DNA of 64,000 bases from positions 3,207,501-3,271,500 of the forward strand of contig NZ_CP045798.1 of assembly GCF_000746025.2 (NCBI RefSeq). The letters are read 5' to 3'. Both the position numbers and the translations under genes were made by a program. This DNA is from Thermanaerosceptrum fracticalcis (GTDB lineage Bacteria > Bacillota > Peptococcia > DRI-13). This document shows, one piece after another, positions 1-64,000 of the stretch (position 1 is the stretch's first letter; the number at the start of each line of letters is the position of its first letter). Under the pieces are notes generated by a model that ran no database searches, was not told the origin of the DNA, and was given only the letters and a program-made list of their open reading frames with translations.

Positions 1-157
1 TTGTTTGGTAAAAAATGACATAATACCAGCCAACAAATGTCATTATTAACAATAATTTACTTACAAAATACACAAAGGAGGGAGAAAAACCACCTTAAAC
101 AAGGTCAAAAAAATGTCTTAACATCTTTAGCCACCATATAAACTTATCTGTGAGATT

Positions 158-192
158 AAAGTATCCAAGGACTCTCCACTTGGATACTTTTT
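158..192. terminator. Rho-independent terminator-like hairpin
   Basis: A perfect 12-bp inverted repeat, AAAGTATCCAAG (158-169) and CTTGGATACTTT (179-190), encloses a 9-nt loop and runs into a short T tract. It probably ends a transcript entering from the left. The rest of 1-387 shows no ORF I can support. An AT-rich stretch with TATAAT-like hexamers near 350-370 could hold the promoter of the following gene, whose start at 388 is preceded by GCAGGTGATG. Confidence 0.6.
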
Positions 193-387
193 AACTTTTA
201 GCTTAACTGGGATTTGGGTACAACATGGGGTGCAGTTGTTAAACCGGTTGGCTGGTTGTCGGCAGTCTGACCTGTGTGTTTATCATACGGGTTTCTTTTA
301 TTCATTAACGGATATTTTTTATTTAATCAAAAGAAAAATATATTTAAGGTTATTATAATTTGAGTTATAATAATAGCAGGTGATGTT

Positions 388-1791
388 ATGAATAAATTTG
401 TAAACCGGGAAAATGAATTGACCTTTTTGCAAAGTGAATACATTAAAAGGCAATCTTCTTTAGTGATTATTTATGGCAGAAGAAGAATCGGAAAGACTTC
501 CCTAATTAAAAAATTTATTCAGGACAAATCTGCTCTGTATTTTCTCGCTTCTGAAGAGCCGGAAAGGGAAAATATCAACAGTTTTAAAAACCTGTTGGCT
601 GAATTTACAGGAAATATACTCCTTAGAAGAGGTTCAGACTTCTCCTGGGATGATTTGTTTACCGTATTTAGAGATTATAACAGTAATTACAAAAAGATTC
701 TTGTTATTGACGAGTTTCAGTATTTAGGCAAGGCCAACAGTGCCTTTCCATCCATCTTTCAGAGGATATGGGACCAAATATTGAAAGATTCATATATCAT
801 GGTGATTTTATGCGGTTCTTTAATTCATATGATGGAAAGCCAAACCCTTGCTTATTCAAGTCCTTTATACGGAAGAAGAACAGGACAAATCAAGCTGAAG
901 CAAATTCCTTTTTTGCATTATGGAGAATTTTACGGTAATAAGAGTGAAGAAGAGTTAATACAATATTATGCTGTAACAGGCGGGGTACCGAAGTATATTG
1001 AGGTTTTTCGGGATGTGGAAGATGTTTATGAGGGAATTCAGAAAAATATCTTAACACGACAAAGTTTTTTATATGAAGAACCAATCTTTCTTTTGGAGAA
1101 GGAAGTTTCAGAGATAGGCAGTTATTTTTCAATAATTAAGACTATCGCTCAGGGAAATCATAAACTGGGAAGTATTGCAGCAGCACTGGGAGTATCCCAG
1201 ACCAGCCTAACAAAATATTTGAATACAATGATAAATCTTGATCTAATTCAAAGAGAAGTCCCTATAACTGAGAAAAACCCTGAAAAGAGCAAAAAAGGAC
1301 TTTACTTTATAAAAGATAATTTCATTGAGTTCTGGTTTAAGTTTATCTACCCTTATAGAAATTATCTCGAGATGGATAATACAGAATATGTGATGGAGAA
1401 AATTAAGAATAATTTTATCGACAACCATGTTAGTTTTGTCTACGAAAAAATATGTATGGAAAAATTATGGAAGATGAATGACGAAAATTTCTTGAATTTT
1501 AAAATTTTAAAACTGGGCAAATGGTGGAGAGGCAGCGAAAAAATTGATTTCATAGGTTTAAACGAAGATAGTAAGGACATTGTATTTTGTGAATGTAAAT
1601 ATCACGATAAACCAGTAGATGGAGATGTGTTCTATGATTTATTGCAAAAGGCAAAACAGGTAGACTGGTACAAAAAAGAAAGGAAAGAACAATATGTCCT
1701 GTTTAGTAAATCTGGCTTTACCCATAATTTATTATCCCTGGCTGATAAACGAAAGGATTTAATATTGGTTTTTGGGGTCAGGCTTGCGTAA
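388..1791 (+). CDS. AAA-type ATPase with C-terminal DUF234 nuclease-like domain
   Basis: The 467-residue protein starts with an archaeal-ATPase-like P-loop NTPase domain. The Walker A is GRRRIGKTS (about residues 30-38) and the Walker B is ILVIDEF (about 104-110). A helix-turn-helix-like stretch follows near residues 255-285 (LGSIAAALGVSQTSLTKYL). The C-terminal half matches the DUF234 family pattern, with IDFIGL and ECKY (about 386 and 402-405) resembling a PD-(D/E)xK nuclease core. Family members are soluble ATPases of unsettled function, often single genes of scattered distribution, consistent with horizontal transfer. The start follows a GGTGATG ribosome site. It stands alone here, with AT-rich flanks. 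The substrate is unknown; DNA or protein remodelling is inference only. Confidence 0.85.
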   Translation: MNKFVNRENELTFLQSEYIKRQSSLVIIYGRRRIGKTSLIKKFIQDKSALYFLASEEPERENINSFKNLLAEFTGNILLRRGSDFSWDDLFTVFRDYNSNYKKILVIDEFQYLGKANSAFPSIFQRIWDQILKDSYIMVILCGSLIHMMESQTLAYSSPLYGRRTGQIKLKQIPFLHYGEFYGNKSEEELIQYYAVTGGVPKYIEVFRDVEDVYEGIQKNILTRQSFLYEEPIFLLEKEVSEIGSYFSIIKTIAQGNHKLGSIAAALGVSQTSLTKYLNTMINLDLIQREVPITEKNPEKSKKGLYFIKDNFIEFWFKFIYPYRNYLEMDNTEYVMEKIKNNFIDNHVSFVYEKICMEKLWKMNDENFLNFKILKLGKWWRGSEKIDFIGLNEDSKDIVFCECKYHDKPVDGDVFYDLLQKAKQVDWYKKERKEQYVLFSKSGFTHNLLSLADKRKDLILVFGVRLA

Positions 1792-1908
1792 GTGCATTTG
1801 TTTCGCCGTGTGCAAAGGTTTTCCCTGAATTTATTATATATTATTTGGCCCTATGACAGTATTGCAGAATGTTACATAAGGGGAGCATAGGGGGGTAACG
1901 GCAAGAAA

Positions 1909-3234
1909 GTGATTAAAAACAAATTTGGTTACAACAAACAAAAATTAAGATTAATTTTCTTCATATTTACGGTACAAACAGCTATTTGGCTTATCTTTTT
2001 AATATTGTTCCCCACGGTATGGCCGATTTTGTCAGCAGCATGCCTATTGAGCATTGCCGGGAGTATAATTATCATACGCTTTTACCCACTGCGGCAGGCA
2101 GTTGATTCTCGTATTGACGATAAAGCTTTTACTCCCACCTTGCTGATTGCCAATGAAACACTTCCTTATCTGCGCAGAGGACTTAACGAAGAGACTGCGC
2201 GTAAAATAGCAGAGATTATACAAAAAATCAGCGACGTGTCTGCTGTGGCTATTACTGACCGGGAAAAGGTTTTGGCTTTTTTAGGCACGGGTTGTGAAAA
2301 CCATCCGGTGGGAAGGCCCATCGTAACCAGAGCTACTTTTGAAGTTATCTTGACGGGACAGTTGAAGGTTGTCCAGAACAACAGCGAATTCAACTGCCTT
2401 GTCAACAATTGCAACTGCCCTCTGGAATCTGCGGTAATTGCACCCCTGATCTGTAAGGGACAGGTCGTAGGCACACTAAAACTTTATCAAACCCGGCAGG
2501 GGCACATCCCTAATTATGTGGTAAAATTAGCCGCCGGTATAGCCCAACTCCTTGGGATGCAGATGGAACTGGCCGAGCTGGACCGGCAGTCCCGGCTATT
2601 AACCGAAGCCCAGTTGGATGCCCTGCAGGCCCAAATTAATCCCCATTTTCTTTTTAATACTTTGAATACCATCAATATGTTTATCCGGACAAAACCGGAA
2701 ACCGCACGCAAGCTTTTAATCCGGCTGGCTTCGTTTTTCAGGTATTCACTGAATCGCGAGGGTCGTTTTATTACCCTTAAGGAAGAGTTAAAGTATATTC
2801 AAAACTATATTGTCCTGGAAAAAGCACGTTTTGGGAAAAAACTGCGGGTTAGCAGGAACATTGATAAATCGCTTTTAGAATACTCCATTCCTGTTTTGAC
2901 AGTACAACCACTGGTGGAAAACGCCATCAGGCATGGTATTACACCCAAAGAAGGCCGGGGAACGGTGCAGATTTCGGCCTGTTTGCAAGGGGATGAAATT
3001 GAAATATCCGTTGTTGACGATGGAATAGGCATTCATCCCGAAATTATGCCTAAAATATTTCAGCCGGGTTTTGGTTCCGGCTGCGGGGTAGGACTGTCAA
3101 ATGTTCATGAAAGGTTAAAAATTTTATTTGGCGAGGAGCATGGTTTGCACGTTGAAAGTGAATTCGGCAACGGTACAAAAGTTTGGTTCAGGGTTCCTTT
3201 CAGTTCGGTAATGATAAGGGAGGAAATAACATGA
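1909..3234 (+). CDS. LytS-like sensor histidine kinase (His_kinase/HATPase_c)
   Basis: A membrane sensor kinase of 441 residues with a GTG start. Two hydrophobic segments lie near residues 13-57. A GAF-like sensory region covers roughly 65-215 and contains a Cys cluster (CLVNNCNCP) that could bind a metal or cofactor. The LytS/YehU-type phosphoacceptor motif NPHFLFNTLN puts the phosphorylated His at residue 246. The ATPase domain carries the N-box VQPLVENAIRHG and glycine boxes (DDGIGI, GVGLSNVHERL). The stop overlaps the next gene's ATG (ATGA), so the pair is translationally coupled. Its position just upstream of acsA and an acetate-type symporter suggests that it senses acetate or a related nutrient. 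That is inferred from context and not read from the domain. Confidence 0.92.
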   Translation: MIKNKFGYNKQKLRLIFFIFTVQTAIWLIFLILFPTVWPILSAACLLSIAGSIIIIRFYPLRQAVDSRIDDKAFTPTLLIANETLPYLRRGLNEETARKIAEIIQKISDVSAVAITDREKVLAFLGTGCENHPVGRPIVTRATFEVILTGQLKVVQNNSEFNCLVNNCNCPLESAVIAPLICKGQVVGTLKLYQTRQGHIPNYVVKLAAGIAQLLGMQMELAELDRQSRLLTEAQLDALQAQINPHFLFNTLNTINMFIRTKPETARKLLIRLASFFRYSLNREGRFITLKEELKYIQNYIVLEKARFGKKLRVSRNIDKSLLEYSIPVLTVQPLVENAIRHGITPKEGRGTVQISACLQGDEIEISVVDDGIGIHPEIMPKIFQPGFGSGCGVGLSNVHERLKILFGEEHGLHVESEFGNGTKVWFRVPFSSVMIREEIT

Positions 3235-4022
3235 CATTGAAAGCCTTGATTGTTGATGATGAATATCCTGCCCGTCAGGAACTGAGGTTTCTTTTAAGCC
3301 AGTTTAACAACATTGAAGTGGTAGGGGAGGCTGCCAGTGCATCTGAAGCGCTGACGTTGATTAAAGCCCTTGATTATCAGGTCTTGTTTTTGGATATAAA
3401 CCTACCGGGAAAGAACGGCATTGAACTGGGAGCAGCTATTCAGGCTTTGCCAAAACCGCCCTTTGTTGTTTATATAACCGCCTACGACAAGTATGCTCTG
3501 GAAGCTTTTGATGTGAATGCCATTGATTATATTCTTAAACCCATTGATAAAAGAAAGATCAAACGGGTTATTGAGCGTGTGCTGAAGACTTGCCAGGAAA
3601 GCGGGGGCTCTTCTGCGCCACCAGGAAGCGGCGACTCACTTTTGGAAAGTCCTAAAACAGCCGCGGAAAACGCCGGGGAAGTGAAAGTAAACCTGTTAAC
3701 GGCAGAAAAGCAGGGTAAGACCGTACTCGTTGATGTTAATGAGATTTATTATGCCTTTACGGAGCAGGATTATGTATTTATCAAAACCTTTGGGGAAAAG
3801 CTTTTCACTCGCTTTACCCTGAAAGAACTGGAGGCCAGGCTGGGCAGCGGCGGCAAGTTTTTTCGGACGCACCGTTGTTATATAGTAAATTTGCTGAAGG
3901 TAAAAGAAATACTGCCCTTATTTAATGGCACTTTTAACCTGGTGCTGGAGGATAAAGATCATAGTACGGTGCCGGTCAGCCGGAACCAGGCGCGAAAACT
4001 AAGGAAAGTACTAGGTTTTTAA
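3231..4022 (+). CDS. LytTR-family response regulator
   Basis: A 263-residue partner of the preceding kinase. The ATG at 3231 sits 5-10 nt after GGAGG and overlaps the kinase stop; an upstream in-frame extension lies inside the kinase gene and is rejected. The receiver domain (1-120) has the acidic pair DD at 9-10, phosphoacceptor Asp55 in LFLDINLPG, and the conserved Lys in YILKPI. A linker rich in Gly, Ser and Pro leads to a LytTR DNA-binding domain (about 155-260) with the typical FFRTHRCYIVNL core. It is expected to bind direct-repeat operators. A repeated 12-mer, GGTTWAACGGTA, occurs downstream at 4103 and again in the acsA leader at 4640, and is a candidate target. Confidence 0.92.
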   Translation: MTLKALIVDDEYPARQELRFLLSQFNNIEVVGEAASASEALTLIKALDYQVLFLDINLPGKNGIELGAAIQALPKPPFVVYITAYDKYALEAFDVNAIDYILKPIDKRKIKRVIERVLKTCQESGGSSAPPGSGDSLLESPKTAAENAGEVKVNLLTAEKQGKTVLVDVNEIYYAFTEQDYVFIKTFGEKLFTRFTLKELEARLGSGGKFFRTHRCYIVNLLKVKEILPLFNGTFNLVLEDKDHSTVPVSRNQARKLRKVLGF

Positions 4023-4102
4023 AACAGGATTTTGCTAAAGATAATTGATTTTTGAAAGACTATCCCAGATGTTTTTAAAGCAGCTTAACGGTTTAAATAG
4101 AG

Positions 4103-4114
4103 GGTTAAACGGTA
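4103..4114. promoter_or_regulatory. Candidate LytTR operator repeat (copy 1)
   Basis: GGTTAAACGGTA here and GGTTTAACGGTA at 4640-4651 differ by one base. A related CTTAACGGTTTAA begins near 4084. Paired AACGGT-type elements are the kind of direct repeat LytTR regulators bind. The assignment is inference from the repeat and from its position around acsA. Confidence 0.25.
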
Positions 4115-4298
4115 GGCAAAGCCGCTGTTTTTACTTAATAACGGTGAAATCTACCTTTCAGCCTGCATTTTGACCGCCCGGAGGCATATTTTTTCCGTTC
4201 TCGGGAAAGAAGTTTAGTTTAATTAGCTCCAGAGGTAAGATGTAATCAACAAAAGTATCTAACATAATCAACCGGAGCAGGGCGAAGGAGGGATTTGA

Positions 4299-4484
4299 AT
4301 GAAGGTCTATATAGTAAAAAGTATGGATACCAACTGTGTTGTCTCCATCGATAAGGTTTTTCAAGACAAAAATGAAGCGGAAATATATGCCAGGGAACAG
4401 GAAAAAGAATTTCCGGGGCTTGTATTTTATATTTCCGAGTACTTTGTTCACAATATGAATCAGGCTAAGCTGTCCTTAATATAA
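4299..4484 (+). CDS. Small uncharacterised protein, 61 aa
   Basis: A short ORF with a very good ribosome site (GAAGGAGGGATTTG then ATG). The product is soluble with alternating acidic and basic residues (KNEAEIYAREQEKEF) and an aromatic C-terminal half (VFYISEYFVHN). No family is recognised. It ends just before a strong terminator at 4529 and probably shares a transcript with the two-component pair or has its own promoter in 4023-4298. The strong Shine-Dalgarno sequence and the terminator argue for a real gene. Confidence 0.6.
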   Translation: MKVYIVKSMDTNCVVSIDKVFQDKNEAEIYAREQEKEFPGLVFYISEYFVHNMNQAKLSLI

Positions 4485-4528
4485 ATAAAATATAAAACAT
4501 TTATTAATTGATTAAAACGTCCGTGAAG

Positions 4529-4559
4529 AGTCACCACCTGAAAGTGGTGACTTTTTTTT
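4529..4559 (+). terminator. Rho-independent terminator
   Basis: AGTCACCAC (4529-4537) pairs perfectly with GTGGTGACT (4544-4552) around a 6-nt loop and is followed by TTTTTTT. It separates the two-component unit from the acsA unit. Confidence 0.9.
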
Positions 4560-4565
4560 GCCATT

Positions 4566-4615
4566 AACCTCTAAAGTACGGAAAAATGATATTTTCCCGC
4601 TCCAGAGGTTTTTTT
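4566..4615 (+). terminator. Second, nested hairpin with T tract in the acsA leader
   Basis: AACCTCT (4566-4572) pairs with AGAGGTT (4604-4610) and is followed by TTTTT. An inner, nearly perfect stem (CGGAAAAAT with ATTTTCCCG) sits inside. Lying only 6 nt after the previous terminator, it may be a back-up terminator, or an attenuator if transcription of acsA starts upstream. The remaining leader, 4616-4822, holds candidate operator copy 2 (4640-4651) and no convincing gene; a 61-codon ORF there has unlikely composition. Confidence 0.55.
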
Positions 4616-4822
4616 GATGCTTTAAGTGCACAAACGGGAGGTTTAACGGTAAGTGGCAGGAGGCATTGTATCCCCAAGGGTGGTGTTGTGCTGTTGGGAG
4701 GGGAAGGGTGTACGAGAAGTCTTAAATATTGCCTTTACCGGGAAAAACATAGCTGCTTCATTGTGTGTTAATTAAGATAATAATCAAAAAGAACAATAAT
4801 CAAAAAGACAGGGGGAAACATT

Positions 4823-6766
4823 ATGAATAATGCAAAAACAATATCTCATTATGAAGATGAAGAACAGTTATTTTTTCCTGATTCATCCTTTTCCACCCGG
4901 GCCAATATTCAAAATACCCAGATTTATGACAGCGCGTGGGTAGATTACAAGAATTACTGGATGGGGGAGGCTCAAAAACTTCATTGGTTCAAGCCATGGG
5001 ATAAAGTGCTGGAATGGCATAGCCCTTTTGCTCAATGGTTTGTCAATGGTAAACTCAATGCCTGCTACAATTGCCTGGACAGACACCTGGAGGGATGGCG
5101 CAGAAACAAAGCCGCCATTATCTTTGAGGGTGAACTTGGAGACCGCCAGGTATGGACCTACCAGGATTTGCACAGGGAAGTGACGAGGTTTGCCAATGTT
5201 TTGCGCGGTATGGGAGTAAACAAAGGTGACACGGTAACGATTTATCTGCCCATGATACCGGAGGCGGTCATAACCATGCTTGCCTGTGCCCGCATTGGTG
5301 CACCTCACAGTGTGGTGTTCGGAGGTTTTTCCGCTGGGGCCCTGAGGGATAGAATCAGTGATGCAGAATCCAGGGTGATTATCACGGCGGATGGTTGCTG
5401 GCGCCGGGGTAAAGCCATTCCCCTTAAAAGCAACGTAGATGAAGCCATTTCTCAATGCCCAACCGTGGAAAAAGTAGTAGTCGTGCAAAGGACTAGGGTT
5501 GAAGTCAAGATGGAGCCGGTGAGGGATGTATGGTATCACGAAATAATGAGAAAAACACCCGCGGGTTGTCAATGTGAAATCATGGATGCCGAGGATGTAT
5601 TGTTTATTTTATATACCAGCGGCACAACCGGTAAACCCAAGGGGATCGTTCATACTACCGGCGGATATTTAACGGGTGTTGCCTCGACCCACCGGAACGT
5701 TTTTGACCTCAAGGAAGATGATGTTTACTGGTGTACTGCTGACATTGGGTGGATTACTGGCCACAGTTATGTGGTATACGGCCCACTGGCCAATGGTGCT
5801 ACCATCCTAATCTTTGAAGGGGCCCCCGATTATCCGGGAAAGGACCGGTTCTGGGAAATAATTGAGAAATACAGAGTATCTATCTTTTATACGGCTCCTA
5901 CCGCCATCAGGATGTTTATGAAGTGGGGGGAATCCTGGCCACAAGGCAGGGACTTGTCTTCTTTGAGACTGCTGGGATCCGTTGGTGAGCCCATCAATCC
6001 CGAAGCCTGGCATTGGTACCACAAAAACATCGGCAGGGGAAGGTGCCCCGTTGTTGATACGTGGTGGCAAACCGAAACCGGCAGCATCATGGTGGCGCCA
6101 CTACCCGGTATCACACCGGTTAAACCTGGTTCGTGCACAAAACCTTTGCCAGGAGTATTTGTTGATGTGGTTGACGAAAACGGCAAACCGGTAGTGCCCG
6201 GTGGTAGTGGATACCTGGTAATTAAGAGGCCCTGGCCTTCGATGCTTCGCACTGTCTATAAAGACCCTCAACGCTATATAGACACTTATTGGAGTCGTTT
6301 TGCAGGGATGTATTTTACCGGGGACGGGGCGAAAAAGGATAAACACGGCTATATTTGGGTGCGCGGACGAGTTGATGACATTATCAACGTATCAGGCCAC
6401 CGGATTGGCAGTGCCGAGGTGGAAAGCGCCCTTGTGGAACACCCCGCAGTGGCGGAGGCTGCGGTGATTGGCCGCAGTCATGAGCTCAAAGGGCAGGCGG
6501 TTACGGCCTTTGTTACCCTCAGGGAAGGAGTAATTTGGGCCACTGAGTTGGAGGATGATTTAAAGAACCACGTGGCCAAAAGGATCGGCGGACTGGCCAG
6601 GCCCGAGGAAATCATTTACGCCGGGGAATTGCCTAAGACCCGCAGTGGCAAAATTATGAGACGTTTATTAAGAGATATTGCGGAAGGCAGGGTGATGGGC
6701 GATATCTCCACCCTGGCGGATCCATCGGTAATATCCCAGTTGCTGGAGCGGAAAATTGCCATCTAA
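4823..6766 (+). CDS. acsA: Acetyl-CoA synthetase (AMP-forming acetate-CoA ligase)
   Basis: A 647-residue enzyme, the usual length for AcsA. It activates acetate with ATP and CoA to acetyl-CoA, AMP and pyrophosphate in the cytosol. Visible ANL-superfamily signatures are the P-loop-like [11 protein letters not shown], the adenine-binding WWQTETG, the hinge region [13 protein letters not shown], and the catalytic/acetylatable lysine K610 in RSGKIMRR. The N-terminal domain has the acetyl-CoA-synthetase type [12 protein letters not shown]. The start follows AGGGGGAAACATT. DUF485 and symporter genes follow immediately, as in the acs-yjcH-actP arrangement of enterobacteria, so import and activation of acetate are likely co-expressed. 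The upstream LytSR-like pair probably controls the unit. Confidence 0.96.
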
Positions 6767-6807
6767 ATATCACCTCATAGAAATTTGTAAAAAAAGGGGG
6801 TAAAATC

Positions 6808-7110
6808 ATGAGTTTTCATGGTTCTGTGATGAAATGGCAAGAAGATAAAGCTTCTTTAATTAAAACTCACCTGGGTTTATGGCTGTTCTTTCTCTATGCT
6901 TTTGTTTATGGGGGGTTTATTCTAATCAATATTACAGCTCCCAAACTAATGGCGGTGGATGTTGGACCCCTGAATGTAGCCATAGTGTATGGTTTCGGGC
7001 TAATTATTTTCGCCCTTTTCTTGGCGCTTTTCTATAACAGCGTCAGTTCCGGAGCAGAAAAAATTTTCCGCGAAGAAAACCATGCCTTGCAGAAGGAGGA
7101 TGCTTTATGA
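6808..7110 (+). CDS. DUF485 (YjcH-like) membrane protein
   Basis: A 100-residue protein with two hydrophobic segments (about 25-47 and 58-82) and the DUF485 pattern: a charged amphipathic N-terminus followed by LWLFFLYAFVYGGFILIN. Its family partners acetate and related sodium-solute symporters and is thought to be an accessory subunit. The start follows AAGGGGGTAAAATC. Its stop overlaps the symporter start (ATGA at 7107), which implies translational coupling and a stoichiometric complex. Confidence 0.88.
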   Translation: MSFHGSVMKWQEDKASLIKTHLGLWLFFLYAFVYGGFILINITAPKLMAVDVGPLNVAIVYGFGLIIFALFLALFYNSVSSGAEKIFREENHALQKEDAL

Positions 7111-9056
7111 ATTATGTGCCTTCGCCCTGGGCTATCGTTATCTTTGTCTTCTTTGTAGTAGCTGTGCTGTATATTTCCTATTATTTCGCCCACCGTACCA
7201 AATCAGCCGCCGGATACTATGCCGCCGGTGGGCAGATCCACTGGGCAGTAAACGGTATTGCCTTTGCCGGTGATTATCTTTCCGCAGCTTCCTTTTTAGG
7301 AATCTGCGGAATGATCGCCATGTCCGGTTACGATGGGTTCCTGTATTCCATTGGTTACCTGGCTGGTTGGATAGTCGCCCTTTTTCTAGTGGCGGAACCT
7401 TTGAGACGTCTTGGTAAGTATACCTTTGCCGATGCCCTGGACGCCAAGTTTAATTCCAAATCTATTCAGTTGATGGCCGCCATCAGTACTTTACTGGTTT
7501 CGCTTTTTTATCTAATCCCGCAAATGGTAGGTGCCGGGTCACTGGTTACCCCCTTGCTGGGGTTGCCTCACAGCGCCGGTGTTCTTCTGGTTGGAGCTGT
7601 CGTGATAATTATTGTGGGCACCGCTGGTATGACATCTACAACTTATGTGCAATTTCTTAAAGGTCTTTTGCTGATTGTTTTTTCACTGCTCCTGGTGTTC
7701 TTTATATTCTCCCGTGGTCTTACTACCAAACCTGATCAGGGCGGAAATGTGCCTTACCACGATTTTAAGACCTTAAAACTGACTGCCCTTAGTACCGACT
7801 CCCTTGAACTTGCGGACCAGTCTTACCAGGTGCTTACCGATTACCGCAAGGAATATGGCAAGAAATACCCCTTTGTGAAACTATCCAGGGATAATGTCGT
7901 CTCCATCTGGAAAATCAATGAAAAAGACATGATGCTGGAAGAGACGCTTTTTGTCACAAAACTGGCCGATGGCAGCACACTCTATAACGGTGGCAAAAAG
8001 GAAGCGGGGAGGTTTTATCAGGTCGGCCATTTAAGCCAAATAGACGGCAAAGCCGATTGGCAAATCGCACCCCTTAATCCTTTCTCTTTTATTGAAAACA
8101 TTAAGAAGAGTTCCGTTGTCAGGTGGGGCAAACAAATAATCAAGGACGGAGACAGTGAGACTACCGTATATTATCAGAATCCCACACCGGGGAAGGATGT
8201 ACTGCGCCCGGGGCTCATCTATAAATTAGATTCGGATAAAGGAGCTACTGTGCGGGATAAATTCGATTTTGTCTCCTTAATGCTGGCCTTGTTTTTGGGT
8301 ACAGCAGCCCTTCCCCATATCCTTATCCGCTACTATACCGTACCAAGTCCCTCTTGTGCCCGGAAGTCTACCATTATTGCTATTGCTGCTATAGGATTAT
8401 TCTATGTCCTCACTTTGTACATGGGATTAGGTGCCATGGTAAGCGGGGTAATCGATTTAACAAATGACAACATGTCTGCTCCCCTTTTGGCAAAATCCTT
8501 TGGTACTCTAATGTTTGCCATCATTACCGCAGTTGCCTTTGCCACGGTGCTGGGGACAGTGGCGGGCCTTATTCTGGCAGCCTCGGGAGCTGTAGCCCAT
8601 GACTTAATGGATAAATTCTTTGGCCGGAAAATGAGCGACAGGGGAAAAGTAATGGCAGGAAAAATCACCGCGGTGATTGTTGGTTGCATAGCCATTGCCT
8701 TGGGCATCGCCTTTAAAAATATAAATGTTTCTTTTCTTGTGGGTTGGGCCTTTGCCGTGGCTGCATCCGCCAATTTACCGGCCATAGTTATGCTGTTGTT
8801 TTGGAAAAAAACCACTTCCCAGGGGATTGCTGCCTCAATTTTTGTCGGTTTGACCTCTGCCCTGGGCTTAATATTATTATCACAAAAGACATTTAATGAA
8901 GTGTATCACTTATCTCATCTTGTTGCTCCTGTACCTCTCAACAACCCGGCCATTATTTCTGTGCCTCTAAGTTTTATTACCCTGGTAGTAGTGTCCCTGC
9001 TTACCCAGCCTGAGCCGGTACTCAAATGTACGGGAGTTTCATCGCAGGAGATTTAA
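7107..9056 (+). CDS. actP: ActP-like sodium/acetate symporter (SSS family) with enlarged extramembrane loop
   Basis: A 649-residue sodium:solute symporter with about 13-14 membrane segments. SSS-family features include GDYLSAASFLGI and TYVQFLKG near the N-terminal core, and VAFATVLGTVAGLILAASGAVAHDL in the second half (quoted only as region 470-495). A hydrophilic block of about 165 residues (roughly 210-375) interrupts the membrane segments, making the protein longer than enteric ActP (about 550). Overlap with the DUF485 gene and proximity to acsA point to acetate as substrate, though other short monocarboxylates are possible. The insert has no family I can name and may be a sensory or regulatory domain. 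Confidence 0.88.
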   Translation: MNYVPSPWAIVIFVFFVVAVLYISYYFAHRTKSAAGYYAAGGQIHWAVNGIAFAGDYLSAASFLGICGMIAMSGYDGFLYSIGYLAGWIVALFLVAEPLRRLGKYTFADALDAKFNSKSIQLMAAISTLLVSLFYLIPQMVGAGSLVTPLLGLPHSAGVLLVGAVVIIIVGTAGMTSTTYVQFLKGLLLIVFSLLLVFFIFSRGLTTKPDQGGNVPYHDFKTLKLTALSTDSLELADQSYQVLTDYRKEYGKKYPFVKLSRDNVVSIWKINEKDMMLEETLFVTKLADGSTLYNGGKKEAGRFYQVGHLSQIDGKADWQIAPLNPFSFIENIKKSSVVRWGKQIIKDGDSETTVYYQNPTPGKDVLRPGLIYKLDSDKGATVRDKFDFVSLMLALFLGTAALPHILIRYYTVPSPSCARKSTIIAIAAIGLFYVLTLYMGLGAMVSGVIDLTNDNMSAPLLAKSFGTLMFAIITAVAFATVLGTVAGLILAASGAVAHDLMDKFFGRKMSDRGKVMAGKITAVIVGCIAIALGIAFKNINVSFLVGWAFAVAASANLPAIVMLLFWKKTTSQGIAASIFVGLTSALGLILLSQKTFNEVYHLSHLVAPVPLNNPAIISVPLSFITLVVVSLLTQPEPVLKCTGVSSQEI

Positions 9057-9090
9057 ACAACAGTTATTGAAGTTAAAAATAAGAGCCGGG

Positions 9091-9125
9091 AAAAAGCGGT
9101 GGAGTCTTTACTCTCCGCTTTTTTA
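9091..9125 (+). terminator. Terminator of the acetate operon
   Basis: AAAAAGCGG and the complementary CCGCTTTTTT flank a GC-rich stem with a small internal bulge (GGAG/CTC) and end in a T tract. It lies 35 nt after the symporter stop. Confidence 0.75.
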
Positions 9126-9233
9126 AACGTATAGGAAAGTATAAAAATTTTTGTGGTTCTCAGCCCTTGTTAAGCAAGGGTTTTTTCATTTTTTAACGAA
9201 AGCAGGAAGTAGTTGTTAGAAAGGTGAGAACAT

Positions 9234-10493
9234 ATGGGCCAGGATAATATCTTAAGAGAGATATTTTTTGATGAGAACAAGCATTGGGAAAAGTTTGTTA
9301 ATAAATACGAAGACAGAATACGTCCTGTTGTGATAAAGGAAATCAATAAATTTAATCGATGTGGACAAAAAGAAGCAGGATTTACTCTGTTCGCATGTCC
9401 GGTATGTGGAGAAATGAAAATAGTTCCTCACACGTGTAAGGGACGTTTTTGTACATCGTGCGCAACCGGATACACCCAAGAATGGAGTCGAGAAACCAGT
9501 AAAAGAATGTATCCGGTTCCTCATCGCCACATCATGTTTACAGTGGACGAACGTTTGTGGGAAATATTTACCCGTCATAGAGAACTCTTGAAAGATCTAA
9601 TGGACCTGGCAGTAAAAATACTATTAGAATGGCTGAAGAAAAGAGGAAAAGTCAAATCCGGCGCCATGGTAGGAATACATACCTTTGGAGCAAGAATGAA
9701 CTTCAATCCCCATGTACATATCCTAGTAACTGAAGGTGGTTTTGACGGAGCGGGGAAATGGGTTGTTAAAGACTTTATCCCATATGTAATGCTGAGGAAA
9801 AGGTGGCAGGCGGCAGTAATGGAGATGTTGAAGAAAAAACTGCCGGAACAAGAAGTTAAACGATATAAGAAGTTGTTTCAAAAGATATGGGATGATAACC
9901 CTGAAGGATTTGTAATCTATGGTCCGCCCAATAAAAAAGGACAAGGGTCAGTAGAAGCCCAAGTAGGATATATAGGGCGGTACATGAGAAGACCTGCCAT
10001 GGCGTTAAGCAGAATTGTAGACTATGACGGGGAAAATGTAACCTTTAAATACTTTGATAAAACAGAGCAAAAAGAAAAACAAGAAACCATCACCGTAGAA
10101 GAATTCATATCACGGATAATAAGGCATATACCGGATGAGCAATTTAAAACAATCCGGTATTATGGAATTTACTCCAGAAGGAGTAAAAGATTGGCTGACA
10201 AATTAATGGAAGCATACCTGGGAAGGCAGAAAAGAAGGAAAAACGGCCAAAGAGGAAAGCAACGGATAGGCTGGAGAAATAAAATAGAAGAATTCACAGG
10301 AAAAGACCCGTTAGAATGTATGAGATGTAAAGAGATAATGGAATACAAGGGGAAAGTGTGTCTAAAATCAGGGATATTGAAAGTTGTTGATGCCGTAGAT
10401 GACTTTGCTAAAAAAAGACTAAAGGAGTTGGCAGGAATAGATGAGCCCAGTAAGCAGAAAAAGAAAGAAACACGCAAAGAAAAAGCCGCCTAA
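9234..10493 (+). CDS. IS91-family rolling-circle transposase (Y2/HUH)
   Basis: A 419-residue transposase. An N-terminal zinc-binding transposase domain shows CPVC (near residue 62) and CTSC spaced by basic residues. The HUH motif is NPHVHIL (H160-V161-H162). The active-site tyrosine helix reads YIGRY (Y246 and Y250), fitting the two-tyrosine type. A second Cys pair, CMRC, lies near residue 363. The enzyme nicks single-stranded DNA and moves the element by rolling-circle transposition. The start follows AAAGGTGAGAACAT. The gene appears intact, so the copy may be active. Its last 53 nt overlap the next small ORF in another frame. Confidence 0.9.
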   Translation: MGQDNILREIFFDENKHWEKFVNKYEDRIRPVVIKEINKFNRCGQKEAGFTLFACPVCGEMKIVPHTCKGRFCTSCATGYTQEWSRETSKRMYPVPHRHIMFTVDERLWEIFTRHRELLKDLMDLAVKILLEWLKKRGKVKSGAMVGIHTFGARMNFNPHVHILVTEGGFDGAGKWVVKDFIPYVMLRKRWQAAVMEMLKKKLPEQEVKRYKKLFQKIWDDNPEGFVIYGPPNKKGQGSVEAQVGYIGRYMRRPAMALSRIVDYDGENVTFKYFDKTEQKEKQETITVEEFISRIIRHIPDEQFKTIRYYGIYSRRSKRLADKLMEAYLGRQKRRKNGQRGKQRIGWRNKIEEFTGKDPLECMRCKEIMEYKGKVCLKSGILKVVDAVDDFAKKRLKELAGIDEPSKQKKKETRKEKAA

Positions 10494-10695
10494 AGTAGGC
10501 GGCAAGGCAACCATCAAATTTGTTTGTTTGCAGTGTAACATAGAAGAAGACATTCCGAAGGAAGTGGTGGATTACTGCGATATGATGGATGACGGAGATA
10601 TTTCAGTTCCACCAAGGTTTAGTTGTGAGGTTTGTGGCGGTGAGATGCGCCCAAAAGAATACTTAGGTGTGCATGGTATTAAATATGAGTTATAG
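10441..10695 (+). CDS. Small basic zinc-ribbon protein overlapping the transposase
   Basis: An 84-residue ORF whose first 53 nt lie inside the transposase gene in a different frame. The N-terminus is strongly basic (SRKRKKHAKKKPPK). The rest carries two CxxC pairs (CLQC and CEVC), the classic zinc ribbon. Its location between the transposase and the right-hand hairpin suggests it belongs to the insertion element, perhaps as a DNA-binding accessory. No family is recognised. A weak point is the lack of a clear Shine-Dalgarno sequence, although AAAGGAGTTGGCAGG lies 10-20 nt before the ATG. Confidence 0.55.
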   Translation: MSPVSRKRKKHAKKKPPKVGGKATIKFVCLQCNIEEDIPKEVVDYCDMMDDGDISVPPRFSCEVCGGEMRPKEYLGVHGIKYEL

Positions 10696-10702
10696 GAACC
10701 AA

Positions 10703-10732
10703 AGAGCGCGCGACCTTGGTCGCGCTTTTTTT
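10703..10732 (+). terminator. GC-rich hairpin with T tract
   Basis: GCGCGACC and GGTCGCGC form a strong stem-loop followed by TTTTTT. It may act as terminator for the transposase transcript, as the subterminal hairpin of the insertion element, or as both. Confidence 0.75.
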
Positions 10733-10851
10733 AATTATGCTATAAATGGGTAGGATTGGGTGGTTATAATCTAATAGCTTGTAAGTAATCTGGCAAATTT
10801 GATATAATGCAAGGTATGGCAGAGAAGGATGAAGAAGGATGGTGAAGATCA

Positions 10852-11136
10852 ATGAAGATTACCGTTAAAGATGTGGAACATGTGGCCTTGTTAGCCCGCC
10901 TGGATTTGACGGAACAGGATAAGGAAAAATATACCCAGTCTTTAAATGCGATCCTTGAATATATGGAAAAGTTGAACCAGATAGATACCAGCAATGTGGA
11001 GCCTACGGCCCATGTGCTGCCCCTGAAGAATGTGTTTCGGGAAGACAAGCTTCACCGTACTATGGATAAGGAACTGGTGCTGGCCAATGCTCCCGAAGAA
11101 GAAGACGGCTGTTTTAAAGTACCGCGAATTGTGTGA
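10852..11136 (+). CDS. gatC: Asp-tRNA(Asn)/Glu-tRNA(Gln) amidotransferase subunit C
   Basis: A 94-residue GatC. Its N-terminal pattern [20 protein letters not shown] and the C-terminal NVFREDKL motif are typical. It stabilises the GatA-GatB complex, which converts misacylated Glu-tRNA(Gln) or Asp-tRNA(Asn) to the correct aminoacyl-tRNA. The start is preceded by GGATGGTGAAGATCA. It is the first gene of a gatCAB operon, 17 nt from gatA. Confidence 0.95.
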
Positions 11137-11153
11137 GGCAAGGAGGGTTCCCC

Positions 11154-12620
11154 ATGGATTTATATAAAAAGACAGCCCATGAACTGAGCAGCCTTTTACA
11201 AAAAAGAGAAGTCAGCAGTGAGGAACTGACCCGCTCAGTGCTTGATCGTATCAATAAGGTAGAGGAAAAGGTTAAGGCTTTTGTCACCGTAACAGGAGAA
11301 CAGGCCCTGGAGCAGGCCCGGGAAATCGATGAAAAGAGGGCCAGGGGGGAAGCGATGTCGCCTTTGGCCGGTATACCCATGGCCATGAAAGACAATATCT
11401 GTACAAAAGGAGTTACCACCACCTGTGCTTCCAAAATCCTCTATAACTTTGTGCCTCCCTACAACGCGACGGTAACGGAAAAGTTGTTGGAGGCAGGGAC
11501 CATACTGTTAGGTAAGTGTAACATGGATGAGTTCGCCATGGGCTCTTCCAACGAAAACTCGGGTTTCTTCCCTACCCGTAACCCCCATGATTTAAGTGCC
11601 GTTCCGGGCGGCTCCAGCGGCGGTGCGGCAGCGGCCGTGGCCGCCGATGAAGCTGTCTTTACCCTGGGTTCTGATACTGGAGGGTCTATTCGCCAGCCTG
11701 CAGCTTTTTGCGGTGTGGTGGGCCTCAAGCCTACCTATGGGTATGTTCCCCGTTATGGGCTTATTGCCTATGCTTCCTCCCTGGACCAGATCGGGCCATT
11801 AACGAAGGATATCACCGACTGCGCCCTGGTTCTTAATGTGATAGCCGGTCATGATCCCAAGGATTCTACTTCCGCACCGGTGGAGGTTCCCGATTTTACC
11901 CGGTACCTGGTGGACGATGTGAAAGGACTAAAAATCGGTATCCCCAAAGAATATATGGGCGAAGGCATCGATCCCCGCATTGCCGCTTATCTCAAGCAAG
12001 CTGCAGCAAAACTGGAGGAGCTTGGCGCGGTGTGTGAGGAAGTCTCCTTACCTCATACCGAATATGCCCTGCCTGCCTACTACATCATCGCCTCGGCGGA
12101 AGCCAGCTCTAATCTGGCCCGTTACGACGGTGTGCGCTACGGCCTGCGTGTTGAGGCCGAGGATGTCATTTCCATGTTCTGCAAGACCCGGAGCCAGGGC
12201 TTTGGGGAAGAGGTAAAGCGTAGGATTATGCTGGGTACTTATGCCTTGAGTTCCGGTTATTATGATGCTTACTACCTGAAAGCCCTCAAGGTGCGTACCC
12301 TGATTAAAAGAGACTTTGACCAGGCCTTTCTTAAATATGACTGTCTCTTGACACCGACCAGTCCTACCACGGCCTTCAAATTCGGGGAGAAAGTCAATGA
12401 TCCCCTGGCCATGTATTTATCTGATGTATGTACGATTCCTATTAACCTGGCGGGTGTACCCGGCTTATCCCTACCTTTCGGTACGGTAGAAGGGCTGCCC
12501 GTGGGTATCCAGTTCATTGGCAAGCCCTTTGGCGAAGGTACGCTCCTGCGTGTGGGCTATGCCCTGGAACAAAATACCGACCTGACGAAACCCAAAGCTC
12601 AAATGGAAGGGGTGATCTAG
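11154..12620 (+). CDS. gatA: Asp-tRNA(Asn)/Glu-tRNA(Gln) amidotransferase subunit A
   Basis: A 488-residue amidase-signature enzyme that releases ammonia from glutamine and feeds it to GatB. The catalytic Ser-cisSer-Lys elements are seen as MKDNICTKG (Lys) and [12 protein letters not shown] with [12 protein letters not shown]. The ATG at 11154 has AAGGAGGG eight nt upstream; a 7-codon in-frame extension overlapping gatC lacks such a site. The C-terminal region ([18 protein letters not shown]) is typical. It is followed after one nucleotide by gatB. Confidence 0.96.
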
Positions 12621-12621
12621 G

Positions 12622-14067
12622 TTGTCTGCCCAGTATGAAGTGGTCATCGGCCTGGAAGTCCATGCCGAATTAAAGACAGATACGAAAATCTTTTGCTCCT
12701 GTCCCACGGAATTTGGCGGGGAGGAGAACACCCATGTCTGCCCTGTGTGCTTAGGGTTACCGGGTGTGCTGCCTGTTTTGAACAAAAAGGTTTTAGAATA
12801 TGCGGTGCGGGCCGGCCTGGCTTTAAATTGTGAGATTGCCAGTTTTAGTAAATTTGACAGAAAAAATTATTTCTATCCCGACCTGCCCAAGGCCTACCAG
12901 ATTTCCCAGTACGATCTGCCTATCTGCAAAAAGGGGTACCTGGAAATTGAGGTGAATGGCCGGAAAAAGACCATAGGCATTACCCGTGTCCATATGGAAG
13001 AAGATGCGGGCAAACTTGTCCACGGCGGGGCTACCATTGCCACCTCCCGCTATTCCCTGGTAGACTACAACCGTACCGGGGTGCCTCTCATTGAGATTGT
13101 TTCCGAGCCCGATATGCGCTCGGCGGAAGAGGCCCGGGCTTATATGGAAAAGCTTAAGGCGATACTGGAGTACACCGGTGTCTCTGATGTGCGCATGGAG
13201 CAAGGGTCGCTCCGCTGTGACGCCAACATCTCCTTGAGGCCCATGGGCGCGAAAGAATTTGGGACTAAAACAGAAATCAAGAACCTTAACTCTTTCAGGG
13301 CCTTGCAAAAGGCTATTGAATACGAAATAGAAAGGCAAAGGGATATCCTGGAAGAGGGGGGCAAAATCATCCAGGAAACCCGTTCCTGGGACGAAGGCAA
13401 AGGGGTTACTGTATCCCTGAGGAGCAAAGAGGAGGCCCACGATTACCGGTATTTCCCTGACCCGGACCTGGTGCCTGTGGTCATAGATCCCCAGTGGGTT
13501 CAGGAAATCAGGGATTCCCTGCCCGAACTTCCCGACGCCAAGAGGGAACGTCTCGTTCAAGAAATGGGCTTATCGGAATATGATGCCGGCATTATTACGG
13601 GGAGCCGTGCCCTGGCCGATTTCTTCGACCAGGTGGTGGCTGAATATAACGAGCCGAAAACAGTGGCCAACTGGATTATGGGCGAATTCCTGCGTCTCTT
13701 GAATGCTAATAACCTGGAGGTAGCCGAAAGTAAAGTAAAACCCCGCAGCCTGGCGGCGTTGTTAAAGGCTCAGGCCGAAGGGACCATCAGCGGCAAAATG
13801 GCCAAGACTGTATTTGAAGAAATGTTTGAGACCGGCAAAGAGCCGGAAACCATTATTAAAGAAAAAGGAATGGTTCAAATCTCCGACGAAGGGGCCCTGG
13901 CTGCCGTGGTGGAGAAGGTGATTGCGGCCAACCCGCAGTCGGTGGAAGACTATAAGGCCGGTAAAGAAAAAGCCATCGGTTTCCTGGTGGGCCAGGTGAT
14001 GAAAGAGACCAAGGGCCAGGCCAACCCCGGTCTGGTCAACAAGCTCTTAAAAGATAAGCTTGGCTAA
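12622..14067 (+). CDS. gatB: Asp-tRNA(Asn)/Glu-tRNA(Gln) amidotransferase subunit B
   Basis: A 481-residue GatB with a TTG start directly after the gatA stop; GGAAGGGGTGA within the end of gatA serves as ribosome site. It binds the misacylated tRNA, activates the side-chain carboxylate with ATP and transfers ammonia from GatA. Signatures are [10 protein letters not shown] at the N-terminus, a cysteine-rich [18 protein letters not shown] zinc-type region, [14 protein letters not shown], and the C-terminal GatB/Yqey tail domain (about 330-480) that contacts tRNA. Together with GatC and GatA it forms a complete operon. Confidence 0.96.
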
Positions 14068-14073
14068 TTTACG

Positions 14074-14277
14074 TTATCCGATAACCGATTTCCGACTTCC
14101 GATTATTTTTACGATGTCCGAATGCCGACATCCGAATTAATTATTAATTTTAGGACGTAAGTTTTCTTACGTCTTGTTTTTTTAGCACACCATTGTATTT
14201 CTTGATATAATTTAGTTCATGAGTTACCTCTTAGGGAATATAGTTTTAACATCGGATATCGGAGTCAGATGTCGTTA
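14074..14277. repeat. Intergenic degenerate ATCCGA/TCGGAT repeat tract (copy 1)
   Basis: Non-coding DNA between gatB and the next gene contains short repeats of the type CCGATTTCCGACTTCCGA and CGACATCCGA. It ends with TCGGATATCGGA (14252-14263) followed by GTCAGATGTCGTT. The same 12-mer recurs at 18446-18457 in another intergenic tract. It looks like a dispersed non-coding repeat family decayed by drift. Confidence 0.45.
14154..14183 (+). terminator. gatCAB operon terminator
   Basis: GACGTAAG (14154-14161) pairs with CTTACGTC (14166-14173) around a TTTT loop and is followed by TG and eight T residues. Confidence 0.9.
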
Positions 14278-14301
14278 AAAGAAGAAGAGGAGGTGGCAGG
14301 A

Positions 14302-15036
14302 ATGGAAGAGGAGTTAAGACCGGTGAACCCGGGATGGTCAGTACTTGAAGCCCTCTCCGTAATCATCATAGTGTTTGCTGCAGGTATTTTTATTCCCTTT
14401 AAGAAAATGTCCTGGTTTAAATTTTTAGCTGCTTTGGTTAGCCCAGATAATCCTTTGCTGGGCCAGGTCTTCTGGAGTGGAATTGTTCAAGGCGGTTTAT
14501 TTATTGCTCTCATTGCCTACTTCCTGAGGCGAAGATATGATTTACCCTGGTCCCGGGTGGGGTTGATTTCCGATGAGGAAAAACGCTGGTTTTGGACGGG
14601 GCTGAAACAGGGAGTTGTACTGTTTATTCTTGTAGTAATTCTCGGTATCATCATCACCATACTCTTCCCCATTAAGGTAGAACCTCAACCTATTGCCGAA
14701 ATTATTATGTCTGCTAGAAGCTTTCGTGAAATGTTGTTGCCCCTTTTTGTTGCCGCAGTGATGGCACCCATCAGTGAGGAATTGTATTTCCGGGGGTTCC
14801 TCTACCCGGCATTGAAAAACTGGCTGGGGAGGATTCCCGCGTTGCTGATTGCCAGTTCATTTTTTGGCCTGGTTCATTTTGATTTGATTCGTTTTATACC
14901 CATTACGTTGGGAGGAATCTGGTTAACCCTGCTTTACGAACAAACAGGGTCTTTATATACCTCCATTACAGCCCATGCTGTGTGGAATACCCTTATGGTG
15001 CTGTTAATTTTCTGGGGAGCCAATATAGGGGCATAG
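14302..15036 (+). CDS. CPBP-family intramembrane metalloprotease (CAAX-like)
   Basis: A 244-residue membrane protein with six to eight hydrophobic segments and the CPBP (Abi) motifs: EELYFRGFLYP (motif 1, EExxxR), FFGLVHFD (motif 2, FxxxH) and ITAHAVWN (motif 3, HxxxN). The family cleaves prenylated or other membrane peptides, and in bacteria often serves bacteriocin immunity or protein processing; the substrate here is unknown. I use the ATG at 14302 because AGAGGAGGTGGCAGGA precedes it. The ATG at 14269 lies in the intergenic repeat and has no ribosome site. A second CPBP gene follows, so this is a tandem pair. Confidence 0.85.
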   Translation: MEEELRPVNPGWSVLEALSVIIIVFAAGIFIPFKKMSWFKFLAALVSPDNPLLGQVFWSGIVQGGLFIALIAYFLRRRYDLPWSRVGLISDEEKRWFWTGLKQGVVLFILVVILGIIITILFPIKVEPQPIAEIIMSARSFREMLLPLFVAAVMAPISEELYFRGFLYPALKNWLGRIPALLIASSFFGLVHFDLIRFIPITLGGIWLTLLYEQTGSLYTSITAHAVWNTLMVLLIFWGANIGA

Positions 15037-15042
15037 CAAAGA

Positions 15043-15076
15043 AGTCTCCGGTATATGTTAATACCGGGGACTTCTC
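15043..15076 (+). terminator. Hairpin between the two CPBP genes
   Basis: AGTCtCCGGTAT and ATACCGGgGACT form a 12-bp stem with one mismatch around a short loop, but the following T tract (TCTCACTTT) is weak. It may be a leaky terminator or a processing site. Confidence 0.5.
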
Positions 15077-15103
15077 ACTTTACGTTAAAGAAGGTGTAAT
15101 TTT

Positions 15104-15772
15104 ATGAAGACTGGTTTCTGGGAATGGCGGGACGTGGTGGCTGTTTTTGCTCTTCGTTTGCTTCTTGTTTTATTATTTGGACGATTGATACTTCCTTTGC
15201 TGGGGATTACGGATTACCTCAGCTTACAGGTGGTAGACAGCAGTATTTTTATTTTACTTGTGCTTATTTTCTTAAGAATAAAAGGTATCAGTCCAGCTCG
15301 TTTTTTCCCCGACTCTGTCAACGAAGTTATCACCCAACTGACCTGGGGTGCAGTGGTAGGCTTTGCCGTTTTCTTTTTGGGTAACTATGGTGAAAAATTA
15401 GCCTTAAAATACCTGCTGGTGGATGTGGGGCCCCATCCTTTAATCAATTTAACCGCCAACGCCCGCACGTCAGGGCAGTTTTTGTTCCCCTTCCTGGTTG
15501 GGGGATTCCTGGTGCCTGTGGCTGAGGAGTTTTTTTACCGAGGTTTTTTGTATCCCGTTTTACGCCGACACCTGGGTGTACTTTTAGGCATTATTGCTTC
15601 CGGCCTGCTTTTTACCTTAGCGCATTTTAACCAGATCTGGTTTGTCGAGATTTTTCTGGTGGGTGTGATTCTTACCTGGTTGTACCAGCGGTTCGATTCC
15701 TTATTTCCGGGAATTATCGCCCACATTATCCTGAATGGCAGCAGGCTCCTTTCCATATATTTATCCCTCTGA
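15104..15772 (+). CDS. Second CPBP-family intramembrane metalloprotease
   Basis: A 222-residue multi-span membrane protein with the same catalytic set: EEFFYRGFLYP, TLAHFNQIW and IIAHIILNG. It is related to the gene just upstream but is not a close copy, so the duplication is old. The start follows AAAGAAGGTGTAATTTT. It ends 63 nt before an amidohydrolase-like gene on the same strand and may share its transcript. Confidence 0.85.
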   Translation: MKTGFWEWRDVVAVFALRLLLVLLFGRLILPLLGITDYLSLQVVDSSIFILLVLIFLRIKGISPARFFPDSVNEVITQLTWGAVVGFAVFFLGNYGEKLALKYLLVDVGPHPLINLTANARTSGQFLFPFLVGGFLVPVAEEFFYRGFLYPVLRRHLGVLLGIIASGLLFTLAHFNQIWFVEIFLVGVILTWLYQRFDSLFPGIIAHIILNGSRLLSIYLSL

Positions 15773-15835
15773 CATAAAGGACCTGGGCTATCGATGTAGA
15801 ATTAAGAGGAGAGTCCAAAATAGAGGAGTGAAAGA

Positions 15836-16576
15836 TTGCGCTGGATAAAAATAGGCCTGTTAGCGCTGGTTCTGGGGATTACCAGTTATTTTTTGAGCCT
15901 CAATATCTTCACAAGTCTCAAAGTACAGGGTTACAGCTACCTGTTCCGGGCCAAAGAGCCTTATGACCTGGTGGTTAAACACGCCTTAATCCTCGACGGT
16001 TCGGGCATAAATGGAAAATTCCGCGGGGACATTGCCATCAGGGATGGCTGCATTGTGGGGGTCGGATACGTAAATCCCAAAGACTCTCCTGTTTTGGAAG
16101 CAGGAGGGCTTACAGTGCTTCCTTTTCTGGTTCCTGTGGAAAAAGGTGAGGAAGTAGTAGAACATCTTTTACTGACCAGCTATCCCCGATACCCGGCAGA
16201 AGACATTTTTCTTATAGATCCTCCTTATACCGGTTTGAGTCTGCGGCAGGCTTCCCGGGTGCAAGGGGTTACCCCGGAGCAGATGGTGAAAATGCTCTCT
16301 GCAGGAGACAATACCAGGAAAGCTTTGCTTCTCCCCCTGAGTTCCCTGGAAAAGGGGGCGGAGGAGGAGAAAGACTTGGTGGCCGGTCTCACGGGATTTC
16401 GCGCCCAGCTTTTGGGTAAAGAGAGCGAAGGAGTAATAAAAACAGGTTATAAGGCCAATCTGTATTTCTTTAAAACTTATGAGTATGAAGGGGACAAGCT
16501 GGCGGAAATCCTGAAAAAAGGGGAGTTCCCCTATCCTGTTTACCTGGTACGGGAGGGGAAAGTAGTTAGTCAATAA
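15836..16576 (+). CDS. Membrane-anchored amidohydrolase-like protein lacking the catalytic barrel
   Basis: A TTG-start ORF of 246 residues preceded by AGAGGAGTGAAAGA. Residues 6-25 form one membrane anchor. The next part (YDLVVKHALILDGSG, DIAIRDGCIVGVG) is the N-terminal beta-sandwich of D-aminoacylase/dihydroorotase-type amidohydrolases. The end (TGYKANLYFF, YLVREGKVV) matches their C-terminal sandwich strands. The central TIM barrel is reduced to about 110 residues and the HxH metal motif is absent, so hydrolase activity is unlikely. It could be a decayed enzyme or a repurposed scaffold. The intact frame and good ribosome site suggest it is maintained. It overlaps the convergent downstream gene by 11 nt. 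Confidence 0.7.
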   Translation: MRWIKIGLLALVLGITSYFLSLNIFTSLKVQGYSYLFRAKEPYDLVVKHALILDGSGINGKFRGDIAIRDGCIVGVGYVNPKDSPVLEAGGLTVLPFLVPVEKGEEVVEHLLLTSYPRYPAEDIFLIDPPYTGLSLRQASRVQGVTPEQMVKMLSAGDNTRKALLLPLSSLEKGAEEEKDLVAGLTGFRAQLLGKESEGVIKTGYKANLYFFKTYEYEGDKLAEILKKGEFPYPVYLVREGKVVSQ

Positions 16577-17660
16577 AGACTTCTTCATGACTTGTTTTGA
16601 GATTGGCGGACTGGTTATAGCCCTGGTGGAGGCGGTCTAAATAATAACGTTCGCCGTTTAGATGGAAAAAAGAACTTAATTCACAGAAATGGGGTATCTT
16701 ACTTTCGCACTCCAGGATTTCCACCATGTCATTTTTAATGGTGTAGATAATCTGATGGTTTACCGTTATATCCGGTTCACTGTTAGGGGATAGATAACTG
16801 GTCCCCTGGGAGAGGAGGTAAACATACTGGATGGGGTGTTTTTCTCCTTTGGTGAAGACCAGGAACTGGGCCTTTAACTCCTCGGGAAACCGGGACAAGG
16901 TAAATTCCCCTAAAGGGACATTGACGTTACGGCGGACAGGGGCCGGTTTACCTGTAACCGGATCGGGGGGAAAATGAAAGCTAATCTCACCGAAGGAAAC
17001 GAAACAGGGTGTTTCACCTTCAGAAATAAGCAGAAAATAAAAAAAGTCGTCAAAGGACAGTTCTTCTTTGAGGAGTACTTTTAGTTTATGACTATCCCTG
17101 GTCCCGGCTTTCACCAAGAGAGTAAGCCGGGCCTGTTTGAGAACTGATTTTACCGAGAGGTTAACGAAGCGGGAAAGAAAAGAGATGCTACGCAGTTTGG
17201 TAGGGGCGGGAATGATAGAGTCCAGCAAAGGGTTTTCCAGGTTGATGGTACTTCTCAGGAGCTGGCGGAAAAACAGGGTGGCATAAATCCCAATTATTAA
17301 AGGAAGGGAACGCAGGATGATCTCGGGGGAAAAGGGCGGCTCATAATATAAAAAGAGGAGTCCTACCCAAATAACCAGGATGAAGATGATATTAAGGTCT
17401 ATATAGCGTAAAATCATACGGCGGGGATTTTGGGGGAAAATATAGTGCATCTGGTATTTTTCAATCAGGTTATACATTTTCCCGGTAAGATTGATTTCAC
17501 TGCGGTAGGACAGGTTGATAAATTCTTCCAGGACGTCTTGCAAGCGTTCCAGGCGTCTCTGCACAATTAAGGAGATAAAGATACCCACTGAACCCAAAAG
17601 GGTTAAAAGACCGCTGGCTACAGCCAGCATGACATAGGGATAAATTTTGTCGCTGAACAC
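16566..17660 (-). CDS. Uncharacterised membrane protein, 364 aa
   Basis: A minus-strand gene starting at GTG 17660 with AAAAAGGTGATTCC upstream; a longer in-frame ORF would overlap its neighbour and is rejected. An N-terminal hydrophobic segment (about residues 9-32) is followed by a charged stretch and two more membrane segments near 84-125. The rest, about 230 residues, is a soluble domain with a motif FDDFFYFLLISEGETPC and no recognised family. It follows a second minus-strand gene by 13 nt, so the two form an operon. Its 3' end overlaps the amidohydrolase-like gene tail to tail. Confidence 0.65.
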   Translation of the reverse strand: MFSDKIYPYVMLAVASGLLTLLGSVGIFISLIVQRRLERLQDVLEEFINLSYRSEINLTGKMYNLIEKYQMHYIFPQNPRRMILRYIDLNIIFILVIWVGLLFLYYEPPFSPEIILRSLPLIIGIYATLFFRQLLRSTINLENPLLDSIIPAPTKLRSISFLSRFVNLSVKSVLKQARLTLLVKAGTRDSHKLKVLLKEELSFDDFFYFLLISEGETPCFVSFGEISFHFPPDPVTGKPAPVRRNVNVPLGEFTLSRFPEELKAQFLVFTKGEKHPIQYVYLLSQGTSYLSPNSEPDITVNHQIIYTIKNDMVEILECESKIPHFCELSSFFHLNGERYYLDRLHQGYNQSANLKTSHEEVFID

Positions 17661-17673
17661 GGAATCACCTTTT

Positions 17674-18288
17674 TCAGAAAGTTTCCAGGTTGAAACGGTG
17701 GTTTTTGGCATTGTCGGCCAAATCCGGGAAACCGCTCTCATTAGCCCGGATTTCTAAGTTATGCAGGAAATGCTGGATAGAGCTGGTGTGTAATCCTTTT
17801 TGGGCGGCAAGTTTACCCATGGTGGAAACTTTGTTGAGGAAGACCTGGCAGCCTTTATCTAATTTATGGTCTACCAGATAGATGCCCATGGCATGAAAAC
17901 AAAGGCTTAAATACTCCCAGAGCAGGTCGGTAAAAGGATAATATTCCATCAGGCCGTAAAGATAAATCTGATAGATACAGTTTAAATAACACATGGTGCA
18001 GTATTCCTGATTTTCTTCATTTACCTTGAACAGATAGGACTTTAGCAGTTCGTTGATGCCAAAGCGTGTAAGGTCGAAAGGGCCTTTTTCCATGGACTCC
18101 AGGATGAGGCCGAGGCCTTTAATCAAAGGATCCGAAGGGGGAACCTGGTCTTTAGCTTCTCTAAGCAGTTCGTCCTCTATTAACTGAGAGGAAGAGATGT
18201 CCAGGTATTGGGGATTTCCCTGGATGCAGAGGGGCTCTGACAGTATTTTCTGGAGGTTTTCCACATACAAAGATGTATCGTAATTCAT
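17674..18288 (-). CDS. Uncharacterised soluble protein, 204 aa
   Basis: The first gene of the minus-strand pair. The ATG at 18288 has AGGGTGATGAG just upstream; the 48 extra codons of the longer frame run into the intergenic repeat and are left out. The product is mostly helical in appearance, with a cysteine-containing segment (YCTMCYLNCIYQIYLYG) near residues 95-112, and no membrane segment. No family is recognised. The 13-nt gap to the membrane-protein gene suggests the products act together at the membrane. Confidence 0.65.
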   Translation of the reverse strand: MNYDTSLYVENLQKILSEPLCIQGNPQYLDISSSQLIEDELLREAKDQVPPSDPLIKGLGLILESMEKGPFDLTRFGINELLKSYLFKVNEENQEYCTMCYLNCIYQIYLYGLMEYYPFTDLLWEYLSLCFHAMGIYLVDHKLDKGCQVFLNKVSTMGKLAAQKGLHTSSIQHFLHNLEIRANESGFPDLADNAKNHRFNLETF

Positions 18289-18339
18289 CTCATCACCCTG
18301 ACTACTAGTTTCCCAGAGCCAGGTTATTTTTATGCTGGG

Positions 18340-18560
18340 AGTAGAGATAAGTTGGTAGTTGGTAGTGAATTTTATTAACCGGACTCCGGACACTTGGAAT
18401 CTGGTCACTAATATCGGATGCACCACAGGCACAAGTCTCGCTATGTCGGATATCGGAAGTCGTTTGCTGTTAACTGTTCACGGTTTACGGCTCACTGTTC
18501 ACGATATAAGAATACTCGTGACTCGTTACTTATTTAGGAAGTCAGTAAATCAGATTGGAT
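18340..18560. repeat. Intergenic degenerate repeat tract (copy 2)
   Basis: Non-coding DNA between the minus-strand pair and rlmD. It holds TCGGATATCGGA (18446-18457), identical to 14252-14263, plus repeated phrases such as CTGTTCACGGTTTACGG and CACTGTTCACGATATAA, and ACTCGTGACTCGTTACT. No gene is supported. It resembles the tract after gatB and is probably a dispersed non-coding repeat. Confidence 0.45.
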
Positions 18561-18573
18561 CGGTGAAATAAGG

Positions 18574-19938
18574 ATGCAGAAGCAAAATAAGGTATACAAG
18601 GTAACCATCACGGGATATTCCCATGAGGGGGCCGGGGTAGGGAGAGTCGGTGAGCAGGTAATCTTTGTTCCCGGGGCCTTGTTGGATGAAGAAGTCCTGG
18701 TGGAGATTACGGAAAGGCATAAACGCTTCTTAAAAGGCAGGGTGCTGGAGGTCATAAAAAAACACGGCCAACGACTAACCCCTCCCTGTGAAGTCTATGC
18801 TTCCTGCGGGGGCTGCCAGCTACAGCACATCGCTTACCAGGGGCAGTTAGAGATTAAAGAAAGGATAGTAAAAGAAGCCCTTACCCGTATTGGCGGTTTA
18901 GATGGAGTGCCGGTACAGCCTGTCCTTGGCATGAAAAACCCCTGGGCCTACCGCAATAAAGGTCATTTTAGGGTAGGTATATCCCAGGGAAAAGTAAAGC
19001 TGGGGTTTGTGGAAGAGGGGTCCCACGACCTTGTTTCCCAGTACTGCCAGCATCTTTTTTCTCCCCAGGTGACGGCCTTAATTTCCTCCATAGAAGACAT
19101 TCTTACCGATTATAAGGTAAAAGTGGCGACAAAAGAGGAAAAGGGGCTGCGTCACGTGGTAATCAGGGAAAGCAAAGCCACTGGTGAGATCCTGGTAGTT
19201 TTCATTATTTCGGGAGAATTCTCAGCCCATAAAGAAATGATTGCCCGGGAAATATGCCATAAAACCCCAGCCGTTGTTGGTATATGTCAGAATTTCAACC
19301 CTAAGCCTGTGGGGGAGGTTATGGGGAAAAAAACCACTGTTCTTTCGGGAAAAGGAGAAATCGAGGACCGGATTGGGTCTTTTACCTTTACCATTTCGCC
19401 CCGCTCCTTTTTCCAGGTCAATAATATCCAGACGGAGGTGCTATATGAAAAAGCCCTGGCTTATGCAGGGCTTTCCGGTAAAGAAACCGTTATCGATGCT
19501 TACTGCGGTATCGGTACCATCAGTCTCTTCCTGGCGCAAAAAGCACAGAAAGTCATGGGCATTGAATATGTGGCAGAAGCCGTAAAAGATGCTCAGCTCA
19601 ATGCTCAAAGAAACGATGTCAACAATGTCCAATTTCTCCAGGGGGAAGCGGAGGTGCTGATACCTCAGCTGGTAAAAAAGGGAGTTGAGCCTGATGTGGT
19701 TGTCGTGGACCCGCCGCGCAAAGGCTGCGATCCTAGGCTTCTCGAAAGCATAATCGCCGTCAAACCTGAGCGGGTGGTGTACGTTTCCTGCAACCCCGCT
19801 ACCTTGGCCCGGGACTTGAAATACCTAACAACAGGTGGATATCAGGTTCAGGAGGTACAGCCTGTGGACATGTTCCCCTGGACGGCTCACGTTGAGTGCA
19901 TAATTCAGATAAAACGTGCTGAAAGCCGCATGAAATAA
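18574..19938 (+). CDS. rlmD: 23S rRNA (uracil-5-)-methyltransferase, RlmD/RumA-like
   Basis: A 454-residue class I SAM methyltransferase of the TrmA/RlmD family. It has an N-terminal TRAM RNA-binding domain (about 1-60, with GYSHEGAGVGRV). The [4Fe-4S] cysteines C72, C78 and C81 (CEVYASCGGC) are followed by a further Cys near SQYCQHLF. The SAM site is VIDAYCGIGTISLFLA. The catalytic nucleophile lies in VVYVSCNPATLARDL. It methylates U in 23S rRNA; close paralogues modify U747 or U1939, and Firmicutes often have several, so the exact site is not assigned. It stands alone and is followed by a terminator. Confidence 0.92.
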   Translation: MQKQNKVYKVTITGYSHEGAGVGRVGEQVIFVPGALLDEEVLVEITERHKRFLKGRVLEVIKKHGQRLTPPCEVYASCGGCQLQHIAYQGQLEIKERIVKEALTRIGGLDGVPVQPVLGMKNPWAYRNKGHFRVGISQGKVKLGFVEEGSHDLVSQYCQHLFSPQVTALISSIEDILTDYKVKVATKEEKGLRHVVIRESKATGEILVVFIISGEFSAHKEMIAREICHKTPAVVGICQNFNPKPVGEVMGKKTTVLSGKGEIEDRIGSFTFTISPRSFFQVNNIQTEVLYEKALAYAGLSGKETVIDAYCGIGTISLFLAQKAQKVMGIEYVAEAVKDAQLNAQRNDVNNVQFLQGEAEVLIPQLVKKGVEPDVVVVDPPRKGCDPRLLESIIAVKPERVVYVSCNPATLARDLKYLTTGGYQVQEVQPVDMFPWTAHVECIIQIKRAESRMK

Positions 19939-20001
19939 GGCTTTCCGGGGATTTAGATGAGCGGTTTTTGAAAGGGAAAAATGATGATAATTAATAATAA
20001 A

Positions 20002-20034
20002 AACTCGGTTATTTTTAAAATAATCGGGTTTTTA
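20002..20034 (+). terminator. Terminator after rlmD
   Basis: AACTCGGTTATTTT and AAAATAATCGGGTT pair with G-U wobbles and run into TTTTACTTTT. It lies 63 nt after the rlmD stop. Confidence 0.75.
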
Positions 20035-20197
20035 CTTTTATAAGATAAACGACCAGAAAAGCATTAATTGCCTCACTGGATTTTCTTTGATAAATCTGGG
20101 GATATAGCTCGCCAGGAAAGCACGAATGATATTCTGAAAAATTAGTCAAATAAAAGTCTTTCAACAAGTTTTCCAGAATTTATGATATAATTATGTC

Positions 20198-20203
20198 TAT
20201 AAT
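20198..20203 (+). promoter_or_regulatory. Candidate -10 box of the membrane/TIR unit
   Basis: TATAAT at 20198-20203 lies 65-70 nt before the ATG at 20268, in an AT-rich upstream region. No good -35 hexamer is seen at 17 nt. This is the best promoter candidate for the defence-like unit. Confidence 0.3.
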
Positions 20204-20267
20204 GTGAACCTACTGAAGCAGAGAAAGCAGTCTAAAGATGTACATATTTTGGAAGGGGAGTATATTA

Positions 20268-20696
20268 ATGAGTGAAGAATTCAAGGAAAACTCTCAAGCA
20301 GTTCAGGCTCACCTTACGATTATTCAGTCGATCATACAACGCATGGCTACAAATAGTACATCATGTAAAACTTGGTGTATTACGATAGTCTCTGCTATCT
20401 TGGTGGCTGTAGCGGATAAAGGCAAGCCTAATTATACATTAATTGCAATAATACCAATATTATTATTTCTCTTCTTAGACACTTACTATTTGGCCTTGGA
20501 AAGATCGTTTAGAAATTCCTATAGCGATTTCATTGAAAAGCTACATAAATCTTTATTGACGGCTTCGGATTTTTTCATAGTTAATCCTTCGGGAAATATT
20601 ACCCATTGGTTTTTTGAATCGCTTACTTCGATCTCGATATGGCCATTTTATTTGATTCTGTTTGCAATGGTATTAATAGCTAGAAACTTGTTGTAA
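20268..20696 (+). CDS. Small two-span membrane protein paired with a TIR-like protein
   Basis: A 142-residue protein with ATG at 20268 and GGAAGGGG 10 nt upstream. A soluble helical N-terminus (HLTIIQSIIQRMATNS) leads to hydrophobic segments at about 37-48, 57-72 and 119-140, separated by an amphipathic region with LALERSFRNSYSDF. It has no signal peptide. It lies upstream of a TIR-like gene in the same AT-rich patch. In Thoeris- and CBASS-like systems, small membrane proteins serve as killing effectors triggered by a nucleotide signal. That role is inference from context. It is not a SIR2 or macro effector of classical Thoeris. Confidence 0.72.
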   Translation: MSEEFKENSQAVQAHLTIIQSIIQRMATNSTSCKTWCITIVSAILVAVADKGKPNYTLIAIIPILLFLFLDTYYLALERSFRNSYSDFIEKLHKSLLTASDFFIVNPSGNITHWFFESLTSISIWPFYLILFAMVLIARNLL

Positions 20697-20722
20697 AAAA
20701 TTACTCATATCGTAGCATTTAT

Positions 20723-20890
20723 ATGTACCGAAGACTATGTGATAGACCAGAATCTCTTGGCAAAACTCAAAAAGAGCAAATCGACCGTTATTTTCAAGAA
20801 GTTTAGGCAATTCGTATGCCTGTGAGAAATGCTAAAACAGAAAACTTGCCAAATATTGAAGAAATAAAAACTACGGTAATTCCAAAATAA
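20723..20890 (+). pseudogene. Short ORF fragment with an in-frame TAG
   Basis: From ATG 20723 the frame reads 27 codons to a TAG and then continues 28 sense codons to TAA at 20888-20890, giving a continuous protein-like phase (YRRLCDRPESLGKTQKEQ, then MPVRNAKTENLPNIEEIK). The composition is protein-like on both sides of the TAG. It may be the decayed tail of a gene lost from the defence unit. No family is recognised. Confidence 0.35.
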
Positions 20891-20959
20891 GATAATTCAA
20901 GAGTGTTATACGAATCCGAGAATAATTTACATTAAGTATTATAGGGGGGAGCAAAAAAA

Positions 20960-21646
20960 ATGGGACGCAAAATATTTATATCTTACAAATACGGAGATAG
21001 TGATGTTCAACATATAAAAGGTAATTGGTGGGAAACAAATACGGTGCGTGATTATGTAGATGTAATTGAATCTAGTATTGATAGTTCTGATCATATTTAT
21101 AAGGGAGAATCTGATGGAGAAGATCTTTCACAGTTAAGTGAAGATACCATATGGTCAAAATTAAGGGATAGAATTTATGACAGCTCGTTAACATTAGTGA
21201 TGATTTCAAAGGGTATGAAAGAATTATGGAAACCTGACAAGGATCAATGGATACCAAGAGAAATATCATATTCTTTAAAAGAAACGTCTCGCATTAATAG
21301 TAGTGGCGTCGCTGTAACAAGCAAGACCAATGCAATGTTAGCTGTGATTGTACCAGATAGAAATAACTCTTATACGTATTATACTTATAATAAAACTTGT
21401 TGTTCTTCTGGATGTAGAGTCCTTAAAACAAATCAATTATTTGACATTTTGAAGAAAAATATGTTTAATCAAAAAGATCCTAGTACTAAAGATTGTGACG
21501 ACGGCTCTAAAGTCTATTACGGGGACAGTAGTTACATAACTTCTGTTAAATGGGATGATTTTATTAAGGATATGGACACATACATAGATAAAGCCTATGA
21601 AATTCAAGATAACATTGATAGTTATAATATCACCAAGGAAGTTTAA
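20960..21646 (+). CDS. TIR-like domain protein (DUF1863/MTH538, ThsB-type)
   Basis: A 228-residue protein starting at ATG 20960 after AGGGGGGAGC. The N-terminal KIFISYKYGD and the following VRDYVD, HIYKGE, DGEDLS and DQWIPREISYSLKE are the hallmark of the DUF1863 TIR-like family, which includes the ThsB sensor of Thoeris anti-phage defence. ThsB-type TIR proteins make a cyclic ADP-ribose-like signal from NAD after phage infection, and a partner effector then responds. Here the only partner in reach is the small membrane protein upstream. The C-terminal part has a CCSSGC cluster and no known motif. Low GC relative to neighbours supports horizontal acquisition. Confidence 0.85.
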   Translation: MGRKIFISYKYGDSDVQHIKGNWWETNTVRDYVDVIESSIDSSDHIYKGESDGEDLSQLSEDTIWSKLRDRIYDSSLTLVMISKGMKELWKPDKDQWIPREISYSLKETSRINSSGVAVTSKTNAMLAVIVPDRNNSYTYYTYNKTCCSSGCRVLKTNQLFDILKKNMFNQKDPSTKDCDDGSKVYYGDSSYITSVKWDDFIKDMDTYIDKAYEIQDNIDSYNITKEV

Positions 21647-21805
21647 TTTAATAGCCTGATCCAGTTCCCATTATCCATATTATAGTGGCTGGTGTCAAAA
21701 AGCGAATTAAAATAAATCTGATCGGGTATTCAAGGTTGCCTGATAGCGTAGCTTCTTTTTATATATACAGCTAAAACTAAATAAAGAATTCCCCATTAGC
21801 AAATT

Positions 21806-21843
21806 AGCGGTGGCATTTTAGAAATTAGATGCTGCCGCTTTTT
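21806..21843 (+). terminator. Terminator downstream of the TIR gene
   Basis: AGCGGTGGCA (21806-21815) pairs with TGCTGCCGCT (21830-21839) with two G-U wobbles and is followed by TTTTT. It could also read into the insertion-element end. Confidence 0.7.
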
Positions 21844-21849
21844 AGTACC

Positions 21850-22095
21850 ATATAAGTGTAATTGTTAGAGCATATCATTTGTGCTTAAACATTTACACTT
21901 ATTTTTTTATAATAAGGGAGTAATTGGTCTGGCGCGGCGCTTTTTGGATTAAGCACATCCGTCATAAAAACCGTCAACCACCCCTTATTATAAACATTCG
22001 TTTAAGCAGGTTGAAACTCATAAGGAGCTTTCGTGTAACAAACTAAAATGAATCTTAATAAGTGTGGATGGAGACAATTACAAGTTCATTTTGGA
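21850..22095 (+). ncRNA. Candidate IS110 bridge RNA in the non-coding upstream end
   Basis: This gene-free stretch directly 5' of the IS110 transposase is strongly structured. ATAAGTGTAA (21852-21861) pairs with TTACACTTAT (21893-21902). TTTATAATAAGGG (21906-21918) pairs perfectly over 13 bp with CCCTTATTATAAA (21982-21994), enclosing a 63-nt internal region that includes GGCGCGGCGC. IS110-group elements such as IS621 encode a bridge RNA in their left non-coding end, with internal loops that specify donor and target. Placement and folding fit. The loops and core dinucleotide were not identified, and the RNA itself is inference. Confidence 0.45.
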
Positions 22096-22103
22096 GGTTA
22101 CAG

Positions 22104-23306
22104 ATGATAAGTGTAGGAATTGATGTGTCAAAAGAAAAAAGTACGGTATGTATCATGAAACCATATGGTGAAATCATAAGCAAGCCGTTTGAAATCCAGC
22201 ATGTAGAACAGGAATTGAATGGACTGTCAGCAATGCTGCTGCGGCTGGATGATGAAGTGCGGGTAGTTATGGAGGCTACTGGTATTTATCACCTGCCTGT
22301 ATTGAGCTATTTACAGGGAAAAAAGATTTTTGTTGCAGTCATCAATCCGTTTGAAATGAAAGAATATCGGTGTCGTGGACTAAGGAGGGTGAAAACAGAT
22401 AAACAGGATGCCATTACGATTTCTAACTATGGAATTGATCATTGGTATCGTTTAAAGAATTATGAAGCAGATACAGGCATCTATGAAGAGTTGAAACTCT
22501 TAGGAAGACAGTATCGGCATTATATGAGGATGCGGGTAGAAAGCGTATTGGAACTAACGCATCTATTGGATTATACCATGCCAGGAATAAAGACTTTATT
22601 AAAAGGTTGGAATGAGACAAATGGGAAAGATAAGCTGTCTGATTTTGCAGAGGAATACTGGCATTATGATAACATCACGAAAAAGTCAGAGAAACAGTTT
22701 ATCAACAGTTACTTAAAATGGGCAGAGAAAAAGGGATACCATCAGAACCAGGATAAAGCCGCAAAGATTTATGCACTGGCCAAAGAAGGCATCCCCACTC
22801 TTTCCTCCGGCACACCATCCGTCAAAATACTGGTACAGGAGGCAGTAAGGGTGTTACGAGAAGTCGATAACACTCTGATGAGGATTTTAACACAGATGCA
22901 GGAATTAGCCAAGACCCTGCCAGAATATCCTGTTGTACGGGCGATGGGCGGAGTAGGAAACGTCCTGGCACCCAAGCTGATAGCAGAGATAGGAGACGTA
23001 AGGCGATTCCATAATGGAAAGGCTCTGATAGCATATACCGGAATAGATGCCCCTCCATACCAGTCTGGTCAATTCACAGGCACAGAAAGAAAAATCTCAA
23101 AACGAGGCTCTTCCAGTTTGAGAAAGATAGGGTATGAAGTAATGCGCTGTTTAAAAACACATAAAGCGCCAGAGGATGATGCTGTGTATCAATTTATCTT
23201 AAAGAAAGAACGAGAGGGTAAATCGAAATGTGCCGCAAAGATAGCCGGATTGAATAAATTTTTACGTATTTACTATGCAAGGGTAATGGAGGTATATCAG
23301 CGATAG
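22104..23306 (+). CDS. IS110-family transposase (DEDD, RNA-guided recombinase type)
   Basis: A 400-residue protein; ATG 22104 follows TTGGAGGTTACAG, and 14 upstream in-frame codons lack a ribosome site. The N-terminal RuvC-like DEDD domain shows GIDVSKEKS (D), VVMEATGIYHLPV (E) and VKTDKQDAITISNY (D..D). The C-terminal Transposase_20 domain shows RAMGGVGNVLAPKLIAEIGD and IAYTGIDAPPYQSGQFTG, followed by KRGSSSLRK with the serine cluster used for catalysis. The gene is full length and likely functional. Family members cut and exchange strands under guidance of a bridge RNA, for which a candidate lies upstream. Confidence 0.93.
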   Translation: MISVGIDVSKEKSTVCIMKPYGEIISKPFEIQHVEQELNGLSAMLLRLDDEVRVVMEATGIYHLPVLSYLQGKKIFVAVINPFEMKEYRCRGLRRVKTDKQDAITISNYGIDHWYRLKNYEADTGIYEELKLLGRQYRHYMRMRVESVLELTHLLDYTMPGIKTLLKGWNETNGKDKLSDFAEEYWHYDNITKKSEKQFINSYLKWAEKKGYHQNQDKAAKIYALAKEGIPTLSSGTPSVKILVQEAVRVLREVDNTLMRILTQMQELAKTLPEYPVVRAMGGVGNVLAPKLIAEIGDVRRFHNGKALIAYTGIDAPPYQSGQFTGTERKISKRGSSSLRKIGYEVMRCLKTHKAPEDDAVYQFILKKEREGKSKCAAKIAGLNKFLRIYYARVMEVYQR

Positions 23307-23390
23307 AAAATCCAAATACAGGAGGGAAAACAAAGACTGGATATAGGCCGGTCTATTTGTCGTGGGAAAAATGAAATACAAAAATATTTG

Positions 23391-23432
23391 AAAACCTGCT
23401 GAAAAAGTATTGACTTTTGTTAGCAGGTTTTT
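23391..23432 (+). terminator. Terminator after the IS110 element
   Basis: AAAACCTGCT (23391-23400) pairs with AGCAGGTTTT (23422-23431). An inner complement, AAAAAGT/ACTTTT, lengthens the stem. It lies just left of the first conjugative-segment gene. Confidence 0.75.
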
Positions 23433-23479
23433 ATGCCCTTTTTTAGGGTGAAAAATCATAAACGATTGGAGGAAATCAA

Positions 23480-24007
23480 ATGTCAAACATCAAGCAAACC
23501 CTTAAGTTTTTCAGTCCCCTGTCGATTATGGCGTACTCTTCTCATGAATACGGCGGATGCGGCGCGGACGATCTGCCTGAAGAACTGTCGCCATCAGAGG
23601 CGGTGTATTACATGGATGAAATACTTGCCGCCATCGAAAAAGAAAAGCTGCCAGGCGAAGGTGACCGTGGCCTGATGGTTTACTTCTACGATGGACAGGA
23701 GCTATCCCAAAAAATCTACAGCCTCCAGCCGACAGTTGAAGAATGGAACGGCAAGTTATGGGGCGTGATGATAGCAGAGGTATATGGTAAGCTGACCGAA
23801 GCGGAAACAGCCAAACTGCTTGATTTTATCACTGGTCAACTATCCGACGGATGGGGTGAGGGGTTCGAGCAGCGTCCCATCAAAACGAATGACGGTGATA
23901 TCTTCGTCAGCTTCTGGAACAGTGAGGACTTTTTTATCAAGCCGGAACAGGAGCTGAAGCAGGGAACTGAACAAAACTTTAATGAGCAGACGATGGGAGG
24001 AATGTAG
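23480..24007 (+). CDS. Uncharacterised cargo protein with C-terminal MGGM tail, 175 aa
   Basis: Starts at ATG 23480 after GATTGGAGGAAATCAA. The protein is soluble and acidic, with a compact N-terminal domain (TLKFFSPLSIMAYSSHEYGG, then SPSEAVYYMDEILAAIEKE). No family is named with confidence. Homologous-looking proteins are typical first genes of clostridial conjugative elements, in my recollection. The end of the protein is a Gln/Glu-rich linker (ELKQGTEQNFNEQ) followed by TMGGM, the tail shared by several cargo proteins here. The stop is 1 nt from the next gene's ATG. Confidence 0.7.
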   Translation: MSNIKQTLKFFSPLSIMAYSSHEYGGCGADDLPEELSPSEAVYYMDEILAAIEKEKLPGEGDRGLMVYFYDGQELSQKIYSLQPTVEEWNGKLWGVMIAEVYGKLTEAETAKLLDFITGQLSDGWGEGFEQRPIKTNDGDIFVSFWNSEDFFIKPEQELKQGTEQNFNEQTMGGM

Positions 24008-24008
24008 T

Positions 24009-24608
24009 ATGCCAAATCATATTACAAACATACTCACCGCACATGGCGATGAGAAAAAAGTAAAAGTAATGTTTGAAGCCATCAAAAATGAGGAGATTGG
24101 AATCGGCAGCATCGACTTCAATAAAATTACACCGATGCCCAAACACATCTACAGGGGAGATCTTGGCAAGGAGGAAATAGAAAAGTACGGCGCTGAAAAC
24201 TGCTGGTATGACTGGAGCATAAAAAACTGGGGAACGAAATGGAACAGCTATGGCTATGACGAACATACAGCAGAAAATTTTGACGGCAGCACGGTAAAAT
24301 TCTTAACCGCATGGAGCAGCGTTAGCGATCTGATGAAAAAGCTGTCCTCTATGTTTCCTGATATCCGTTTTGACTATAAATGGGCGGACGAGGACTTTGG
24401 GCATAACACCGGCAAGGCAGAGTATAAAAACGGCAAAACCTTAAGCTGTTATATACCGGCGGGCGGTTCTGCCGCAGCCCTTGAACTGGCGGCAAGCATA
24501 CTTGATATAGACCTTGCCGAAGCAGGATATATCTACAATAAAAGCACCGGTGAATACGAATATGTGGAAGATGAGCCGGATGAAACTCCTCAGATGGGTG
24601 GTGTGTAG
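24009..24608 (+). CDS. Api92/DUF1281-like protein with MGGV tail
   Basis: A 199-residue protein; ATG 24009 follows GATGGGAGGAATGTAGT, which overlaps the end of the preceding gene. The motif MPNHITNILTAHG, and especially CWYDWSIKNWGTKWN, marks the ferredoxin-like Api92/DUF1281 family found on plasmids, phages and conjugative elements. Its biochemical function is unknown. The tail is YVEDEPDETPQMGGV, again an acidic linker plus a Met-Gly end. It is probably co-translated with the gene before it. Confidence 0.75.
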   Translation: MPNHITNILTAHGDEKKVKVMFEAIKNEEIGIGSIDFNKITPMPKHIYRGDLGKEEIEKYGAENCWYDWSIKNWGTKWNSYGYDEHTAENFDGSTVKFLTAWSSVSDLMKKLSSMFPDIRFDYKWADEDFGHNTGKAEYKNGKTLSCYIPAGGSAAALELAASILDIDLAEAGYIYNKSTGEYEYVEDEPDETPQMGGV

Positions 24609-24650
24609 AAATGCATGCCGCTATTTTTTTATGAAAGGCAAATAAGCATG

Positions 24651-24681
24651 AGGCGCTATCTGAAAAGGCAGCGTCTTTTTT
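24651..24681 (+). terminator. Intergenic terminator-like hairpin (TGAAAA loop)
   Basis: GGCGCTATC and GGCAGCGTC pair imperfectly around TGAAAA and are followed by TTTTTTT. It sits between two cargo genes. Confidence 0.6.
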
Positions 24682-24704
24682 TGTTGCCGGAAAGGAGCTG
24701 AACT

Positions 24705-24905
24705 ATGAACACAGACACAAAAACACAGGAGAAAAAAACCGGCAGCGATCCTGCGCCACCGAGAAAAATTCACAACGTACCCTTGCCAAAAGACACCGAG
24801 CGCTGCAAAGGCTGTCCCTATCCTGGTGTCGGCTTTATCTGCTGGAGTACAGACGGGAGCTGTATGCGGACCGATATGGACAGGATCAGCAGGCCAAGGA
24901 GGTGA
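24705..24905 (+). CDS. Small cysteine-rich protein, 66 aa
   Basis: ATG 24705 follows GGAAAGGAGCTGAACT. The hydrophilic N-terminus (TDTKTQEKKTGSDPAPPRK) precedes a cysteine cluster, CKGCPYPGVGFICW with a fourth Cys in DGSC, arranged as a possible zinc or iron-sulfur site. The gene ends 7 nt before the methylase start, and its AGGAGGTGA end provides the methylase ribosome site. The two are probably co-expressed. Function is unknown. Confidence 0.65.
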   Translation: MNTDTKTQEKKTGSDPAPPRKIHNVPLPKDTERCKGCPYPGVGFICWSTDGSCMRTDMDRISRPRR

Positions 24906-24912
24906 TGACTGA

Positions 24913-25875
24913 TTGAACAGCATTATCAGCTGGGTCGGCGGCAAAAAGGCCCTGCGTGAACTTATTTACCAGCGGATGCCCAAAGATTATGGAAGATACA
25001 TTGAGGTCTTTGGTGGCGGCGGTTGGGTACTCTTCGGCAGGAAACCGGATGCAAGCATGGAGGTCTATAATGACTACAACGCCGACCTTGCCAACCTGTT
25101 CCGCTGCGTCAAGGAGCGTCCTCTTGCCCTGCTTAAGGAGTTGAACTTCCTGCCCATAAACGGCAGGGACGAATTCAACGTCCTCAAAAAATATCTTGAA
25201 AAGGAGGAATTCACCAGCGAATACCTGCGGGAGGAACTGGAACTGGCGGAGAACTGCCTGTCCCCGCTGCAGTTTGAGGAAATCAAATCGATTCTCATTG
25301 AAAACGCGACCATGTCGGACGTAAAACGCGCCGCCGCCTTCTTCAAGCTGATCCGCTACAGCTACGGCAGCGGCTGCACCTCATATAGCTGCCAGCCCTT
25401 TGATATCCGGAAAACCTTCCACCTTATATGGTCGGGAAGCCGCAGGCTTAAGGATACGGTCATCGAGAATAAAGATTTTGAGGCGTTGATCCTTCAATAC
25501 GACAGGGACAACGCCTTTTTTTATTGCGACCCGCCGTACTATCAGACCGAGGGGCATTACGAGGTGGAATTTAAAAAGGAGGATCATGTGCGGCTGCGGG
25601 ATACGCTGAAACAATGTAAGGGCAAATGGCTGGTGTCATATAACGACTGCGAATATATCCGAGAGCTATATAAGGGCTACTACATCGAAGCCGTCACCCG
25701 CATAAATAACCTCGCACAGCGATATGAGGGAGGCTGCGAATACCCGGAGGTGCTCATTTCCAACTACGACACCGCGGAGCGGCTGCGGGATGCCCCAATG
25801 CAAATAGGGCTGTTTGATCTGGCAGACGGCTTTTACAACACGGATAGCGACTTAAAAAGACCATGCGAAATTTAA
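24913..25875 (+). CDS. DNA adenine methylase (D12/Dam class)
   Basis: A 320-residue protein with a TTG start after AGGAGGTGATGACTGA. It has the Dam-family order of motifs: ISWVGGKKALRELI and FGGGGWVLF for SAM binding, and FFYCDPPYYQTEG as the catalytic DPPY motif. It would methylate N6 of adenine at an unknown site. On a mobile element without a cognate endonuclease, such an orphan methylase usually protects against host restriction or controls replication and transfer; which applies here is inference. Confidence 0.92.
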   Translation: MNSIISWVGGKKALRELIYQRMPKDYGRYIEVFGGGGWVLFGRKPDASMEVYNDYNADLANLFRCVKERPLALLKELNFLPINGRDEFNVLKKYLEKEEFTSEYLREELELAENCLSPLQFEEIKSILIENATMSDVKRAAAFFKLIRYSYGSGCTSYSCQPFDIRKTFHLIWSGSRRLKDTVIENKDFEALILQYDRDNAFFYCDPPYYQTEGHYEVEFKKEDHVRLRDTLKQCKGKWLVSYNDCEYIRELYKGYYIEAVTRINNLAQRYEGGCEYPEVLISNYDTAERLRDAPMQIGLFDLADGFYNTDSDLKRPCEI

Positions 25876-25912
25876 AATGCTCCATTCATGGACAATAAGG
25901 AGGAACCCGAAT

Positions 25913-26332
25913 ATGAAAATGATTGAAATCCAAAGTGCCGTGGACAGACACGGGCAGCTTACCATTCCCGCGTCTCTCCTGCGCGACATGGGGCTTGCGG
26001 CCGGAGACACGGTGAAGCTTGCCTACATTAGCAACGCCCCCGATTCTATCCGCAATACCTTTAAGGAATTTGTCATCACCCCTGATGGCATTACCGCCCT
26101 CGCAGAAGATGAGGAAAGCGAACTCACCCTGCCCCATGACCTGCTGGAGGCGGCTGGGATTCCCGTGGACAGCGACCTGGAAATTGTCTGTGCAAAGGGT
26201 GCTGTTGTCATCATGGAGGCAGACCTGCTGGACAGCCTTCCTGATGAACTGCGCCAGCTGTTTGATGACCTGGGCATCAATCCCGAAACCGTTCGGGCAG
26301 TTATGAGAAACGGAGGTGTTTATGATGAGTAA
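25913..26332 (+). CDS. AbrB/SpoVT-like protein with two repeats
   Basis: 139 residues; ATG 25913 follows AAGGAGGAACCCGAAT. Two stretches resemble the swapped-hairpin AbrB fold: RHGQLTIPASLLRDMGLAAGDTVKL (about 11-35) and LTLPHDLLEAAGIPVDSDLEI (about 75-95). The acidic C-terminus (LPDELRQLFDDLGINPETV) has no family. AbrB-like proteins are transcription regulators or antitoxins. The stop lies inside the beginning of the next AbrB-like gene, so the two are coupled and could form a hetero-oligomer. Confidence 0.75.
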   Translation: MKMIEIQSAVDRHGQLTIPASLLRDMGLAAGDTVKLAYISNAPDSIRNTFKEFVITPDGITALAEDEESELTLPHDLLEAAGIPVDSDLEIVCAKGAVVIMEADLLDSLPDELRQLFDDLGINPETVRAVMRNGGVYDE

Positions 26333-26612
26333 CAGCAAGCCTGTCTACAAGGTAATGGACGAAAAAGGCCGCATCCTGATCCCTAAGCAGCTTCGCGCCG
26401 CCACCGGGATGAATCACGGCGACATTATAAAGCTTGCCGTGCAAAAGGGTATTGTTGCTGCCAAAAAGGTTGACATCATTGAAGTGGGGGATCAGTCCCC
26501 GCAAGCGGTGGAGGCTTATGTGTTTTCTGCCGTAAAGACGATGGAAAAGCAAACCCTCCTCTCCCTAGCGGCGCAGCTTATTGCCCTCATCGAAGAAATT
26601 ACCAGGGAGTAA
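26322..26612 (+). CDS. AbrB-like transition-state regulator
   Basis: A 96-residue protein. GGAGG at 26312-26316 serves ATG 26322 or ATG 26325; the previous gene ends at 26332, so they overlap by 8-11 nt. The N-terminal VYKVMDEKGRILIPKQLRAAT followed by HGDIIKL is a canonical AbrB DNA-binding domain. The remainder is helical, probably for oligomerisation. Along with the preceding gene it likely regulates the element. It precedes a terminator and the large surface-protein gene. Confidence 0.82.
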   Translation: MMSNSKPVYKVMDEKGRILIPKQLRAATGMNHGDIIKLAVQKGIVAAKKVDIIEVGDQSPQAVEAYVFSAVKTMEKQTLLSLAAQLIALIEEITRE

Positions 26613-26633
26613 AGATTATTCAAGTATGGAACG

Positions 26634-26668
26634 GAGCCAAGGTCTAAAGCGATGACCCTGGCTCTTTG
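26634..26668 (+). terminator. Terminator before the surface-protein gene
   Basis: GAGCCAaGGTC and GACCcTGGCTC form the core stem. Flanking ATTCAA and TTGAAT extend the pairing outward. It closes the regulator unit. Confidence 0.65.
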
Positions 26669-26706
26669 AATATCCATAAAAAATAAACAGAAAGGATTGA
26701 GAACCT

Positions 26707-29700
26707 TTGAAACAGAAAAGCAAAAAAATTTGGCTCATGGTCCTTGTTCTGTCCTTCCTGCTTTGCGGCAGCGTCTATGCTGGAACGCTACTTTTTCCCG
26801 ACATCGCAGGGCATTGGGCGGAACAGACCATCATCAGACTCGTGGAAAAGGGTGTGATTAAGGGCTACCCTGACGGAACGATCAGGCCGGACGACACCAT
26901 TACAAGAGGCGAGTTCGCCGCCCTGCTGGTCAGGAATCTGGAGCTTGATACAACAGAGGCAGAGAAAGAGCCGCCCACCTTTGACGATATTGACGGTCAC
27001 TGGTCGGAGAAAAACATCGAGGCCCTCGTAGACATATGTCTCCTTGATCCGGCAGATTATGACGGCAGCCTGAAGCCCGATGAACCGATTACCCGCATTG
27101 AAATCATCAGGATGTTAGTGCGTGCCATCGGCAAAGGCGAGGCTGCAAAGCAGTTCAGTGGAAATACCGGTTTTAAGGACGATGAGGCAATCAACAGCTC
27201 CGACAAGGGATATGTCAGTATTGCCAAGGAGGACGATTTAATCAGCGGCTATCCTGACGGAACCATTCGTCCGGACGGTGGAACCACCAGAGGCGAAGCC
27301 TTTGAACTGATTGATAATCTGAACGAAGCAAAGGACAAACCGGATCAGGAGAAACCACCCGCCGACATCACCGACAGTACGAGTAACAACACGGGCGGGA
27401 ATTCAAGCGGCAGTTCAGGCGGCGGCTCTGCCAGCCACCCAAAGGCACAGGTGGCTTTTGAGCTTCCCGCTGTTGCGCATACCGATACAAGTATCACCAT
27501 AGCGCCTGACCTGAAATACGCCAAGACACTTACATGGTCGCTTGCCAAAGAAACCGCAACCGGTGAGCTGCAACCCATTGACCTTGGAAAAGCGGTAGAC
27601 GGCTCCCTGGGCAAAGAGGGCGGCACAATTGTATTTAAAGAAAGCGGCAGCTACACCTTGACCGCCACTGCTGTAAACTACGGCGGCAGAGAAACCTCCT
27701 TTTCAAAAAGCATCACGGTCTATCCGGTGATAAACGCAGGCTTTGAGCTGCCGGAGTACACCCATACGGACAGGACAGTCACCATTAAAGCAACCGCTTC
27801 CGGGCTTGGAAGCCTTGACATTGTATGGTCGGTAGTTAAAGACGGCGAGGCTGTTGCCTGGGATACCGTCATTGACGGCAGGCTCTCCAATGATGGCGGT
27901 ACGATTGCCTTCAAGGAAAAGGGCAGCTATGACATCGCCGCCACTATCACCGATGCCACAGGCAGAATCTTCGCTCACAGCGAGGCTGTCGCCGTTTACC
28001 CAGTGGCGGGCGTGGCGTTTGAGCTTCCCGAAACAGCGCACACCGACACGACCATCGACCTTGTCACTAAACTGACGGAAATGGACGGGCTGACCGCCGA
28101 TTGGAGCCTGACCCGCAATGGCGAAGCAGTTTCCATCCGTGAATATGTGGAGGGTGAACTGTCAAACAGCGGCGGCACAATCCGTTTCAAGGAAAAAGGT
28201 GTGTACGCCTTAACCGCCAGGGTTACCGACATAACAGGCAGAGTCTTTGAAACCACGGCAACAACCACGGTTTACCCTGTTGGATCAGCTGGTTTCTATC
28301 TGCCGGAAATCACCCATACGGATACCTTTGTTGCCGTTGAAGCCACCTTTCAAAATATTGACACGGCTACGGCAGTGTGGACCCTGACCAAGGACGGAAA
28401 GCCGGTTGCACTCAGTGATGCGATCCAAGGCGAGCTGACCAATGATGGCGGTTCCATCCGCTTCATTTCCAAAGGTGAATATGTACTGAAAGCATCCTTT
28501 ACGGATGGAGCAGGCAGAACCTACAGCTACACCTCGGCGGTGACGGTCTATCCCGTCCCAAGTTTTACATTCAGCCTGCCTGCCACGGCGCATACCGATA
28601 CAGCCATCCCTGTCACAACAACCGCAGAGGAAATGGATGGTTTAACCGTTGAGTGGATGGTAGACAATACCTATGGTTTTCAGGATTGGTCGACTTATGT
28701 AGATGGCAAGCTGAATAACAACGGCGGCACCATTCGCTTTAAACACGCCGGAGTTTACGAGCTGGTGGCGAGGGTGGCCGATGCCACAGGCCGGGTGTTC
28801 CTCTTTGAGTATGGAAATAAGACTGAGGTGCATCCTGTGCTGGACATCCGGTTCGAGTTGCCGGAGGCAACCTACACGGACAGAACCATCGACCTTAGAA
28901 CAACAGGAAACATCGGCGTCCTGCCCATTGAATGGGTCGTCACCAAAGACGGCAAAGCGGTAAAGCTGGCGGAATATGTGGAAGGTGAGCTCAACGCCCA
29001 GGGAGGAAAAATCCGTTTTACTGAGGAAGGCGAATATGTGCTGACTGCCTCCATGACCGATGCCCTCGGCAGAACTTTCTCATACAGCAGCGCCGTCAGC
29101 GTGCACCCGATTCCGGAAATACAGCTTACGCTGCCGCAGGTTTCCTATGCGGGTGAACCTGTCTCCGTCGCTATCAGCGGAAACCATCTTGACAACCTTA
29201 ATACCGCTTGGAGTATTTCAGCAAATGGCGGTGATGCCGCACCCTATACCGACTATGCCAGCGGCAGTCTTTCCGATGAGGGCGGTACCATCACCTTTGT
29301 GGAAAAAGGGAGCTATACGCTGACTGTTACCATGACAGACGCTCTTGGCAGAACTTTTTCTGACAGCAGCGCCATTACCATATATCCGATACCGGAAATG
29401 CTGATTACCCTGCCGCCGCTTTCTTACGGTGGGGAAGCCATTCCTGTCGTAGTCAGCGGAAGAGATCTTGCTGGTGTTAATATCACTTGGAGCATTTCGG
29501 TAAATGGCGGCGCTGCCGTGCCCTATACCGATTATGCCAGCGGCACATTGTCAAACAGCGGCGGCGAGATAAGCATCAGTACGGACAAGACCATTGCCGT
29601 AAAGATCATTGCGGCCGCAACGGATAAGAACAACCGCAGCTTTACTTTTACGTCTGATACAGTTGCCGTAAAGCCAATAGCACAGTGTTCCTTTACGCTC

Positions 29701-30756
29701 CCATCATCCGTTCATGCAGGTACGGCCTTTCAGGTGTCCATGCGAAATGTGTCTGGCTTGGAGGGCAAGAGCATTGTATGGTCGCTTTCCAAGGATGGCA
29801 ATGCCGCAAGCTTTACAGGGAGCCTCACAAACAGTGGCGGCAGCATTGTCATAAATACTACAGGAACCTATACCTTAACTGCCAGCGTCACCGATGATGC
29901 AGGCAGGGTGTTCACCCATTCTGAGAGCGTAGCAGTCACCAATGCCGTACCCAATGCGCCGACCGCCAGTGCAACGGTGACAAGGACCGTTAAGGATCAT
30001 AAATTCCTTGTGAACTTTACAGTTTCCGCCAGCGATCCCGATGGAGATGCAGTCACCTATGAATACAGCGGTCAAAGCGCGGACGGCTACTATGCTGCCG
30101 GCTCCCACACCGTAAAGGTCAGAGCAAAGGATGCTTACGGTGCGTATTCCGATTGGACGGATATCAACTTTACCGTTGCCAATTCAGCGCCAAGTACCCC
30201 GATTATCACCAGAACGCCAAACGGCAACAGTGTTCCTCCAAACACGCCCGTCACCATCACGGCATCGTCCACCGACCCGGATGGAGACGCCATCACCTAC
30301 GTGTGGGAGGGCAGACCGGCTCAAACATCCACATATCCGTTAGGCAAAAATACTGTCCGTGTGAAAGCGGTGGACGCCGCCGGGGCAGAATCCCCCTGGA
30401 CGGCCATCGTATTCTTTGTGGCCGATTCCACCAATGGCGGCGGTATGACCTTGACTGGTCCCGAATCCGTTATTCTGGAAAATGGCATTGAAGGAGCAAC
30501 CATCACTGAGTACACCTTCACGGTTCCTCCAGTCAGCGGCCACAGCGGAAGCGACTATGGCCGGGTGAGGGGATATAACAAGAATACCCGCCAATGGGAT
30601 CAGCTGGACTACCAGACAACCACCAATGGTATCACCTTCAGCAGAACGCTGGCTCCTGGCATCTATAGCAAATTAGAATTTTACTATTACACCAACCACA
30701 ACTGCATGTACAACAAGTCAAATATCACCTATTCGGTCAAGTACTACTTCGAATAG
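26707..30756 (+). CDS. SLH-anchored surface protein with nine Ig-like repeats
   Basis: A 1349-residue exported protein with a TTG start after AGAAAGGATTGAGAACC. The signal peptide is residues 1-26 (hydrophobic core, then GSVYAG). Three SLH domains follow (about 32-200), with GYPDGTIRPD in repeats 1 and 3, so the protein binds the cell-wall polymer under an S-layer. After a Gly/Ser linker come nine tandem repeats of 91-96 residues, starting near 249, 344, 436, 528, 620, 714, 805, 898 and 994. Each opens with a strand like FELPxxxHTDxxI. Two PKD/cadherin-like modules (DPDGDAVTYEYSG, DPDGDAITYVWEG) and a C-terminal domain complete it. An adhesin that holds mating partners together is plausible given the neighbouring transfer genes. 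Confidence 0.88.
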   Translation: MKQKSKKIWLMVLVLSFLLCGSVYAGTLLFPDIAGHWAEQTIIRLVEKGVIKGYPDGTIRPDDTITRGEFAALLVRNLELDTTEAEKEPPTFDDIDGHWSEKNIEALVDICLLDPADYDGSLKPDEPITRIEIIRMLVRAIGKGEAAKQFSGNTGFKDDEAINSSDKGYVSIAKEDDLISGYPDGTIRPDGGTTRGEAFELIDNLNEAKDKPDQEKPPADITDSTSNNTGGNSSGSSGGGSASHPKAQVAFELPAVAHTDTSITIAPDLKYAKTLTWSLAKETATGELQPIDLGKAVDGSLGKEGGTIVFKESGSYTLTATAVNYGGRETSFSKSITVYPVINAGFELPEYTHTDRTVTIKATASGLGSLDIVWSVVKDGEAVAWDTVIDGRLSNDGGTIAFKEKGSYDIAATITDATGRIFAHSEAVAVYPVAGVAFELPETAHTDTTIDLVTKLTEMDGLTADWSLTRNGEAVSIREYVEGELSNSGGTIRFKEKGVYALTARVTDITGRVFETTATTTVYPVGSAGFYLPEITHTDTFVAVEATFQNIDTATAVWTLTKDGKPVALSDAIQGELTNDGGSIRFISKGEYVLKASFTDGAGRTYSYTSAVTVYPVPSFTFSLPATAHTDTAIPVTTTAEEMDGLTVEWMVDNTYGFQDWSTYVDGKLNNNGGTIRFKHAGVYELVARVADATGRVFLFEYGNKTEVHPVLDIRFELPEATYTDRTIDLRTTGNIGVLPIEWVVTKDGKAVKLAEYVEGELNAQGGKIRFTEEGEYVLTASMTDALGRTFSYSSAVSVHPIPEIQLTLPQVSYAGEPVSVAISGNHLDNLNTAWSISANGGDAAPYTDYASGSLSDEGGTITFVEKGSYTLTVTMTDALGRTFSDSSAITIYPIPEMLITLPPLSYGGEAIPVVVSGRDLAGVNITWSISVNGGAAVPYTDYASGTLSNSGGEISISTDKTIAVKIIAAATDKNNRSFTFTSDTVAVKPIAQCSFTLPSSVHAGTAFQVSMRNVSGLEGKSIVWSLSKDGNAASFTGSLTNSGGSIVINTTGTYTLTASVTDDAGRVFTHSESVAVTNAVPNAPTASATVTRTVKDHKFLVNFTVSASDPDGDAVTYEYSGQSADGYYAAGSHTVKVRAKDAYGAYSDWTDINFTVANSAPSTPIITRTPNGNSVPPNTPVTITASSTDPDGDAITYVWEGRPAQTSTYPLGKNTVRVKAVDAAGAESPWTAIVFFVADSTNGGGMTLTGPESVILENGIEGATITEYTFTVPPVSGHSGSDYGRVRGYNKNTRQWDQLDYQTTTNGITFSRTLAPGIYSKLEFYYYTNHNCMYNKSNITYSVKYYFE

Positions 30757-30790
30757 CCTGAATGGTATGCAAATCAAAGGAGGGATCGGA

Positions 30791-31351
30791 ATGAACGGCA
30801 TCAGCATCAAAAAAGACCGCATCCTCTTTTACGGCAATACCGCAGGGTATGTGGATGGCGGCAAGGCGGTGGTCGATCCCATATTTCATTGTGAGGAATT
30901 AAAGGATTATCTTACAGTGAAGAAAGGGCTTACCGTGCAATGGACAGACGGTGTGTACGACCGGCTGGCAAACAGCAAGCCTGACATGGACGGCAACGCG
31001 CCGATTCTGAAAGCCTGCCGCATCCACCAGCTCAAGCCGGAAGTGGATGTCATGATGAAATTCATCGGCTATGATGAGCTGCTGGAGCGGTTTGGCGAGC
31101 CGAATCCGGAAAACTACCGCGTGGTGTATGACGGACAGCTGGAAACCAACGATCTTGATGCCATCTATGAGAAATTCAACTTAAACCACCCACCCGATTA
31201 CCAAGGACACTCCCTGTCCATGTCGGACATTATTCAGCTTTATGACGACAGCGGCAGCACCTTTTACTATGTAGACCGCTTTGGCTTCAAAGAGATTGAT
31301 TTTCAAGCACCGGCACTAAAGCAGTCAGGCACACAAGAAATGAGCCTATAA
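30791..31351 (+). CDS. YodL-domain cargo protein
   Basis: 186 residues; ATG 30791 follows AAAGGAGGGATCGGA. The C-terminal half (about 105-170) matches the YodL domain, with NLNHPPDYQGHSLSMSDIIQ and YYVDRFGFKEI. The N-terminal half has a DUF4316/LPD-like look (FYGNTAGYVDGGKAVVDP) but is not assigned. YodL domains occur in large polyvalent proteins of phages and conjugative elements that are thought to enter the recipient with the DNA. The end, ALKQSGTQEMSL, is a divergent version of the shared Met tail. Confidence 0.75.
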   Translation: MNGISIKKDRILFYGNTAGYVDGGKAVVDPIFHCEELKDYLTVKKGLTVQWTDGVYDRLANSKPDMDGNAPILKACRIHQLKPEVDVMMKFIGYDELLERFGEPNPENYRVVYDGQLETNDLDAIYEKFNLNHPPDYQGHSLSMSDIIQLYDDSGSTFYYVDRFGFKEIDFQAPALKQSGTQEMSL

Positions 31352-31358
31352 CTCCAAT

Positions 31359-31384
31359 AACAGCCAAGTGGCTGTTTTTTTGTC
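31359..31384 (+). terminator. Intergenic terminator
   Basis: CAGCC and GGCTG form a tight stem around AAGT and are followed by seven T residues. Confidence 0.75.
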
Positions 31385-31413
31385 GCCAAAATTAATACCA
31401 GGAGGTGATTTTT

Positions 31414-31596
31414 ATGGACATAGAAAAAATCATAAAATCTCAGGCCAATACAGGGCTGCCGGAAAACTATTCGATACGTGATGGGTTTTTATTCAAAGGG
31501 GACACGCCTGTATCCCTTGCAACCTCAGGAATTGTTGAAATTGCAGTTCAGGGTTTTCTTCATGTAGATGACACAGAAGAATACAAAACCAAATAA
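31414..31596 (+). CDS. Small uncharacterised protein, 60 aa
   Basis: ATG 31414 follows CAGGAGGTGATTTTT, a near-perfect ribosome site. The soluble protein has no known motif. The middle part (SIRDGFLFKGDTPVSLA) resembles a beta-hairpin. It is flanked by terminators on both sides (31359 and 31617), so it forms its own small unit. The strong translation signal is the main evidence that it is real. Confidence 0.6.
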   Translation: MDIEKIIKSQANTGLPENYSIRDGFLFKGDTPVSLATSGIVEIAVQGFLHVDDTEEYKTK

Positions 31597-31616
31597 AATT
31601 TCACAGGGAGTATCCA

Positions 31617-31647
31617 AACACCGGAATAAACTGCCGGTGTTTTTTTA
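31617..31647 (+). terminator. Intergenic terminator
   Basis: AACACCGG pairs with CCGGTGTT around a 9-nt loop and ends in seven T residues, just before the next gene. Confidence 0.8.
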
Positions 31648-31653
31648 CTTCCT

Positions 31654-32112
31654 GTGCCGGAGGTGGTAGCTACGGAGGAATTAAAGCTTGACCTGATTAG
31701 GGTTGTATGCGATCCCAATCCTCTTTTTAAGTATCAATTGATTTACAGGGATGGAAATGCTACTGGCATGATTGGGGTATACAGCTTTGATGAAGAATGG
31801 TACTACCTGTACAAACAGGACACTGAAAGGTACAAGGTAAAAAGGCGCAAGGATCTCGAAGGAATTGAGCCAGCTTTTACCTATAAGCAGCAGCGGAAAA
31901 GGCGCATTGACCACCCGGATAATCGAAAAAACCTTAATAGTAAAAAAGCAAAAGTCGCAGAGATTGGAGATGAAAACATGGCAATTGAAGTAGTCACGGA
32001 AAACACTGCTGCACAGGCGCTGGATATGAACCGGAACCAGGCACTTACCCAGGACAATCCCTCTTCTGAGTTGCCAGAGCAGACCTCCGGCATGCAGATG
32101 GGTGGTATGTAA
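31654..32112 (+). CDS. Uncharacterised cargo protein with GMQMGGM tail
   Basis: About 152 residues from a GTG at 31654; the true start is uncertain because no good Shine-Dalgarno sequence precedes it, and the first robust segment is LDLIRVVCDPNPLFKYQLIY. A second in-frame GTG at 31663 is possible. The middle is basic (KQQRKRRIDHPDNRK), suggesting nucleic-acid contact. The end is a Gln/Asn-rich linker (NRNQALTQDNPSSELPEQT) plus SGMQMGGM, one of the clearest examples of the shared tail. No family is recognised. Confidence 0.6.
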   Translation: MPEVVATEELKLDLIRVVCDPNPLFKYQLIYRDGNATGMIGVYSFDEEWYYLYKQDTERYKVKRRKDLEGIEPAFTYKQQRKRRIDHPDNRKNLNSKKAKVAEIGDENMAIEVVTENTAAQALDMNRNQALTQDNPSSELPEQTSGMQMGGM

Positions 32113-32221
32113 GCCAAATTTTGTGTCGAAAGTCAACACTGCACAAATTAACATGATTGAAAAGCCCTGAAATCACCGAAAAAGCAGGGAATCAAAAAAT
32201 TAAATTTATGGAGGTTAGAAC

Positions 32222-32455
32222 ATGATGAGAAAATTTGCGACCAGAATAATGAATAAAATTACCGGAAAGATACCTATGGCAAAGGCTATCCTTAGATCAC
32301 AGTGCGGTGAAAATTTTGTGGATACGGCAATCAAAATTTTAATGGCTGTGGTCATCGGCGGACTCGTGCTGGCCGGACTCTATGCCCTGTTTGGCGAAAC
32401 GGTATTGCCGACCTTAAAGGAGCGCATCCAGGAGATGTTCAATTATGCAGGCTAA
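32222..32455 (+). CDS. Flp/Tad-like major pilin candidate (DUF6133-like)
   Basis: A 77-residue protein after TGGAGGTTAGAAC. A basic N-terminus of about 27 residues ends in SQCG. It is followed by ENFVDTAIKILMAVVIGG, which looks like a prepilin-peptidase site (cleavage after Gly) and a hydrophobic N-terminal helix. Asp replaces the usual Glu at +5. The mature product would be about 48 residues, the size of Flp pilins. It overlaps the prepilin peptidase gene by 11 nt and opens the Tad operon, which supports its being the pilus subunit. Confidence 0.78.
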   Translation: MMRKFATRIMNKITGKIPMAKAILRSQCGENFVDTAIKILMAVVIGGLVLAGLYALFGETVLPTLKERIQEMFNYAG

Positions 32456-32888
32456 TCTGCCGCTCTTTATGCAGGGCGGCATTTTTATTGCCCTGCTTTT
32501 GGCGGCATCTGTCATCGATATCAAAAAGAGGATTATCCCCGACACTATCTGCCTGTTTATTGCTTTCACCGGACTGATCTGCTTCGAGCCGGTGAAGCTG
32601 TTCGGCGTACTGGCAGCCATGCCGCTCCTGCTTGCCGCGCTTGTTTGGGGCGGCCTTGGGGGCGGGGACATCAAGCTCATGGCGGCATCGGGTATTGTCC
32701 TCGGTTTCATAGGAAGCATTGCGGCCATGGTCATTGGACTTACCGCCATGCTTCTTTTTTATGTTTTCCATGCCATAGTCCAAAGACTGCGCGGGAGGGA
32801 ATGCCCCAAAGCATACCCTCTTGCACCCTTTTTATCCATCGGCTGTATCGCCATATATTTCATGAATACAGGAGGAATCATCCTATGA
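32445..32888 (+). CDS. Prepilin peptidase (TadV/CpaA, A24 family)
   Basis: A 147-residue membrane protease with four to five membrane segments. The two catalytic aspartates are in ASVIDIKKRIIPD (near residue 24) and GGLGGGDIKLMAA (near 74), the GGGDxK signature of A24 enzymes. It lacks the N-terminal methylase domain, as TadV/CpaA enzymes do. It would cut the leader of the Tad pilin and minor pilins encoded in the same operon. Its start overlaps the pilin gene and its stop overlaps the CpaB start (ATGA). Confidence 0.88.
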   Translation: MQANLPLFMQGGIFIALLLAASVIDIKKRIIPDTICLFIAFTGLICFEPVKLFGVLAAMPLLLAALVWGGLGGGDIKLMAASGIVLGFIGSIAAMVIGLTAMLLFYVFHAIVQRLRGRECPKAYPLAPFLSIGCIAIYFMNTGGIIL

Positions 32889-33703
32889 GCTTTCTAAAAA
32901 ACAGAACCGTACTCGGTGTCATCTGCATTGTGCTGTCTCTTTTGATTTGCTTTGTGGTAGCGCCGCTTTTTAACTCCAGTATCTCCCAAAAAACCGACAT
33001 TGTCCGTGTCATCAAGGATATCAAAGCCGGAGATCAGATCACCAGGGAGATGCTGAAGACTGTGGAGGTCGGCAGCTACAACCTGCCGAAAAACGTAGTC
33101 AAAGATGTGGATACGGCTATCGGGAAATATGCTGCGGCTGATATGGCTGCAGGCGATTACATCTTAAGCTCCAAGCTCACCGATGTGCCTGCGGCAGAAA
33201 ACGCCTATCTTTACCACCTCAATGGGGAAAAGCAGGCCATCTCCGTGACGCTCAAAAGTTTTGCCACCGGTCTGTCCGGCAAGCTGGCTACTGGCGACAT
33301 AGTATCAGTCATCGCTCCTGACTACAAAAAGCGAGGCACGACCGTCATCCCTGCAGAGCTTAAGTATGTGGAGGTTATTGCCGTTACGGCTAACACCGGC
33401 TATGACACCGGCGGACAGCGGGGGAATGAGGATGAAAAGCAGCTCCCAAGCACCGTCACCCTTCTGGCATCGCCGGAGCAATTGAAAATCCTTGCCGAGC
33501 TGGAGGCGGACGGCAAGCTGCACCTGTCCCTCGTGTACCGGGGCAGCAAGGAGAATGCCGCCAAGTTTATTGAGGCACAGGACAAGGTAATCGAGGAATT
33601 GTATCCCTCCGCCAAGGTGCAAACAGGAGAAGAAAAAACAGAGTCAATCGGGGCAGAGAATACCGGAAATATAAAACCCGACACGCCAAAGGAGGGAGAA
33701 TAA
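32885..33703 (+). CDS. CpaB/RcpC-like pilus assembly protein (SAF domain)
   Basis: 272 residues; ATG 32885 follows AGGAGGAATCATCC and overlaps the peptidase stop. The long upstream extension of this frame lies within the peptidase gene and is rejected. A single membrane helix (about 10-30) precedes an SAF domain (VRVIKDIKAGDQITREML, then AAADMAAGDYILSSKL) and a RcpC-like domain (LKSFATGLSGKLATGDIVSV). CpaB proteins lie on the extracytoplasmic side and help form the Tad pilus conduit. The C-terminus is Glu/Lys-rich. Confidence 0.85.
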   Translation: MSFLKNRTVLGVICIVLSLLICFVVAPLFNSSISQKTDIVRVIKDIKAGDQITREMLKTVEVGSYNLPKNVVKDVDTAIGKYAAADMAAGDYILSSKLTDVPAAENAYLYHLNGEKQAISVTLKSFATGLSGKLATGDIVSVIAPDYKKRGTTVIPAELKYVEVIAVTANTGYDTGGQRGNEDEKQLPSTVTLLASPEQLKILAELEADGKLHLSLVYRGSKENAAKFIEAQDKVIEELYPSAKVQTGEEKTESIGAENTGNIKPDTPKEGE

Positions 33704-34519
33704 ATGCTTAATTTTATCAAAGGCAGCATTTTCTCCCGAAACACCGGTGTTGAGGCGCAGGCTGCGGAATCTGAAAAGGATGTTCAGGTGCTGGCCGTAT
33801 GGGGCAGCCCCTCTTCCGGGAAGACCACCGTCAGTGTCAAGCTGGCCAAGCATCTGGCAGACAAAAAGCGCAATGTAGTGCTGCTTTTATGTGACATGAC
33901 CGCGCCCATGCTGCCCTGTATCTGTCCGCCCTCTGACCTTGAATGGGAACGGTCGCTGGGCAGTATTCTGGCTGCAACCCATGTGACGGATACCCTGATC
34001 AAACAGAACTGCATCACCCATAAGAAAATCAGCTATTTAACCCTAATCGGCATGCTCAAGGGAGAGAATGTGTTCACCTACCCGCCCTATAACGCGGAGC
34101 TTGCAACAGAATTGCTCGATCATCTGCGGGATATTGCGCCATACGTTATCATCGACTGCAGCAGCTATATCGCCAACGACATCCTGTCCGCTGTTGCCCT
34201 CATGGAAGCGGACTCGGTACTGCGTCTGGTCAATTGCGATCTCAAATCAATCAGCTACCTTTCATCCCAGCTCCCGCTCTTAAAAGACAACAAATGGGAT
34301 GCGGATAAGCAGTACAAGGTGGCAAGCAATGTAAAGACAAATCAAGCCAGCGAACATATTGAACAGGTGCTGGGCAATGTGGTGTTCAAGATACCCCACT
34401 CCGATGAGCTGGAGAATCAAGCTCTTGCCGGGGATTTGTTCCGGGACCTGGCGCTCAAGGACAGCCGGGGCTTCCGCAAGGAGATTGAAAAAATTTCAAA
34501 GGAGGTCTTTGGCATATGA
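33704..34519 (+). CDS. TadZ/CpaE-like ParA-family ATPase
   Basis: A 271-residue P-loop protein with the deviant ParA Walker A, WGSPSSGKTTVSVKLAKHL (about 30-45), and a Walker B-like VIIDCSSYIAND. It lacks an N-terminal receiver domain, common in TadZ of monoderms. TadZ positions the Tad machine at its assembly site. It starts one nucleotide after the CpaB stop, and its own stop overlaps the TadA start. A chromosome-partition ParA is unlikely given the operon. Confidence 0.82.
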   Translation: MLNFIKGSIFSRNTGVEAQAAESEKDVQVLAVWGSPSSGKTTVSVKLAKHLADKKRNVVLLLCDMTAPMLPCICPPSDLEWERSLGSILAATHVTDTLIKQNCITHKKISYLTLIGMLKGENVFTYPPYNAELATELLDHLRDIAPYVIIDCSSYIANDILSAVALMEADSVLRLVNCDLKSISYLSSQLPLLKDNKWDADKQYKVASNVKTNQASEHIEQVLGNVVFKIPHSDELENQALAGDLFRDLALKDSRGFRKEIEKISKEVFGI

Positions 34520-36075
34520 AAAGCAAAAAACGTAAGCAAAGAACCCTTGAAAAGTTCCAGGTAAGAAGTGCAGAAGTGCTTGCGGTAGAATCGCCGCAAA
34601 CTATCCGGCCTATGAATGCAGCCCATAACCACAGCCTGTTTTTTGCGCCAAATAACAACTCCAAGGATTTTGGCACTGTTTTGCGCGAAGTGCAGGAGTA
34701 TATCTCCAGCAAGTATTCCACCCTCATTCTCGATGGGGGAAATGATGAGGTTAAAACACAGGTCAAGCGGTATATCAGCAAATATCTGATGGATTGCCGC
34801 ATCGCCGTAAAGGGGATGACCGACCAGCAGCTCGTTGATGCCCTCTATACCGAAATGGCCGAGTTCTCATTTCTCACTAAATACATCTTCGGCGCAGGGA
34901 TTGAGGAAATTGACATCAATGCCTGGAATGACATTGAGGTCCAGTACAGCAATGGCACTACAGTCAAGCTTGACGAACACTTTGACTCTCCCGAACACGC
35001 CATCAACGTAATCCGCCGTATGCTCCATGTGTCAGGCATGGTGCTGGACAATGCCAGTCCCGCTATCTTGGGACATTTGAGCAAAAATATCCGCATCGCC
35101 GTGCTGAAAACACCCCTCGTGGACGAGGATGTAGGTGTGGCGGCCTCCATCCGTATTGTGAATCCGCAGAACATGGAGAAAGCTGACTTTGTAAAGGGCG
35201 GCACAGCAACCGACGAGATGCTGGACTTCCTTGCGGAATGCCTTCGGTACGGCATTTCGGTGTGTGTGGCTGGCGCGACCAGCTCCGGCAAGACTACGGT
35301 GGCCGGCTGGCTGCTGACCACCATTCCGGACAACAAGCGTATCTTTACGATTGAAAACGGCTCCCGTGAGCTGGCACTGGTGCGAAAAAAGGACGGCAAG
35401 GTGGTCAACAGCGTTATCCATACCTTGACACGCTCCAGTGATAACGAGAAGCAGAACATTGATCAGGATATGCTCCTGGATATGGCGCTGCGCTTCAATC
35501 CGGAGGTCATCTGCGTGGGCGAGATGCGCTCTGCAGAAGCATACACCGCCCAGGAATCCGCCCGTACCGGCCACACGGTGCTGACCACCATCCACTCCAA
35601 TTCCTGTGAAGCCACATGGCGCAGGATGGCCACTCTTTGCAAACGGAAATACGATATTGCGGACGATACCCTCATGTCCCTTGTGACCGAAGCGTTTCCG
35701 ATTGTTGTGTTCACCAAGCAGCTGGAGAATAAGCAGCGCAAGATCATGGAAATCATGGAGTGTGAAATCCTGCCTGATGGCACACGCAACTTCCGCACCT
35801 TATACCGGTTCCACATCACGGAGAGCCGCATGGAAGGCGACCGTTTCATCATAAGCGGCAGCCATCGGCAGGAGAATACCATCTCCAAGAGCCTGCAAAA
35901 GCGCTTCCTGGAAAACGGCATGCCGCAGGAGACACTGAAGAAAATTACGAAAGGGCAGGATGAGCTGGCACAGAACCTCTCTGCTGCACCCATTTTGCGT
36001 ACCGAGATATTGCACAACAGCAGCTCATCCTCCAGCGAATTAAACGAGAAAAAAGAGGAAGTGATTGCAAAATGA
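34516..36075 (+). CDS. TadA/CpaF-family secretion ATPase
   Basis: A 519-residue hexameric ATPase of the type II/IV secretion superfamily. An N-terminal domain (about 60-190) precedes the motor with Walker A GATSSGKTTVAG, Asp/His boxes and GEMRSAEAYTAQESARTGH, with TTIHSNS closing the Walker B region. It powers extension (and in TadA systems also retraction) of the Tad pilus. A VirB11 role in the neighbouring secretion system is an alternative that should be kept in mind, since no other VirB11 is present. It overlaps both neighbours by ATGA. Confidence 0.9.
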   Translation: MKSKKRKQRTLEKFQVRSAEVLAVESPQTIRPMNAAHNHSLFFAPNNNSKDFGTVLREVQEYISSKYSTLILDGGNDEVKTQVKRYISKYLMDCRIAVKGMTDQQLVDALYTEMAEFSFLTKYIFGAGIEEIDINAWNDIEVQYSNGTTVKLDEHFDSPEHAINVIRRMLHVSGMVLDNASPAILGHLSKNIRIAVLKTPLVDEDVGVAASIRIVNPQNMEKADFVKGGTATDEMLDFLAECLRYGISVCVAGATSSGKTTVAGWLLTTIPDNKRIFTIENGSRELALVRKKDGKVVNSVIHTLTRSSDNEKQNIDQDMLLDMALRFNPEVICVGEMRSAEAYTAQESARTGHTVLTTIHSNSCEATWRRMATLCKRKYDIADDTLMSLVTEAFPIVVFTKQLENKQRKIMEIMECEILPDGTRNFRTLYRFHITESRMEGDRFIISGSHRQENTISKSLQKRFLENGMPQETLKKITKGQDELAQNLSAAPILRTEILHNSSSSSSELNEKKEEVIAK

Positions 36076-37001
36076 CTTTTATTCAGCTCATCGCCTGCAT
36101 CGGCATGATTGCCGGTGCTTTTATCTTGCTTGGAATTTCACCCATAGCGTTTACGGACGGCCTGTTCAGCTTTTTGATTAAAAGACCCAAAAGCATCAAG
36201 GATGAAATCAACGAGGCCACCAAGCGCAAGCGCCCTTCCTTCCTCCGCAGGGAGATTATAGAAGCGCAGGAAATTCTCGCGCTGACCGGACGAAGCAGCC
36301 GCTTCTCCCTGATCTGTGCTTGTTCGCTCTTGTTGTTCGCTATAGGCGTAAGTATTGCCATTCTGCTGCAGAATGTGTTCCTCGTCCCTGTCCTTGCGCT
36401 GGGCATGATGTTCCTGCCGTTTTGGTATATCAAGCTGACTGTCACCCACTACAAGAAGAATATTGCTGCAGAGTTGGAAACGGCGCTGTCCATCATCACC
36501 ACGGCTTACCTGCGAAACGAGGACATTGTGACTGCCGTGGAGGAAAATATGCAATACTTAAACCCGCCGGTGCGCAATGTATTTGCCGGGTTTCTGACAC
36601 AGGTGAGGCTCATCAACCCCGATGTGGATGCGGCACTGAAAACTATGAAGACCAAGATTGACAACGAAGTGTTCCGCGAGTGGTGTGATGCCATTGCCGC
36701 CTGCCAGTATGACCGGAGCCTCAAGACAACGCTGACCCCCATTGTCAGCAAGCTCTCGGATATGCGAATCGTCAACGCGGAGTTGGAATATCTCGTGTTC
36801 GAGCCTCGCAAGGAATTCATCATCATGGCGCTCCTTGTCATGGGCAACATCCCCCTGATGTATTTCCTCAATAAGTCTTGGTATGACACGTTAATGCACA
36901 CATATGTGGGGCAGCTTATCCTTACCATCTGTGCGGCGGCAATTTTTATTTCCACCGCCTTTGTTATTAAGCTGACTAAGCCCATTGAGTACAGGAGGTA
37001 G
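36072..37001 (+). CDS. TadB-like inner-membrane platform protein
   Basis: 309 residues; the start overlaps the TadA stop. One N-terminal membrane helix, a second pair near 80-120 and a C-terminal pair (about 255-305) frame a cytoplasmic T2SSF-like domain (AELETALSIITTAYLRNEDIV). It pairs with the next gene, TadC-like, to form the pilus platform on which TadA acts. The sequence is diverged from proteobacterial TadB; the assignment uses topology and order. Confidence 0.78.
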   Translation: MTFIQLIACIGMIAGAFILLGISPIAFTDGLFSFLIKRPKSIKDEINEATKRKRPSFLRREIIEAQEILALTGRSSRFSLICACSLLLFAIGVSIAILLQNVFLVPVLALGMMFLPFWYIKLTVTHYKKNIAAELETALSIITTAYLRNEDIVTAVEENMQYLNPPVRNVFAGFLTQVRLINPDVDAALKTMKTKIDNEVFREWCDAIAACQYDRSLKTTLTPIVSKLSDMRIVNAELEYLVFEPRKEFIIMALLVMGNIPLMYFLNKSWYDTLMHTYVGQLILTICAAAIFISTAFVIKLTKPIEYRR

Positions 37002-37006
37002 CATAC

Positions 37007-37879
37007 ATGTTGATACTATTATTTTTATTTGCAGTCCTGTTTGCGGCAGGGCTGTTTTTTATTCTCGCGGATGTGCTCAAGCTGCCGACCATGGGAGCAG
37101 CCAAGGCTATGCTCAGTGCCGGTAAGCAGGACAAAAAGGCTGCCAAAACCGTGGATGCGTATTTTATGTCCGGCGCTGTCAGGTTGTCAAGATTTATTCG
37201 CCTGGATGAGTACCGCAAAAGCCGCATGTCCAACGTCCTCAAAGCGGCGGGCATCAGTATGACACCGGAGGTTTACCTTGCGTATGCCTTCGTCAAAGCA
37301 GGAGCGATCCTCCTTGGCGTGATACCCTGCCTGTTCTTGTTCCCGCTGCTTTCCCTGGTGATGGTGCTGCTCGCCGTGCTGGTCTATTTCAAGGAAACCA
37401 GAAAAGCGGATGAGCAGCTGAAGGTCAAACGAGAGCAGATCGAAAGCGAGCTGCCAAGGTTCGTGGCGACCATCGAACAGTCGCTGAAAAGCAGCCGCGA
37501 TGTGCTGTCCATTCTGGAGAATTTTAAGAAAAATGCAGGCGCTGCTTTTGCAAGTGAACTGGACATCGTGACTGCAGACATGCGCTCATCAAGTTACGAG
37601 GCAGCACTCACGCGGTTCGAGGCAAGGCTCAATTCACCGCAACTCTCTGATGTAGTGCGCGGACTCATTGGTGTGCTGCGCGGCGATGACGGCGCAATCT
37701 ATTTTCAGATGCTCGCCCACGATTTTAAGGTGCTGGAGCTGCAAAGACTCAAGGGTGAGGCGCAGAAGATACCGCCCAAAATCCGGATTTTCTCCTTCAT
37801 TATGCTGATATGCTTCCTGTTTACCTATCTCGCCATCATCGGCTATGAGATCATTAAGTCCCTCGGCGGAATGTTTTAG
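37007..37879 (+). CDS. TadC-like inner-membrane platform protein
   Basis: 290 residues, 5 nt after the TadB-like gene, with TACAGGAGGTAGCATAC as ribosome site. It has an N-terminal helix, a hydrophobic pair near 90-130 and a C-terminal helix (about 262-288) around a T2SSF domain (ELPRFVATIEQSLKSSRDVLSILENF). It forms the membrane platform together with the TadB-like protein. Confidence 0.82.
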   Translation: MLILLFLFAVLFAAGLFFILADVLKLPTMGAAKAMLSAGKQDKKAAKTVDAYFMSGAVRLSRFIRLDEYRKSRMSNVLKAAGISMTPEVYLAYAFVKAGAILLGVIPCLFLFPLLSLVMVLLAVLVYFKETRKADEQLKVKREQIESELPRFVATIEQSLKSSRDVLSILENFKKNAGAAFASELDIVTADMRSSSYEAALTRFEARLNSPQLSDVVRGLIGVLRGDDGAIYFQMLAHDFKVLELQRLKGEAQKIPPKIRIFSFIMLICFLFTYLAIIGYEIIKSLGGMF

Positions 37880-37893
37880 GGAGGGGATTTGAG

Positions 37894-38295
37894 GTGCTAA
37901 AAAAACTATTGCATTGTAAGGGCGGTGAGGGCTACATCGATGTGGCGATACTGGTACTTTGCGCCATGCTTGTCATTGCTCTTGCCGTCAAGGTATTTCC
38001 GGTCTACATCGCCAAGAGCCAACTTGACACCTTTGCCTCGGAACTTTGCAGAGAAGCGGAGATTGCAGGCAGGGTCGGCAGCGAAACGAACCAAAGGGCG
38101 CAGGTGTTGCGGGAAAAAACAGGACTTGATCCCGCCATTTCCTGGTCAAAGACCGGCAAAATCCAGCTCAATGAAGAGTTCACGGTGACCGTTTCCATGC
38201 AGACCGACATCGGACTCTTTGGCGGTTTCGGCTCCTTTCCCATTACTCTGACCGCACAGGCGACAGGCAAAAGCGAGGTGTATTGGAAAAAATGA
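37894..38295 (+). CDS. TadE-like minor pilin (DUF4320-like)
   Basis: 133 residues from GTG 37894 after GGGAGGGGATTTGAG. A short leader (LKKLLHCKGG) is followed by EGYIDVAILVLCAMLVIAL, a prepilin-type helix with cleavage after Gly and Asp at +5, the same arrangement as in the 32222 protein. The mature domain is about 100 residues and beta-rich. It is probably a minor pilin of the Tad fibre, processed by the A24 peptidase. The stop overlaps the next start (ATGA). Confidence 0.75.
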   Translation: MLKKLLHCKGGEGYIDVAILVLCAMLVIALAVKVFPVYIAKSQLDTFASELCREAEIAGRVGSETNQRAQVLREKTGLDPAISWSKTGKIQLNEEFTVTVSMQTDIGLFGGFGSFPITLTAQATGKSEVYWKK

Positions 38296-38837
38296 CAAAA
38301 TTATATGGTATACTAAAGGAAAAAAAAGGATCGTCATTCCCATTGGTTGTTGCCATCACCCTCGCGCTTGGCATCATCCTGTGCGGAATATCCGAATACA
38401 TGAGGCTCATGATCATCGCCTCCGGTGTTCGGGATGCGGTGCAGTCTGCCATCATTTCGACAGTTAACGACAACTATGATGATGTTTACCACGGCGTTCG
38501 GGAGGGCTATGCAGGAGGGTATAAGCCAAGCGGTTCCTCATGGGAGGGCAGCATTGACTACGGCGATATTTATGAGTATCTTGACAATACCCTTGGCTTG
38601 CAAAAAAACGGCGGCTATCATGTGAAATACGCAGGCGAAGCGGTGGAATTCAAGCTCTCCGGTTTATCCGTCGATATTACTAATGTGCCCCTTGCACCCT
38701 CCGACTCCGACAGTGCGCAGGGCCTTCTCGCCGATGCGGTGTTCCGGCTGGAGGTTCCGGTGTCCTTTGGCGGCAAATCCCTGCCGCCGATGCGGATGAA
38801 CCTTAAGGTGCAGGCGAAATATATGCCTTTATTTTAA
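38292..38837 (+). CDS. TadF/TadG-like pilus-associated protein
   Basis: 181 residues from ATG 38292; an in-frame TTG nine nt earlier is possible. A basic leader (LYGILKEKKG) precedes SSFPLVVAITLALGIILCG, a single membrane helix with a prepilin-like Gly at -1 but no acidic residue at +5. The extracytoplasmic domain is about 140 residues. Position and topology fit a TadF/TadG pseudopilin. It ends the Tad operon; the following DUF6550-like gene has its own ribosome site. Confidence 0.65.
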   Translation: MTKLYGILKEKKGSSFPLVVAITLALGIILCGISEYMRLMIIASGVRDAVQSAIISTVNDNYDDVYHGVREGYAGGYKPSGSSWEGSIDYGDIYEYLDNTLGLQKNGGYHVKYAGEAVEFKLSGLSVDITNVPLAPSDSDSAQGLLADAVFRLEVPVSFGGKSLPPMRMNLKVQAKYMPLF

Positions 38838-38926
38838 CTGTATCGGAATTGTAATAGACTTTTGAAAACTCTTGTGGTAGGGTGGCTTGTAAGGAACTGT
38901 AAAAATAGACAAGGAGGTAATCTCTT

Positions 38927-39490
38927 ATGAAGAATATAACTGACAAGACAAAGAAATGGCTGACCATCGCCGGGCTTGGCATTGTGTGCGTGGTGCTGGT
39001 TATTGCAATATCCTCTCAATTTAAGACGCAAACGCCGGTGGATGACGACATAGCTCCGCCGACTGCAGTTACAGATAATAAGGTCAATCCAGGCATCGAT
39101 ACCGGTGATAAGGCAGAAGAAAAAGAAGTGGTCATCCAGGCCAACGAATCGGTTGCAGCGCCGACCGATGACACAGCGGCTAAGACCGATCAGCCGGTAC
39201 AGAATCTTCAGCCGGAAGTGACCAAACCGGCAGCGCCGACAGAAAGCCAAAAGATCGACAAAACCCAAAAGCCCAACGGAGAAAAGGTTGACAATGTGAA
39301 AGCGGTAGACCATGACAGTGTAAAAAGACCAAATACCACGCAGTCCGGTGAGCCGCAGGGCGGTGAGAAAAAAGACGGCAAGGTTTATCTCCCCGGCTTC
39401 GGTTGGGTAACCGAAACAGGAGGCTCGGGTACAACGGTAGGTGAACAAGGGGATGAGCTTACTGGCAACAAGGTTGGGACGATGGATTAA
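38927..39490 (+). CDS. Single-span protein with disordered extracytoplasmic tail (DUF6550-like)
   Basis: 187 residues after ACAAGGAGGTAATCTCTT. One membrane helix (about 12-30) is followed by 120 residues rich in Pro, Thr, Lys and Asp, predicted disordered. A short conserved end (KDGKVYLPGFGWVTETGGSG) may fold. The arrangement suggests a wall-spanning stalk that presents a small C-terminal domain outside the membrane. The DUF6550 assignment is from memory of the pattern. It sits between the pilus genes and another secreted protein. Confidence 0.65.
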   Translation: MKNITDKTKKWLTIAGLGIVCVVLVIAISSQFKTQTPVDDDIAPPTAVTDNKVNPGIDTGDKAEEKEVVIQANESVAAPTDDTAAKTDQPVQNLQPEVTKPAAPTESQKIDKTQKPNGEKVDNVKAVDHDSVKRPNTTQSGEPQGGEKKDGKVYLPGFGWVTETGGSGTTVGEQGDELTGNKVGTMD

Positions 39491-39520
39491 CCCATTAAAT
39501 TAGAATAAAGCAATCGAAGA

Positions 39521-39547
39521 GGCACAGTAGAAATGCTGTGCTTTTTG
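39521..39547 (+). terminator. Intergenic terminator
   Basis: GCACAG pairs with CTGTGC around TAGAAATG and is followed by TTTTTG. Confidence 0.6.
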
Positions 39548-39565
39548 CTGTTTAAGGAGGTCTTT

Positions 39566-41257
39566 ATGAAACGAAACCTTAGTATTTTTCTTATGCTGGC
39601 TTTGCTGCTGACCTTCCTGTCTCCTCTCGCCGCCTATGCCGAGGGCGAAGGGAACATTGACCATGGAGGCGGCGGGATGGGCAGCGGTACCAGCGAAAAC
39701 TATTGGAATCCTGGCGATGAGGGTGTGCGGGTTACGGTTGTGAGAGTAAGAGATCGTGCGGTGGTCACCACACCCATTGATTTTACCAACAAAAATCCCG
39801 ATAACATCCAGGCACACTTTGGAAAGGTCAGCAAAATATCTTATACAAAAGGTTTTTCTCTGACACCTAATCCACAAGCATACACCTATGTCAATCCTGC
39901 AAAAGCAATTCCGAGAATTATTAGCTCTGGCAGCGGCAATGCAAACATTGAAGTCATAAAAAGCTATTTTACAGACGAACTGGTTATCAGATACATTGCC
40001 GATGTTACCGGCTTCAATTACGACACCCTCATCAGCGGTGACTACAAAATACTGTTAGAGCCAGTTGCGTATATGACCTTTCAAGGCGTAAGGATTGCTG
40101 TGACTGCAACAGAAGCTGCTCTTTATGACGAGCAGCTCGGCGGCGGCTTAAGAAGCAAAATGGCTTCTCTTTCACACCAAAATCTACCCCTTGCCATGTT
40201 TCTGGAAACGCCTGATCTTGGCTATCCTGCGTGGTCGGGAAGCACCACATCAAAAGCTTCCAATGCGGATATAAAGTCCTCCCTTGGCCTTGGCATTGTA
40301 CGGTTCAGCGAGGCAGAGCCTCCCCAAGTGAGCAGCTACGATTACACTTATCGTGTTAATACCGAGGTCATTACCTCGGTCACGGTCAGCGGAGGCCAGG
40401 CTGATCCCGACAATCCTGTATCGGTACGCTTTACCATCGGCGGCAAAACCTACACGGTAAACAACGTATATTATCCGGATGGCGACAGCCAGCTTGTGTG
40501 GGTGCGCTGGACGACACCTTCCACACCGCAGACCATGACAATAACTGTGTCTGTAACCGGCAGAGGCAGAGCAAGCCAAGGAACCATCACCGCAAATATT
40601 GTGGATCTGTCGGGCAATGATCCGCCAAACCCCGTTGCGGATGATCGCAATGATTCCTACTCTAAACCAAGCGTCCCGAGTAACCCACAGGTAACCTCCG
40701 CCTCATGGGGCGTGTGGCGTCCTTGGTGGCAGGAATATTGGGTGTGGCACTCCACCGGCGAAGATTCAGGCTATTGGTGCGATCACGGCTGGTGGGAGTT
40801 TGATTATGACTCCTACAGGGCAGATCTCTCAGCTTCCATGAGCATCATTCCCGATGCTAAAGCACCAACCGCATCGGGGAAAACCATGAAAAGCGGATAT
40901 GGCATCAACCAAATCGTGACTGCCAATGTCAGCACCAATCAGTCCTGGGCAGTGACCGGCGCACAGACTGCTGTGACCTATTTCCCAGAATTCCAGTACC
41001 AAAACTACTGGCGGTTGCTGGATAGAACCAGCAGCGGCTACAGTGCCAAATTCGAGTTTGCTAAGAACAGATATTCAACCTACAACCGGCGCACCCATTT
41101 CACCCCAATCTGGATGCCGGATGGAAGCTACACCCCGTATACGTACCTAATTGACTGCTGGACACCGCAGGGGATGCTCTCTATGAACCTAACAGACTCA
41201 GTGAACATAAGCGGAAGCTTATGGGATGACTGGCACATCGCGCCCGTAAAACCTTAA
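39566..41257 (+). CDS. Secreted surface protein, 563 aa
   Basis: ATG 39566 follows TTAAGGAGGTCTTT; an 11-codon upstream extension crosses the preceding terminator and is rejected. The signal peptide is residues 1-27 with cleavage near AYAEGEG. The mature protein is rich in Ser, Thr, Tyr and Trp, and has aromatic patches (WRPWWQEYWVWHSTGE). No SLH, LPXTG or other anchor is visible. No family is recognised. Placement between the Tad and VirB genes suggests a role on the cell surface during contact, which is inference. Confidence 0.65.
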   Translation: MKRNLSIFLMLALLLTFLSPLAAYAEGEGNIDHGGGGMGSGTSENYWNPGDEGVRVTVVRVRDRAVVTTPIDFTNKNPDNIQAHFGKVSKISYTKGFSLTPNPQAYTYVNPAKAIPRIISSGSGNANIEVIKSYFTDELVIRYIADVTGFNYDTLISGDYKILLEPVAYMTFQGVRIAVTATEAALYDEQLGGGLRSKMASLSHQNLPLAMFLETPDLGYPAWSGSTTSKASNADIKSSLGLGIVRFSEAEPPQVSSYDYTYRVNTEVITSVTVSGGQADPDNPVSVRFTIGGKTYTVNNVYYPDGDSQLVWVRWTTPSTPQTMTITVSVTGRGRASQGTITANIVDLSGNDPPNPVADDRNDSYSKPSVPSNPQVTSASWGVWRPWWQEYWVWHSTGEDSGYWCDHGWWEFDYDSYRADLSASMSIIPDAKAPTASGKTMKSGYGINQIVTANVSTNQSWAVTGAQTAVTYFPEFQYQNYWRLLDRTSSGYSAKFEFAKNRYSTYNRRTHFTPIWMPDGSYTPYTYLIDCWTPQGMLSMNLTDSVNISGSLWDDWHIAPVKP

Positions 41258-41280
41258 AAAAATCATCAGAAAAAGAATAG

Positions 41281-41317
41281 GATCGCAAGGCGTGAAAAGC
41301 CCTGCGGTCTTTTCTTT
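41281..41317 (+). terminator. Intergenic terminator (GTGAAAA loop)
   Basis: GATCGCAaGGC and GCCcTGCGgTC pair around GTGAAAA and are followed by TTTTC. It precedes the VirB2-like gene. Confidence 0.65.
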
Positions 41318-41350
41318 TTCAGCAATAATGGATGAAAGGTGGAAAAATTG

Positions 41351-41692
41351 ATGAAAAAAAAGAAAAAGTTCTTGTACCTTTTTTGCGTCACCCTTGTCCT
41401 TATCAGCGTTTTCTGCATGACCGCCTATGCCGCTCCTACCGGCGATGTTGCGGGAGCCATAGAAAGCACATGGAAGGACGCATCCGCGCAGATTAAAACC
41501 GTGGTCAACAAGGTCGTTTTCCCTGCAATCGACCTGATTCTTGCTGTGTTTTTCTTCGCCAAACTGGGGATGGCGTACTTCGACTATAGAAAACACGGAA
41601 TGTTTGAGTGGACGGCTCCTGCTATTCTCTTCGCCTGCTTGATATTTACCCTCACAGCGCCTCTTTATATTTGGCAGATTCTTGGCATGTAA
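41351..41692 (+). CDS. VirB2-like small membrane protein (DUF3852-like)
   Basis: 113 residues; ATG 41351 with GGTGG 8-12 nt upstream, and a GTG four codons earlier as alternative. A signal peptide (to about residue 27, AYAAPTG) is followed by an amphipathic part and two hydrophobic segments (about 50-66 and 86-110), the layout of VirB2/TrbC pilin-like subunits in Gram-positive secretion systems. It is the first gene of the T4SS block. Confidence 0.75.
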   Translation: MKKKKKFLYLFCVTLVLISVFCMTAYAAPTGDVAGAIESTWKDASAQIKTVVNKVVFPAIDLILAVFFFAKLGMAYFDYRKHGMFEWTAPAILFACLIFTLTAPLYIWQILGM

Positions 41693-41765
41693 CAGCAGCA
41701 AAATTGTGCAGGGAGTCTGTGTAAGAGCAGGCTCTCAATCTTTTCCGAAAGGAGTGAACTTATAA

Positions 41766-42626
41766 ATGTTCATATGGGATTTTGCTGCTGACACTGTCCT
41801 CGGACAGATTATGGACTGGATCTATGCTCAGATAATCGGCTTTCTTGGTGAATTCTTCGCTATGATGGGCAACATGGGAGCCGAGCTGTTCGAGATGAGC
41901 TGGGTGCAGGCTATTGTGCTGTTCTTTTCCTATCTTGCATGGGCGCTTTATGGGACAGGGCTTGTGGTTTCCGCCTTTGAATGCGGTATTGAATACCAAA
42001 GCGGCAGGGGCAGCATCAAGGACACCGCTTTAAATGCCATCAAGGGCTTTATGGCTGTCAGCCTGTTTACCATTGTGCCGGTGGAACTGTACAAGCTGGC
42101 GATTACCCTGCAGGGCGTCTTCACATCCGGCATCACAGGACTTGCGGCGGCAGACAGCCGCATTAGTATCATGGCTGCCGCTGCCCTTGCCAGCATAGGC
42201 GATGTCTTAGTTAGTCCCATTATGGGGATATTCTGTTTGATCCTCATGGGCTATGCGGTAATCAAAGTGTTTTTTGCCAACCTCAAGAGAGGGGGAATTC
42301 TGCTCATCCAGATTGCCGTGGGCAGCTTGTATATGTTCAGTGTCCCCAGAGGATATATAGACGGATTCGTATCATGGTGCAAACAGGTGGTGGGCTTATG
42401 CCTGACCGCATTTTTGCAGGCGACCATCCTCATTGCAGGGCTCATGGTGTTTAACAGCAACATGCTTCTAGGCCTTGGCCTTATGCTTGCAGCTTCAGAG
42501 ATACCACGGATTGCCGGGCAGTTCGGGCTTGACACCAGCACCAGGGGCAACCTCATGAGTACCATGTATGCGGCGCAGACTGCGATGAACATTACGCGCA
42601 CAGTGGTAAGGGCGGTGGCAAAATGA
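41766..42626 (+). CDS. VirB6/TrbL-like polytopic channel protein (CD1107-like)
   Basis: 286 residues with about six membrane segments and conserved small-residue-rich stretches (AADSRISIMAAAALASIGDV, GLMLAASEIPRIAGQFGLDT). The family name used for clostridial elements is TrbL/CD1107. It forms part of the inner-membrane channel of the T4SS. GAAAGGAGTGAACTTATAA precedes the ATG. It overlaps the next gene by 4 nt. Confidence 0.8.
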   Translation: MFIWDFAADTVLGQIMDWIYAQIIGFLGEFFAMMGNMGAELFEMSWVQAIVLFFSYLAWALYGTGLVVSAFECGIEYQSGRGSIKDTALNAIKGFMAVSLFTIVPVELYKLAITLQGVFTSGITGLAAADSRISIMAAAALASIGDVLVSPIMGIFCLILMGYAVIKVFFANLKRGGILLIQIAVGSLYMFSVPRGYIDGFVSWCKQVVGLCLTAFLQATILIAGLMVFNSNMLLGLGLMLAASEIPRIAGQFGLDTSTRGNLMSTMYAAQTAMNITRTVVRAVAK

Positions 42627-43192
42627 CGGATACGAAGCTGGTCTATATTTGTTCTCCCTATGCCGGAGATATTGAATATAACACCAAAAGGGCAATAGCA
42701 TACTGCCGCTATGCCGCAGACTGTGGCGTAATTCCCCTGGCTCCACATTTGCTGCTGACGAGATTTCTCTGTGAATCAAATCCAGCAGAACGAGAGCTGG
42801 GAATCAAAATGGGGCTTAAGCTTCTTGCCTTATGCTCTGAGCTGTGGGTGTTCGGTGATAGGATATCCGAGGGTATGCGGCGTGAAATTCAGGAAGCCGA
42901 AAGGCTCGGGATTAAAATTATTTTTCAAGATTCAAATAAAATTCAGGGAGTGATGAACATGAAGCGATGGGGAATTTGGGCAAAGCGCAGTGCTGCCTCT
43001 ATCTTCGGCGCTGCTGAAGATTGGCTGAAATCGGAAGGAAAGGTGCAAATCTTTGATACTTATGAGGAAGCTGCCGAGAAAGCAAGCACACTTATGAAAA
43101 ACATTGGCACGGCAAATGTCTCCTACTATCCCAAGGAAATAGAAATTGAACTAAATGAAGATCAATCCCCTGGCATAAACATGAAGCTATAA
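42623..43192 (+). CDS. Nucleoside deoxyribosyltransferase-like protein (DUF4406/DUF7768) with tail domain
   Basis: 189 residues, overlapping the VirB6-like gene. The N-terminal 110 residues have the nucleoside 2-deoxyribosyltransferase-like fold signature (LVYICSPYAGDIEYN, APHLLLTRFL, ELWVFGDRISEGM). The remaining 75 residues (KRWGIWAKRSAASIFG to the end) look like a separate small domain. An internal GGGAGTGATGAAC before ATG 42959 could allow the C-terminal part to be made alone. The protein ends in NEDQSPGINMKL, the shared Met tail. Its enzymatic activity, if any, is unknown; homologues bind nucleotides. Confidence 0.72.
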   Translation: MTDTKLVYICSPYAGDIEYNTKRAIAYCRYAADCGVIPLAPHLLLTRFLCESNPAERELGIKMGLKLLALCSELWVFGDRISEGMRREIQEAERLGIKIIFQDSNKIQGVMNMKRWGIWAKRSAASIFGAAEDWLKSEGKVQIFDTYEEAAEKASTLMKNIGTANVSYYPKEIEIELNEDQSPGINMKL

Positions 43193-43205
43193 GGAGGGGC
43201 AGAGT

Positions 43206-43508
43206 ATGTATATTTACCCGGATAATTTAAAATCCAAGGCGGTATTGTGGCTGTGGCAGCTTCGGGATATCGGCATCATCGGCATCGGATGTCTTGTTTC
43301 TGTGTTTGCGCTCGTACAGCTCGGCATGCTGCTTCCGATAGTGGCAACTGCCCTCTATGCATTTTTAACCATCCGTTTTGAGGATACCTCTATCCTCGAT
43401 TTTATCAAGTATGCCTGTGCCTTTTTTATAACCAAACAGCAGTTATATGAATGGAAACTTCAACCCGCTGTCCATTCAGAACCGAATAGAAAGCAGGTGG
43501 ACAAATGA
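43206..43508 (+). CDS. VirB3/PrgI-like membrane protein
   Basis: A 100-residue PrgI-family protein with two adjacent hydrophobic segments (about 22-60) and the usual N-terminal YIYPDNLKSKAVLWLWQLRD. PrgI and VirB3 sit next to and are often fused with VirB4. The start follows AAGGAGGGGCAGAGT, and the stop overlaps the VirB4 N-terminal gene (ATGA). Confidence 0.85.
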   Translation: MYIYPDNLKSKAVLWLWQLRDIGIIGIGCLVSVFALVQLGMLLPIVATALYAFLTIRFEDTSILDFIKYACAFFITKQQLYEWKLQPAVHSEPNRKQVDK

Positions 43509-44095
43509 GCAGAAAAGAAAAAAAGACAGCCAAACAAAAGCTCTCCACACGGCAGCTCATAAACACAAAGGCGATTACTGACTACAGCCTTTTGACTTAC
43601 GGCCATGGCGAACTGGTATATTTTATCATCAAGCCGACCAACATCTCGGTTCTGTCGGAAGCCAGTATCGCCGCCCGGATCTATGCTCTTATGACTGTTC
43701 TGAAAGGCATGGCTGAGATTGAAATGCTGTGTCTCAACAGCCGTGAAAACTTTGAGGGCAACAAGCGTTTTTTGCGAAACCGCATTGAACAGGAGGATAA
43801 CCCCACTGTCCGAAAACTTTTGGAGGCAGACTTGACCTTCCTTGACCGCATACAGGTGCAGATGGCGACCGCCCGTGAATTCCTCATTGTTATCCGGTTG
43901 CGGGATGAAAAACCGAACGAAGTGTTCCCGTATTTAAACCGCATTGAAAAAACCCTGCGAGAGCAGGGCTTTTCCGTTAAGAGGGCCGAAAAAGAGGACA
44001 TCAAAAGAATCCTCGCCGTGTATTTCGAGCAGAACGTGACTACCGAAAAATTCGAAGACTTCGATGGTGAAAGATGGGTGATTTTCGGTGACTAA
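43505..44095 (+). CDS. VirB4 N-terminal-domain protein (split VirB4)
   Basis: 196 residues, with pattern TDYSLLTYGHGELVYFIIKP and LNRIEKTLREQGFSVKR typical of the N-terminal portion of VirB4/TraE proteins in clostridial elements. No Walker motif is present. The ATPase part is encoded separately at 45666, so VirB4 is split into two genes with a 1.57-kb block between them. It would bind the inner-membrane complex and associate with the ATPase half. Confidence 0.7.
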   Translation: MSRKEKKTAKQKLSTRQLINTKAITDYSLLTYGHGELVYFIIKPTNISVLSEASIAARIYALMTVLKGMAEIEMLCLNSRENFEGNKRFLRNRIEQEDNPTVRKLLEADLTFLDRIQVQMATAREFLIVIRLRDEKPNEVFPYLNRIEKTLREQGFSVKRAEKEDIKRILAVYFEQNVTTEKFEDFDGERWVIFGD

Positions 44096-44111
44096 ATGGA
44101 AGTTTTTGTGT

Positions 44112-44117
44112 TATAAT
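44112..44117 (+). promoter_or_regulatory. Candidate extended -10 promoter upstream of the HEPN/MNT pair
   Basis: TGTTATAAT (44109-44117) is an extended -10 element in an AT-rich patch after the VirB4 N-terminal gene. The 236-nt region 44096-44331 has no supported gene, and further TA-rich boxes lie near 44250-44275. A separate promoter would let the toxin-antitoxin pair be expressed independently of transfer genes. Confidence 0.35.
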
Positions 44118-44331
44118 TATATAACAAATATGCAATAAAAACAGGTTAAAGGAAGTCATGCGGTTTTTGCACATGCCGATACCAAAGCTGGACAGCAGCA
44201 TGGATATTGCAGCTATAGCATAATAATAATCGCTAATCAGGTCTTCTGAATTATGATACAATAATCATATATAAAGTAAATGGTACTATTGAAGCTATTG
44301 GGATATGCTAAAAATAGATGGAGGTGTTAAT

Positions 44332-44655
44332 GTGGAAAAACGAATACAGGATGAGTTGAATATCCTTAAAGATATCATAGTAAACACCGTTCCGGTAGAG
44401 CAGATATTCCTGTTCGGCTCCTATGCAAACGGTACACCACATGCTGATTCAGACCTGGATATTTATGTGGTGATGCCGGAGAATGCAAATATTAGAGAAA
44501 TTGATGCAATAAGGTTGATTCACAGAGCAATTCGGGATAAAAAAACAATGCCTGTGGATGTGATAGTCAGCAAAAAAAATAAGTTTAATCAGCGCAAATC
44601 CACTCCCACCATTGAGCGGCAAATAGCACAAGAGGGGATGGTGCTGTATGGATAG
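44332..44655 (+). CDS. mntA: MNT-type minimal nucleotidyltransferase (antitoxin)
   Basis: 107 residues from GTG 44332 after GATGGAGGTGTTAAT; the 9-codon upstream ATG extension lacks a ribosome site. The nucleotidyltransferase signature GSX10DXD is intact: GSYANGTPHADSDLDIYVV. In HEPN/MNT systems the MNT protein neutralises the HEPN toxin by AMPylation. Its stop overlaps the HEPN start (ATGGATAG), so the two are co-translated. Pfam-type MNT proteins of this size are typical. Confidence 0.88.
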   Translation: MEKRIQDELNILKDIIVNTVPVEQIFLFGSYANGTPHADSDLDIYVVMPENANIREIDAIRLIHRAIRDKKTMPVDVIVSKKNKFNQRKSTPTIERQIAQEGMVLYG

Positions 44656-45091
44656 CCGCACTCGCGCACAGGAATGGCAAAGACTTGCGGAAATGGATTT
44701 AAGCAGTGCTGAATATCTGCTCAAAATGCACCCTGTACCTGTTGAGATCATTTGTTACCACTGCCAGCAATCTGCTGAGAAATATCTTAAAGGATACCTT
44801 GTTTTGCACGGCATAAATCCGCCTAAGATACATGATTTAGACGAATTGTGCAAGCTCTGTATGAAATGGTCCGACACCTTTAAAGATATAGCCGACCAAT
44901 GCTCCGACCTGACAGCTTATGGCGTTCAGCCGAGGTATCCAATGGAAATGATGCTGGAAGAGCAGGATATGTGGCAAGCGCTGAATAGTGCAAAAACAAT
45001 TCGGGATTTTATTCTAACCCTTGCGCCGGAGATGGTGCCGGAGGAACATGGACAGGACGAATCACAATCGCAGGACAGTCCTTCATTATAG
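44648..45091 (+). CDS. HEPN-domain protein (toxin partner of MNT)
   Basis: 147 residues, overlapping the MNT gene by 8 nt. Signature ICYHCQQSAEKYLKGYLVLHG and KIHDLDEL match the PF05168 HEPN class. The RNase motif Rx4-6H is not visible, unlike HepT toxins, so ribonuclease action is uncertain; RYPMEM near 105 matches the conserved RYP of this subgroup. The C-terminal tail (EEHGQDESQSQDSPSL) is acidic and Gln/Ser-rich and lacks Met. The pair sits inside the T4SS operon. Confidence 0.85.
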   Translation: MDSRTRAQEWQRLAEMDLSSAEYLLKMHPVPVEIICYHCQQSAEKYLKGYLVLHGINPPKIHDLDELCKLCMKWSDTFKDIADQCSDLTAYGVQPRYPMEMMLEEQDMWQALNSAKTIRDFILTLAPEMVPEEHGQDESQSQDSPSL

Positions 45092-45112
45092 TCAAACGAA
45101 ACAAATACATGA

Positions 45113-45142
45113 AGCCATCGCAAGAAAAAGCGGTGGTTTTTT
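45113..45142 (+). terminator. Terminator after the HEPN gene (AAGAAAAA loop)
   Basis: GCCATCGC pairs with GCGGTGGT (two wobbles) around AAGAAAAA and is followed by TTTTTT. Confidence 0.7.
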
Positions 45143-45286
45143 GTGCTAAAATTCATGAAATAATAGGAATGTTTTGGCAGTAAAGCAAGAAAAATTTTAT
45201 GGCGAAGGATAGGACTGCTCTTTATCTATTTTTCCCTATGGACTTCCGCCGCATCTTCGTTTATTGTGTGTGCTGAGGTGATTAAG

Positions 45287-45577
45287 ATGGCGGTTGTACA
45301 AGATGAAGTCTTGGATGCATTCATAACGGAATTGCGGGAAAGGGCACTTTCAGAGTTCCGGCGCATTGAAAAGGAAAACCAGGACCGGTATGAGCGGGTC
45401 AGGGAGCTTAGCATGAAATTAAGAGATATTCTCTCCCACTTCAGCGAGGAAGACAGAGAAACAATCGAAAGTTACATGGAGGAAAAAGACAGCCTCACCA
45501 GTGACGAGCTTGACTACGTCTACCTGCAAGGCATAATACACTGCTGCAAGATGCTGAAAATGTTGAAAATAATATAA
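45287..45577 (+). CDS. Small helical protein, 96 aa
   Basis: ATG 45287 follows GCTGAGGTGATTAAG; seven more N-terminal codons are possible from GTG 45266. The sequence is charged, with continuous helical heptad-like patterns (RERALSEFRRIEKENQDRYE) and likely coiled coil, ending in CCKMLKMLKII. No signal or membrane segment. Its role is unknown. It lies in the block that separates the two VirB4 genes. Confidence 0.6.
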   Translation: MAVVQDEVLDAFITELRERALSEFRRIEKENQDRYERVRELSMKLRDILSHFSEEDRETIESYMEEKDSLTSDELDYVYLQGIIHCCKMLKMLKII

Positions 45578-45600
45578 CCCCTAAACCATACAGGATATTT

Positions 45601-45640
45601 GAGGCTTGCCCTAAAAATTCAGGCAGGTCTTTTTTATTTT
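45601..45640 (+). terminator. Intergenic terminator before virB4
   Basis: GGCTTGCC and GGCAGGTC pair around CTAAAAATTCA and are followed by TTTTTTATTTTTTTT. Confidence 0.7.
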
Positions 45641-45665
45641 TTTTTCGAGGAGAGGAGATGATGCA

Positions 45666-47498
45666 ATGCCAAAAACAAATCGAATGAATACTGCCGTGGC
45701 GCAGGAGGACGTGCGCATACAGGAATTTCTAGACATGATCGCACCGTCGGTTATTAAATTCAACACCGACCACTTCATCTGCGGCAATACCTACCGCTGC
45801 GTGTGGGCGCTTCGCGAGTACCCCACCGCTACAGAAGAACAGGCAATCCTGCGCCACCTTGGAGAGAAGGACGGAGTCACTTTAAAAATATATACCCGCC
45901 ATGTCACGCCGGTGGAGGAGAAGAAAATTATCAGCAATGCGGCAAACAAGAACAGGCTAAAGAGAAGCAACACCAATGATTTGCAGCAGACCGTCACTGC
46001 TGAAAGCAACCTGCAGGATGTAGCCTCCATCGTAGCCAGCATGCACCGGAACAAAGAACCGCTGCTCCATACCGCCGTCTACATTGAGCTTTTAGCATAC
46101 GACCTTGAGCAGTTAAAGCTGCTGCAGACCGAGGTGCTGACCGAACTGATCCGCTCTAAGCTCAACGTTGACCGCCTCATGCTCCGCCAGCAGCAAGGCT
46201 TTATATGCGTGATGCCTTCCGGCTGGAATGTGTTCGGCGATCAGTTTGAGCGGGTGCTGCCGGCATCCTCCGTTGCCAACCTTTATCCCTTCAACTACAG
46301 CGGCAAAACCGACGAGCGCGGGTTTTACCTCGGCAGGGACAAATTCGGCAGCAACATCCTTGTGGATTTCAACAAGCGGGCCGATGACAAGACCAACGCC
46401 AACATCCTGATCCTGGGCAATTCCGGCCAGGGCAAAAGCTATCTATTGAAACTTATCCTCACCAATCTGCGGGAGTCCGGCATGCATGTGCTGGCTTTAG
46501 ACCCTGAGATGGAATACGAGGAACTGACGGTAAACCTCGGCGGCTGCTTCATAGACCTCATGTCCGGCGAATATATCATTAATGTGCTGGAACCGAAAAC
46601 ATGGGATGAAAACGGCGACCCCAGGGATGCTGAAGCGCCGCAGGCGTTCCGGCAGACCTCCAAACTCAGCCAGCACGTCAGCTTTCTCAAGGACTTTTTC
46701 AGAACCTACAAGGATTTTGACGACCGGCAGATCGACACCATTGAAATCATGCTGGGGAAACTGTATGAGCAATGGGGCATCACGGACCACAGCAACTTTG
46801 ACCGGCTTAAATCCACCGATTATCCCATCCTGTCCGACCTGTATGAGCTGATTGAAAACGAATACAAAACCTTTGATGAAAGCAAACGCCAGCTCTATAC
46901 CGCAGAAATCCTGCAGCAGATCTGCCTTGGACTCCACTCCCTATGCAAGGGTGCGGAGTCTAAATTTTTTAACGGGCACACCAACATCACCAGCAGCCAT
47001 TTCATCACCTTTGGTGTGAAAGGACTGCTGCAGGCAAGCAAAAATATCCGCAATGCCCTGCTGTTTAACGTGCTGTCTTTCATGTCCAACGAGCTTTTAA
47101 CCAAGGGCAATACGGTAGCAAGCATCGATGAGTTTTACCTGTTTCTTACCAACCTCACAGCGGTCGAGTATATCCGCAACTTTATGAAGCGTGTCCGCAA
47201 AAAGGACAGTGCCGTGATCCTTGCCAGCCAGAACCTGGAGGATTTCAATATTGACGGCATCCGGGAATATACCAAGCCTTTGTTTTCCATACCGACTCAT
47301 GCCTTCCTCTTTAATGCCGGAAATATTGATGCCAAATTCTACATCGATACCCTGCAGCTGGAGCAGAGCGAATATAACCTGATCCGCTACCCGCAGCGCG
47401 GTGTGTGTCTCTACAAATGCGGCAACGAGCGGTATAACCTCATGGTGACCGCGCCGGAACACAAGGCAAGGCTCTTTGGAAGGGCGGGCGGCAGATGA
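45666..47498 (+). CDS. VirB4/TraE-family conjugation ATPase
   Basis: 610 residues. The Walker A is LILGNSGQGKSYLLKL (about 250) and the Walker B region is TVASIDEFYLFL. It also carries the VirB4-type LASQNLEDF, and the N-terminal part NTDHFICGNTYRCVWALREYP is typical. This is the motor that drives assembly and substrate passage through the T4SS. The start follows CGAGGAGAGGAGATGATGCA. The N-terminal partner protein is at 43505. Intact motifs indicate a functional ATPase. Confidence 0.92.
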   Translation: MPKTNRMNTAVAQEDVRIQEFLDMIAPSVIKFNTDHFICGNTYRCVWALREYPTATEEQAILRHLGEKDGVTLKIYTRHVTPVEEKKIISNAANKNRLKRSNTNDLQQTVTAESNLQDVASIVASMHRNKEPLLHTAVYIELLAYDLEQLKLLQTEVLTELIRSKLNVDRLMLRQQQGFICVMPSGWNVFGDQFERVLPASSVANLYPFNYSGKTDERGFYLGRDKFGSNILVDFNKRADDKTNANILILGNSGQGKSYLLKLILTNLRESGMHVLALDPEMEYEELTVNLGGCFIDLMSGEYIINVLEPKTWDENGDPRDAEAPQAFRQTSKLSQHVSFLKDFFRTYKDFDDRQIDTIEIMLGKLYEQWGITDHSNFDRLKSTDYPILSDLYELIENEYKTFDESKRQLYTAEILQQICLGLHSLCKGAESKFFNGHTNITSSHFITFGVKGLLQASKNIRNALLFNVLSFMSNELLTKGNTVASIDEFYLFLTNLTAVEYIRNFMKRVRKKDSAVILASQNLEDFNIDGIREYTKPLFSIPTHAFLFNAGNIDAKFYIDTLQLEQSEYNLIRYPQRGVCLYKCGNERYNLMVTAPEHKARLFGRAGGR

Positions 47499-47561
47499 TC
47501 AAAAACCTGAGAAATCCAGTATGGGTGAAACGCCTGTGCTGCGACAAGGGGGTGAAGGTTT

Positions 47562-48599
47562 TTGGAGATGAAGGACCAGCGCTTCGGCATCGAAATCGAA
47601 TTGACGGGACTGTCCCGTCTGCGCGCTGCCCAGGTTATGGCGGAATACTTCAGCACGCCGGTTTCCCATGACGGGGGCTATTACGGCATCTATTCTGTCC
47701 TGGACGGCCAAAGCCGCCGGTGGAAGGTCATGAGCGACGGCAGCATCACTACAGAGAAAAAAGAAGGACGGCGGATTATTCCGGCCGACAGCACCTATAG
47801 CGTGGAGCTGGTCAGCCCCATCTGCAGGTATGAGGATATCGAAACCATACAGGAAATCGTCCGCAAGCTTCGTGCCGCAGGAGCCATCGCCAACGCAAGC
47901 TGCGGCATCCATGTCCACGTGGACGCTTCGCCCCACAACGCCAACACCCTGCGCAACATTACTAACATCATGGCCAGCAAGGAGGACTTGATCTACAAGG
48001 CGCTGCAGGTGAGCGTGGCACGGGAACGCCGCTACTGCAAAAAGGTGGAGCAGAGCTTTTTGGAGGAACTCAACCGCAAGAAGCCGAAAACCCTGGAGCA
48101 GGTCAGCCGGATCTGGTACAACGGCAATGACGGCAGGCATGAGCATTACCACAACAGCCGCTACCACTGTTTGAACCTCCACAGCGTGTTCCAGAAGGGT
48201 ACGATTGAATTCAGGCTGTTCAACGGCACCACCCATGCCGGAAAGATCAAGGCATACATCCAGCTCTGCCTCGCCATAAGCCATCAGGCACTGACACAGA
48301 GGTGCGCCAGCCGCATTAAAACTCAAAGCACCAATGAGAAATATACCTTCCGCACCTGGCTTTTAAGGCTCGGCTTAATCGGCGATGAATTCAAAACCGC
48401 ACGGCTACATTTGCTGGAGCATCTAGACGGCTGTATCGCCTGGAAAGACCCCCAGCAGGCCGAGCGGCAAAAGGAACGATTAAAGCAGAAGAAGGAAAAG
48501 GAACAGGCACAGGCAGCCGCAGCTTTGGAAGAACAAAATCAAGAGGACATCGAACAGACCGAGGCCGAAGAATGCCCAGGTCTTTCTATGTCCATGTAG
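47562..48599 (+). CDS. Amidoligase-family protein with GLSMSM tail
   Basis: 345 residues from TTG 47562 (AGGGGGTGAAGG ahead), or ATG 47568. It matches the amidoligase enzyme family: RFGIEIELTGL at the N-terminus, SVELVSPICRYED, and CGIHVHVDASPHN with the family's His pair, plus IEFRLFNGTTHAGKI. These ATP-grasp-like COOH-NH2 ligases form amide bonds; literature links them with GGCT genes in phages and conjugative elements. The next gene is indeed GGCT-like. The C-terminus is a Gln/Glu/Lys-rich helix (KEKEQAQAAAALEEQNQ) ending in EECPGLSMSM, the shared tail. Confidence 0.82.
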   Translation: MEMKDQRFGIEIELTGLSRLRAAQVMAEYFSTPVSHDGGYYGIYSVLDGQSRRWKVMSDGSITTEKKEGRRIIPADSTYSVELVSPICRYEDIETIQEIVRKLRAAGAIANASCGIHVHVDASPHNANTLRNITNIMASKEDLIYKALQVSVARERRYCKKVEQSFLEELNRKKPKTLEQVSRIWYNGNDGRHEHYHNSRYHCLNLHSVFQKGTIEFRLFNGTTHAGKIKAYIQLCLAISHQALTQRCASRIKTQSTNEKYTFRTWLLRLGLIGDEFKTARLHLLEHLDGCIAWKDPQQAERQKERLKQKKEKEQAQAAAALEEQNQEDIEQTEAEECPGLSMSM

Positions 48600-48614
48600 G
48601 AGGACTGATAAAAC

Positions 48615-49109
48615 ATGAAAAGCAAAACCTTGTACATTGCGTACGGAAGCAATCTCAACCTGCAGCAGATGGCATTTAGATGCCCCACTGCCAAGGTAAT
48701 CGGGGCAAGTAAAATTAAGGATTATGAGCTGCTGTTCCGTGGCGGTCGCAGAGGTTCGGTAGCAACGGTGGAACCTCTCAAGGGAAGCCATGTTCCTGTT
48801 CTTTTATGGGAACTGAAAGAAAAAGACCTGCAGGCTCTTGACCGTTATGAGGGGTATCCCCATTTTTACCGCAAGGAAATCCTTGATGTCGAGCTTAACG
48901 GCAAGACCATTTCTGCGATGGTTTATATCATGAACGACGGGCATCCCTTCGGCGCGCCCTCGGATTACTACTTGAACACCATTTTGGAAGGCTATGAAAG
49001 CGCGGGCTTTGACACCGAGGTTCTGGAACAGGCAGTGGAAAAATCCATCCGGCTTGCTAAGGAACAACAGCCGGAACAGGAAAACCTGTTTGGCCTGAAA
49101 TGGTGGTGA
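48615..49109 (+). CDS. Gamma-glutamylcyclotransferase-like protein (GGCT/AIG2)
   Basis: 164 residues, 15 nt after the amidoligase with AGGAGGACTGATAAAAC between. The GGCT fold is seen in YIAYGSNLN, ALDRYEGYPHFYRKEI with its catalytic-type Glu (YEG), and AMVYIMN. Family enzymes release 5-oxoproline from gamma-glutamyl peptides. The amidoligase/GGCT pair suggests making and unmaking of a gamma-glutamyl or isopeptide link in peptide or cell-wall material. Confidence 0.85.
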   Translation: MKSKTLYIAYGSNLNLQQMAFRCPTAKVIGASKIKDYELLFRGGRRGSVATVEPLKGSHVPVLLWELKEKDLQALDRYEGYPHFYRKEILDVELNGKTISAMVYIMNDGHPFGAPSDYYLNTILEGYESAGFDTEVLEQAVEKSIRLAKEQQPEQENLFGLKWW

Positions 49110-49113
49110 GAGC

Positions 49114-50205
49114 ATGGCTGATCCCGCAACCATCACCCTTGCGGTCAGGGCGGTCATCGCCGCGGCAACCAACAAAAGGACATGGAAGGCTGTCGGCGTT
49201 CTTGTCGCCGCCATCCTGACGCCCTTCATCCTTATCGTTGTAATGATCGTGAGCCTGCTCTCGGCTGCGGCGGATCACAACAGCAACGCCATAGAATTGT
49301 GCTTCAACGGCGGCGCGATCTCTTCCCGGGTTCCCTCCGATTACGCCACCTATATCCGAGATATGCAGGATAGCTTCGCCATGCTTGACACCGTCATCTC
49401 CGGTATATCATCACTGGTGGAGGGCGGTAGCATCGACAGTACAAGGGTTAAGGCGATTTTTTATTCTCTGTTCTTCGGCTCTGAAAATCTGCGGATGGAC
49501 AGCTCGGACTACCGTGCCTTTGCTGACTGCTTCGTCCGTTATGAAACCCGCACCCGAGCCGTGGACAATGGCGATGGCACAACCTCGGAGGAAGAATACA
49601 CCGTAGCTGTACCGCTTAAATCACTGCCGGAAATTTACGGAAACCTTCAGAGCACCCTTGGTAGGACCATCACCTATGAGGAACAGGCCAACGCTTCGGA
49701 GATTTACTACCGAATTAATTACGGCGGCAGTGTCCCCACTTATGGAGAAGAATTCGATGCTTGGGTAAACGGACTGCCGCTGTCCGATGCACCCTTTACC
49801 GGCGTGGACGGTTTCTGTTCTCCTCTCGGGGAAAACTGGCGCAGCATGGTTACCTCGGAATTTGGCTACAGAACCGATCCTTTCACCGGCCAGCGCAGAG
49901 GACATTCCGGACTGGACATGGGAGCGTCCAAAGGCACACCGATCCATGCAGCCCTTGATGGTACTGTGCTGTTTGTGCGCTATAAGAACACAGGCTACGG
50001 CTATCATCTGGCCATTGACCACGGCGGCGGTTTCGTCACCATATATGCCCACTGCTCCAAAATCCTTGTCGCTGAGGGGCAGATCGTGAAGGCGGGCGAC
50101 ATCATCGCACAGGTCGGTTCTACAGGCCGAAGCACCGGAGAGCACTTGCACTTTGAGGTACGAGTGAACGGTGAAAAGCAAAACCCAAGAAACTATCTGC
50201 CGTAA
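49114..50205 (+). CDS. M23-family cell-wall endopeptidase (VirB1-like role)
   Basis: 363 residues; TGGTGGTGAGAGC before ATG 49114. An N-terminal membrane anchor (about 30-52), a middle domain without a family and a C-terminal M23 LytM domain with HSGLD (H264, D268) and HLHFE (H344, H346) as metal ligands. It cleaves peptidoglycan cross-links. Together with the T4SS genes it likely opens the wall for the transfer channel, the role VirB1 plays elsewhere; no SLT or CHAP domain is fused. It could also act on cross-bridges formed by the amidoligase. Confidence 0.88.
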   Translation: MADPATITLAVRAVIAAATNKRTWKAVGVLVAAILTPFILIVVMIVSLLSAAADHNSNAIELCFNGGAISSRVPSDYATYIRDMQDSFAMLDTVISGISSLVEGGSIDSTRVKAIFYSLFFGSENLRMDSSDYRAFADCFVRYETRTRAVDNGDGTTSEEEYTVAVPLKSLPEIYGNLQSTLGRTITYEEQANASEIYYRINYGGSVPTYGEEFDAWVNGLPLSDAPFTGVDGFCSPLGENWRSMVTSEFGYRTDPFTGQRRGHSGLDMGASKGTPIHAALDGTVLFVRYKNTGYGYHLAIDHGGGFVTIYAHCSKILVAEGQIVKAGDIIAQVGSTGRSTGEHLHFEVRVNGEKQNPRNYLP

Positions 50206-50318
50206 GCAATGTGAAAAACAATGCCGTGGATTAGAAAAATGGGTAGCTTCCGATGGCGAGACTTAATGTTAGAATAAACCTATAACCTTCATAGTTCTGT
50301 CTAAGCTTATTAAAAGTG

Positions 50319-50327
50319 TGGTATAAT
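50319..50327 (+). promoter_or_regulatory. Extended -10 promoter of the fic gene
   Basis: TGGTATAAT (50319-50327) is an extended -10 element 33 nt before the start at 50360. No good -35 is needed for this class. The fic gene therefore seems to have its own promoter. Confidence 0.45.
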
Positions 50328-50359
50328 GAAACAAATATTGTAAAAAAGGAGGGGTGTGT

Positions 50360-51157
50360 TTGGAGCTATACAATAAGGCTGTTGAACTGTGGCAGTCATA
50401 CAAAATTGCGTCTGCCGCTGATTTAGATAAATATCTTGACAGTTTCCGCATCCTGTTTGCGTTTCATTCCGGGAAAATAGAGAACGAGGAAATCACATAC
50501 CACGATACAAGAGAAATCTTTGAAAACGGCAGGGTTGTGGGCTACACCGGGAGTCCCCGCGCTCTGTTTGAGCAGCAAAACCAAAAGCTGTGCTATGAGT
50601 TGTTGAAAGAAAAAATCGTCAAGAAGGAGCCTCTCAGCATCGAGTTGGTCAAGGAGATGCACAAGGTTCTCACCGGCGGGACATACGATGAGCGCAGGTA
50701 TATTGAAAATGAGGAACGGCCAGGCGAATTTAAAAAGCACGATTATGTAACCGGCGTCCATGAGGTGGGCTCCGCTGCGGAAGATGTTGAAAACGACCTG
50801 ACAGAGCTGATTGCCGAAGTAAATGCGTATGAGGGAAAGGATGTTTTGAAAGCCGCTGCCTACCTTCACGCGCGGTTTGAGTATATCCATCCCTTCGCAG
50901 ACGGAAATGGACGTGTCGGCAGGACGCTGATGAATTACTATCTCATGACCCATAACCACCCGCCCCTTATCGTCTATAACGAGGATAAGCGGATGTATTA
51001 CGAGTGCCTGCAAAAGTATGATGAAGCCGAGGATTTAAATCCCCTTTATGAGTTTCTCAAATATGAAACCGAAAAGACATGGGAAAAGACGCTGGCTCTT
51101 GTCGAAGGTATGAAGCCGGAACGCAAAGGCTTATCAGATTTTACCCAGGGCATGTAG
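50360..51157 (+). CDS. Class II Fic protein (AMP-transferase) with QGM end
   Basis: 265 residues from TTG 50360, seven nt after AAGGAGG. The Fic motif HPFADGNGRVGR (H177) is intact. An N-terminal inhibitory helix with the (S/T)xxxE(N/G) motif appears as SGKIEN (S37, E41, N42), marking an auto-inhibited class II enzyme. Fic proteins transfer AMP or other nucleotides onto hydroxyl side chains of target proteins. Fic domains also occur as T4SS effectors (Bartonella Beps) and in toxin-antitoxin modules. The C-terminus, GLSDFTQGM, is a short variant of the cargo tail. Targets are unknown. Confidence 0.88.
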   Translation: MELYNKAVELWQSYKIASAADLDKYLDSFRILFAFHSGKIENEEITYHDTREIFENGRVVGYTGSPRALFEQQNQKLCYELLKEKIVKKEPLSIELVKEMHKVLTGGTYDERRYIENEERPGEFKKHDYVTGVHEVGSAAEDVENDLTELIAEVNAYEGKDVLKAAAYLHARFEYIHPFADGNGRVGRTLMNYYLMTHNHPPLIVYNEDKRMYYECLQKYDEAEDLNPLYEFLKYETEKTWEKTLALVEGMKPERKGLSDFTQGM

Positions 51158-51179
51158 CCGACAGCATAACATTAAAAGA

Positions 51180-51211
51180 GAAGTCATCTCGAAAAGGGAT
51201 GGCTTTTTTTG
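51180..51211 (+). terminator. Intergenic terminator (GAAAA loop)
   Basis: AAGtCATCTC and GGGATGgCTT pair around GAAAA and are followed by TTTTTTT. Confidence 0.7.
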
Positions 51212-51233
51212 TTTGCCAAGGAGGGAAGAAAAA

Positions 51234-51605
51234 ATGTTAAAGACCAAGGCCATCTTTGAAAGAAAGACCTATGATTTTCAGCCCAGGGACTGCGTTATTG
51301 AAAAAATAATTGAGCTTACTTCACAGCAATACGATGCTTTTTCTAAAAACATGCTGGATGACTATGACTTTATCCAGAACAACATTGATCTCATGTACTG
51401 CGATAGGCAAGGTGTGTATCATTGCCTCTTAGTAGTGGGTGAGGACAGGCCGGACGGTATACTTGTAGAAAGTGAGGGAAGCAGTTACGCCCGCTACGCC
51501 GCATTTCTTCCCAACGCCTGTGATTTTCTCGCTGCGCATCAGGAGCAAACTCAAGGGCTTCATGATGCTGAGCCGGAATCTGCCGGCATGAAAATGAATT
51601 TATAG
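51234..51605 (+). CDS. DUF6329-like cargo protein with GMKMNL tail
   Basis: 123 residues; ATG 51234 follows AAGGAGGGAAGAAAAA. The acidic soluble protein has the region FIQNNIDLMYCDRQGVYHCL and no catalytic motif. The assignment to DUF6329 is from memory of the pattern. The end is a Gln-rich linker (AHQEQTQGLHDAEPE) followed by SAGMKMNL. It precedes another tailed protein by 13 nt. Confidence 0.65.
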   Translation: MLKTKAIFERKTYDFQPRDCVIEKIIELTSQQYDAFSKNMLDDYDFIQNNIDLMYCDRQGVYHCLLVVGEDRPDGILVESEGSSYARYAAFLPNACDFLAAHQEQTQGLHDAEPESAGMKMNL

Positions 51606-51618
51606 GAGGAAAAGAGCC

Positions 51619-51993
51619 ATGAGAGAAACGGAACTGAAGATACTGTTCCCTACGGAGAAGCTGGATGCACTCCGTTTTTTTATGGGCAAAAAGGAGCTGG
51701 ATGTTGAGCAGGAGCTAAAGGATTACCTTGATAAAACTTATGAAAAAGTTGTTCCGGCACACGTTCGAGAATATGTGGAAAGCAGGCTTGACCAAGCATC
51801 ACCGCAGGAGGAAACGCCTGGACAGAGAGCTCAGGAGCAGCAGCCGGAGCCACAAAGGGAACGCCAGTCAAGGCAGACCCGCCGCCAGCGTGAGCAAGAG
51901 GTGTCTGGATCAGCATCATTATCTTCGCAGGCCAGACAGCCGGAGCTGCCGGAAGAACAGGAAGAATCCCAGGGCATGGGCATGAACATGTAA
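51619..51993 (+). CDS. DUF6103-like protein with GMGMNM tail
   Basis: 124 residues after AGGAGGAAAAGAGCC. The N-terminal 57 residues (TELKILFPTEKLDALRFFMG, ELKDYLDKTYEKVVPAHVRE) are homologous to the 53316 protein, a second DUF6103-like gene. The C-terminal half is a low-complexity Gln/Arg/Glu/Ser region ending in EESQGMGMNM, the clearest copy of the shared tail. The low-complexity part is absent from the shorter homologue. Function unknown; the placement beside parM suggests DNA or partition functions. Confidence 0.7.
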   Translation: MRETELKILFPTEKLDALRFFMGKKELDVEQELKDYLDKTYEKVVPAHVREYVESRLDQASPQEETPGQRAQEQQPEPQRERQSRQTRRQREQEVSGSASLSSQARQPELPEEQEESQGMGMNM

Positions 51994-52025
51994 AATCAAA
52001 AAAGAAAAAGGTGGTGCCAATTTCA

Positions 52026-52907
52026 ATGATCAAGGTTGGTGTGGACAACGGAAACTACAACACCAAATCCTCGGAGGGGATGCTCTATGCCTCCGGGTAC
52101 ACCGCAAGCGACAAGGAATTCATCACGCCGGACATGCAGCTCTTCTACGAGGGCAGGTATTACGCCGTCGGCGAGCGGCGTCTGCGCTTTCAGCAGGATA
52201 AAACCAAGGAGCAGGACGCCTTCATTTTGACCTTGCCTGCCATTGCAGACGCCATGAAAAAGGCAGGGACGACCAATGCGGAAATCGCCCTTGGCGTGGG
52301 TCTGCCCATTGACAGCTATGGGACGCAGAAGGAGGCGTTTCGTCGATACTTCCTGCGTGACAATATTTCGTTCCTGTTCGAGGGAACATCTTACCGCTGC
52401 CGCATCGCCGAGTGCAAGGTGTTCGCGCAGGGTCATGCGGCGCTGTGCCGGTATTATACGCGGCTGAAGGATTACCGCAGCATCACGCTGGTGGATATCG
52501 GCGGGTATACGGTGGATGTACTTACACTCCATGACTTCCGGTTGGACAGGTCGAGCTGTGCCAGCCTGCGCATGGGGACCATTACCCTCTACAGCCGCAT
52601 ACAGGATACGCTCCAGCGCAGTGACATCCTCCTGTCGGATGAGCTCATCACCGACGCGATTCGAGGGGATATCCAGCACGCCGACAGCAAATTGATCCAT
52701 GCTGTGGTGGAGCAGGCTGTGGCGGCTTACTGCAAGGAGCTGCTCAATGCGCTCCGGGAGCGCGGACTTGACCTGCGGCTCCCCACGGTGTTCGCGGGCG
52801 GCGGTGCGGAACTGCTGGAACCAATGCTGCACAGGAGCGATCTCAATACTGTGGCGGTGCTGAACCGGTTTGCCAATGCGGACGGTTACAAGCTCCTGAT
52901 GGGGTGA
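52026..52907 (+). CDS. ParM-like actin-family partition ATPase
   Basis: 293 residues; ATG 52026 is 11 nt after AAGGTGG, with two in-frame GTGs upstream that are less likely. Actin-fold motifs: IKVGVDNGNYNTKS (phosphate 1), ITLVDIGGYTVDVL (phosphate 2) and TVFAGGGAELL (adenosine loop). ParM polymerises to push sister DNA circles apart, bound to ParR at parC. It indicates a stable plasmid-like or circular phase of the element. Confidence 0.88.
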   Translation: MIKVGVDNGNYNTKSSEGMLYASGYTASDKEFITPDMQLFYEGRYYAVGERRLRFQQDKTKEQDAFILTLPAIADAMKKAGTTNAEIALGVGLPIDSYGTQKEAFRRYFLRDNISFLFEGTSYRCRIAECKVFAQGHAALCRYYTRLKDYRSITLVDIGGYTVDVLTLHDFRLDRSSCASLRMGTITLYSRIQDTLQRSDILLSDELITDAIRGDIQHADSKLIHAVVEQAVAAYCKELLNALRERGLDLRLPTVFAGGGAELLEPMLHRSDLNTVAVLNRFANADGYKLLMG

Positions 52908-52911
52908 GCAT

Positions 52912-53205
52912 ATGTCCGGGCGAAAACGATACTATCTATCCTTTGATATGGACAACCCAAGGCATCGGGAAGCCGAGGCACTGTTTGCACGGCAGGCCAG
53001 CAGGCAGCGCACCGAGTATGTGGTCACCAGCATCCTGGCGGCGCATCAGACGGAAAGCTTGGAACAGCTTGTCCGGCAAGCGGTCAGGGACGAACTGCGA
53101 AATGCTGTGCCGCCACTGCAAAACACGCTGCATGGGAAAACAAATGCCGATGTTCAGCTGTCCGATCTCCCCGGCAGCCTGATCCATGCACTGGAGGAAC
53201 TGTGA
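52912..53205 (+). CDS. ParR-like centromere-binding protein candidate
   Basis: 97 residues, starting 4 nt after parM with GGGGTGAGCAT ahead. The N-terminal RKRYYLSFDMDNPRHREAEAL and a helical TEYVVTSILAAHQ resemble a ribbon-helix-helix ParR protein. Short C-terminal linker and helix (DLPGSLIHALEEL) would bind ParM. Position after ParM supports it; the sequence alone is weak. Confidence 0.7.
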   Translation: MSGRKRYYLSFDMDNPRHREAEALFARQASRQRTEYVVTSILAAHQTESLEQLVRQAVRDELRNAVPPLQNTLHGKTNADVQLSDLPGSLIHALEEL

Positions 53206-53290
53206 CCATGTTGGCTCAATTTCCTGCCGCCGTTATAATGGCAGGCTAGGAAAGTACACCAACATGGCTTACTTTTTCCTGCAATACAGA
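53206..53290 (+). ncRNA. Large imperfect hairpin after parR: parC, terminator or small RNA
   Basis: CCATGTTGG (53206-53214) pairs perfectly with CCAACATGG (53259-53267). Inside, TTTCC/GGAAA and CTGCC/GGCAG continue the stem, with a TATAAT at the tip loop. The tail CTTACTTTTTCCTG follows. The structure could be a parC centromere, a terminator with a long stem or a structured RNA. It overlaps no gene. Confidence 0.45.
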
Positions 53291-53315
53291 AATTTTGTAA
53301 AGGAGTGAACCCACT

Positions 53316-53570
53316 ATGAGAAAGGCAACGGTCCAAATTCAATACGACACCGAGAAGCTTTGCGCCATACGCCAGTACATGGGCAAAAATGACATTGCCC
53401 TTGACAATGAACTGGACGATGTGATGCAAAAGCTCTACGAAAAGCATGTCCCCGCACCAGTTCGTGAGTACATTGAAAGCCGGGATTCCAGGGTGCAGGA
53501 AAAGCCGAAAAGACCGGCCCGGCCTTCCTCTACGGCTGCTGCCAATAATGAAGTCAACACCACCGTGTAA
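53316..53570 (+). CDS. Second DUF6103-like protein, without the Met tail
   Basis: 84 residues; ATG 53316 follows AAAGGAGTGAACCCACT. Its N-terminal 55 residues (TVQIQYDTEKLCAIRQYMGK, ELDDVMQKLYEKHVPAPVRE) align with the 51619 protein. Its C-terminus (RPARPSSTAAANNEVNTTV) lacks the low-complexity linker and the GMxM tail. The pair flanks ParM/ParR and is probably a duplication. Confidence 0.65.
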   Translation: MRKATVQIQYDTEKLCAIRQYMGKNDIALDNELDDVMQKLYEKHVPAPVREYIESRDSRVQEKPKRPARPSSTAAANNEVNTTV

Positions 53571-53771
53571 ACAGCATACTAAAAGCCGCATATTTGGCGG
53601 CTGTGTGCCCTTGTGCGGCCTTTTCAGGGGGAAGGTGGCGTCTATATACCTTTGGGCAGTTTTCCGCCCCTTGTTGGGGCTTGTTGAGAGCATAAAGAAG
53701 ACGGCAGCAGGCATGGCTTTTATTATCCTCAGCAGGGGTGAACCATGGGGTCGAAAACGGTGCAGGTTAAA

Positions 53772-53828
53772 GAGGGGTGGTCGCAAGCGACCTCCCCTCG
53801 AATCACATCAGCCCGCAATGCGGGCTGA
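53772..53828. repeat. Two tandem perfect hairpins in the putative oriT
   Basis: Hairpin 1 (53772-53799) has 12 paired bases per arm with a single T-T mismatch. Hairpin 2 (53808-53828) has nine paired bases per arm with loop AAT. Neither has a T tract, so they are not terminators. Confidence 0.7.
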
Positions 53829-53867
53829 AAGACTTTGAAGCAGGTGCACCTGAGCAGGACTGTGGTT

Positions 53868-53941
53868 ACCTCGCAGGTGGTCGGAACTCCGGGTTTTTCC
53901 CGTATGCAAAGGCTTTTACAGGTACACCTCACAGGTGGTTG
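53868..53941. repeat. 16-bp direct repeat ACCTCRCAGGTGGTYG
   Basis: Copies at 53868-53883 and 53926-53941 start 58 bp apart, and each contains the inverted core ACCT-N3-AGGT. They are candidate binding sites for the accessory protein encoded just downstream. Confidence 0.55.
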
Positions 53942-53988
53942 CCGAATATGTAAATAGAATCCAGACAAGGAACGGAGGTGGATTGAGA

Positions 53989-54396
53989 GTGGCAGAGGAG
54001 AATAAAAAGAGAATTCCCCTGTGGCTGTATCCTGAAACCATAAAAAAGACAGACGAGCTTTTCCCGAAGGATAACTGCAAAAGCCGGAGCGAGTATATAG
54101 AAAAGGCCATTCACTTTTACAGCGGATATATCACATCCGGTGAAAACAACAAATATCTTCCCAGTGCAATCACTTCCACCCTTTCCGGTATTGTTGAAAG
54201 CTCCGAAAACCGTATTGCACGGCTGCTTTTCAAGCTGGCGGTGGAGATGTCCATGATGATGAATGTCCTTGCGTCTACCGCCGAGATCGATGAAACCCTG
54301 CTGCAAAAGCTCCGGGGGAAATGCATCAACGATGTAAAAAAGACCATCGGCTCCGTCACCTTTGAGGAGGCAGTGAAATATCAAAAGGGTAAGTAA
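53989..54396 (+). CDS. Relaxase accessory protein (MobC-like, ribbon-helix-helix)
   Basis: 135 residues from GTG 53989, eight nt after CGGAGGTG. The N-terminal KRIPLWLYPETIKKTDELF followed by CKSRSEYIEKAIHFY matches a ribbon-helix-helix/MobC-type DNA-binding domain. The C-terminal half is helical (LLFKLAVEMSMMMNVLAS) and likely oligomerises. It would bind near nic and help the relaxase. It is separated from the relaxase gene by 11 nt, which hold a ribosome site. Confidence 0.75.
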   Translation: MAEENKKRIPLWLYPETIKKTDELFPKDNCKSRSEYIEKAIHFYSGYITSGENNKYLPSAITSTLSGIVESSENRIARLLFKLAVEMSMMMNVLASTAEIDETLLQKLRGKCINDVKKTIGSVTFEEAVKYQKGK

Positions 54397-54407
54397 GGTG
54401 ATATGCT

Positions 54408-56183
54408 ATGCCCAGGATCATATTCAAATACCGGTACTTAAAAAATGCACCCAAAGCACACTTGGTCAATCTTGTAGAATATGTGGCTACCCGTGAGGGT
54501 GTTGAAAAAGTCTCCGACAGCTCACGCCTCCTTCCTGCGACAAAAAACCAGCAGCAGTTGATTTCTGAAATCCTGAAAACGCTGCCGGAAACCTCTGACT
54601 TGTTTGAGTACGAGGACTATCTGAACAATCCTACCAGGGAAAATGCATCGGAGTTTATCTCCATTGCCCTTGAGAACAATCTCGACCTGATTGGTAAAAA
54701 GAAAAACTTTGTAGAATATATCGCCAATCGTCCGAGAGTTGAAAAGATCGGCAGCCACGGACTCTTTACAGATGAAGGTGTACCTGTTGTACTTTCAAAG
54801 GTTGCTGAGGAAGTGTCCAATCATCCCGGAAATGTGTGGACAAATATTGTATCCCTCCGGCGCGAAGATGCAGAGAGGCTGGGATATGACTGCGCAAAAT
54901 CATGGCAGGATTTGATCCGGGCACAACGGAACGTCATCGCGGAAAACATGAAGATCGCTCCGGAAAATTTGCGATGGTATGCTGCTTTTCACAATGAGAG
55001 CCATCACCCGCACATCCACCTGATTGCTTACTCCATCAATCCTAAAGAAGCCTATGTCACAAAGCAAGGGATAGAAAACATGCGGGGAAGTCTTGCACGG
55101 GAAATCTTCCGCCAGGACTTGATGCAGATTTATGAAAAGCAGACGGAACGACGCAATGCTCTGAATAGACAGAGCCGTGTGACCATGCAGGACATCATTG
55201 CTCAAATTCGTTCAGGGATATGTGAAAATAAAAATATAGAGGAATTGATTGCATACCTTGTTGAAAAGCTCAAGCATACTTCCGGCAAGAAGCAATACGG
55301 TTACCTGAAAGCCCCCCTCAAGGCACTTGTTAATCAGATTGTCGATGAGCTTGCAAAGGATGAAAGAGTAGCAGAGCTTTACAGCAGCTGGTACGAAATG
55401 CGTAATGAAGTTTTAAGCACGTATGCTGACAAGCTGCCGCTACCTCTTCCGCTTTCACAGCAGAAAGAATTCAAGAGCATTAAAAACATGGTGATTGCCG
55501 AAGCGTTAAATATCGGCAGTCACCATTTCACTTTTGAGCCGGACGAGGAACAGGATATATCAATAGAAGATGATGGTGATATTACTGCTGCCACCACATA
55601 TTTTGAGAAATCTGCAAAGCTCGGAAATGTCAACGCACAGTATATGCCCGGCAGGATTTATCTCAAATCAGACAGCGAGCATGAAAATATTGAAAAGGCA
55701 TTACAGTGGCTGGGGAAAGCTGCGGACAACGAAAATGCTCTCGCACAGTATGCAATGGGGAAGCTGTACCTTACAGGAAACCATCTAGAGAAAGATGCCG
55801 TAAAGGCTGTGGAACTGTTCACCAAATCTGCAGAACAAGGCAATCAGTATGCGCAATATGCCCTCGGCAAACTGTATCTTTTGGGGCATGATGTCAGGCA
55901 GGATAAGGAAACAGCAGTGTATTGGCTGTCGGCAGCTACAGCACAGGGAAATATCTATGCAAAGTATTTGCTGGAACGCATGGATTCCTTCAAAGACCCA
56001 TCCATACTCCTTGCAGCAACACGCTTGATGCATCACCTGGGCAATATCTTTAGAGAGGAGTATCAGAAAGCTTTTGGCAATCCTCTCGTCCATGTTGACC
56101 GCAAGCTTCGCAAAAAAATCATGGAGAAAAAACTGTCGCAAGGCCACGCATATAACGACCATGCGCCACATCAAAGCTATTAG
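54408..56183 (+). CDS. MobP-type relaxase fused to Sel1-like repeats
   Basis: 591 residues. The N-terminal half is a MOBP-like relaxase with the three-histidine metal motif ESHHPHIHLIAYS (H199-H204) and a fitting N-terminal Tyr-containing segment (FKYRYLKNAPKAH, VEYVATREG). The middle (about 245-380) is helical. The C-terminal part (about 390-540) is a run of Sel1-like repeats (YFEKSAKLGNVNAQYMPGRI, ALQWLGKAADNENALAQYAM, AVELFTKSAEQGNQYAQYAL, AVYWLSAATAQGNIYAKYLL), a protein-interaction solenoid that relaxases usually lack. It nicks oriT and carries the DNA to the channel. Confidence 0.85.
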   Translation: MPRIIFKYRYLKNAPKAHLVNLVEYVATREGVEKVSDSSRLLPATKNQQQLISEILKTLPETSDLFEYEDYLNNPTRENASEFISIALENNLDLIGKKKNFVEYIANRPRVEKIGSHGLFTDEGVPVVLSKVAEEVSNHPGNVWTNIVSLRREDAERLGYDCAKSWQDLIRAQRNVIAENMKIAPENLRWYAAFHNESHHPHIHLIAYSINPKEAYVTKQGIENMRGSLAREIFRQDLMQIYEKQTERRNALNRQSRVTMQDIIAQIRSGICENKNIEELIAYLVEKLKHTSGKKQYGYLKAPLKALVNQIVDELAKDERVAELYSSWYEMRNEVLSTYADKLPLPLPLSQQKEFKSIKNMVIAEALNIGSHHFTFEPDEEQDISIEDDGDITAATTYFEKSAKLGNVNAQYMPGRIYLKSDSEHENIEKALQWLGKAADNENALAQYAMGKLYLTGNHLEKDAVKAVELFTKSAEQGNQYAQYALGKLYLLGHDVRQDKETAVYWLSAATAQGNIYAKYLLERMDSFKDPSILLAATRLMHHLGNIFREEYQKAFGNPLVHVDRKLRKKIMEKKLSQGHAYNDHAPHQSY

Positions 56184-56194
56184 GAGGAATTCGC

Positions 56195-56314
56195 ATGAAG
56201 AAGAACTACCTACAGAAAAAAGAAAAGCTCCCCGTCTCTTATATATTCTCAAGACTGAAGCCACCTGTGAAAAGGGTGGCTTATTTTCGCAGGTCGGGCA
56301 AGCGGAAATGCTGA
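56195..56314 (+). CDS. Possible 39-aa basic peptide
   Basis: Too short for ordinary ORF calls but preceded by AGGAGGAATTCGC, a near-perfect ribosome site. The product is strongly basic (NYLQKKEKLPVSYIFSRLKP, VAYFRRSGKRKC). The end overlaps a hairpin (AGCCACC/GGGTGGCT around TGTGAAAA, about 56257-56279) whose T tract is weak. Real status is uncertain. Confidence 0.35.
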   Translation: MKKNYLQKKEKLPVSYIFSRLKPPVKRVAYFRRSGKRKC

Positions 56315-56329
56315 CAAAGGAGGATGGCT

Positions 56330-57811
56330 ATGGCAGAGTACGTACATTTTACCGATGAGCAGAAACAGCGTGCAAACTCCGTTGACATTGTGGACTTTCT
56401 CAGACGGCAGGGAGAGCAGCTCATACGCTCCGGCAGGGAGTGGCGGTGGAAGCGTCATGACAGCGTGACAATCCGGGGCAACCGGTGGTTCCGCCACAGC
56501 GCCGGGCAAGGCGGTCTGGCCATTGATTTTGTGCAGGAATTTTATGGCCTCTCATTCCCTGATGCAGTGACACTGCTGCTGGGCGGCGAACAGGGTACGG
56601 CGTTTAAGCAAAGTGATAAAAAGGCGCCGGAAGCAGAACAAAAAAAATTCGTACTGCCGGAGGCTGCAGATAATATGCGCCGGGTATATGCCTACCTCTT
56701 GAAGCAGCGGTATATTGACCGGGATGTCCTCACCCACTTTGTCAGAGAGAAAAAAATATATGAGGATAAGGAATATCACAATGTTGTTTTTGTAGGCTGT
56801 GATGAAAACGGCACTGCCCGGCATGCACATAAAAGGGGAACCTATTCCAATGCTGCTGGTTACCGTGGCAATGTGGAAGGCTCAGATCCAAAATACAGTT
56901 TCAATTACATTGGTACAAGCAGTATTCTGTATGTATTTGAAGCTCCCATCGACATGCTGTCATTTATCACCCTGCATAAGAACGGCTGGCAGCAGCACAG
57001 CTATGTAGCGCTGGACGGTGTGGCTGAACATGCCTTGGTTCAAGTGTTGTCAAAAAATATTCACATTAAAAATGTGGTATTGTGCCTTGACAATGATCCT
57101 GCCGGTATAGAAGCTTCCGGGCGACTTACAGACATATTGCATGAAAAAGGATACGCCTGCATTGCATATTTACAGCCCGCATGCAAGGATTGGAATGAGG
57201 ACTTGAAAGCGCAGCATGGCATAACACCGGTTCCGGCAAAACCGCATCCGAAGCTTGCAGCCTGCAAAGAGCTGTGCGGAGAGATTCGTTACTTGTGCAG
57301 CACTATCAAATCCGTGAAAAATCCCCATGAAATGCTGATGGAGCTCTATGAAAAAGCAGTGCCCCTCATGCTATCATCCAGGTCAACCGATGGACAAAAG
57401 GCTGTCCTGATGGAACAGCTGCTAAGCGTGGCGGTATATGCGTTATTTGCAGTGATGGCGCAATACCGGCAGCTTGAAAAACCGATGAATTTTAAGCAAC
57501 TGACCGATGAACTCTGTCACAGCTATCATCCGCACCAGGACCGGGGAAAGCTGAAAACCAAAGCAGAGGATATCCAGCAGGATGTCAATGCCATTAATGA
57601 TCAGCTCAACACATCTGGAATCCGTACCCTTGAGGATAAGCAAAAATTAATCGCATCGTATATGGGTCTTGCACTAAACTGTGTCAAGGCTCAAATTTTT
57701 ATATGCCTCGAAAGCCAGGAGCAAAAAATTGAAACCCTGCAAAAGCAGAATGAAGGCAGAGATGATTATATGCAGGCTGTTTGCGAAGAATTTATGCAGC
57801 CTGGTATTTAG
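56330..57811 (+). CDS. Toprim/DUF3991 primase-like protein
   Basis: 493 residues; AAAGGAGG precedes ATG 56330 by six nt (ATG 56324 also possible). The N-terminal region has a CHC2-like DUF3991 pattern (ANSVDIVDFLRRQGEQ, HSAGQGGLAIDFV). A Toprim domain follows with its acidic motifs in YVFEAPIDMLSF (Glu) and VLCLDNDPAGIEASG (DxD). The helical C-terminal 200 residues have no name. Such proteins prime or process DNA after transfer. They are common in Gram-positive conjugative elements between relaxase and coupling-protein genes. Confidence 0.85.
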   Translation: MAEYVHFTDEQKQRANSVDIVDFLRRQGEQLIRSGREWRWKRHDSVTIRGNRWFRHSAGQGGLAIDFVQEFYGLSFPDAVTLLLGGEQGTAFKQSDKKAPEAEQKKFVLPEAADNMRRVYAYLLKQRYIDRDVLTHFVREKKIYEDKEYHNVVFVGCDENGTARHAHKRGTYSNAAGYRGNVEGSDPKYSFNYIGTSSILYVFEAPIDMLSFITLHKNGWQQHSYVALDGVAEHALVQVLSKNIHIKNVVLCLDNDPAGIEASGRLTDILHEKGYACIAYLQPACKDWNEDLKAQHGITPVPAKPHPKLAACKELCGEIRYLCSTIKSVKNPHEMLMELYEKAVPLMLSSRSTDGQKAVLMEQLLSVAVYALFAVMAQYRQLEKPMNFKQLTDELCHSYHPHQDRGKLKTKAEDIQQDVNAINDQLNTSGIRTLEDKQKLIASYMGLALNCVKAQIFICLESQEQKIETLQKQNEGRDDYMQAVCEEFMQPGI

Positions 57812-57835
57812 CAATATTATAACTGCATATTTGAA

Positions 57836-57878
57836 GAAAGCCATGTGCGAATGAAAAACCATTGGCGCATGGCTTTCT
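57836..57878 (+). terminator. Hairpin between primase-like and coupling-protein genes
   Basis: GAAAGCCATGtGC and GCgCATGGCTTTC pair around a loop with GAAAAACC and run into TTAATTTT. It may be a leaky terminator. Confidence 0.6.
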
Positions 57879-57903
57879 TAATTTTAAAAGAAGGAGGAAA
57901 CCA

Positions 57904-59742
57904 ATGCAAGCATCACAGGTGGTTACTTTAATCATAGCTGCTGCAACTATGTTTGGAGTCATCGGTTTTATCGTTCTCCTGGCTCATTACTATACATTAA
58001 ACGGCATCAAGGCCAGGACGGTGGGTGACGGTCAGCATGGCACGGCAAGGTTCGCAACGAAGAATGAAATAAAGAAGACCTATGCTCATGTACCCTATGA
58101 GCCGGAACGGTGGCGCAAGGGCATCAACCTGCCCAAGGTGCAGGGGCTGGTTGTGGGATGCAAAACGGCTCCAGGATCGGTCACCGCTCTTGTAGACCAG
58201 GGGGATGTGCATGCATTGATGATCGGTGCGGCGGGGGTCGGCAAGACCGCAAATTTCCTTTATCCCAATCTGGAATATGCTTGTGCTTCCGGGATGAGCT
58301 TTATTACCACCGACACCAAGGGCGACCTTTACAGGAATTACGGATGCATCGCCAAGGACTACTATGGCTACGATGTGTCCGTCATTGACCTGAGAAACCC
58401 TACCCGCAGCGACGGCAACAATATGCTGCACCTTGTAAACAAATATATGGATGAATACCTTGCCAATCCTGATAATCTCCCAGCAAAAGCCAGGGCGGAG
58501 AAATATGCAAAGATTATTGCCAAAACCATCGTTAACTCCGGAGGACTGGATGCAGGCTCCTACGGCCAGAATGCATTTTTCTACGATGCAGCCGAAGGCT
58601 TGCTGACCGCCGTCATTTTATTGGTGGCGGAATACTGTCCAAACGAAAAACGCCATATCATATCGGTCTTTAAGCTCATACAGGACTTGCTGGCTCCTTC
58701 CGGCGTAAAAGGCAAAAATCAGTTCCAGCTGCTCATTGAAAAGCTTCCGTCAGAGCATAAGGCAAGATGGTTTGCAGGAGCGGCATTAAACACTGCGGAG
58801 CAGGCCATGCAAAGCGTCCTGTCGACAGCCCTTTCCCGGTTGAATGCATTCCTGGACTCGGAACTGGAGCAGATACTGTGCTTTGACACTGCCATCGATG
58901 CAGAGCGTTTTTGCAAAAGAAAGTCTGCCATCTTCCTTGTCATGCCGGAAGAAGACAATACAAAATATTTTCTAATTTCTTTAATTGTCCAGCAGCTCTA
59001 CCGGGAGATACTGTCGGTGGCCGATGAACAGGGTGGAAGGCTTCAAAACCGTGTCATGATGTACCTGGATGAGATCGGCACTATACCTAAAATTGAATGT
59101 GCAGAGATGATGTTTTCTGCTTCCCGTTCCCGCCGTGTTTCCATCGTGGCTATCATACAGAGCTTTGCGCAGCTTGAAAAGAATTACGGCAAGGAAGGGG
59201 CTGCCATCATCATCGACAACTGCCAGGATACCATCTTCGGAGGCTTTGCCCCAAACTCGGAATCAGCGGAGATACTTTCCAGAAGCCTTGGCAATAAGAC
59301 GGTTTTATCAGGTTCGGTCACCCGGGGAAAGCATGATCCGTCCCAATCCCTGCAAATGATCCAGCGTCCCCTGATGACTCCCGACGAATTGAAGACCCTG
59401 CCAAAAGGCAGCTTCATTGTCGCAAAGACCGGCGCCTGTCCTATGAAAACCAATTTAAAGCTGTTCATGGAATGGGGCATCCGGTTTGAAAAGGTGTATG
59501 AGCTGCAGGAAAAATCCGCCCGCAAGGTGGCCTATGCTGATAAAAAAGAACTTGAAGAGGAAATCGTCAAAAGGCACATATCATATGAAGATATAGAAGA
59601 ACAGGAACCATACTCCACATCAGCTCAAGGCGGCATATCCCTTGCACCTGCTGAAGAGATTCAGGGGAAAGCATTGAAGTCCAGGCTGCAAACAAAGATA
59701 AAAGCACATAAGCAAATGGAGACTCCGCTGCGCACAGATTAG
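57904..59742 (+). CDS. VirD4/TraG-family type IV coupling protein (CD1115-like)
   Basis: 612 residues; GAAGGAGGAAACCA before ATG 57904. One N-terminal membrane helix (about 5-28), then an ATPase with Walker A MIGAAGVGKTANFLYP, and Walker B region VMMYLDEIGTIPKIE and the TraG-type SIVAIIQSFAQLEKNYG. It brings the relaxosome and protein substrates to the channel and would be the receptor for any T4SS signal carried by the Met tail. The C-terminal 80 residues are hydrophilic. Confidence 0.92.
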   Translation: MQASQVVTLIIAAATMFGVIGFIVLLAHYYTLNGIKARTVGDGQHGTARFATKNEIKKTYAHVPYEPERWRKGINLPKVQGLVVGCKTAPGSVTALVDQGDVHALMIGAAGVGKTANFLYPNLEYACASGMSFITTDTKGDLYRNYGCIAKDYYGYDVSVIDLRNPTRSDGNNMLHLVNKYMDEYLANPDNLPAKARAEKYAKIIAKTIVNSGGLDAGSYGQNAFFYDAAEGLLTAVILLVAEYCPNEKRHIISVFKLIQDLLAPSGVKGKNQFQLLIEKLPSEHKARWFAGAALNTAEQAMQSVLSTALSRLNAFLDSELEQILCFDTAIDAERFCKRKSAIFLVMPEEDNTKYFLISLIVQQLYREILSVADEQGGRLQNRVMMYLDEIGTIPKIECAEMMFSASRSRRVSIVAIIQSFAQLEKNYGKEGAAIIIDNCQDTIFGGFAPNSESAEILSRSLGNKTVLSGSVTRGKHDPSQSLQMIQRPLMTPDELKTLPKGSFIVAKTGACPMKTNLKLFMEWGIRFEKVYELQEKSARKVAYADKKELEEEIVKRHISYEDIEEQEPYSTSAQGGISLAPAEEIQGKALKSRLQTKIKAHKQMETPLRTD

Positions 59743-59752
59743 GAGGTGTCTG

Positions 59753-60019
59753 ATGGGCTATTTTGAATCGCTTTATGCATCAGAGCTTCCCCATAGGGCT
59801 GTAGCCGTCTACATGTACCTTCGTGACAGGGCGGACAGGGACGGCAAATGCTATCCGGCGATCGGTACCATCGCCGCAGAACTGAAGCTGTCACGGAGTA
59901 CCGTAAAAAGAGCCATCGCAGACCTTGAAAAGAGCGGTTATCTTTACAAAGAGCAGCGGTGGCGTGAAAACGGGGGTAAGAGCAGCAACATATATTTTTT
60001 AAAAACAGGGATGGGGTAA
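59753..60019 (+). CDS. Winged helix-turn-helix protein (HTH_36-like), 88 aa
   Basis: Starts 10 nt after the coupling-protein stop with TTAGGAGGTGTCTG. The whole protein is a winged-helix domain: YMYLRDRADRDGKCYPAIGT, IAAELKLSRSTVKRAIADLE, then a wing region KSGYLYKEQRWR. It resembles the N-terminal domain of replication initiators or a local repressor. It is the last recognised gene of the conjugative block. Confidence 0.8.
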   Translation: MGYFESLYASELPHRAVAVYMYLRDRADRDGKCYPAIGTIAAELKLSRSTVKRAIADLEKSGYLYKEQRWRENGGKSSNIYFLKTGMG

Positions 60020-60047
60020 CTCTGAAAAACCTTACTTTACACCAGGG

Positions 60048-60110
60048 GGGCAGTCTGTTTATTTGGTGAACTGTGGTACGGTTCACAGTGAGCTATGCAG
60101 TGAACTGCCC
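60048..60110. repeat. Nested inverted repeats at the right edge of the conjugative block
   Basis: GGGCAGT (60048-60054) pairs with ACTGCCC (60104-60110), enclosing GTGAAC (60066-60071) and GTTCAC (60081-60086). It may be an operator, a terminator without T tract or a junction structure. The region 60020-60187 has no supported gene. Confidence 0.45.
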
Positions 60111-60187
60111 ACTCTAAAAAATATTCAACGTCAGACAAAGAAACAAAATAGTTTAGTGGATAAATAACATGAAAGGTGGAAGATGAG

Positions 60188-60699
60188 ATGAATTTAGAAA
60201 AATCTACGAAAGTGAGAAAAAGATTACGCTTAATTCATCTACCCTATCGGGACAGTATTTTTTGGCTCTTTTAGGTGGAATGAAGGATATAGAGAGGTTC
60301 ATGGTTGCTTTTTTGGATAACGGCAATAACGTGATTGAAACAAGAACCATGTCTGAAGGGAGTGTTGGACAAGCAGTTGTTTATCCCAGGGAGGTATTGA
60401 AATATGCTATTGCCTGTGATTGCAGGGCTATAATCTTAGCCCATAATCATCCTGGCGGCTCCACAAATTTCTCTCCGGAAGATAGGGCATTGACACAGAG
60501 ATTTGTTGATATTTTTCATCCTCTTGAAATCAAAGTTTTAGATCACATTGTTGTAGGCGGAACACGCTATTCTTCCATGGCGGAAAACGGAGAAATTCCT
60601 CATCAGTGTAACAGTAAAGCAAATTATGAAGTGATTGCATTAGGCGAAGCGGCAGTAGAAGAAAACCAGGATAGTTTTCAATATACTCATTCATTTTAG
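60188..60699 (+). pseudogene. RadC-like JAB-domain gene with a one-base frameshift near its start
   Basis: The reading frame 60184-60699 encodes a RadC/JAB (MPN+) domain with ALLGGMKDIERFMVAFLD, SVGQAVVYPREVLKYA and the metal motif AHNHPGGSTNFSPEDRAL. It has no start codon before TTG 60262 and runs back to a TGA. The natural start appears to be ATG 60188 after GGTGGAAGATGAG, which reads MNLEK in another frame. The two frames join perfectly if the A tract at 60198-60202 had six instead of five A residues. So there is a deletion, a programmed slip or a sequencing error. RadC-like proteins of this class are common on mobile elements; function is unsettled. Confidence 0.7.
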
Positions 60700-60721
60700 G
60701 CCGAAGAGAAGGGGAAAACGA

Positions 60722-60838
60722 TTGCAGCTAGTTCAGTATATTTATTTTGAGTTCATAAAGTCTTGCTATGAAAGGCTTTATGAGCTTATGGGCATTGTTA
60801 TAGTTAGATATATTCCATTGATGGAGAGAACCAATTGA
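60722..60838 (+). CDS. Possible 38-aa peptide
   Basis: TTG 60722 follows GAAGAGAAGGGGAAAACGA. The product (QLVQYIYFEFIKSCYERLYE, then a hydrophobic IVIVRYIPLM) could be a small membrane-associated peptide. It could equally be chance. The remaining 60839-61023 is AT-rich and shows no gene; it may hold the promoter of the next unit. Confidence 0.25.
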   Translation: MQLVQYIYFEFIKSCYERLYELMGIVIVRYIPLMERTN

Positions 60839-61023
60839 AAATTATCTTTAATTATGAAGGGAATACTTGCCATTATTCGTAGTTTCGAATATAATATATT
60901 TTGTATGATTATAACTTTTAAGAGATATGTCAATGGGATATATCAGTTAAAACAGAATGCAAATACCTTGCTGTAAGTCAAATCAGAAAGGCTTGCGATT
61001 AGGTGGGGGGGCTTTCGGTAGAA

Positions 61024-62064
61024 ATGTCAAAGGGTAAGATGGAGAAGCCATTAAGGACGATGAATAGATATATGGAACAAATGGATAGAATCAGTAGGTT
61101 GACAGGAATAGCATCAAGGCTTAATATAGCAACCATGTTTGAGACTCCTATTAGTCGGTTGCTACAACAGCAAGACTATATTGCCAATCTTTTTAAAAGC
61201 ACAGAATTTACTTCTGCATTTTCATATGCAGAGAAAATGGACAAACTCTTTCCGCGTATTGAAAAGCTTGTATTGCCTAATGCTGCGGTTTTTTCTGAAG
61301 TACAAAGAGCTTTAGATATTGTCAATACGCCTGCAATCAGAGAGGCAATTCTTTATGCAAATAGGATTGAAGGTATTATGCCTAAGCGTTTAGGCAGTAT
61401 GTTTGAGAATTCTATAGCAATCCTTGAGAGGATTAATTTTAATAACAGCAGGCTGTCGTTCATTATAGATTCATTAAATACTTATCAAAACCTTTTCCAA
61501 AACATAATAAATACCACTGCTTATAACAATTTGTTAGGGAACTTATTTCCTGAAGACGAGTATTCTCAGATATTCAACAATTTTGATAGTGAAATTGACG
61601 AGGTATCTTTAACCTCTATCGAAGAGGAAGAGCTTGCAAATGATATTACAGAGATTTATTCTTCTCCAAACTGGCAGCAACGGCTAAATGCAGCAATAAT
61701 AAAATGGCAGGAAAAAAATCCTATAGTTATGCGGGTTTTACAAGCAATTGTTACGATAATTACCATAATAAGTGCAATAGTGACGATAGCTGGTTTTGTG
61801 CATCAGGCTACCATCGTTTCAGATAAAGCAGCAATAAGAAAAGAACCTTCTAAAGCAGCTCCAATTGTATATACCGTTACAAAAAATGAAATCGTCACGA
61901 TAATTAGCGAAGAACGGTACTGGTACCAGGTCGAATATGTACCTCTAAAATTTGAGGATGAAGATAAAAAAACTGTTTACAGGGGATATATTGCTAAACG
62001 GACAACAGTGAAAACCATTGAAACGAAGTCTACCAGCGCTGCTGAAGATGATGGTTTGGAATAA
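61024..62064 (+). CDS. Membrane protein with C-terminal SH3-like domain, 346 aa
   Basis: The start is uncertain: ATG 61024 lies 12 nt after AGGTGGGGGG, and GTG 61003 lacks a site. The N-terminal 230 residues are helical (MEQMDRISRLTGIASRL, LFKSTEFTSAFSYAEKM, LAIRE-type repeats) with no family. A hydrophobic segment (about 243-265, VLQAIVTIITIISAIVTIAG) is followed by a bacterial SH3-like domain (KAAIRKEPSKAAPIVYTVTK, YWYQVEYV) near 275-330. The form suggests a membrane-tethered sensor or effector. It opens a unit that leads into a DNA methyltransferase. Confidence 0.65.
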   Translation: MSKGKMEKPLRTMNRYMEQMDRISRLTGIASRLNIATMFETPISRLLQQQDYIANLFKSTEFTSAFSYAEKMDKLFPRIEKLVLPNAAVFSEVQRALDIVNTPAIREAILYANRIEGIMPKRLGSMFENSIAILERINFNNSRLSFIIDSLNTYQNLFQNIINTTAYNNLLGNLFPEDEYSQIFNNFDSEIDEVSLTSIEEEELANDITEIYSSPNWQQRLNAAIIKWQEKNPIVMRVLQAIVTIITIISAIVTIAGFVHQATIVSDKAAIRKEPSKAAPIVYTVTKNEIVTIISEERYWYQVEYVPLKFEDEDKKTVYRGYIAKRTTVKTIETKSTSAAEDDGLE

Positions 62065-62104
62065 GTAGAAAAGTTTTGGATGGCAAGAAAGAAGGGGTGT
62101 TTAT

Positions 62105-62599
62105 TTGAAGCAAGTGAATTCTTTAATAAGATGCATACTGGATTTTTATAATCTCCAAAGAATGGAAAATCCAGTAGTTCTTGAACGTATGAAAGAGGGC
62201 AATAGCGAGGAATGGGTAATGGACAGGTTGGAGCGGGCCATCTTTAATGATTGTGATAAAGAGGCTAAAGCTACTCATTCACGTTATGCCATATGGGGAG
62301 AAGATATCCGCAGTTTAACCTTGAAGGCAAGGAATGAGATGATACAAGGAAACTGTGAGCGTGCGGGGAAATTACTTAATATTGTGATCAACAGTATGGG
62401 TGCATTTATAGACGCACAAGTCATGCTCAGCAATAAGCCGGAAAATATAAGTTTTATAGAACCTGCTGAAATATTGGAATCTTATATAGAAGCATTGAAA
62501 TCAAATAATTTTAAAGAAAGTGCCGAAATAGACAGTGTGGTTAAAAGGATGGAAGAGCTGATTAAAGATAAACCATTATTTTATGGGATTGAGGATTAA
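62105..62599 (+). CDS. Uncharacterised helical protein, 164 aa
   Basis: A TTG start preceded by GAAGGGGTGTTTAT. The product is soluble, helical and acidic, with no signal peptide or known catalytic motif (WVMDRLERAIFNDCDKEAKA; GKLLNIVINSMGAFIDAQV). It lies 40 nt after the SH3-like gene and is likely co-transcribed with it. No family is recognised. Confidence 0.6.
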   Translation: MKQVNSLIRCILDFYNLQRMENPVVLERMKEGNSEEWVMDRLERAIFNDCDKEAKATHSRYAIWGEDIRSLTLKARNEMIQGNCERAGKLLNIVINSMGAFIDAQVMLSNKPENISFIEPAEILESYIEALKSNNFKESAEIDSVVKRMEELIKDKPLFYGIED

Positions 62600-62645
62600 G
62601 AAATTGCTGGAGCCTAGAAAACTACATTTCGATGAGGGATGAGAA

Positions 62646-62870
62646 ATGGAATATATTACTGCGAAAGAAGCTGCTGAAAAATGGGGCATATCCCAACGGC
62701 GGGTGCAGGTTCTGTGTGAACAGGGCAGAGTTGATGGAGCCAAGCGCCTTGGCTGGGTATGGGCAATTCCTAAAGATGCCCCAAAACCAGCAGATGCAAG
62801 GTTTAAAAGAGAAGAAACCAGGACTAATGAAAAGAAGATAGATGCTAGGACAGGAGGGGTTAGGCAATGA
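62646..62870 (+). CDS. Excisionase/MerR-type helix-turn-helix protein, 74 aa
   Basis: ATG 62646 follows GATGAGGGATGAGAA. The N-terminal 48 residues (YITAKEAAEKWGISQRRVQV, then GAKRLGWVWAIPKDAPKP) match the small helix-turn-helix domain used by excisionases and DNA-binding partners of restriction systems. The basic tail (KREETRTNEKKIDARTGG) follows. It overlaps the methyltransferase start by four nt (ATGA) and so is translated with it; a regulator of that gene is the likely role. Confidence 0.78.
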   Translation: MEYITAKEAAEKWGISQRRVQVLCEQGRVDGAKRLGWVWAIPKDAPKPADARFKREETRTNEKKIDARTGGVRQ

Positions 62871-64000
62871 GCGAAAAACTGCAACGCTTTACCAAACTTT
62901 TAAGGGACATGTTTGAGTTGGAGAAATCAGATCTTGACTTTGGCATATACCGCATCATGAATATCCGAAAAAATGAGATCAATAACTTCATTGAAAATAC
63001 TCTTGCCAGTGAAGTTAATTCCATACTATCGAAATATGCTACCGACAACAGCCAGGTAAGAAAGCGTATTGAAGAAATTGAGAAGCAGTGTGAAAGCGTA
63101 GGGGTTAAGGTAGAGGACAGCAAGCTAAGGGAAGAATATGCCGAATATAAGGCGTTGCTTGCCTCCGGTACAGGAGTTGCCGAGCTGGAAAGTGATGTTT
63201 ATTCAGCTTTATATAACTTTTTCAGCCGTTACTATGATGAGGGAGATTTCATCAGCAAACGCCGCTACAAAGAAGGTGTTTATGCTATTCCCTATGAGGG
63301 GGAAGAAGTCAAACTTTACTGGGCCAACCATGACCAATACTATATCAAAACCAGTGAAAACTTCAGGGATTATTCCTTTAAGGTGGATGTACATGGAGAA
63401 AAGTATACGATTCATTTTAAGCTGGTTGACGCCAATACCGAGCAAAATAACAACAAAGAAAGTGATGACAAAAAGCGCGAATTTATTCTGCTGGATGAAA
63501 ACTTCCTGGAAGCGGAGGGTAATGAGCTTACAATAAAATTTGAATATCGTGTTCCTGCAAGTGAGCAGGATAGCGTAAACAAGCTGAAAGATAATTCTAA
63601 ATTAAATAAATCCGCCGTTGATAAAATTAAAGGCGCCGTTTCAGAAAATGCCGACTTAAAGCGCTTTGTCTGGGCCATAAACATGCCTGCTCCAACAGAT
63701 AAAAATAAGACCCGCACAATTCTGGAAAAGCACCTGGAAACCTATGTTGCCAAGAACACCTTCGATTATTTTATTCACAAAGATTTGCGCGGTTTCTTGA
63801 ACAGGGAACTGGATTTTTACATAAAAGCCGAGATAATGCACCTGGACGACCTGGACACCGACAATGAAGTGAAAGTAAATGCCTACCTGGCCAAGGTGAA
63901 GGCCATTAAAAAGGTAGGCCGCACCATTATTGACTTTTTGGCGCAAATAGAGGACTTTCAGAAAAAGCTGTGGCTCAAGAAAAAGTTTGTGGTTGAAACA
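62867..64000 (+). CDS. Type III-like DNA methyltransferase, N-terminal part (runs off the window)
   Basis: An open frame of 378 codons without stop to the window end, starting at ATG 62867 with CAGGAGGGGTTAGGCA before it. The pattern LQRFTKLLRDMFELEKSDLDFGIYRIMNIR and FDYFIHKDLRGFLNRELDFYIKAEIMHLDD is that of the N-terminal part of large site-specific DNA methyltransferases of type III-like restriction loci. SAM motifs and the DPPY motif would lie beyond the window and cannot be checked. The HTH gene upstream is coupled. Genes for a helicase-nuclease are expected to the right if this is a complete restriction system. Confidence 0.75.
   Translation, partial: MSEKLQRFTKLLRDMFELEKSDLDFGIYRIMNIRKNEINNFIENTLASEVNSILSKYATDNSQVRKRIEEIEKQCESVGVKVEDSKLREEYAEYKALLASGTGVAELESDVYSALYNFFSRYYDEGDFISKRRYKEGVYAIPYEGEEVKLYWANHDQYYIKTSENFRDYSFKVDVHGEKYTIHFKLVDANTEQNNNKESDDKKREFILLDENFLEAEGNELTIKFEYRVPASEQDSVNKLKDNSKLNKSAVDKIKGAVSENADLKRFVWAINMPAPTDKNKTRTILEKHLETYVAKNTFDYFIHKDLRGFLNRELDFYIKAEIMHLDDLDTDNEVKVNAYLAKVKAIKKVGRTIIDFLAQIEDFQKKLWLKKKFVVET

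Follow-up and report, generated by a model that had tools for sequence, protein, structure and literature searches.

What does an enzyme predicted to make amide links do among the transfer genes of a conjugative element? The question is raised by a 64,000-nucleotide stretch (the window) of the genome of Thermanaerosceptrum fracticalcis (NZ_CP045798.1, positions 3,207,501 to 3,271,500), in which three consecutive genes of the plus strand encode: (i) an Amidoligase_2 protein of 345 aa (47562..48599; Pfam E-value 1.5e-84, 284 bits against a cut-off of 22), (ii) a GGCT/AIG2 gamma-glutamyl cyclotransferase-like protein of 164 aa (48615..49109; GGACT/AIG2, PF06094, 5.7e-15, 56 bits), and (iii) a membrane-anchored M23 endopeptidase (49114..50205; Peptidase_M23, 3.7e-34, 117 bits). 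These Pfam matches confirm the gene row reported in a first-pass annotation. The amidoligase gene, a single copy in the 3.8-Mb genome, has a TTG start codon preceded by AGGGGGTG. It lies 63 bp downstream of a VirB4 ATPase gene (45666..47498, plus strand; AAA_10/TraG P-loop), its constant upstream neighbor, and 15 bp before GGCT, which is separated from the M23 gene by 4 bp.

The genes around the row are those of a type IV secretion system (T4SS), all on the plus strand. Upstream of VirB4 are a VirB6-like TrbL_5 channel protein (41766..42626; Pfam 1.8e-148) and a block of Tad/Flp-type genes (32445..38837), which includes prepilin peptidase-like, RcpC/CpaB, CpaE-like, CpaF, TadB-like, TadC-like, DUF4320 and TadE/F-like proteins; the names follow Pfam where it provides them, and the TadB, TadC, TadE/F and prepilin peptidase assignments are based on gene order and sequence character. 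Tad/Flp-type genes are also found upstream of TrbL in relatives. Downstream are a MobL relaxase (54408..56183; Pfam 3.3e-37) and a VirD4/TraG coupling protein (57862..59742; T4SS-DNA_transf, 5.2e-44). As CpaF/Tad, TrbL_5, VirB4, MobL and VirD4 flank the row, its placement within a T4SS region is correct, and the presence of relaxase, coupling protein, VirB4 and VirB6-like protein in one region marks a conjugative element.

The gene order is conserved well beyond this organism. A scan of 84,980 species genomes yields 80 amidoligase loci from diverse Clostridia, with amidoligase identities of 63-98%. VirB4 is directly upstream of the amidoligase in 75 of the 80, GGCT directly follows the amidoligase in 77, and GGCT is in turn followed by a wall hydrolase in 74; most exceptions are due to contig edges, and the others are one fusion and a few ORFs that are broken or rearranged. 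In the fusion (L077), amidoligase and GGCT form one open frame of 523 aa in which both Pfam domains are present. The neighborhood survey proposed in the first-pass annotation thus finds the order VirB4-amidoligase-GGCT-hydrolase in nearly all loci, not the lack of a conserved neighborhood that would have counted against its reading, and the fixed adjacency in ICEs and phages, together with the fusion, supports amidoligase and GGCT as a functional pair. When TrbL_5 is instead used as the point of entry, 398 genomes sampled evenly across the phylum provide 16 loci: the amidoligase is within ~15 kb in 11 (one with a split frame), the contig is short in one, and the amidoligase is absent from four (G122, G302, G259 and G255b). 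Pairs of this kind are described from Tn6164, where Orf22-23 are of the amidoligase and gamma-glutamyl cyclotransferase type (PMC3485107), and from phages, where they correspond to PHROG 2443 and 2520 (Iyer et al. 2009, in the passages of PMC11318856 that cite it). The pair of T. fracticalcis is, as judged from its neighbors and relatives, an enzyme cassette shared with phages that has become part of the T4SS operon in a large clostridial family of conjugative elements; the type of cassette is known and its setting is new.

The third gene of the row appears to be a separate part. The M23 zinc ligands HxxxD and HxH are present in its translation as HSGLD and HLH. Across the loci the N-terminal part of the protein is kept, while the hydrolase domain varies between M23 and NlpC/P60, with both present in one locus (L020), and these swaps suggest that the protein is probably an ordinary wall hydrolase of conjugation. 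Membrane-anchored M23 or NlpC/P60 hydrolases are encoded in the transfer operons of Gram-positive conjugation systems (CwlT and relatives), as is the case here, except that the amidoligase-GGCT insert parts the hydrolase from VirB4. The four elements of the same T4SS family that are without amidoligase and GGCT keep the hydrolase beside VirB4, and in phages the pair occurs without an adjoining hydrolase. Thus, the row is best described as a cassette of two genes that lies between VirB4 and the usual hydrolase. A single cell-wall-modifying pathway of all three enzymes, as proposed in the first-pass annotation, is not upheld, as loci differ in the type of hydrolase and some elements are without the pair; the M23 protein is probably the general wall hydrolase of the channel and outside the amidoligase chemistry.

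The amidoligase is composed of a catalytic domain (approximately residues 3-296), an E/K/Q-rich helix and linker (297-338), and a terminal tail (339-345). The Amidoligase_2 match (PF12224) spans residues 5-239 (profile positions 2-244/245), and no NCBIfam family is matched by either the amidoligase or GGCT. An AlphaFold model (mean pLDDT 85.4, from a 41-sequence alignment) has the glutamine synthetase/glutamate-cysteine ligase (GS/GCS) fold. Its best structural match is YbdK (Foldseek E-value 5e-5, Z 14.5-14.7, rmsd 3.5 over ~230 residues), and plant glutamate-cysteine ligase (Z 14.2), E. coli gamma-ECS (11.7), Dop (11.6) and glutamine synthetases (10.7-11.7) are also matched. The expected chemistry is alike for proteins that share this fold at Z 10.7-14.7, although the sequences are 8-14% identical and have no profile match. 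Eight residues (E11, E13, D59, E82, H117, H119, E216 and R218) are invariant in 41 ICE homologs, in what we take to be the order of the metal-binding and catalytic residues of gamma-ECS. Candidate ligands are therefore in place where the first-pass annotation had considered that missing ATP or metal ligands would speak against an active ligase. The structure prediction it called for is borne out at the level of the fold and not at that of single residues: alignment to the GCS2/YbdK active sites fails, with no match in a PDB profile search and an hhalign probability of 0.4%, so the active-site roles are assigned from the fold and by analogy to gamma-ECS. On this basis the protein is predicted to be an ATP-dependent carboxylate-amine ligase.

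The partner enzyme suggests the type of bond concerned. GGCT matches human GGCT (2pn7, E-value 1.9e-9), and Y10, G11 and the catalytic Glu (E79) are invariant in 18 GGCT sequences that include ICE and phage copies. Most GS/GCS-fold enzymes of known activity act on the gamma-carboxylate of glutamate, and GGCTs are enzymes that cut gamma-glutamyl links; a make-and-undo pair is thus a natural inference, in which the product of the amidoligase is probably reversed or recycled by GGCT.

Where the ligase acts may be encoded at its C-terminus. The first-pass annotation had noted a tail on this protein, and the model agrees: residues 328-345 are disordered and end in CPGLSMSM, the last residues of which (PGLSMSM, 48576..48596, plus strand) form a candidate T4SS translocation signal, with its conserved Met behind an E/Q-rich linker. 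Among 72 distinct amidoligase ends, Met is at position -1 in 64 and at -3 in 54, while the linker is variable. Phage cassettes have the same two adjacent enzymes, with ligases 43-66% identical in clostridial phages; by contrast, the phage ligases are without the tail and have no adjacent T4SS or hydrolase gene. Of 157 amidoligase copies scored in a viral collection, 154 are of the phage type and untailed, and 141 of the loci have GGCT and no T4SS gene. The extension past the core has a median length of 54 residues in ICE ligases compared to 3 in phage ligases. The tail is found in the viral collection on two contigs with T4SS genes and in L162. The latter has recombinase-like genes adjoining the tailed amidoligase and no T4SS genes in view, and is possibly an insertion into an element. 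A T4SS flag at another viral locus (L134) is due to a MobL match on a short segment of a phage protein and is not a reliable relaxase match.

Similar tails occur on proteins that are unrelated to the amidoligase. Within the window these are a DUF7768 protein (42623..43192; Pfam 1.8e-42) ending in PGINMKL, a DUF6329 protein (51213..51605; 2e-16) ending in AGMKMNL, a DUF6103 protein (51619..51993; 7.6e-10) with a Q/E-rich linker and the tail QGMGMNM, and a 152-aa protein upstream of the Tad genes (31654..32112) that ends in SGMQMGGM and has relatives in other elements ending in GMRMGGM and RMQMGSI; all are encoded on the plus strand. The MobL relaxase of the window is untailed. Across the elements, the carriers are mutually unrelated and include the amidoligase, DUF7768, DUF6103, DUF6329, ArdA, Toprim primase, Fic and DUF5688 proteins and many unknowns. 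The consensus, (G/A)-(M/L/F)-x-M-x-M, is degenerate, and many homologs in the tailed families have no clear copy; a clear tail is present in 9 of 21 primases and 13 of 29 members of the ArdA cluster.

The distribution of the tail follows the T4SS. A C-terminal M-x-M is noted in 116 of 1499 plus-strand genes of the 80 ICE loci versus 0 of 259 minus-strand genes, and in 2 of 8489 shadow ORFs of these loci, 1 of 2146 phage-locus genes and 0 of 390 genes sampled elsewhere in the same chromosome. A looser pattern, applied to 21 regions (each up to ~80 kb, and longer in the case of the window), matches ~5% of genes, nearly all of which are on the T4SS strand; as it also matches ~1.4% of shadow ORFs, single weak matches mean little. 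Within families, DUF7768 is tailed in 15 of 17 copies beside the amidoligase versus 0 of the 8 copies from other places in these genomes that were readable. ArdA proteins encoded on amidoligase contigs, 18-62 kb from that gene, have a clear tail in 7 of 11 cases and a loose one in 9 of 11; elsewhere 3 of 13 are tailed (L266, L270 and L285), and on the L266 contig are Tad and TrbL_5 genes that belong to this family of elements. The DUF6329 homologs of phages end before the tail. The 80 loci and the ArdA and DUF7768 sets were chosen through the amidoligase and are related by descent, so that these counts are not independent and are presented without probabilities.

Tails are also found in elements from which the ligase is absent. 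The four amidoligase-free elements have tails on DUF6103 (QGMSMSM), primase (NFSMTM and GMEMQ) and ArdA-like (GMQMQ) proteins, and in one of them (G302) the MobL relaxase ends in EQTPGMTMTM. A further element considered for this comparison (G025:C1:832942) is decayed and was dropped. Comparison of 59 MobL C-termini reveals a clear tail in one, a weak tail in two and none in 56; as relaxases are the canonical substrates, this speaks against a translocation signal. The untailed relaxases mostly have a basic end of the form ...KKxAQGHxxDD; thus, relaxase and protein cargo would be recognized differently.

We read the tail as a type IV translocation signal, a reading drawn from comparative sequence evidence. 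Proteins that aid establishment are known to pass through conjugative T4SSs, as described for the F plasmid pED208 (PMC8406263), and known protein substrates of conjugation include the Sog primase and the VbhT Fic toxin (PMC11288057). Such cargo is consistent with a tail that antirestriction, primase and Fic proteins have in common with one relaxase. The unrelated nature of the carriers and the absence of the tail from the phage cousins suggest that the ligase is injected along with the DNA. The earlier suggestion that the tail would let the amidoligase act in the recipient is thus plausible, given the tailless phage homologs, the tailed ArdA, primase and relaxase, and the absence of the tail elsewhere.

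In the mechanism proposed, the ligase would have gained in the ICE an E/Q-rich linker that ends in the tail. The enzyme would be made in the donor, where its tail would be recognized by the VirD4 coupling protein, the proposed receptor, and would pass through the T4SS into the recipient along with the DNA. In the recipient cytoplasm it would gamma-glutamylate or amidate a putative target, by attaching an amine to a glutamyl carboxylate, and this modification would help establishment; in phages, the tailless enzyme would do the same within the infected cell. For GGCT, untailed in the window, the site of action would be the donor and, at a later stage, the transconjugant. This view of a GGCT that stays behind may be wrong, as the protein has a C-terminal extension that is specific to ICEs (ending in LFGLKWW) and some relatives end in Met-rich or tail-like sequences, including one element. 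The explanation as a whole, of a cassette ligase that is delivered by its tail through the T4SS and modifies a target in the recipient, with GGCT reversing the modification, is assigned a probability of roughly 0.6.

An alternative, which is the view of the first-pass annotation and resembles what has been proposed for phage amidoligases, is that the pair modifies peptidoglycan precursors (e.g., the D-Glu or mDAP carboxylates) of donor or recipient and protects against the element's own hydrolase, lethal zygosis, redundant mating or phage infection. The wall hydrolase that adjoins the pair in nearly every locus is consistent with this, gamma-glutamyl chemistry suits the gamma-linked D-Glu, and the phiEco32 amidoligase is described as modifying cell-wall receptors (Iyer et al. 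2009, as far as it is cited in PMC11318856). Yet the hydrolase changes between M23 and NlpC/P60 when the pair does not, four elements have the hydrolase without the pair, the inspected phage pair adjoins terminase, HNH or methylase genes and not lysis genes, and nothing found identifies the wall as the substrate; a role in the wall is possible but on the unlikely side. Somewhat more doubtful is that the tail is a degradation or localization signal or a contact with the T4SS base, and that the amidoligase acts in the donor only, for example on T4SS or pilus proteins. This would agree with tailed proteins being co-encoded with the T4SS and with most relaxases being untailed, but it would leave the tail on ArdA, primase, Fic and one relaxase, all of which have work to do in the recipient.

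The tails could also be substrates of the ligase and serve as a Pup-like tag: their C-terminal carboxylate would be joined to amines, and GGCT would remove the tag. The ligase and the Pup enzyme Dop have a common fold, and the tail is present on the ligase and several other element proteins. The persistence of tails in the four amidoligase-free elements is a strong argument against this; tailed proteins are essentially absent from phages that encode the pair, and the tails end in Met or Leu and not in Glu. A substrate tag was rejected on these grounds and is very improbable. Equally remote is the addition of amino-acid hypermodifications to the nucleobases of transferred or phage DNA as an evasion of restriction: the amidoligase is near DNA methylase and HNH genes in two closely inspected phage regions and ArdA is a frequent companion in the elements, but base-modification enzymes are absent among the annotated element genes and the pairing with GGCT points to gamma-glutamyl amides.

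Delivery of the ligase by its tail, the reading preferred here, has parallels in other T4SSs. The C-terminal signals of Legionella Dot/Icm substrates combine an E-block with terminal hydrophobic residues. In the element tails, too, a stretch rich in acidic residues precedes hydrophobic residues at the very C-terminus; this is a resemblance only, as Dot/Icm is another T4SS class and the element tails have a Met-x-Met register and a mixture of E and Q. In F-type transfer (pED208 and the F 'conjutome'), mobile-element proteins that aid establishment are delivered, some by C-terminal signals, and the primase and Fic classes recur here. No common motif is reported for the F signals, which vary and may be C-terminal or internal (PMC8406263, PMC11288057), whereas the elements described here have one short Met-rich motif on many unrelated families and belong to Gram-positive hosts. 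Our literature searches found no report of a Met-x-Met tail motif or of a common translocation motif in Gram-positive conjugation.

The shared address tail is the part of these findings that would surprise a specialist. In its broadest form, the proposal is that all payload proteins of a widespread Gram-positive T4SS family (antirestriction, primase, Fic, DUF7768, amidoligase and unknown proteins) are marked by one portable Met-x-Met address at the C-terminus, and that the injected amidoligase marks recipients by gamma-glutamylation with GGCT as the antidote of donor and transconjugant; this is a tentative extension and, taken whole, rather doubtful. Protein delivery in Gram-positive conjugation is poorly described. 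If the tail is a signal, the injected payload of a common family of clostridial elements, including those of the gut, would be readable from sequence, and the means by which ArdA and primase could act before genes are expressed in the recipient would be explained. Likewise, a cell and a time of action could be named for the amidoligase-GGCT cassette, whose use in phages has long been a puzzle.

The GGCT protein (48615-49109) has a C-terminal extension on ICE copies that is absent from phage GGCTs. The extension often ends in ...LFGLKWW, while other ends are Met-rich or LDLKL, and it is possibly a divergent export signal. At their C-terminus, the MobL relaxases of the element family (54408-56183 in the window) mostly share the basic motif KKxAQGHxxDD(H/R)E, which is a candidate recognition signal specific to the relaxase. 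Inside the T4SS operon lies a nucleotidyltransferase and HEPN-like pair of the MNT/HEPN toxin-antitoxin type (44305-45091); a HEPN-like relative in G255b, a TrbL_5 locus of the same family that lacks the amidoligase, ends in the tail EQGMTME.

In several clostridial phages, the amidoligase is directly preceded by a further, distantly related amidoligase-like protein, about 27% identical to the ligase of the window, so that paralogue, ligase and GGCT form a triad. This paralogue is found in the amidoligase loci L165 (4925-5815) and L163 (644-1732), and the L165 copy has no match in Pfam. The viral-collection contig L162 ends (5974-7572) in a tailed amidoligase and GGCT adjoining recombinase-like genes, and possibly represents an insertion into an element of the T4SS family with tailed amidoligase.

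The transfer region includes an actin-like gene (ALP_N/MreB-like) and a small partner gene (52011-53205), a ParM/ParR-like pair that is kept in many relatives; in Geobacillus phage GR1, the amidoligase-GGCT pair is likewise adjoined by an actin-like gene. Conjugative elements of this Gram-positive family also have a conserved set of Tad/Flp-type pilus genes (CpaF, TadB/TadC-like, TadE/F-like and RcpC; 32445-38837), which might build the surface structure used in mating.
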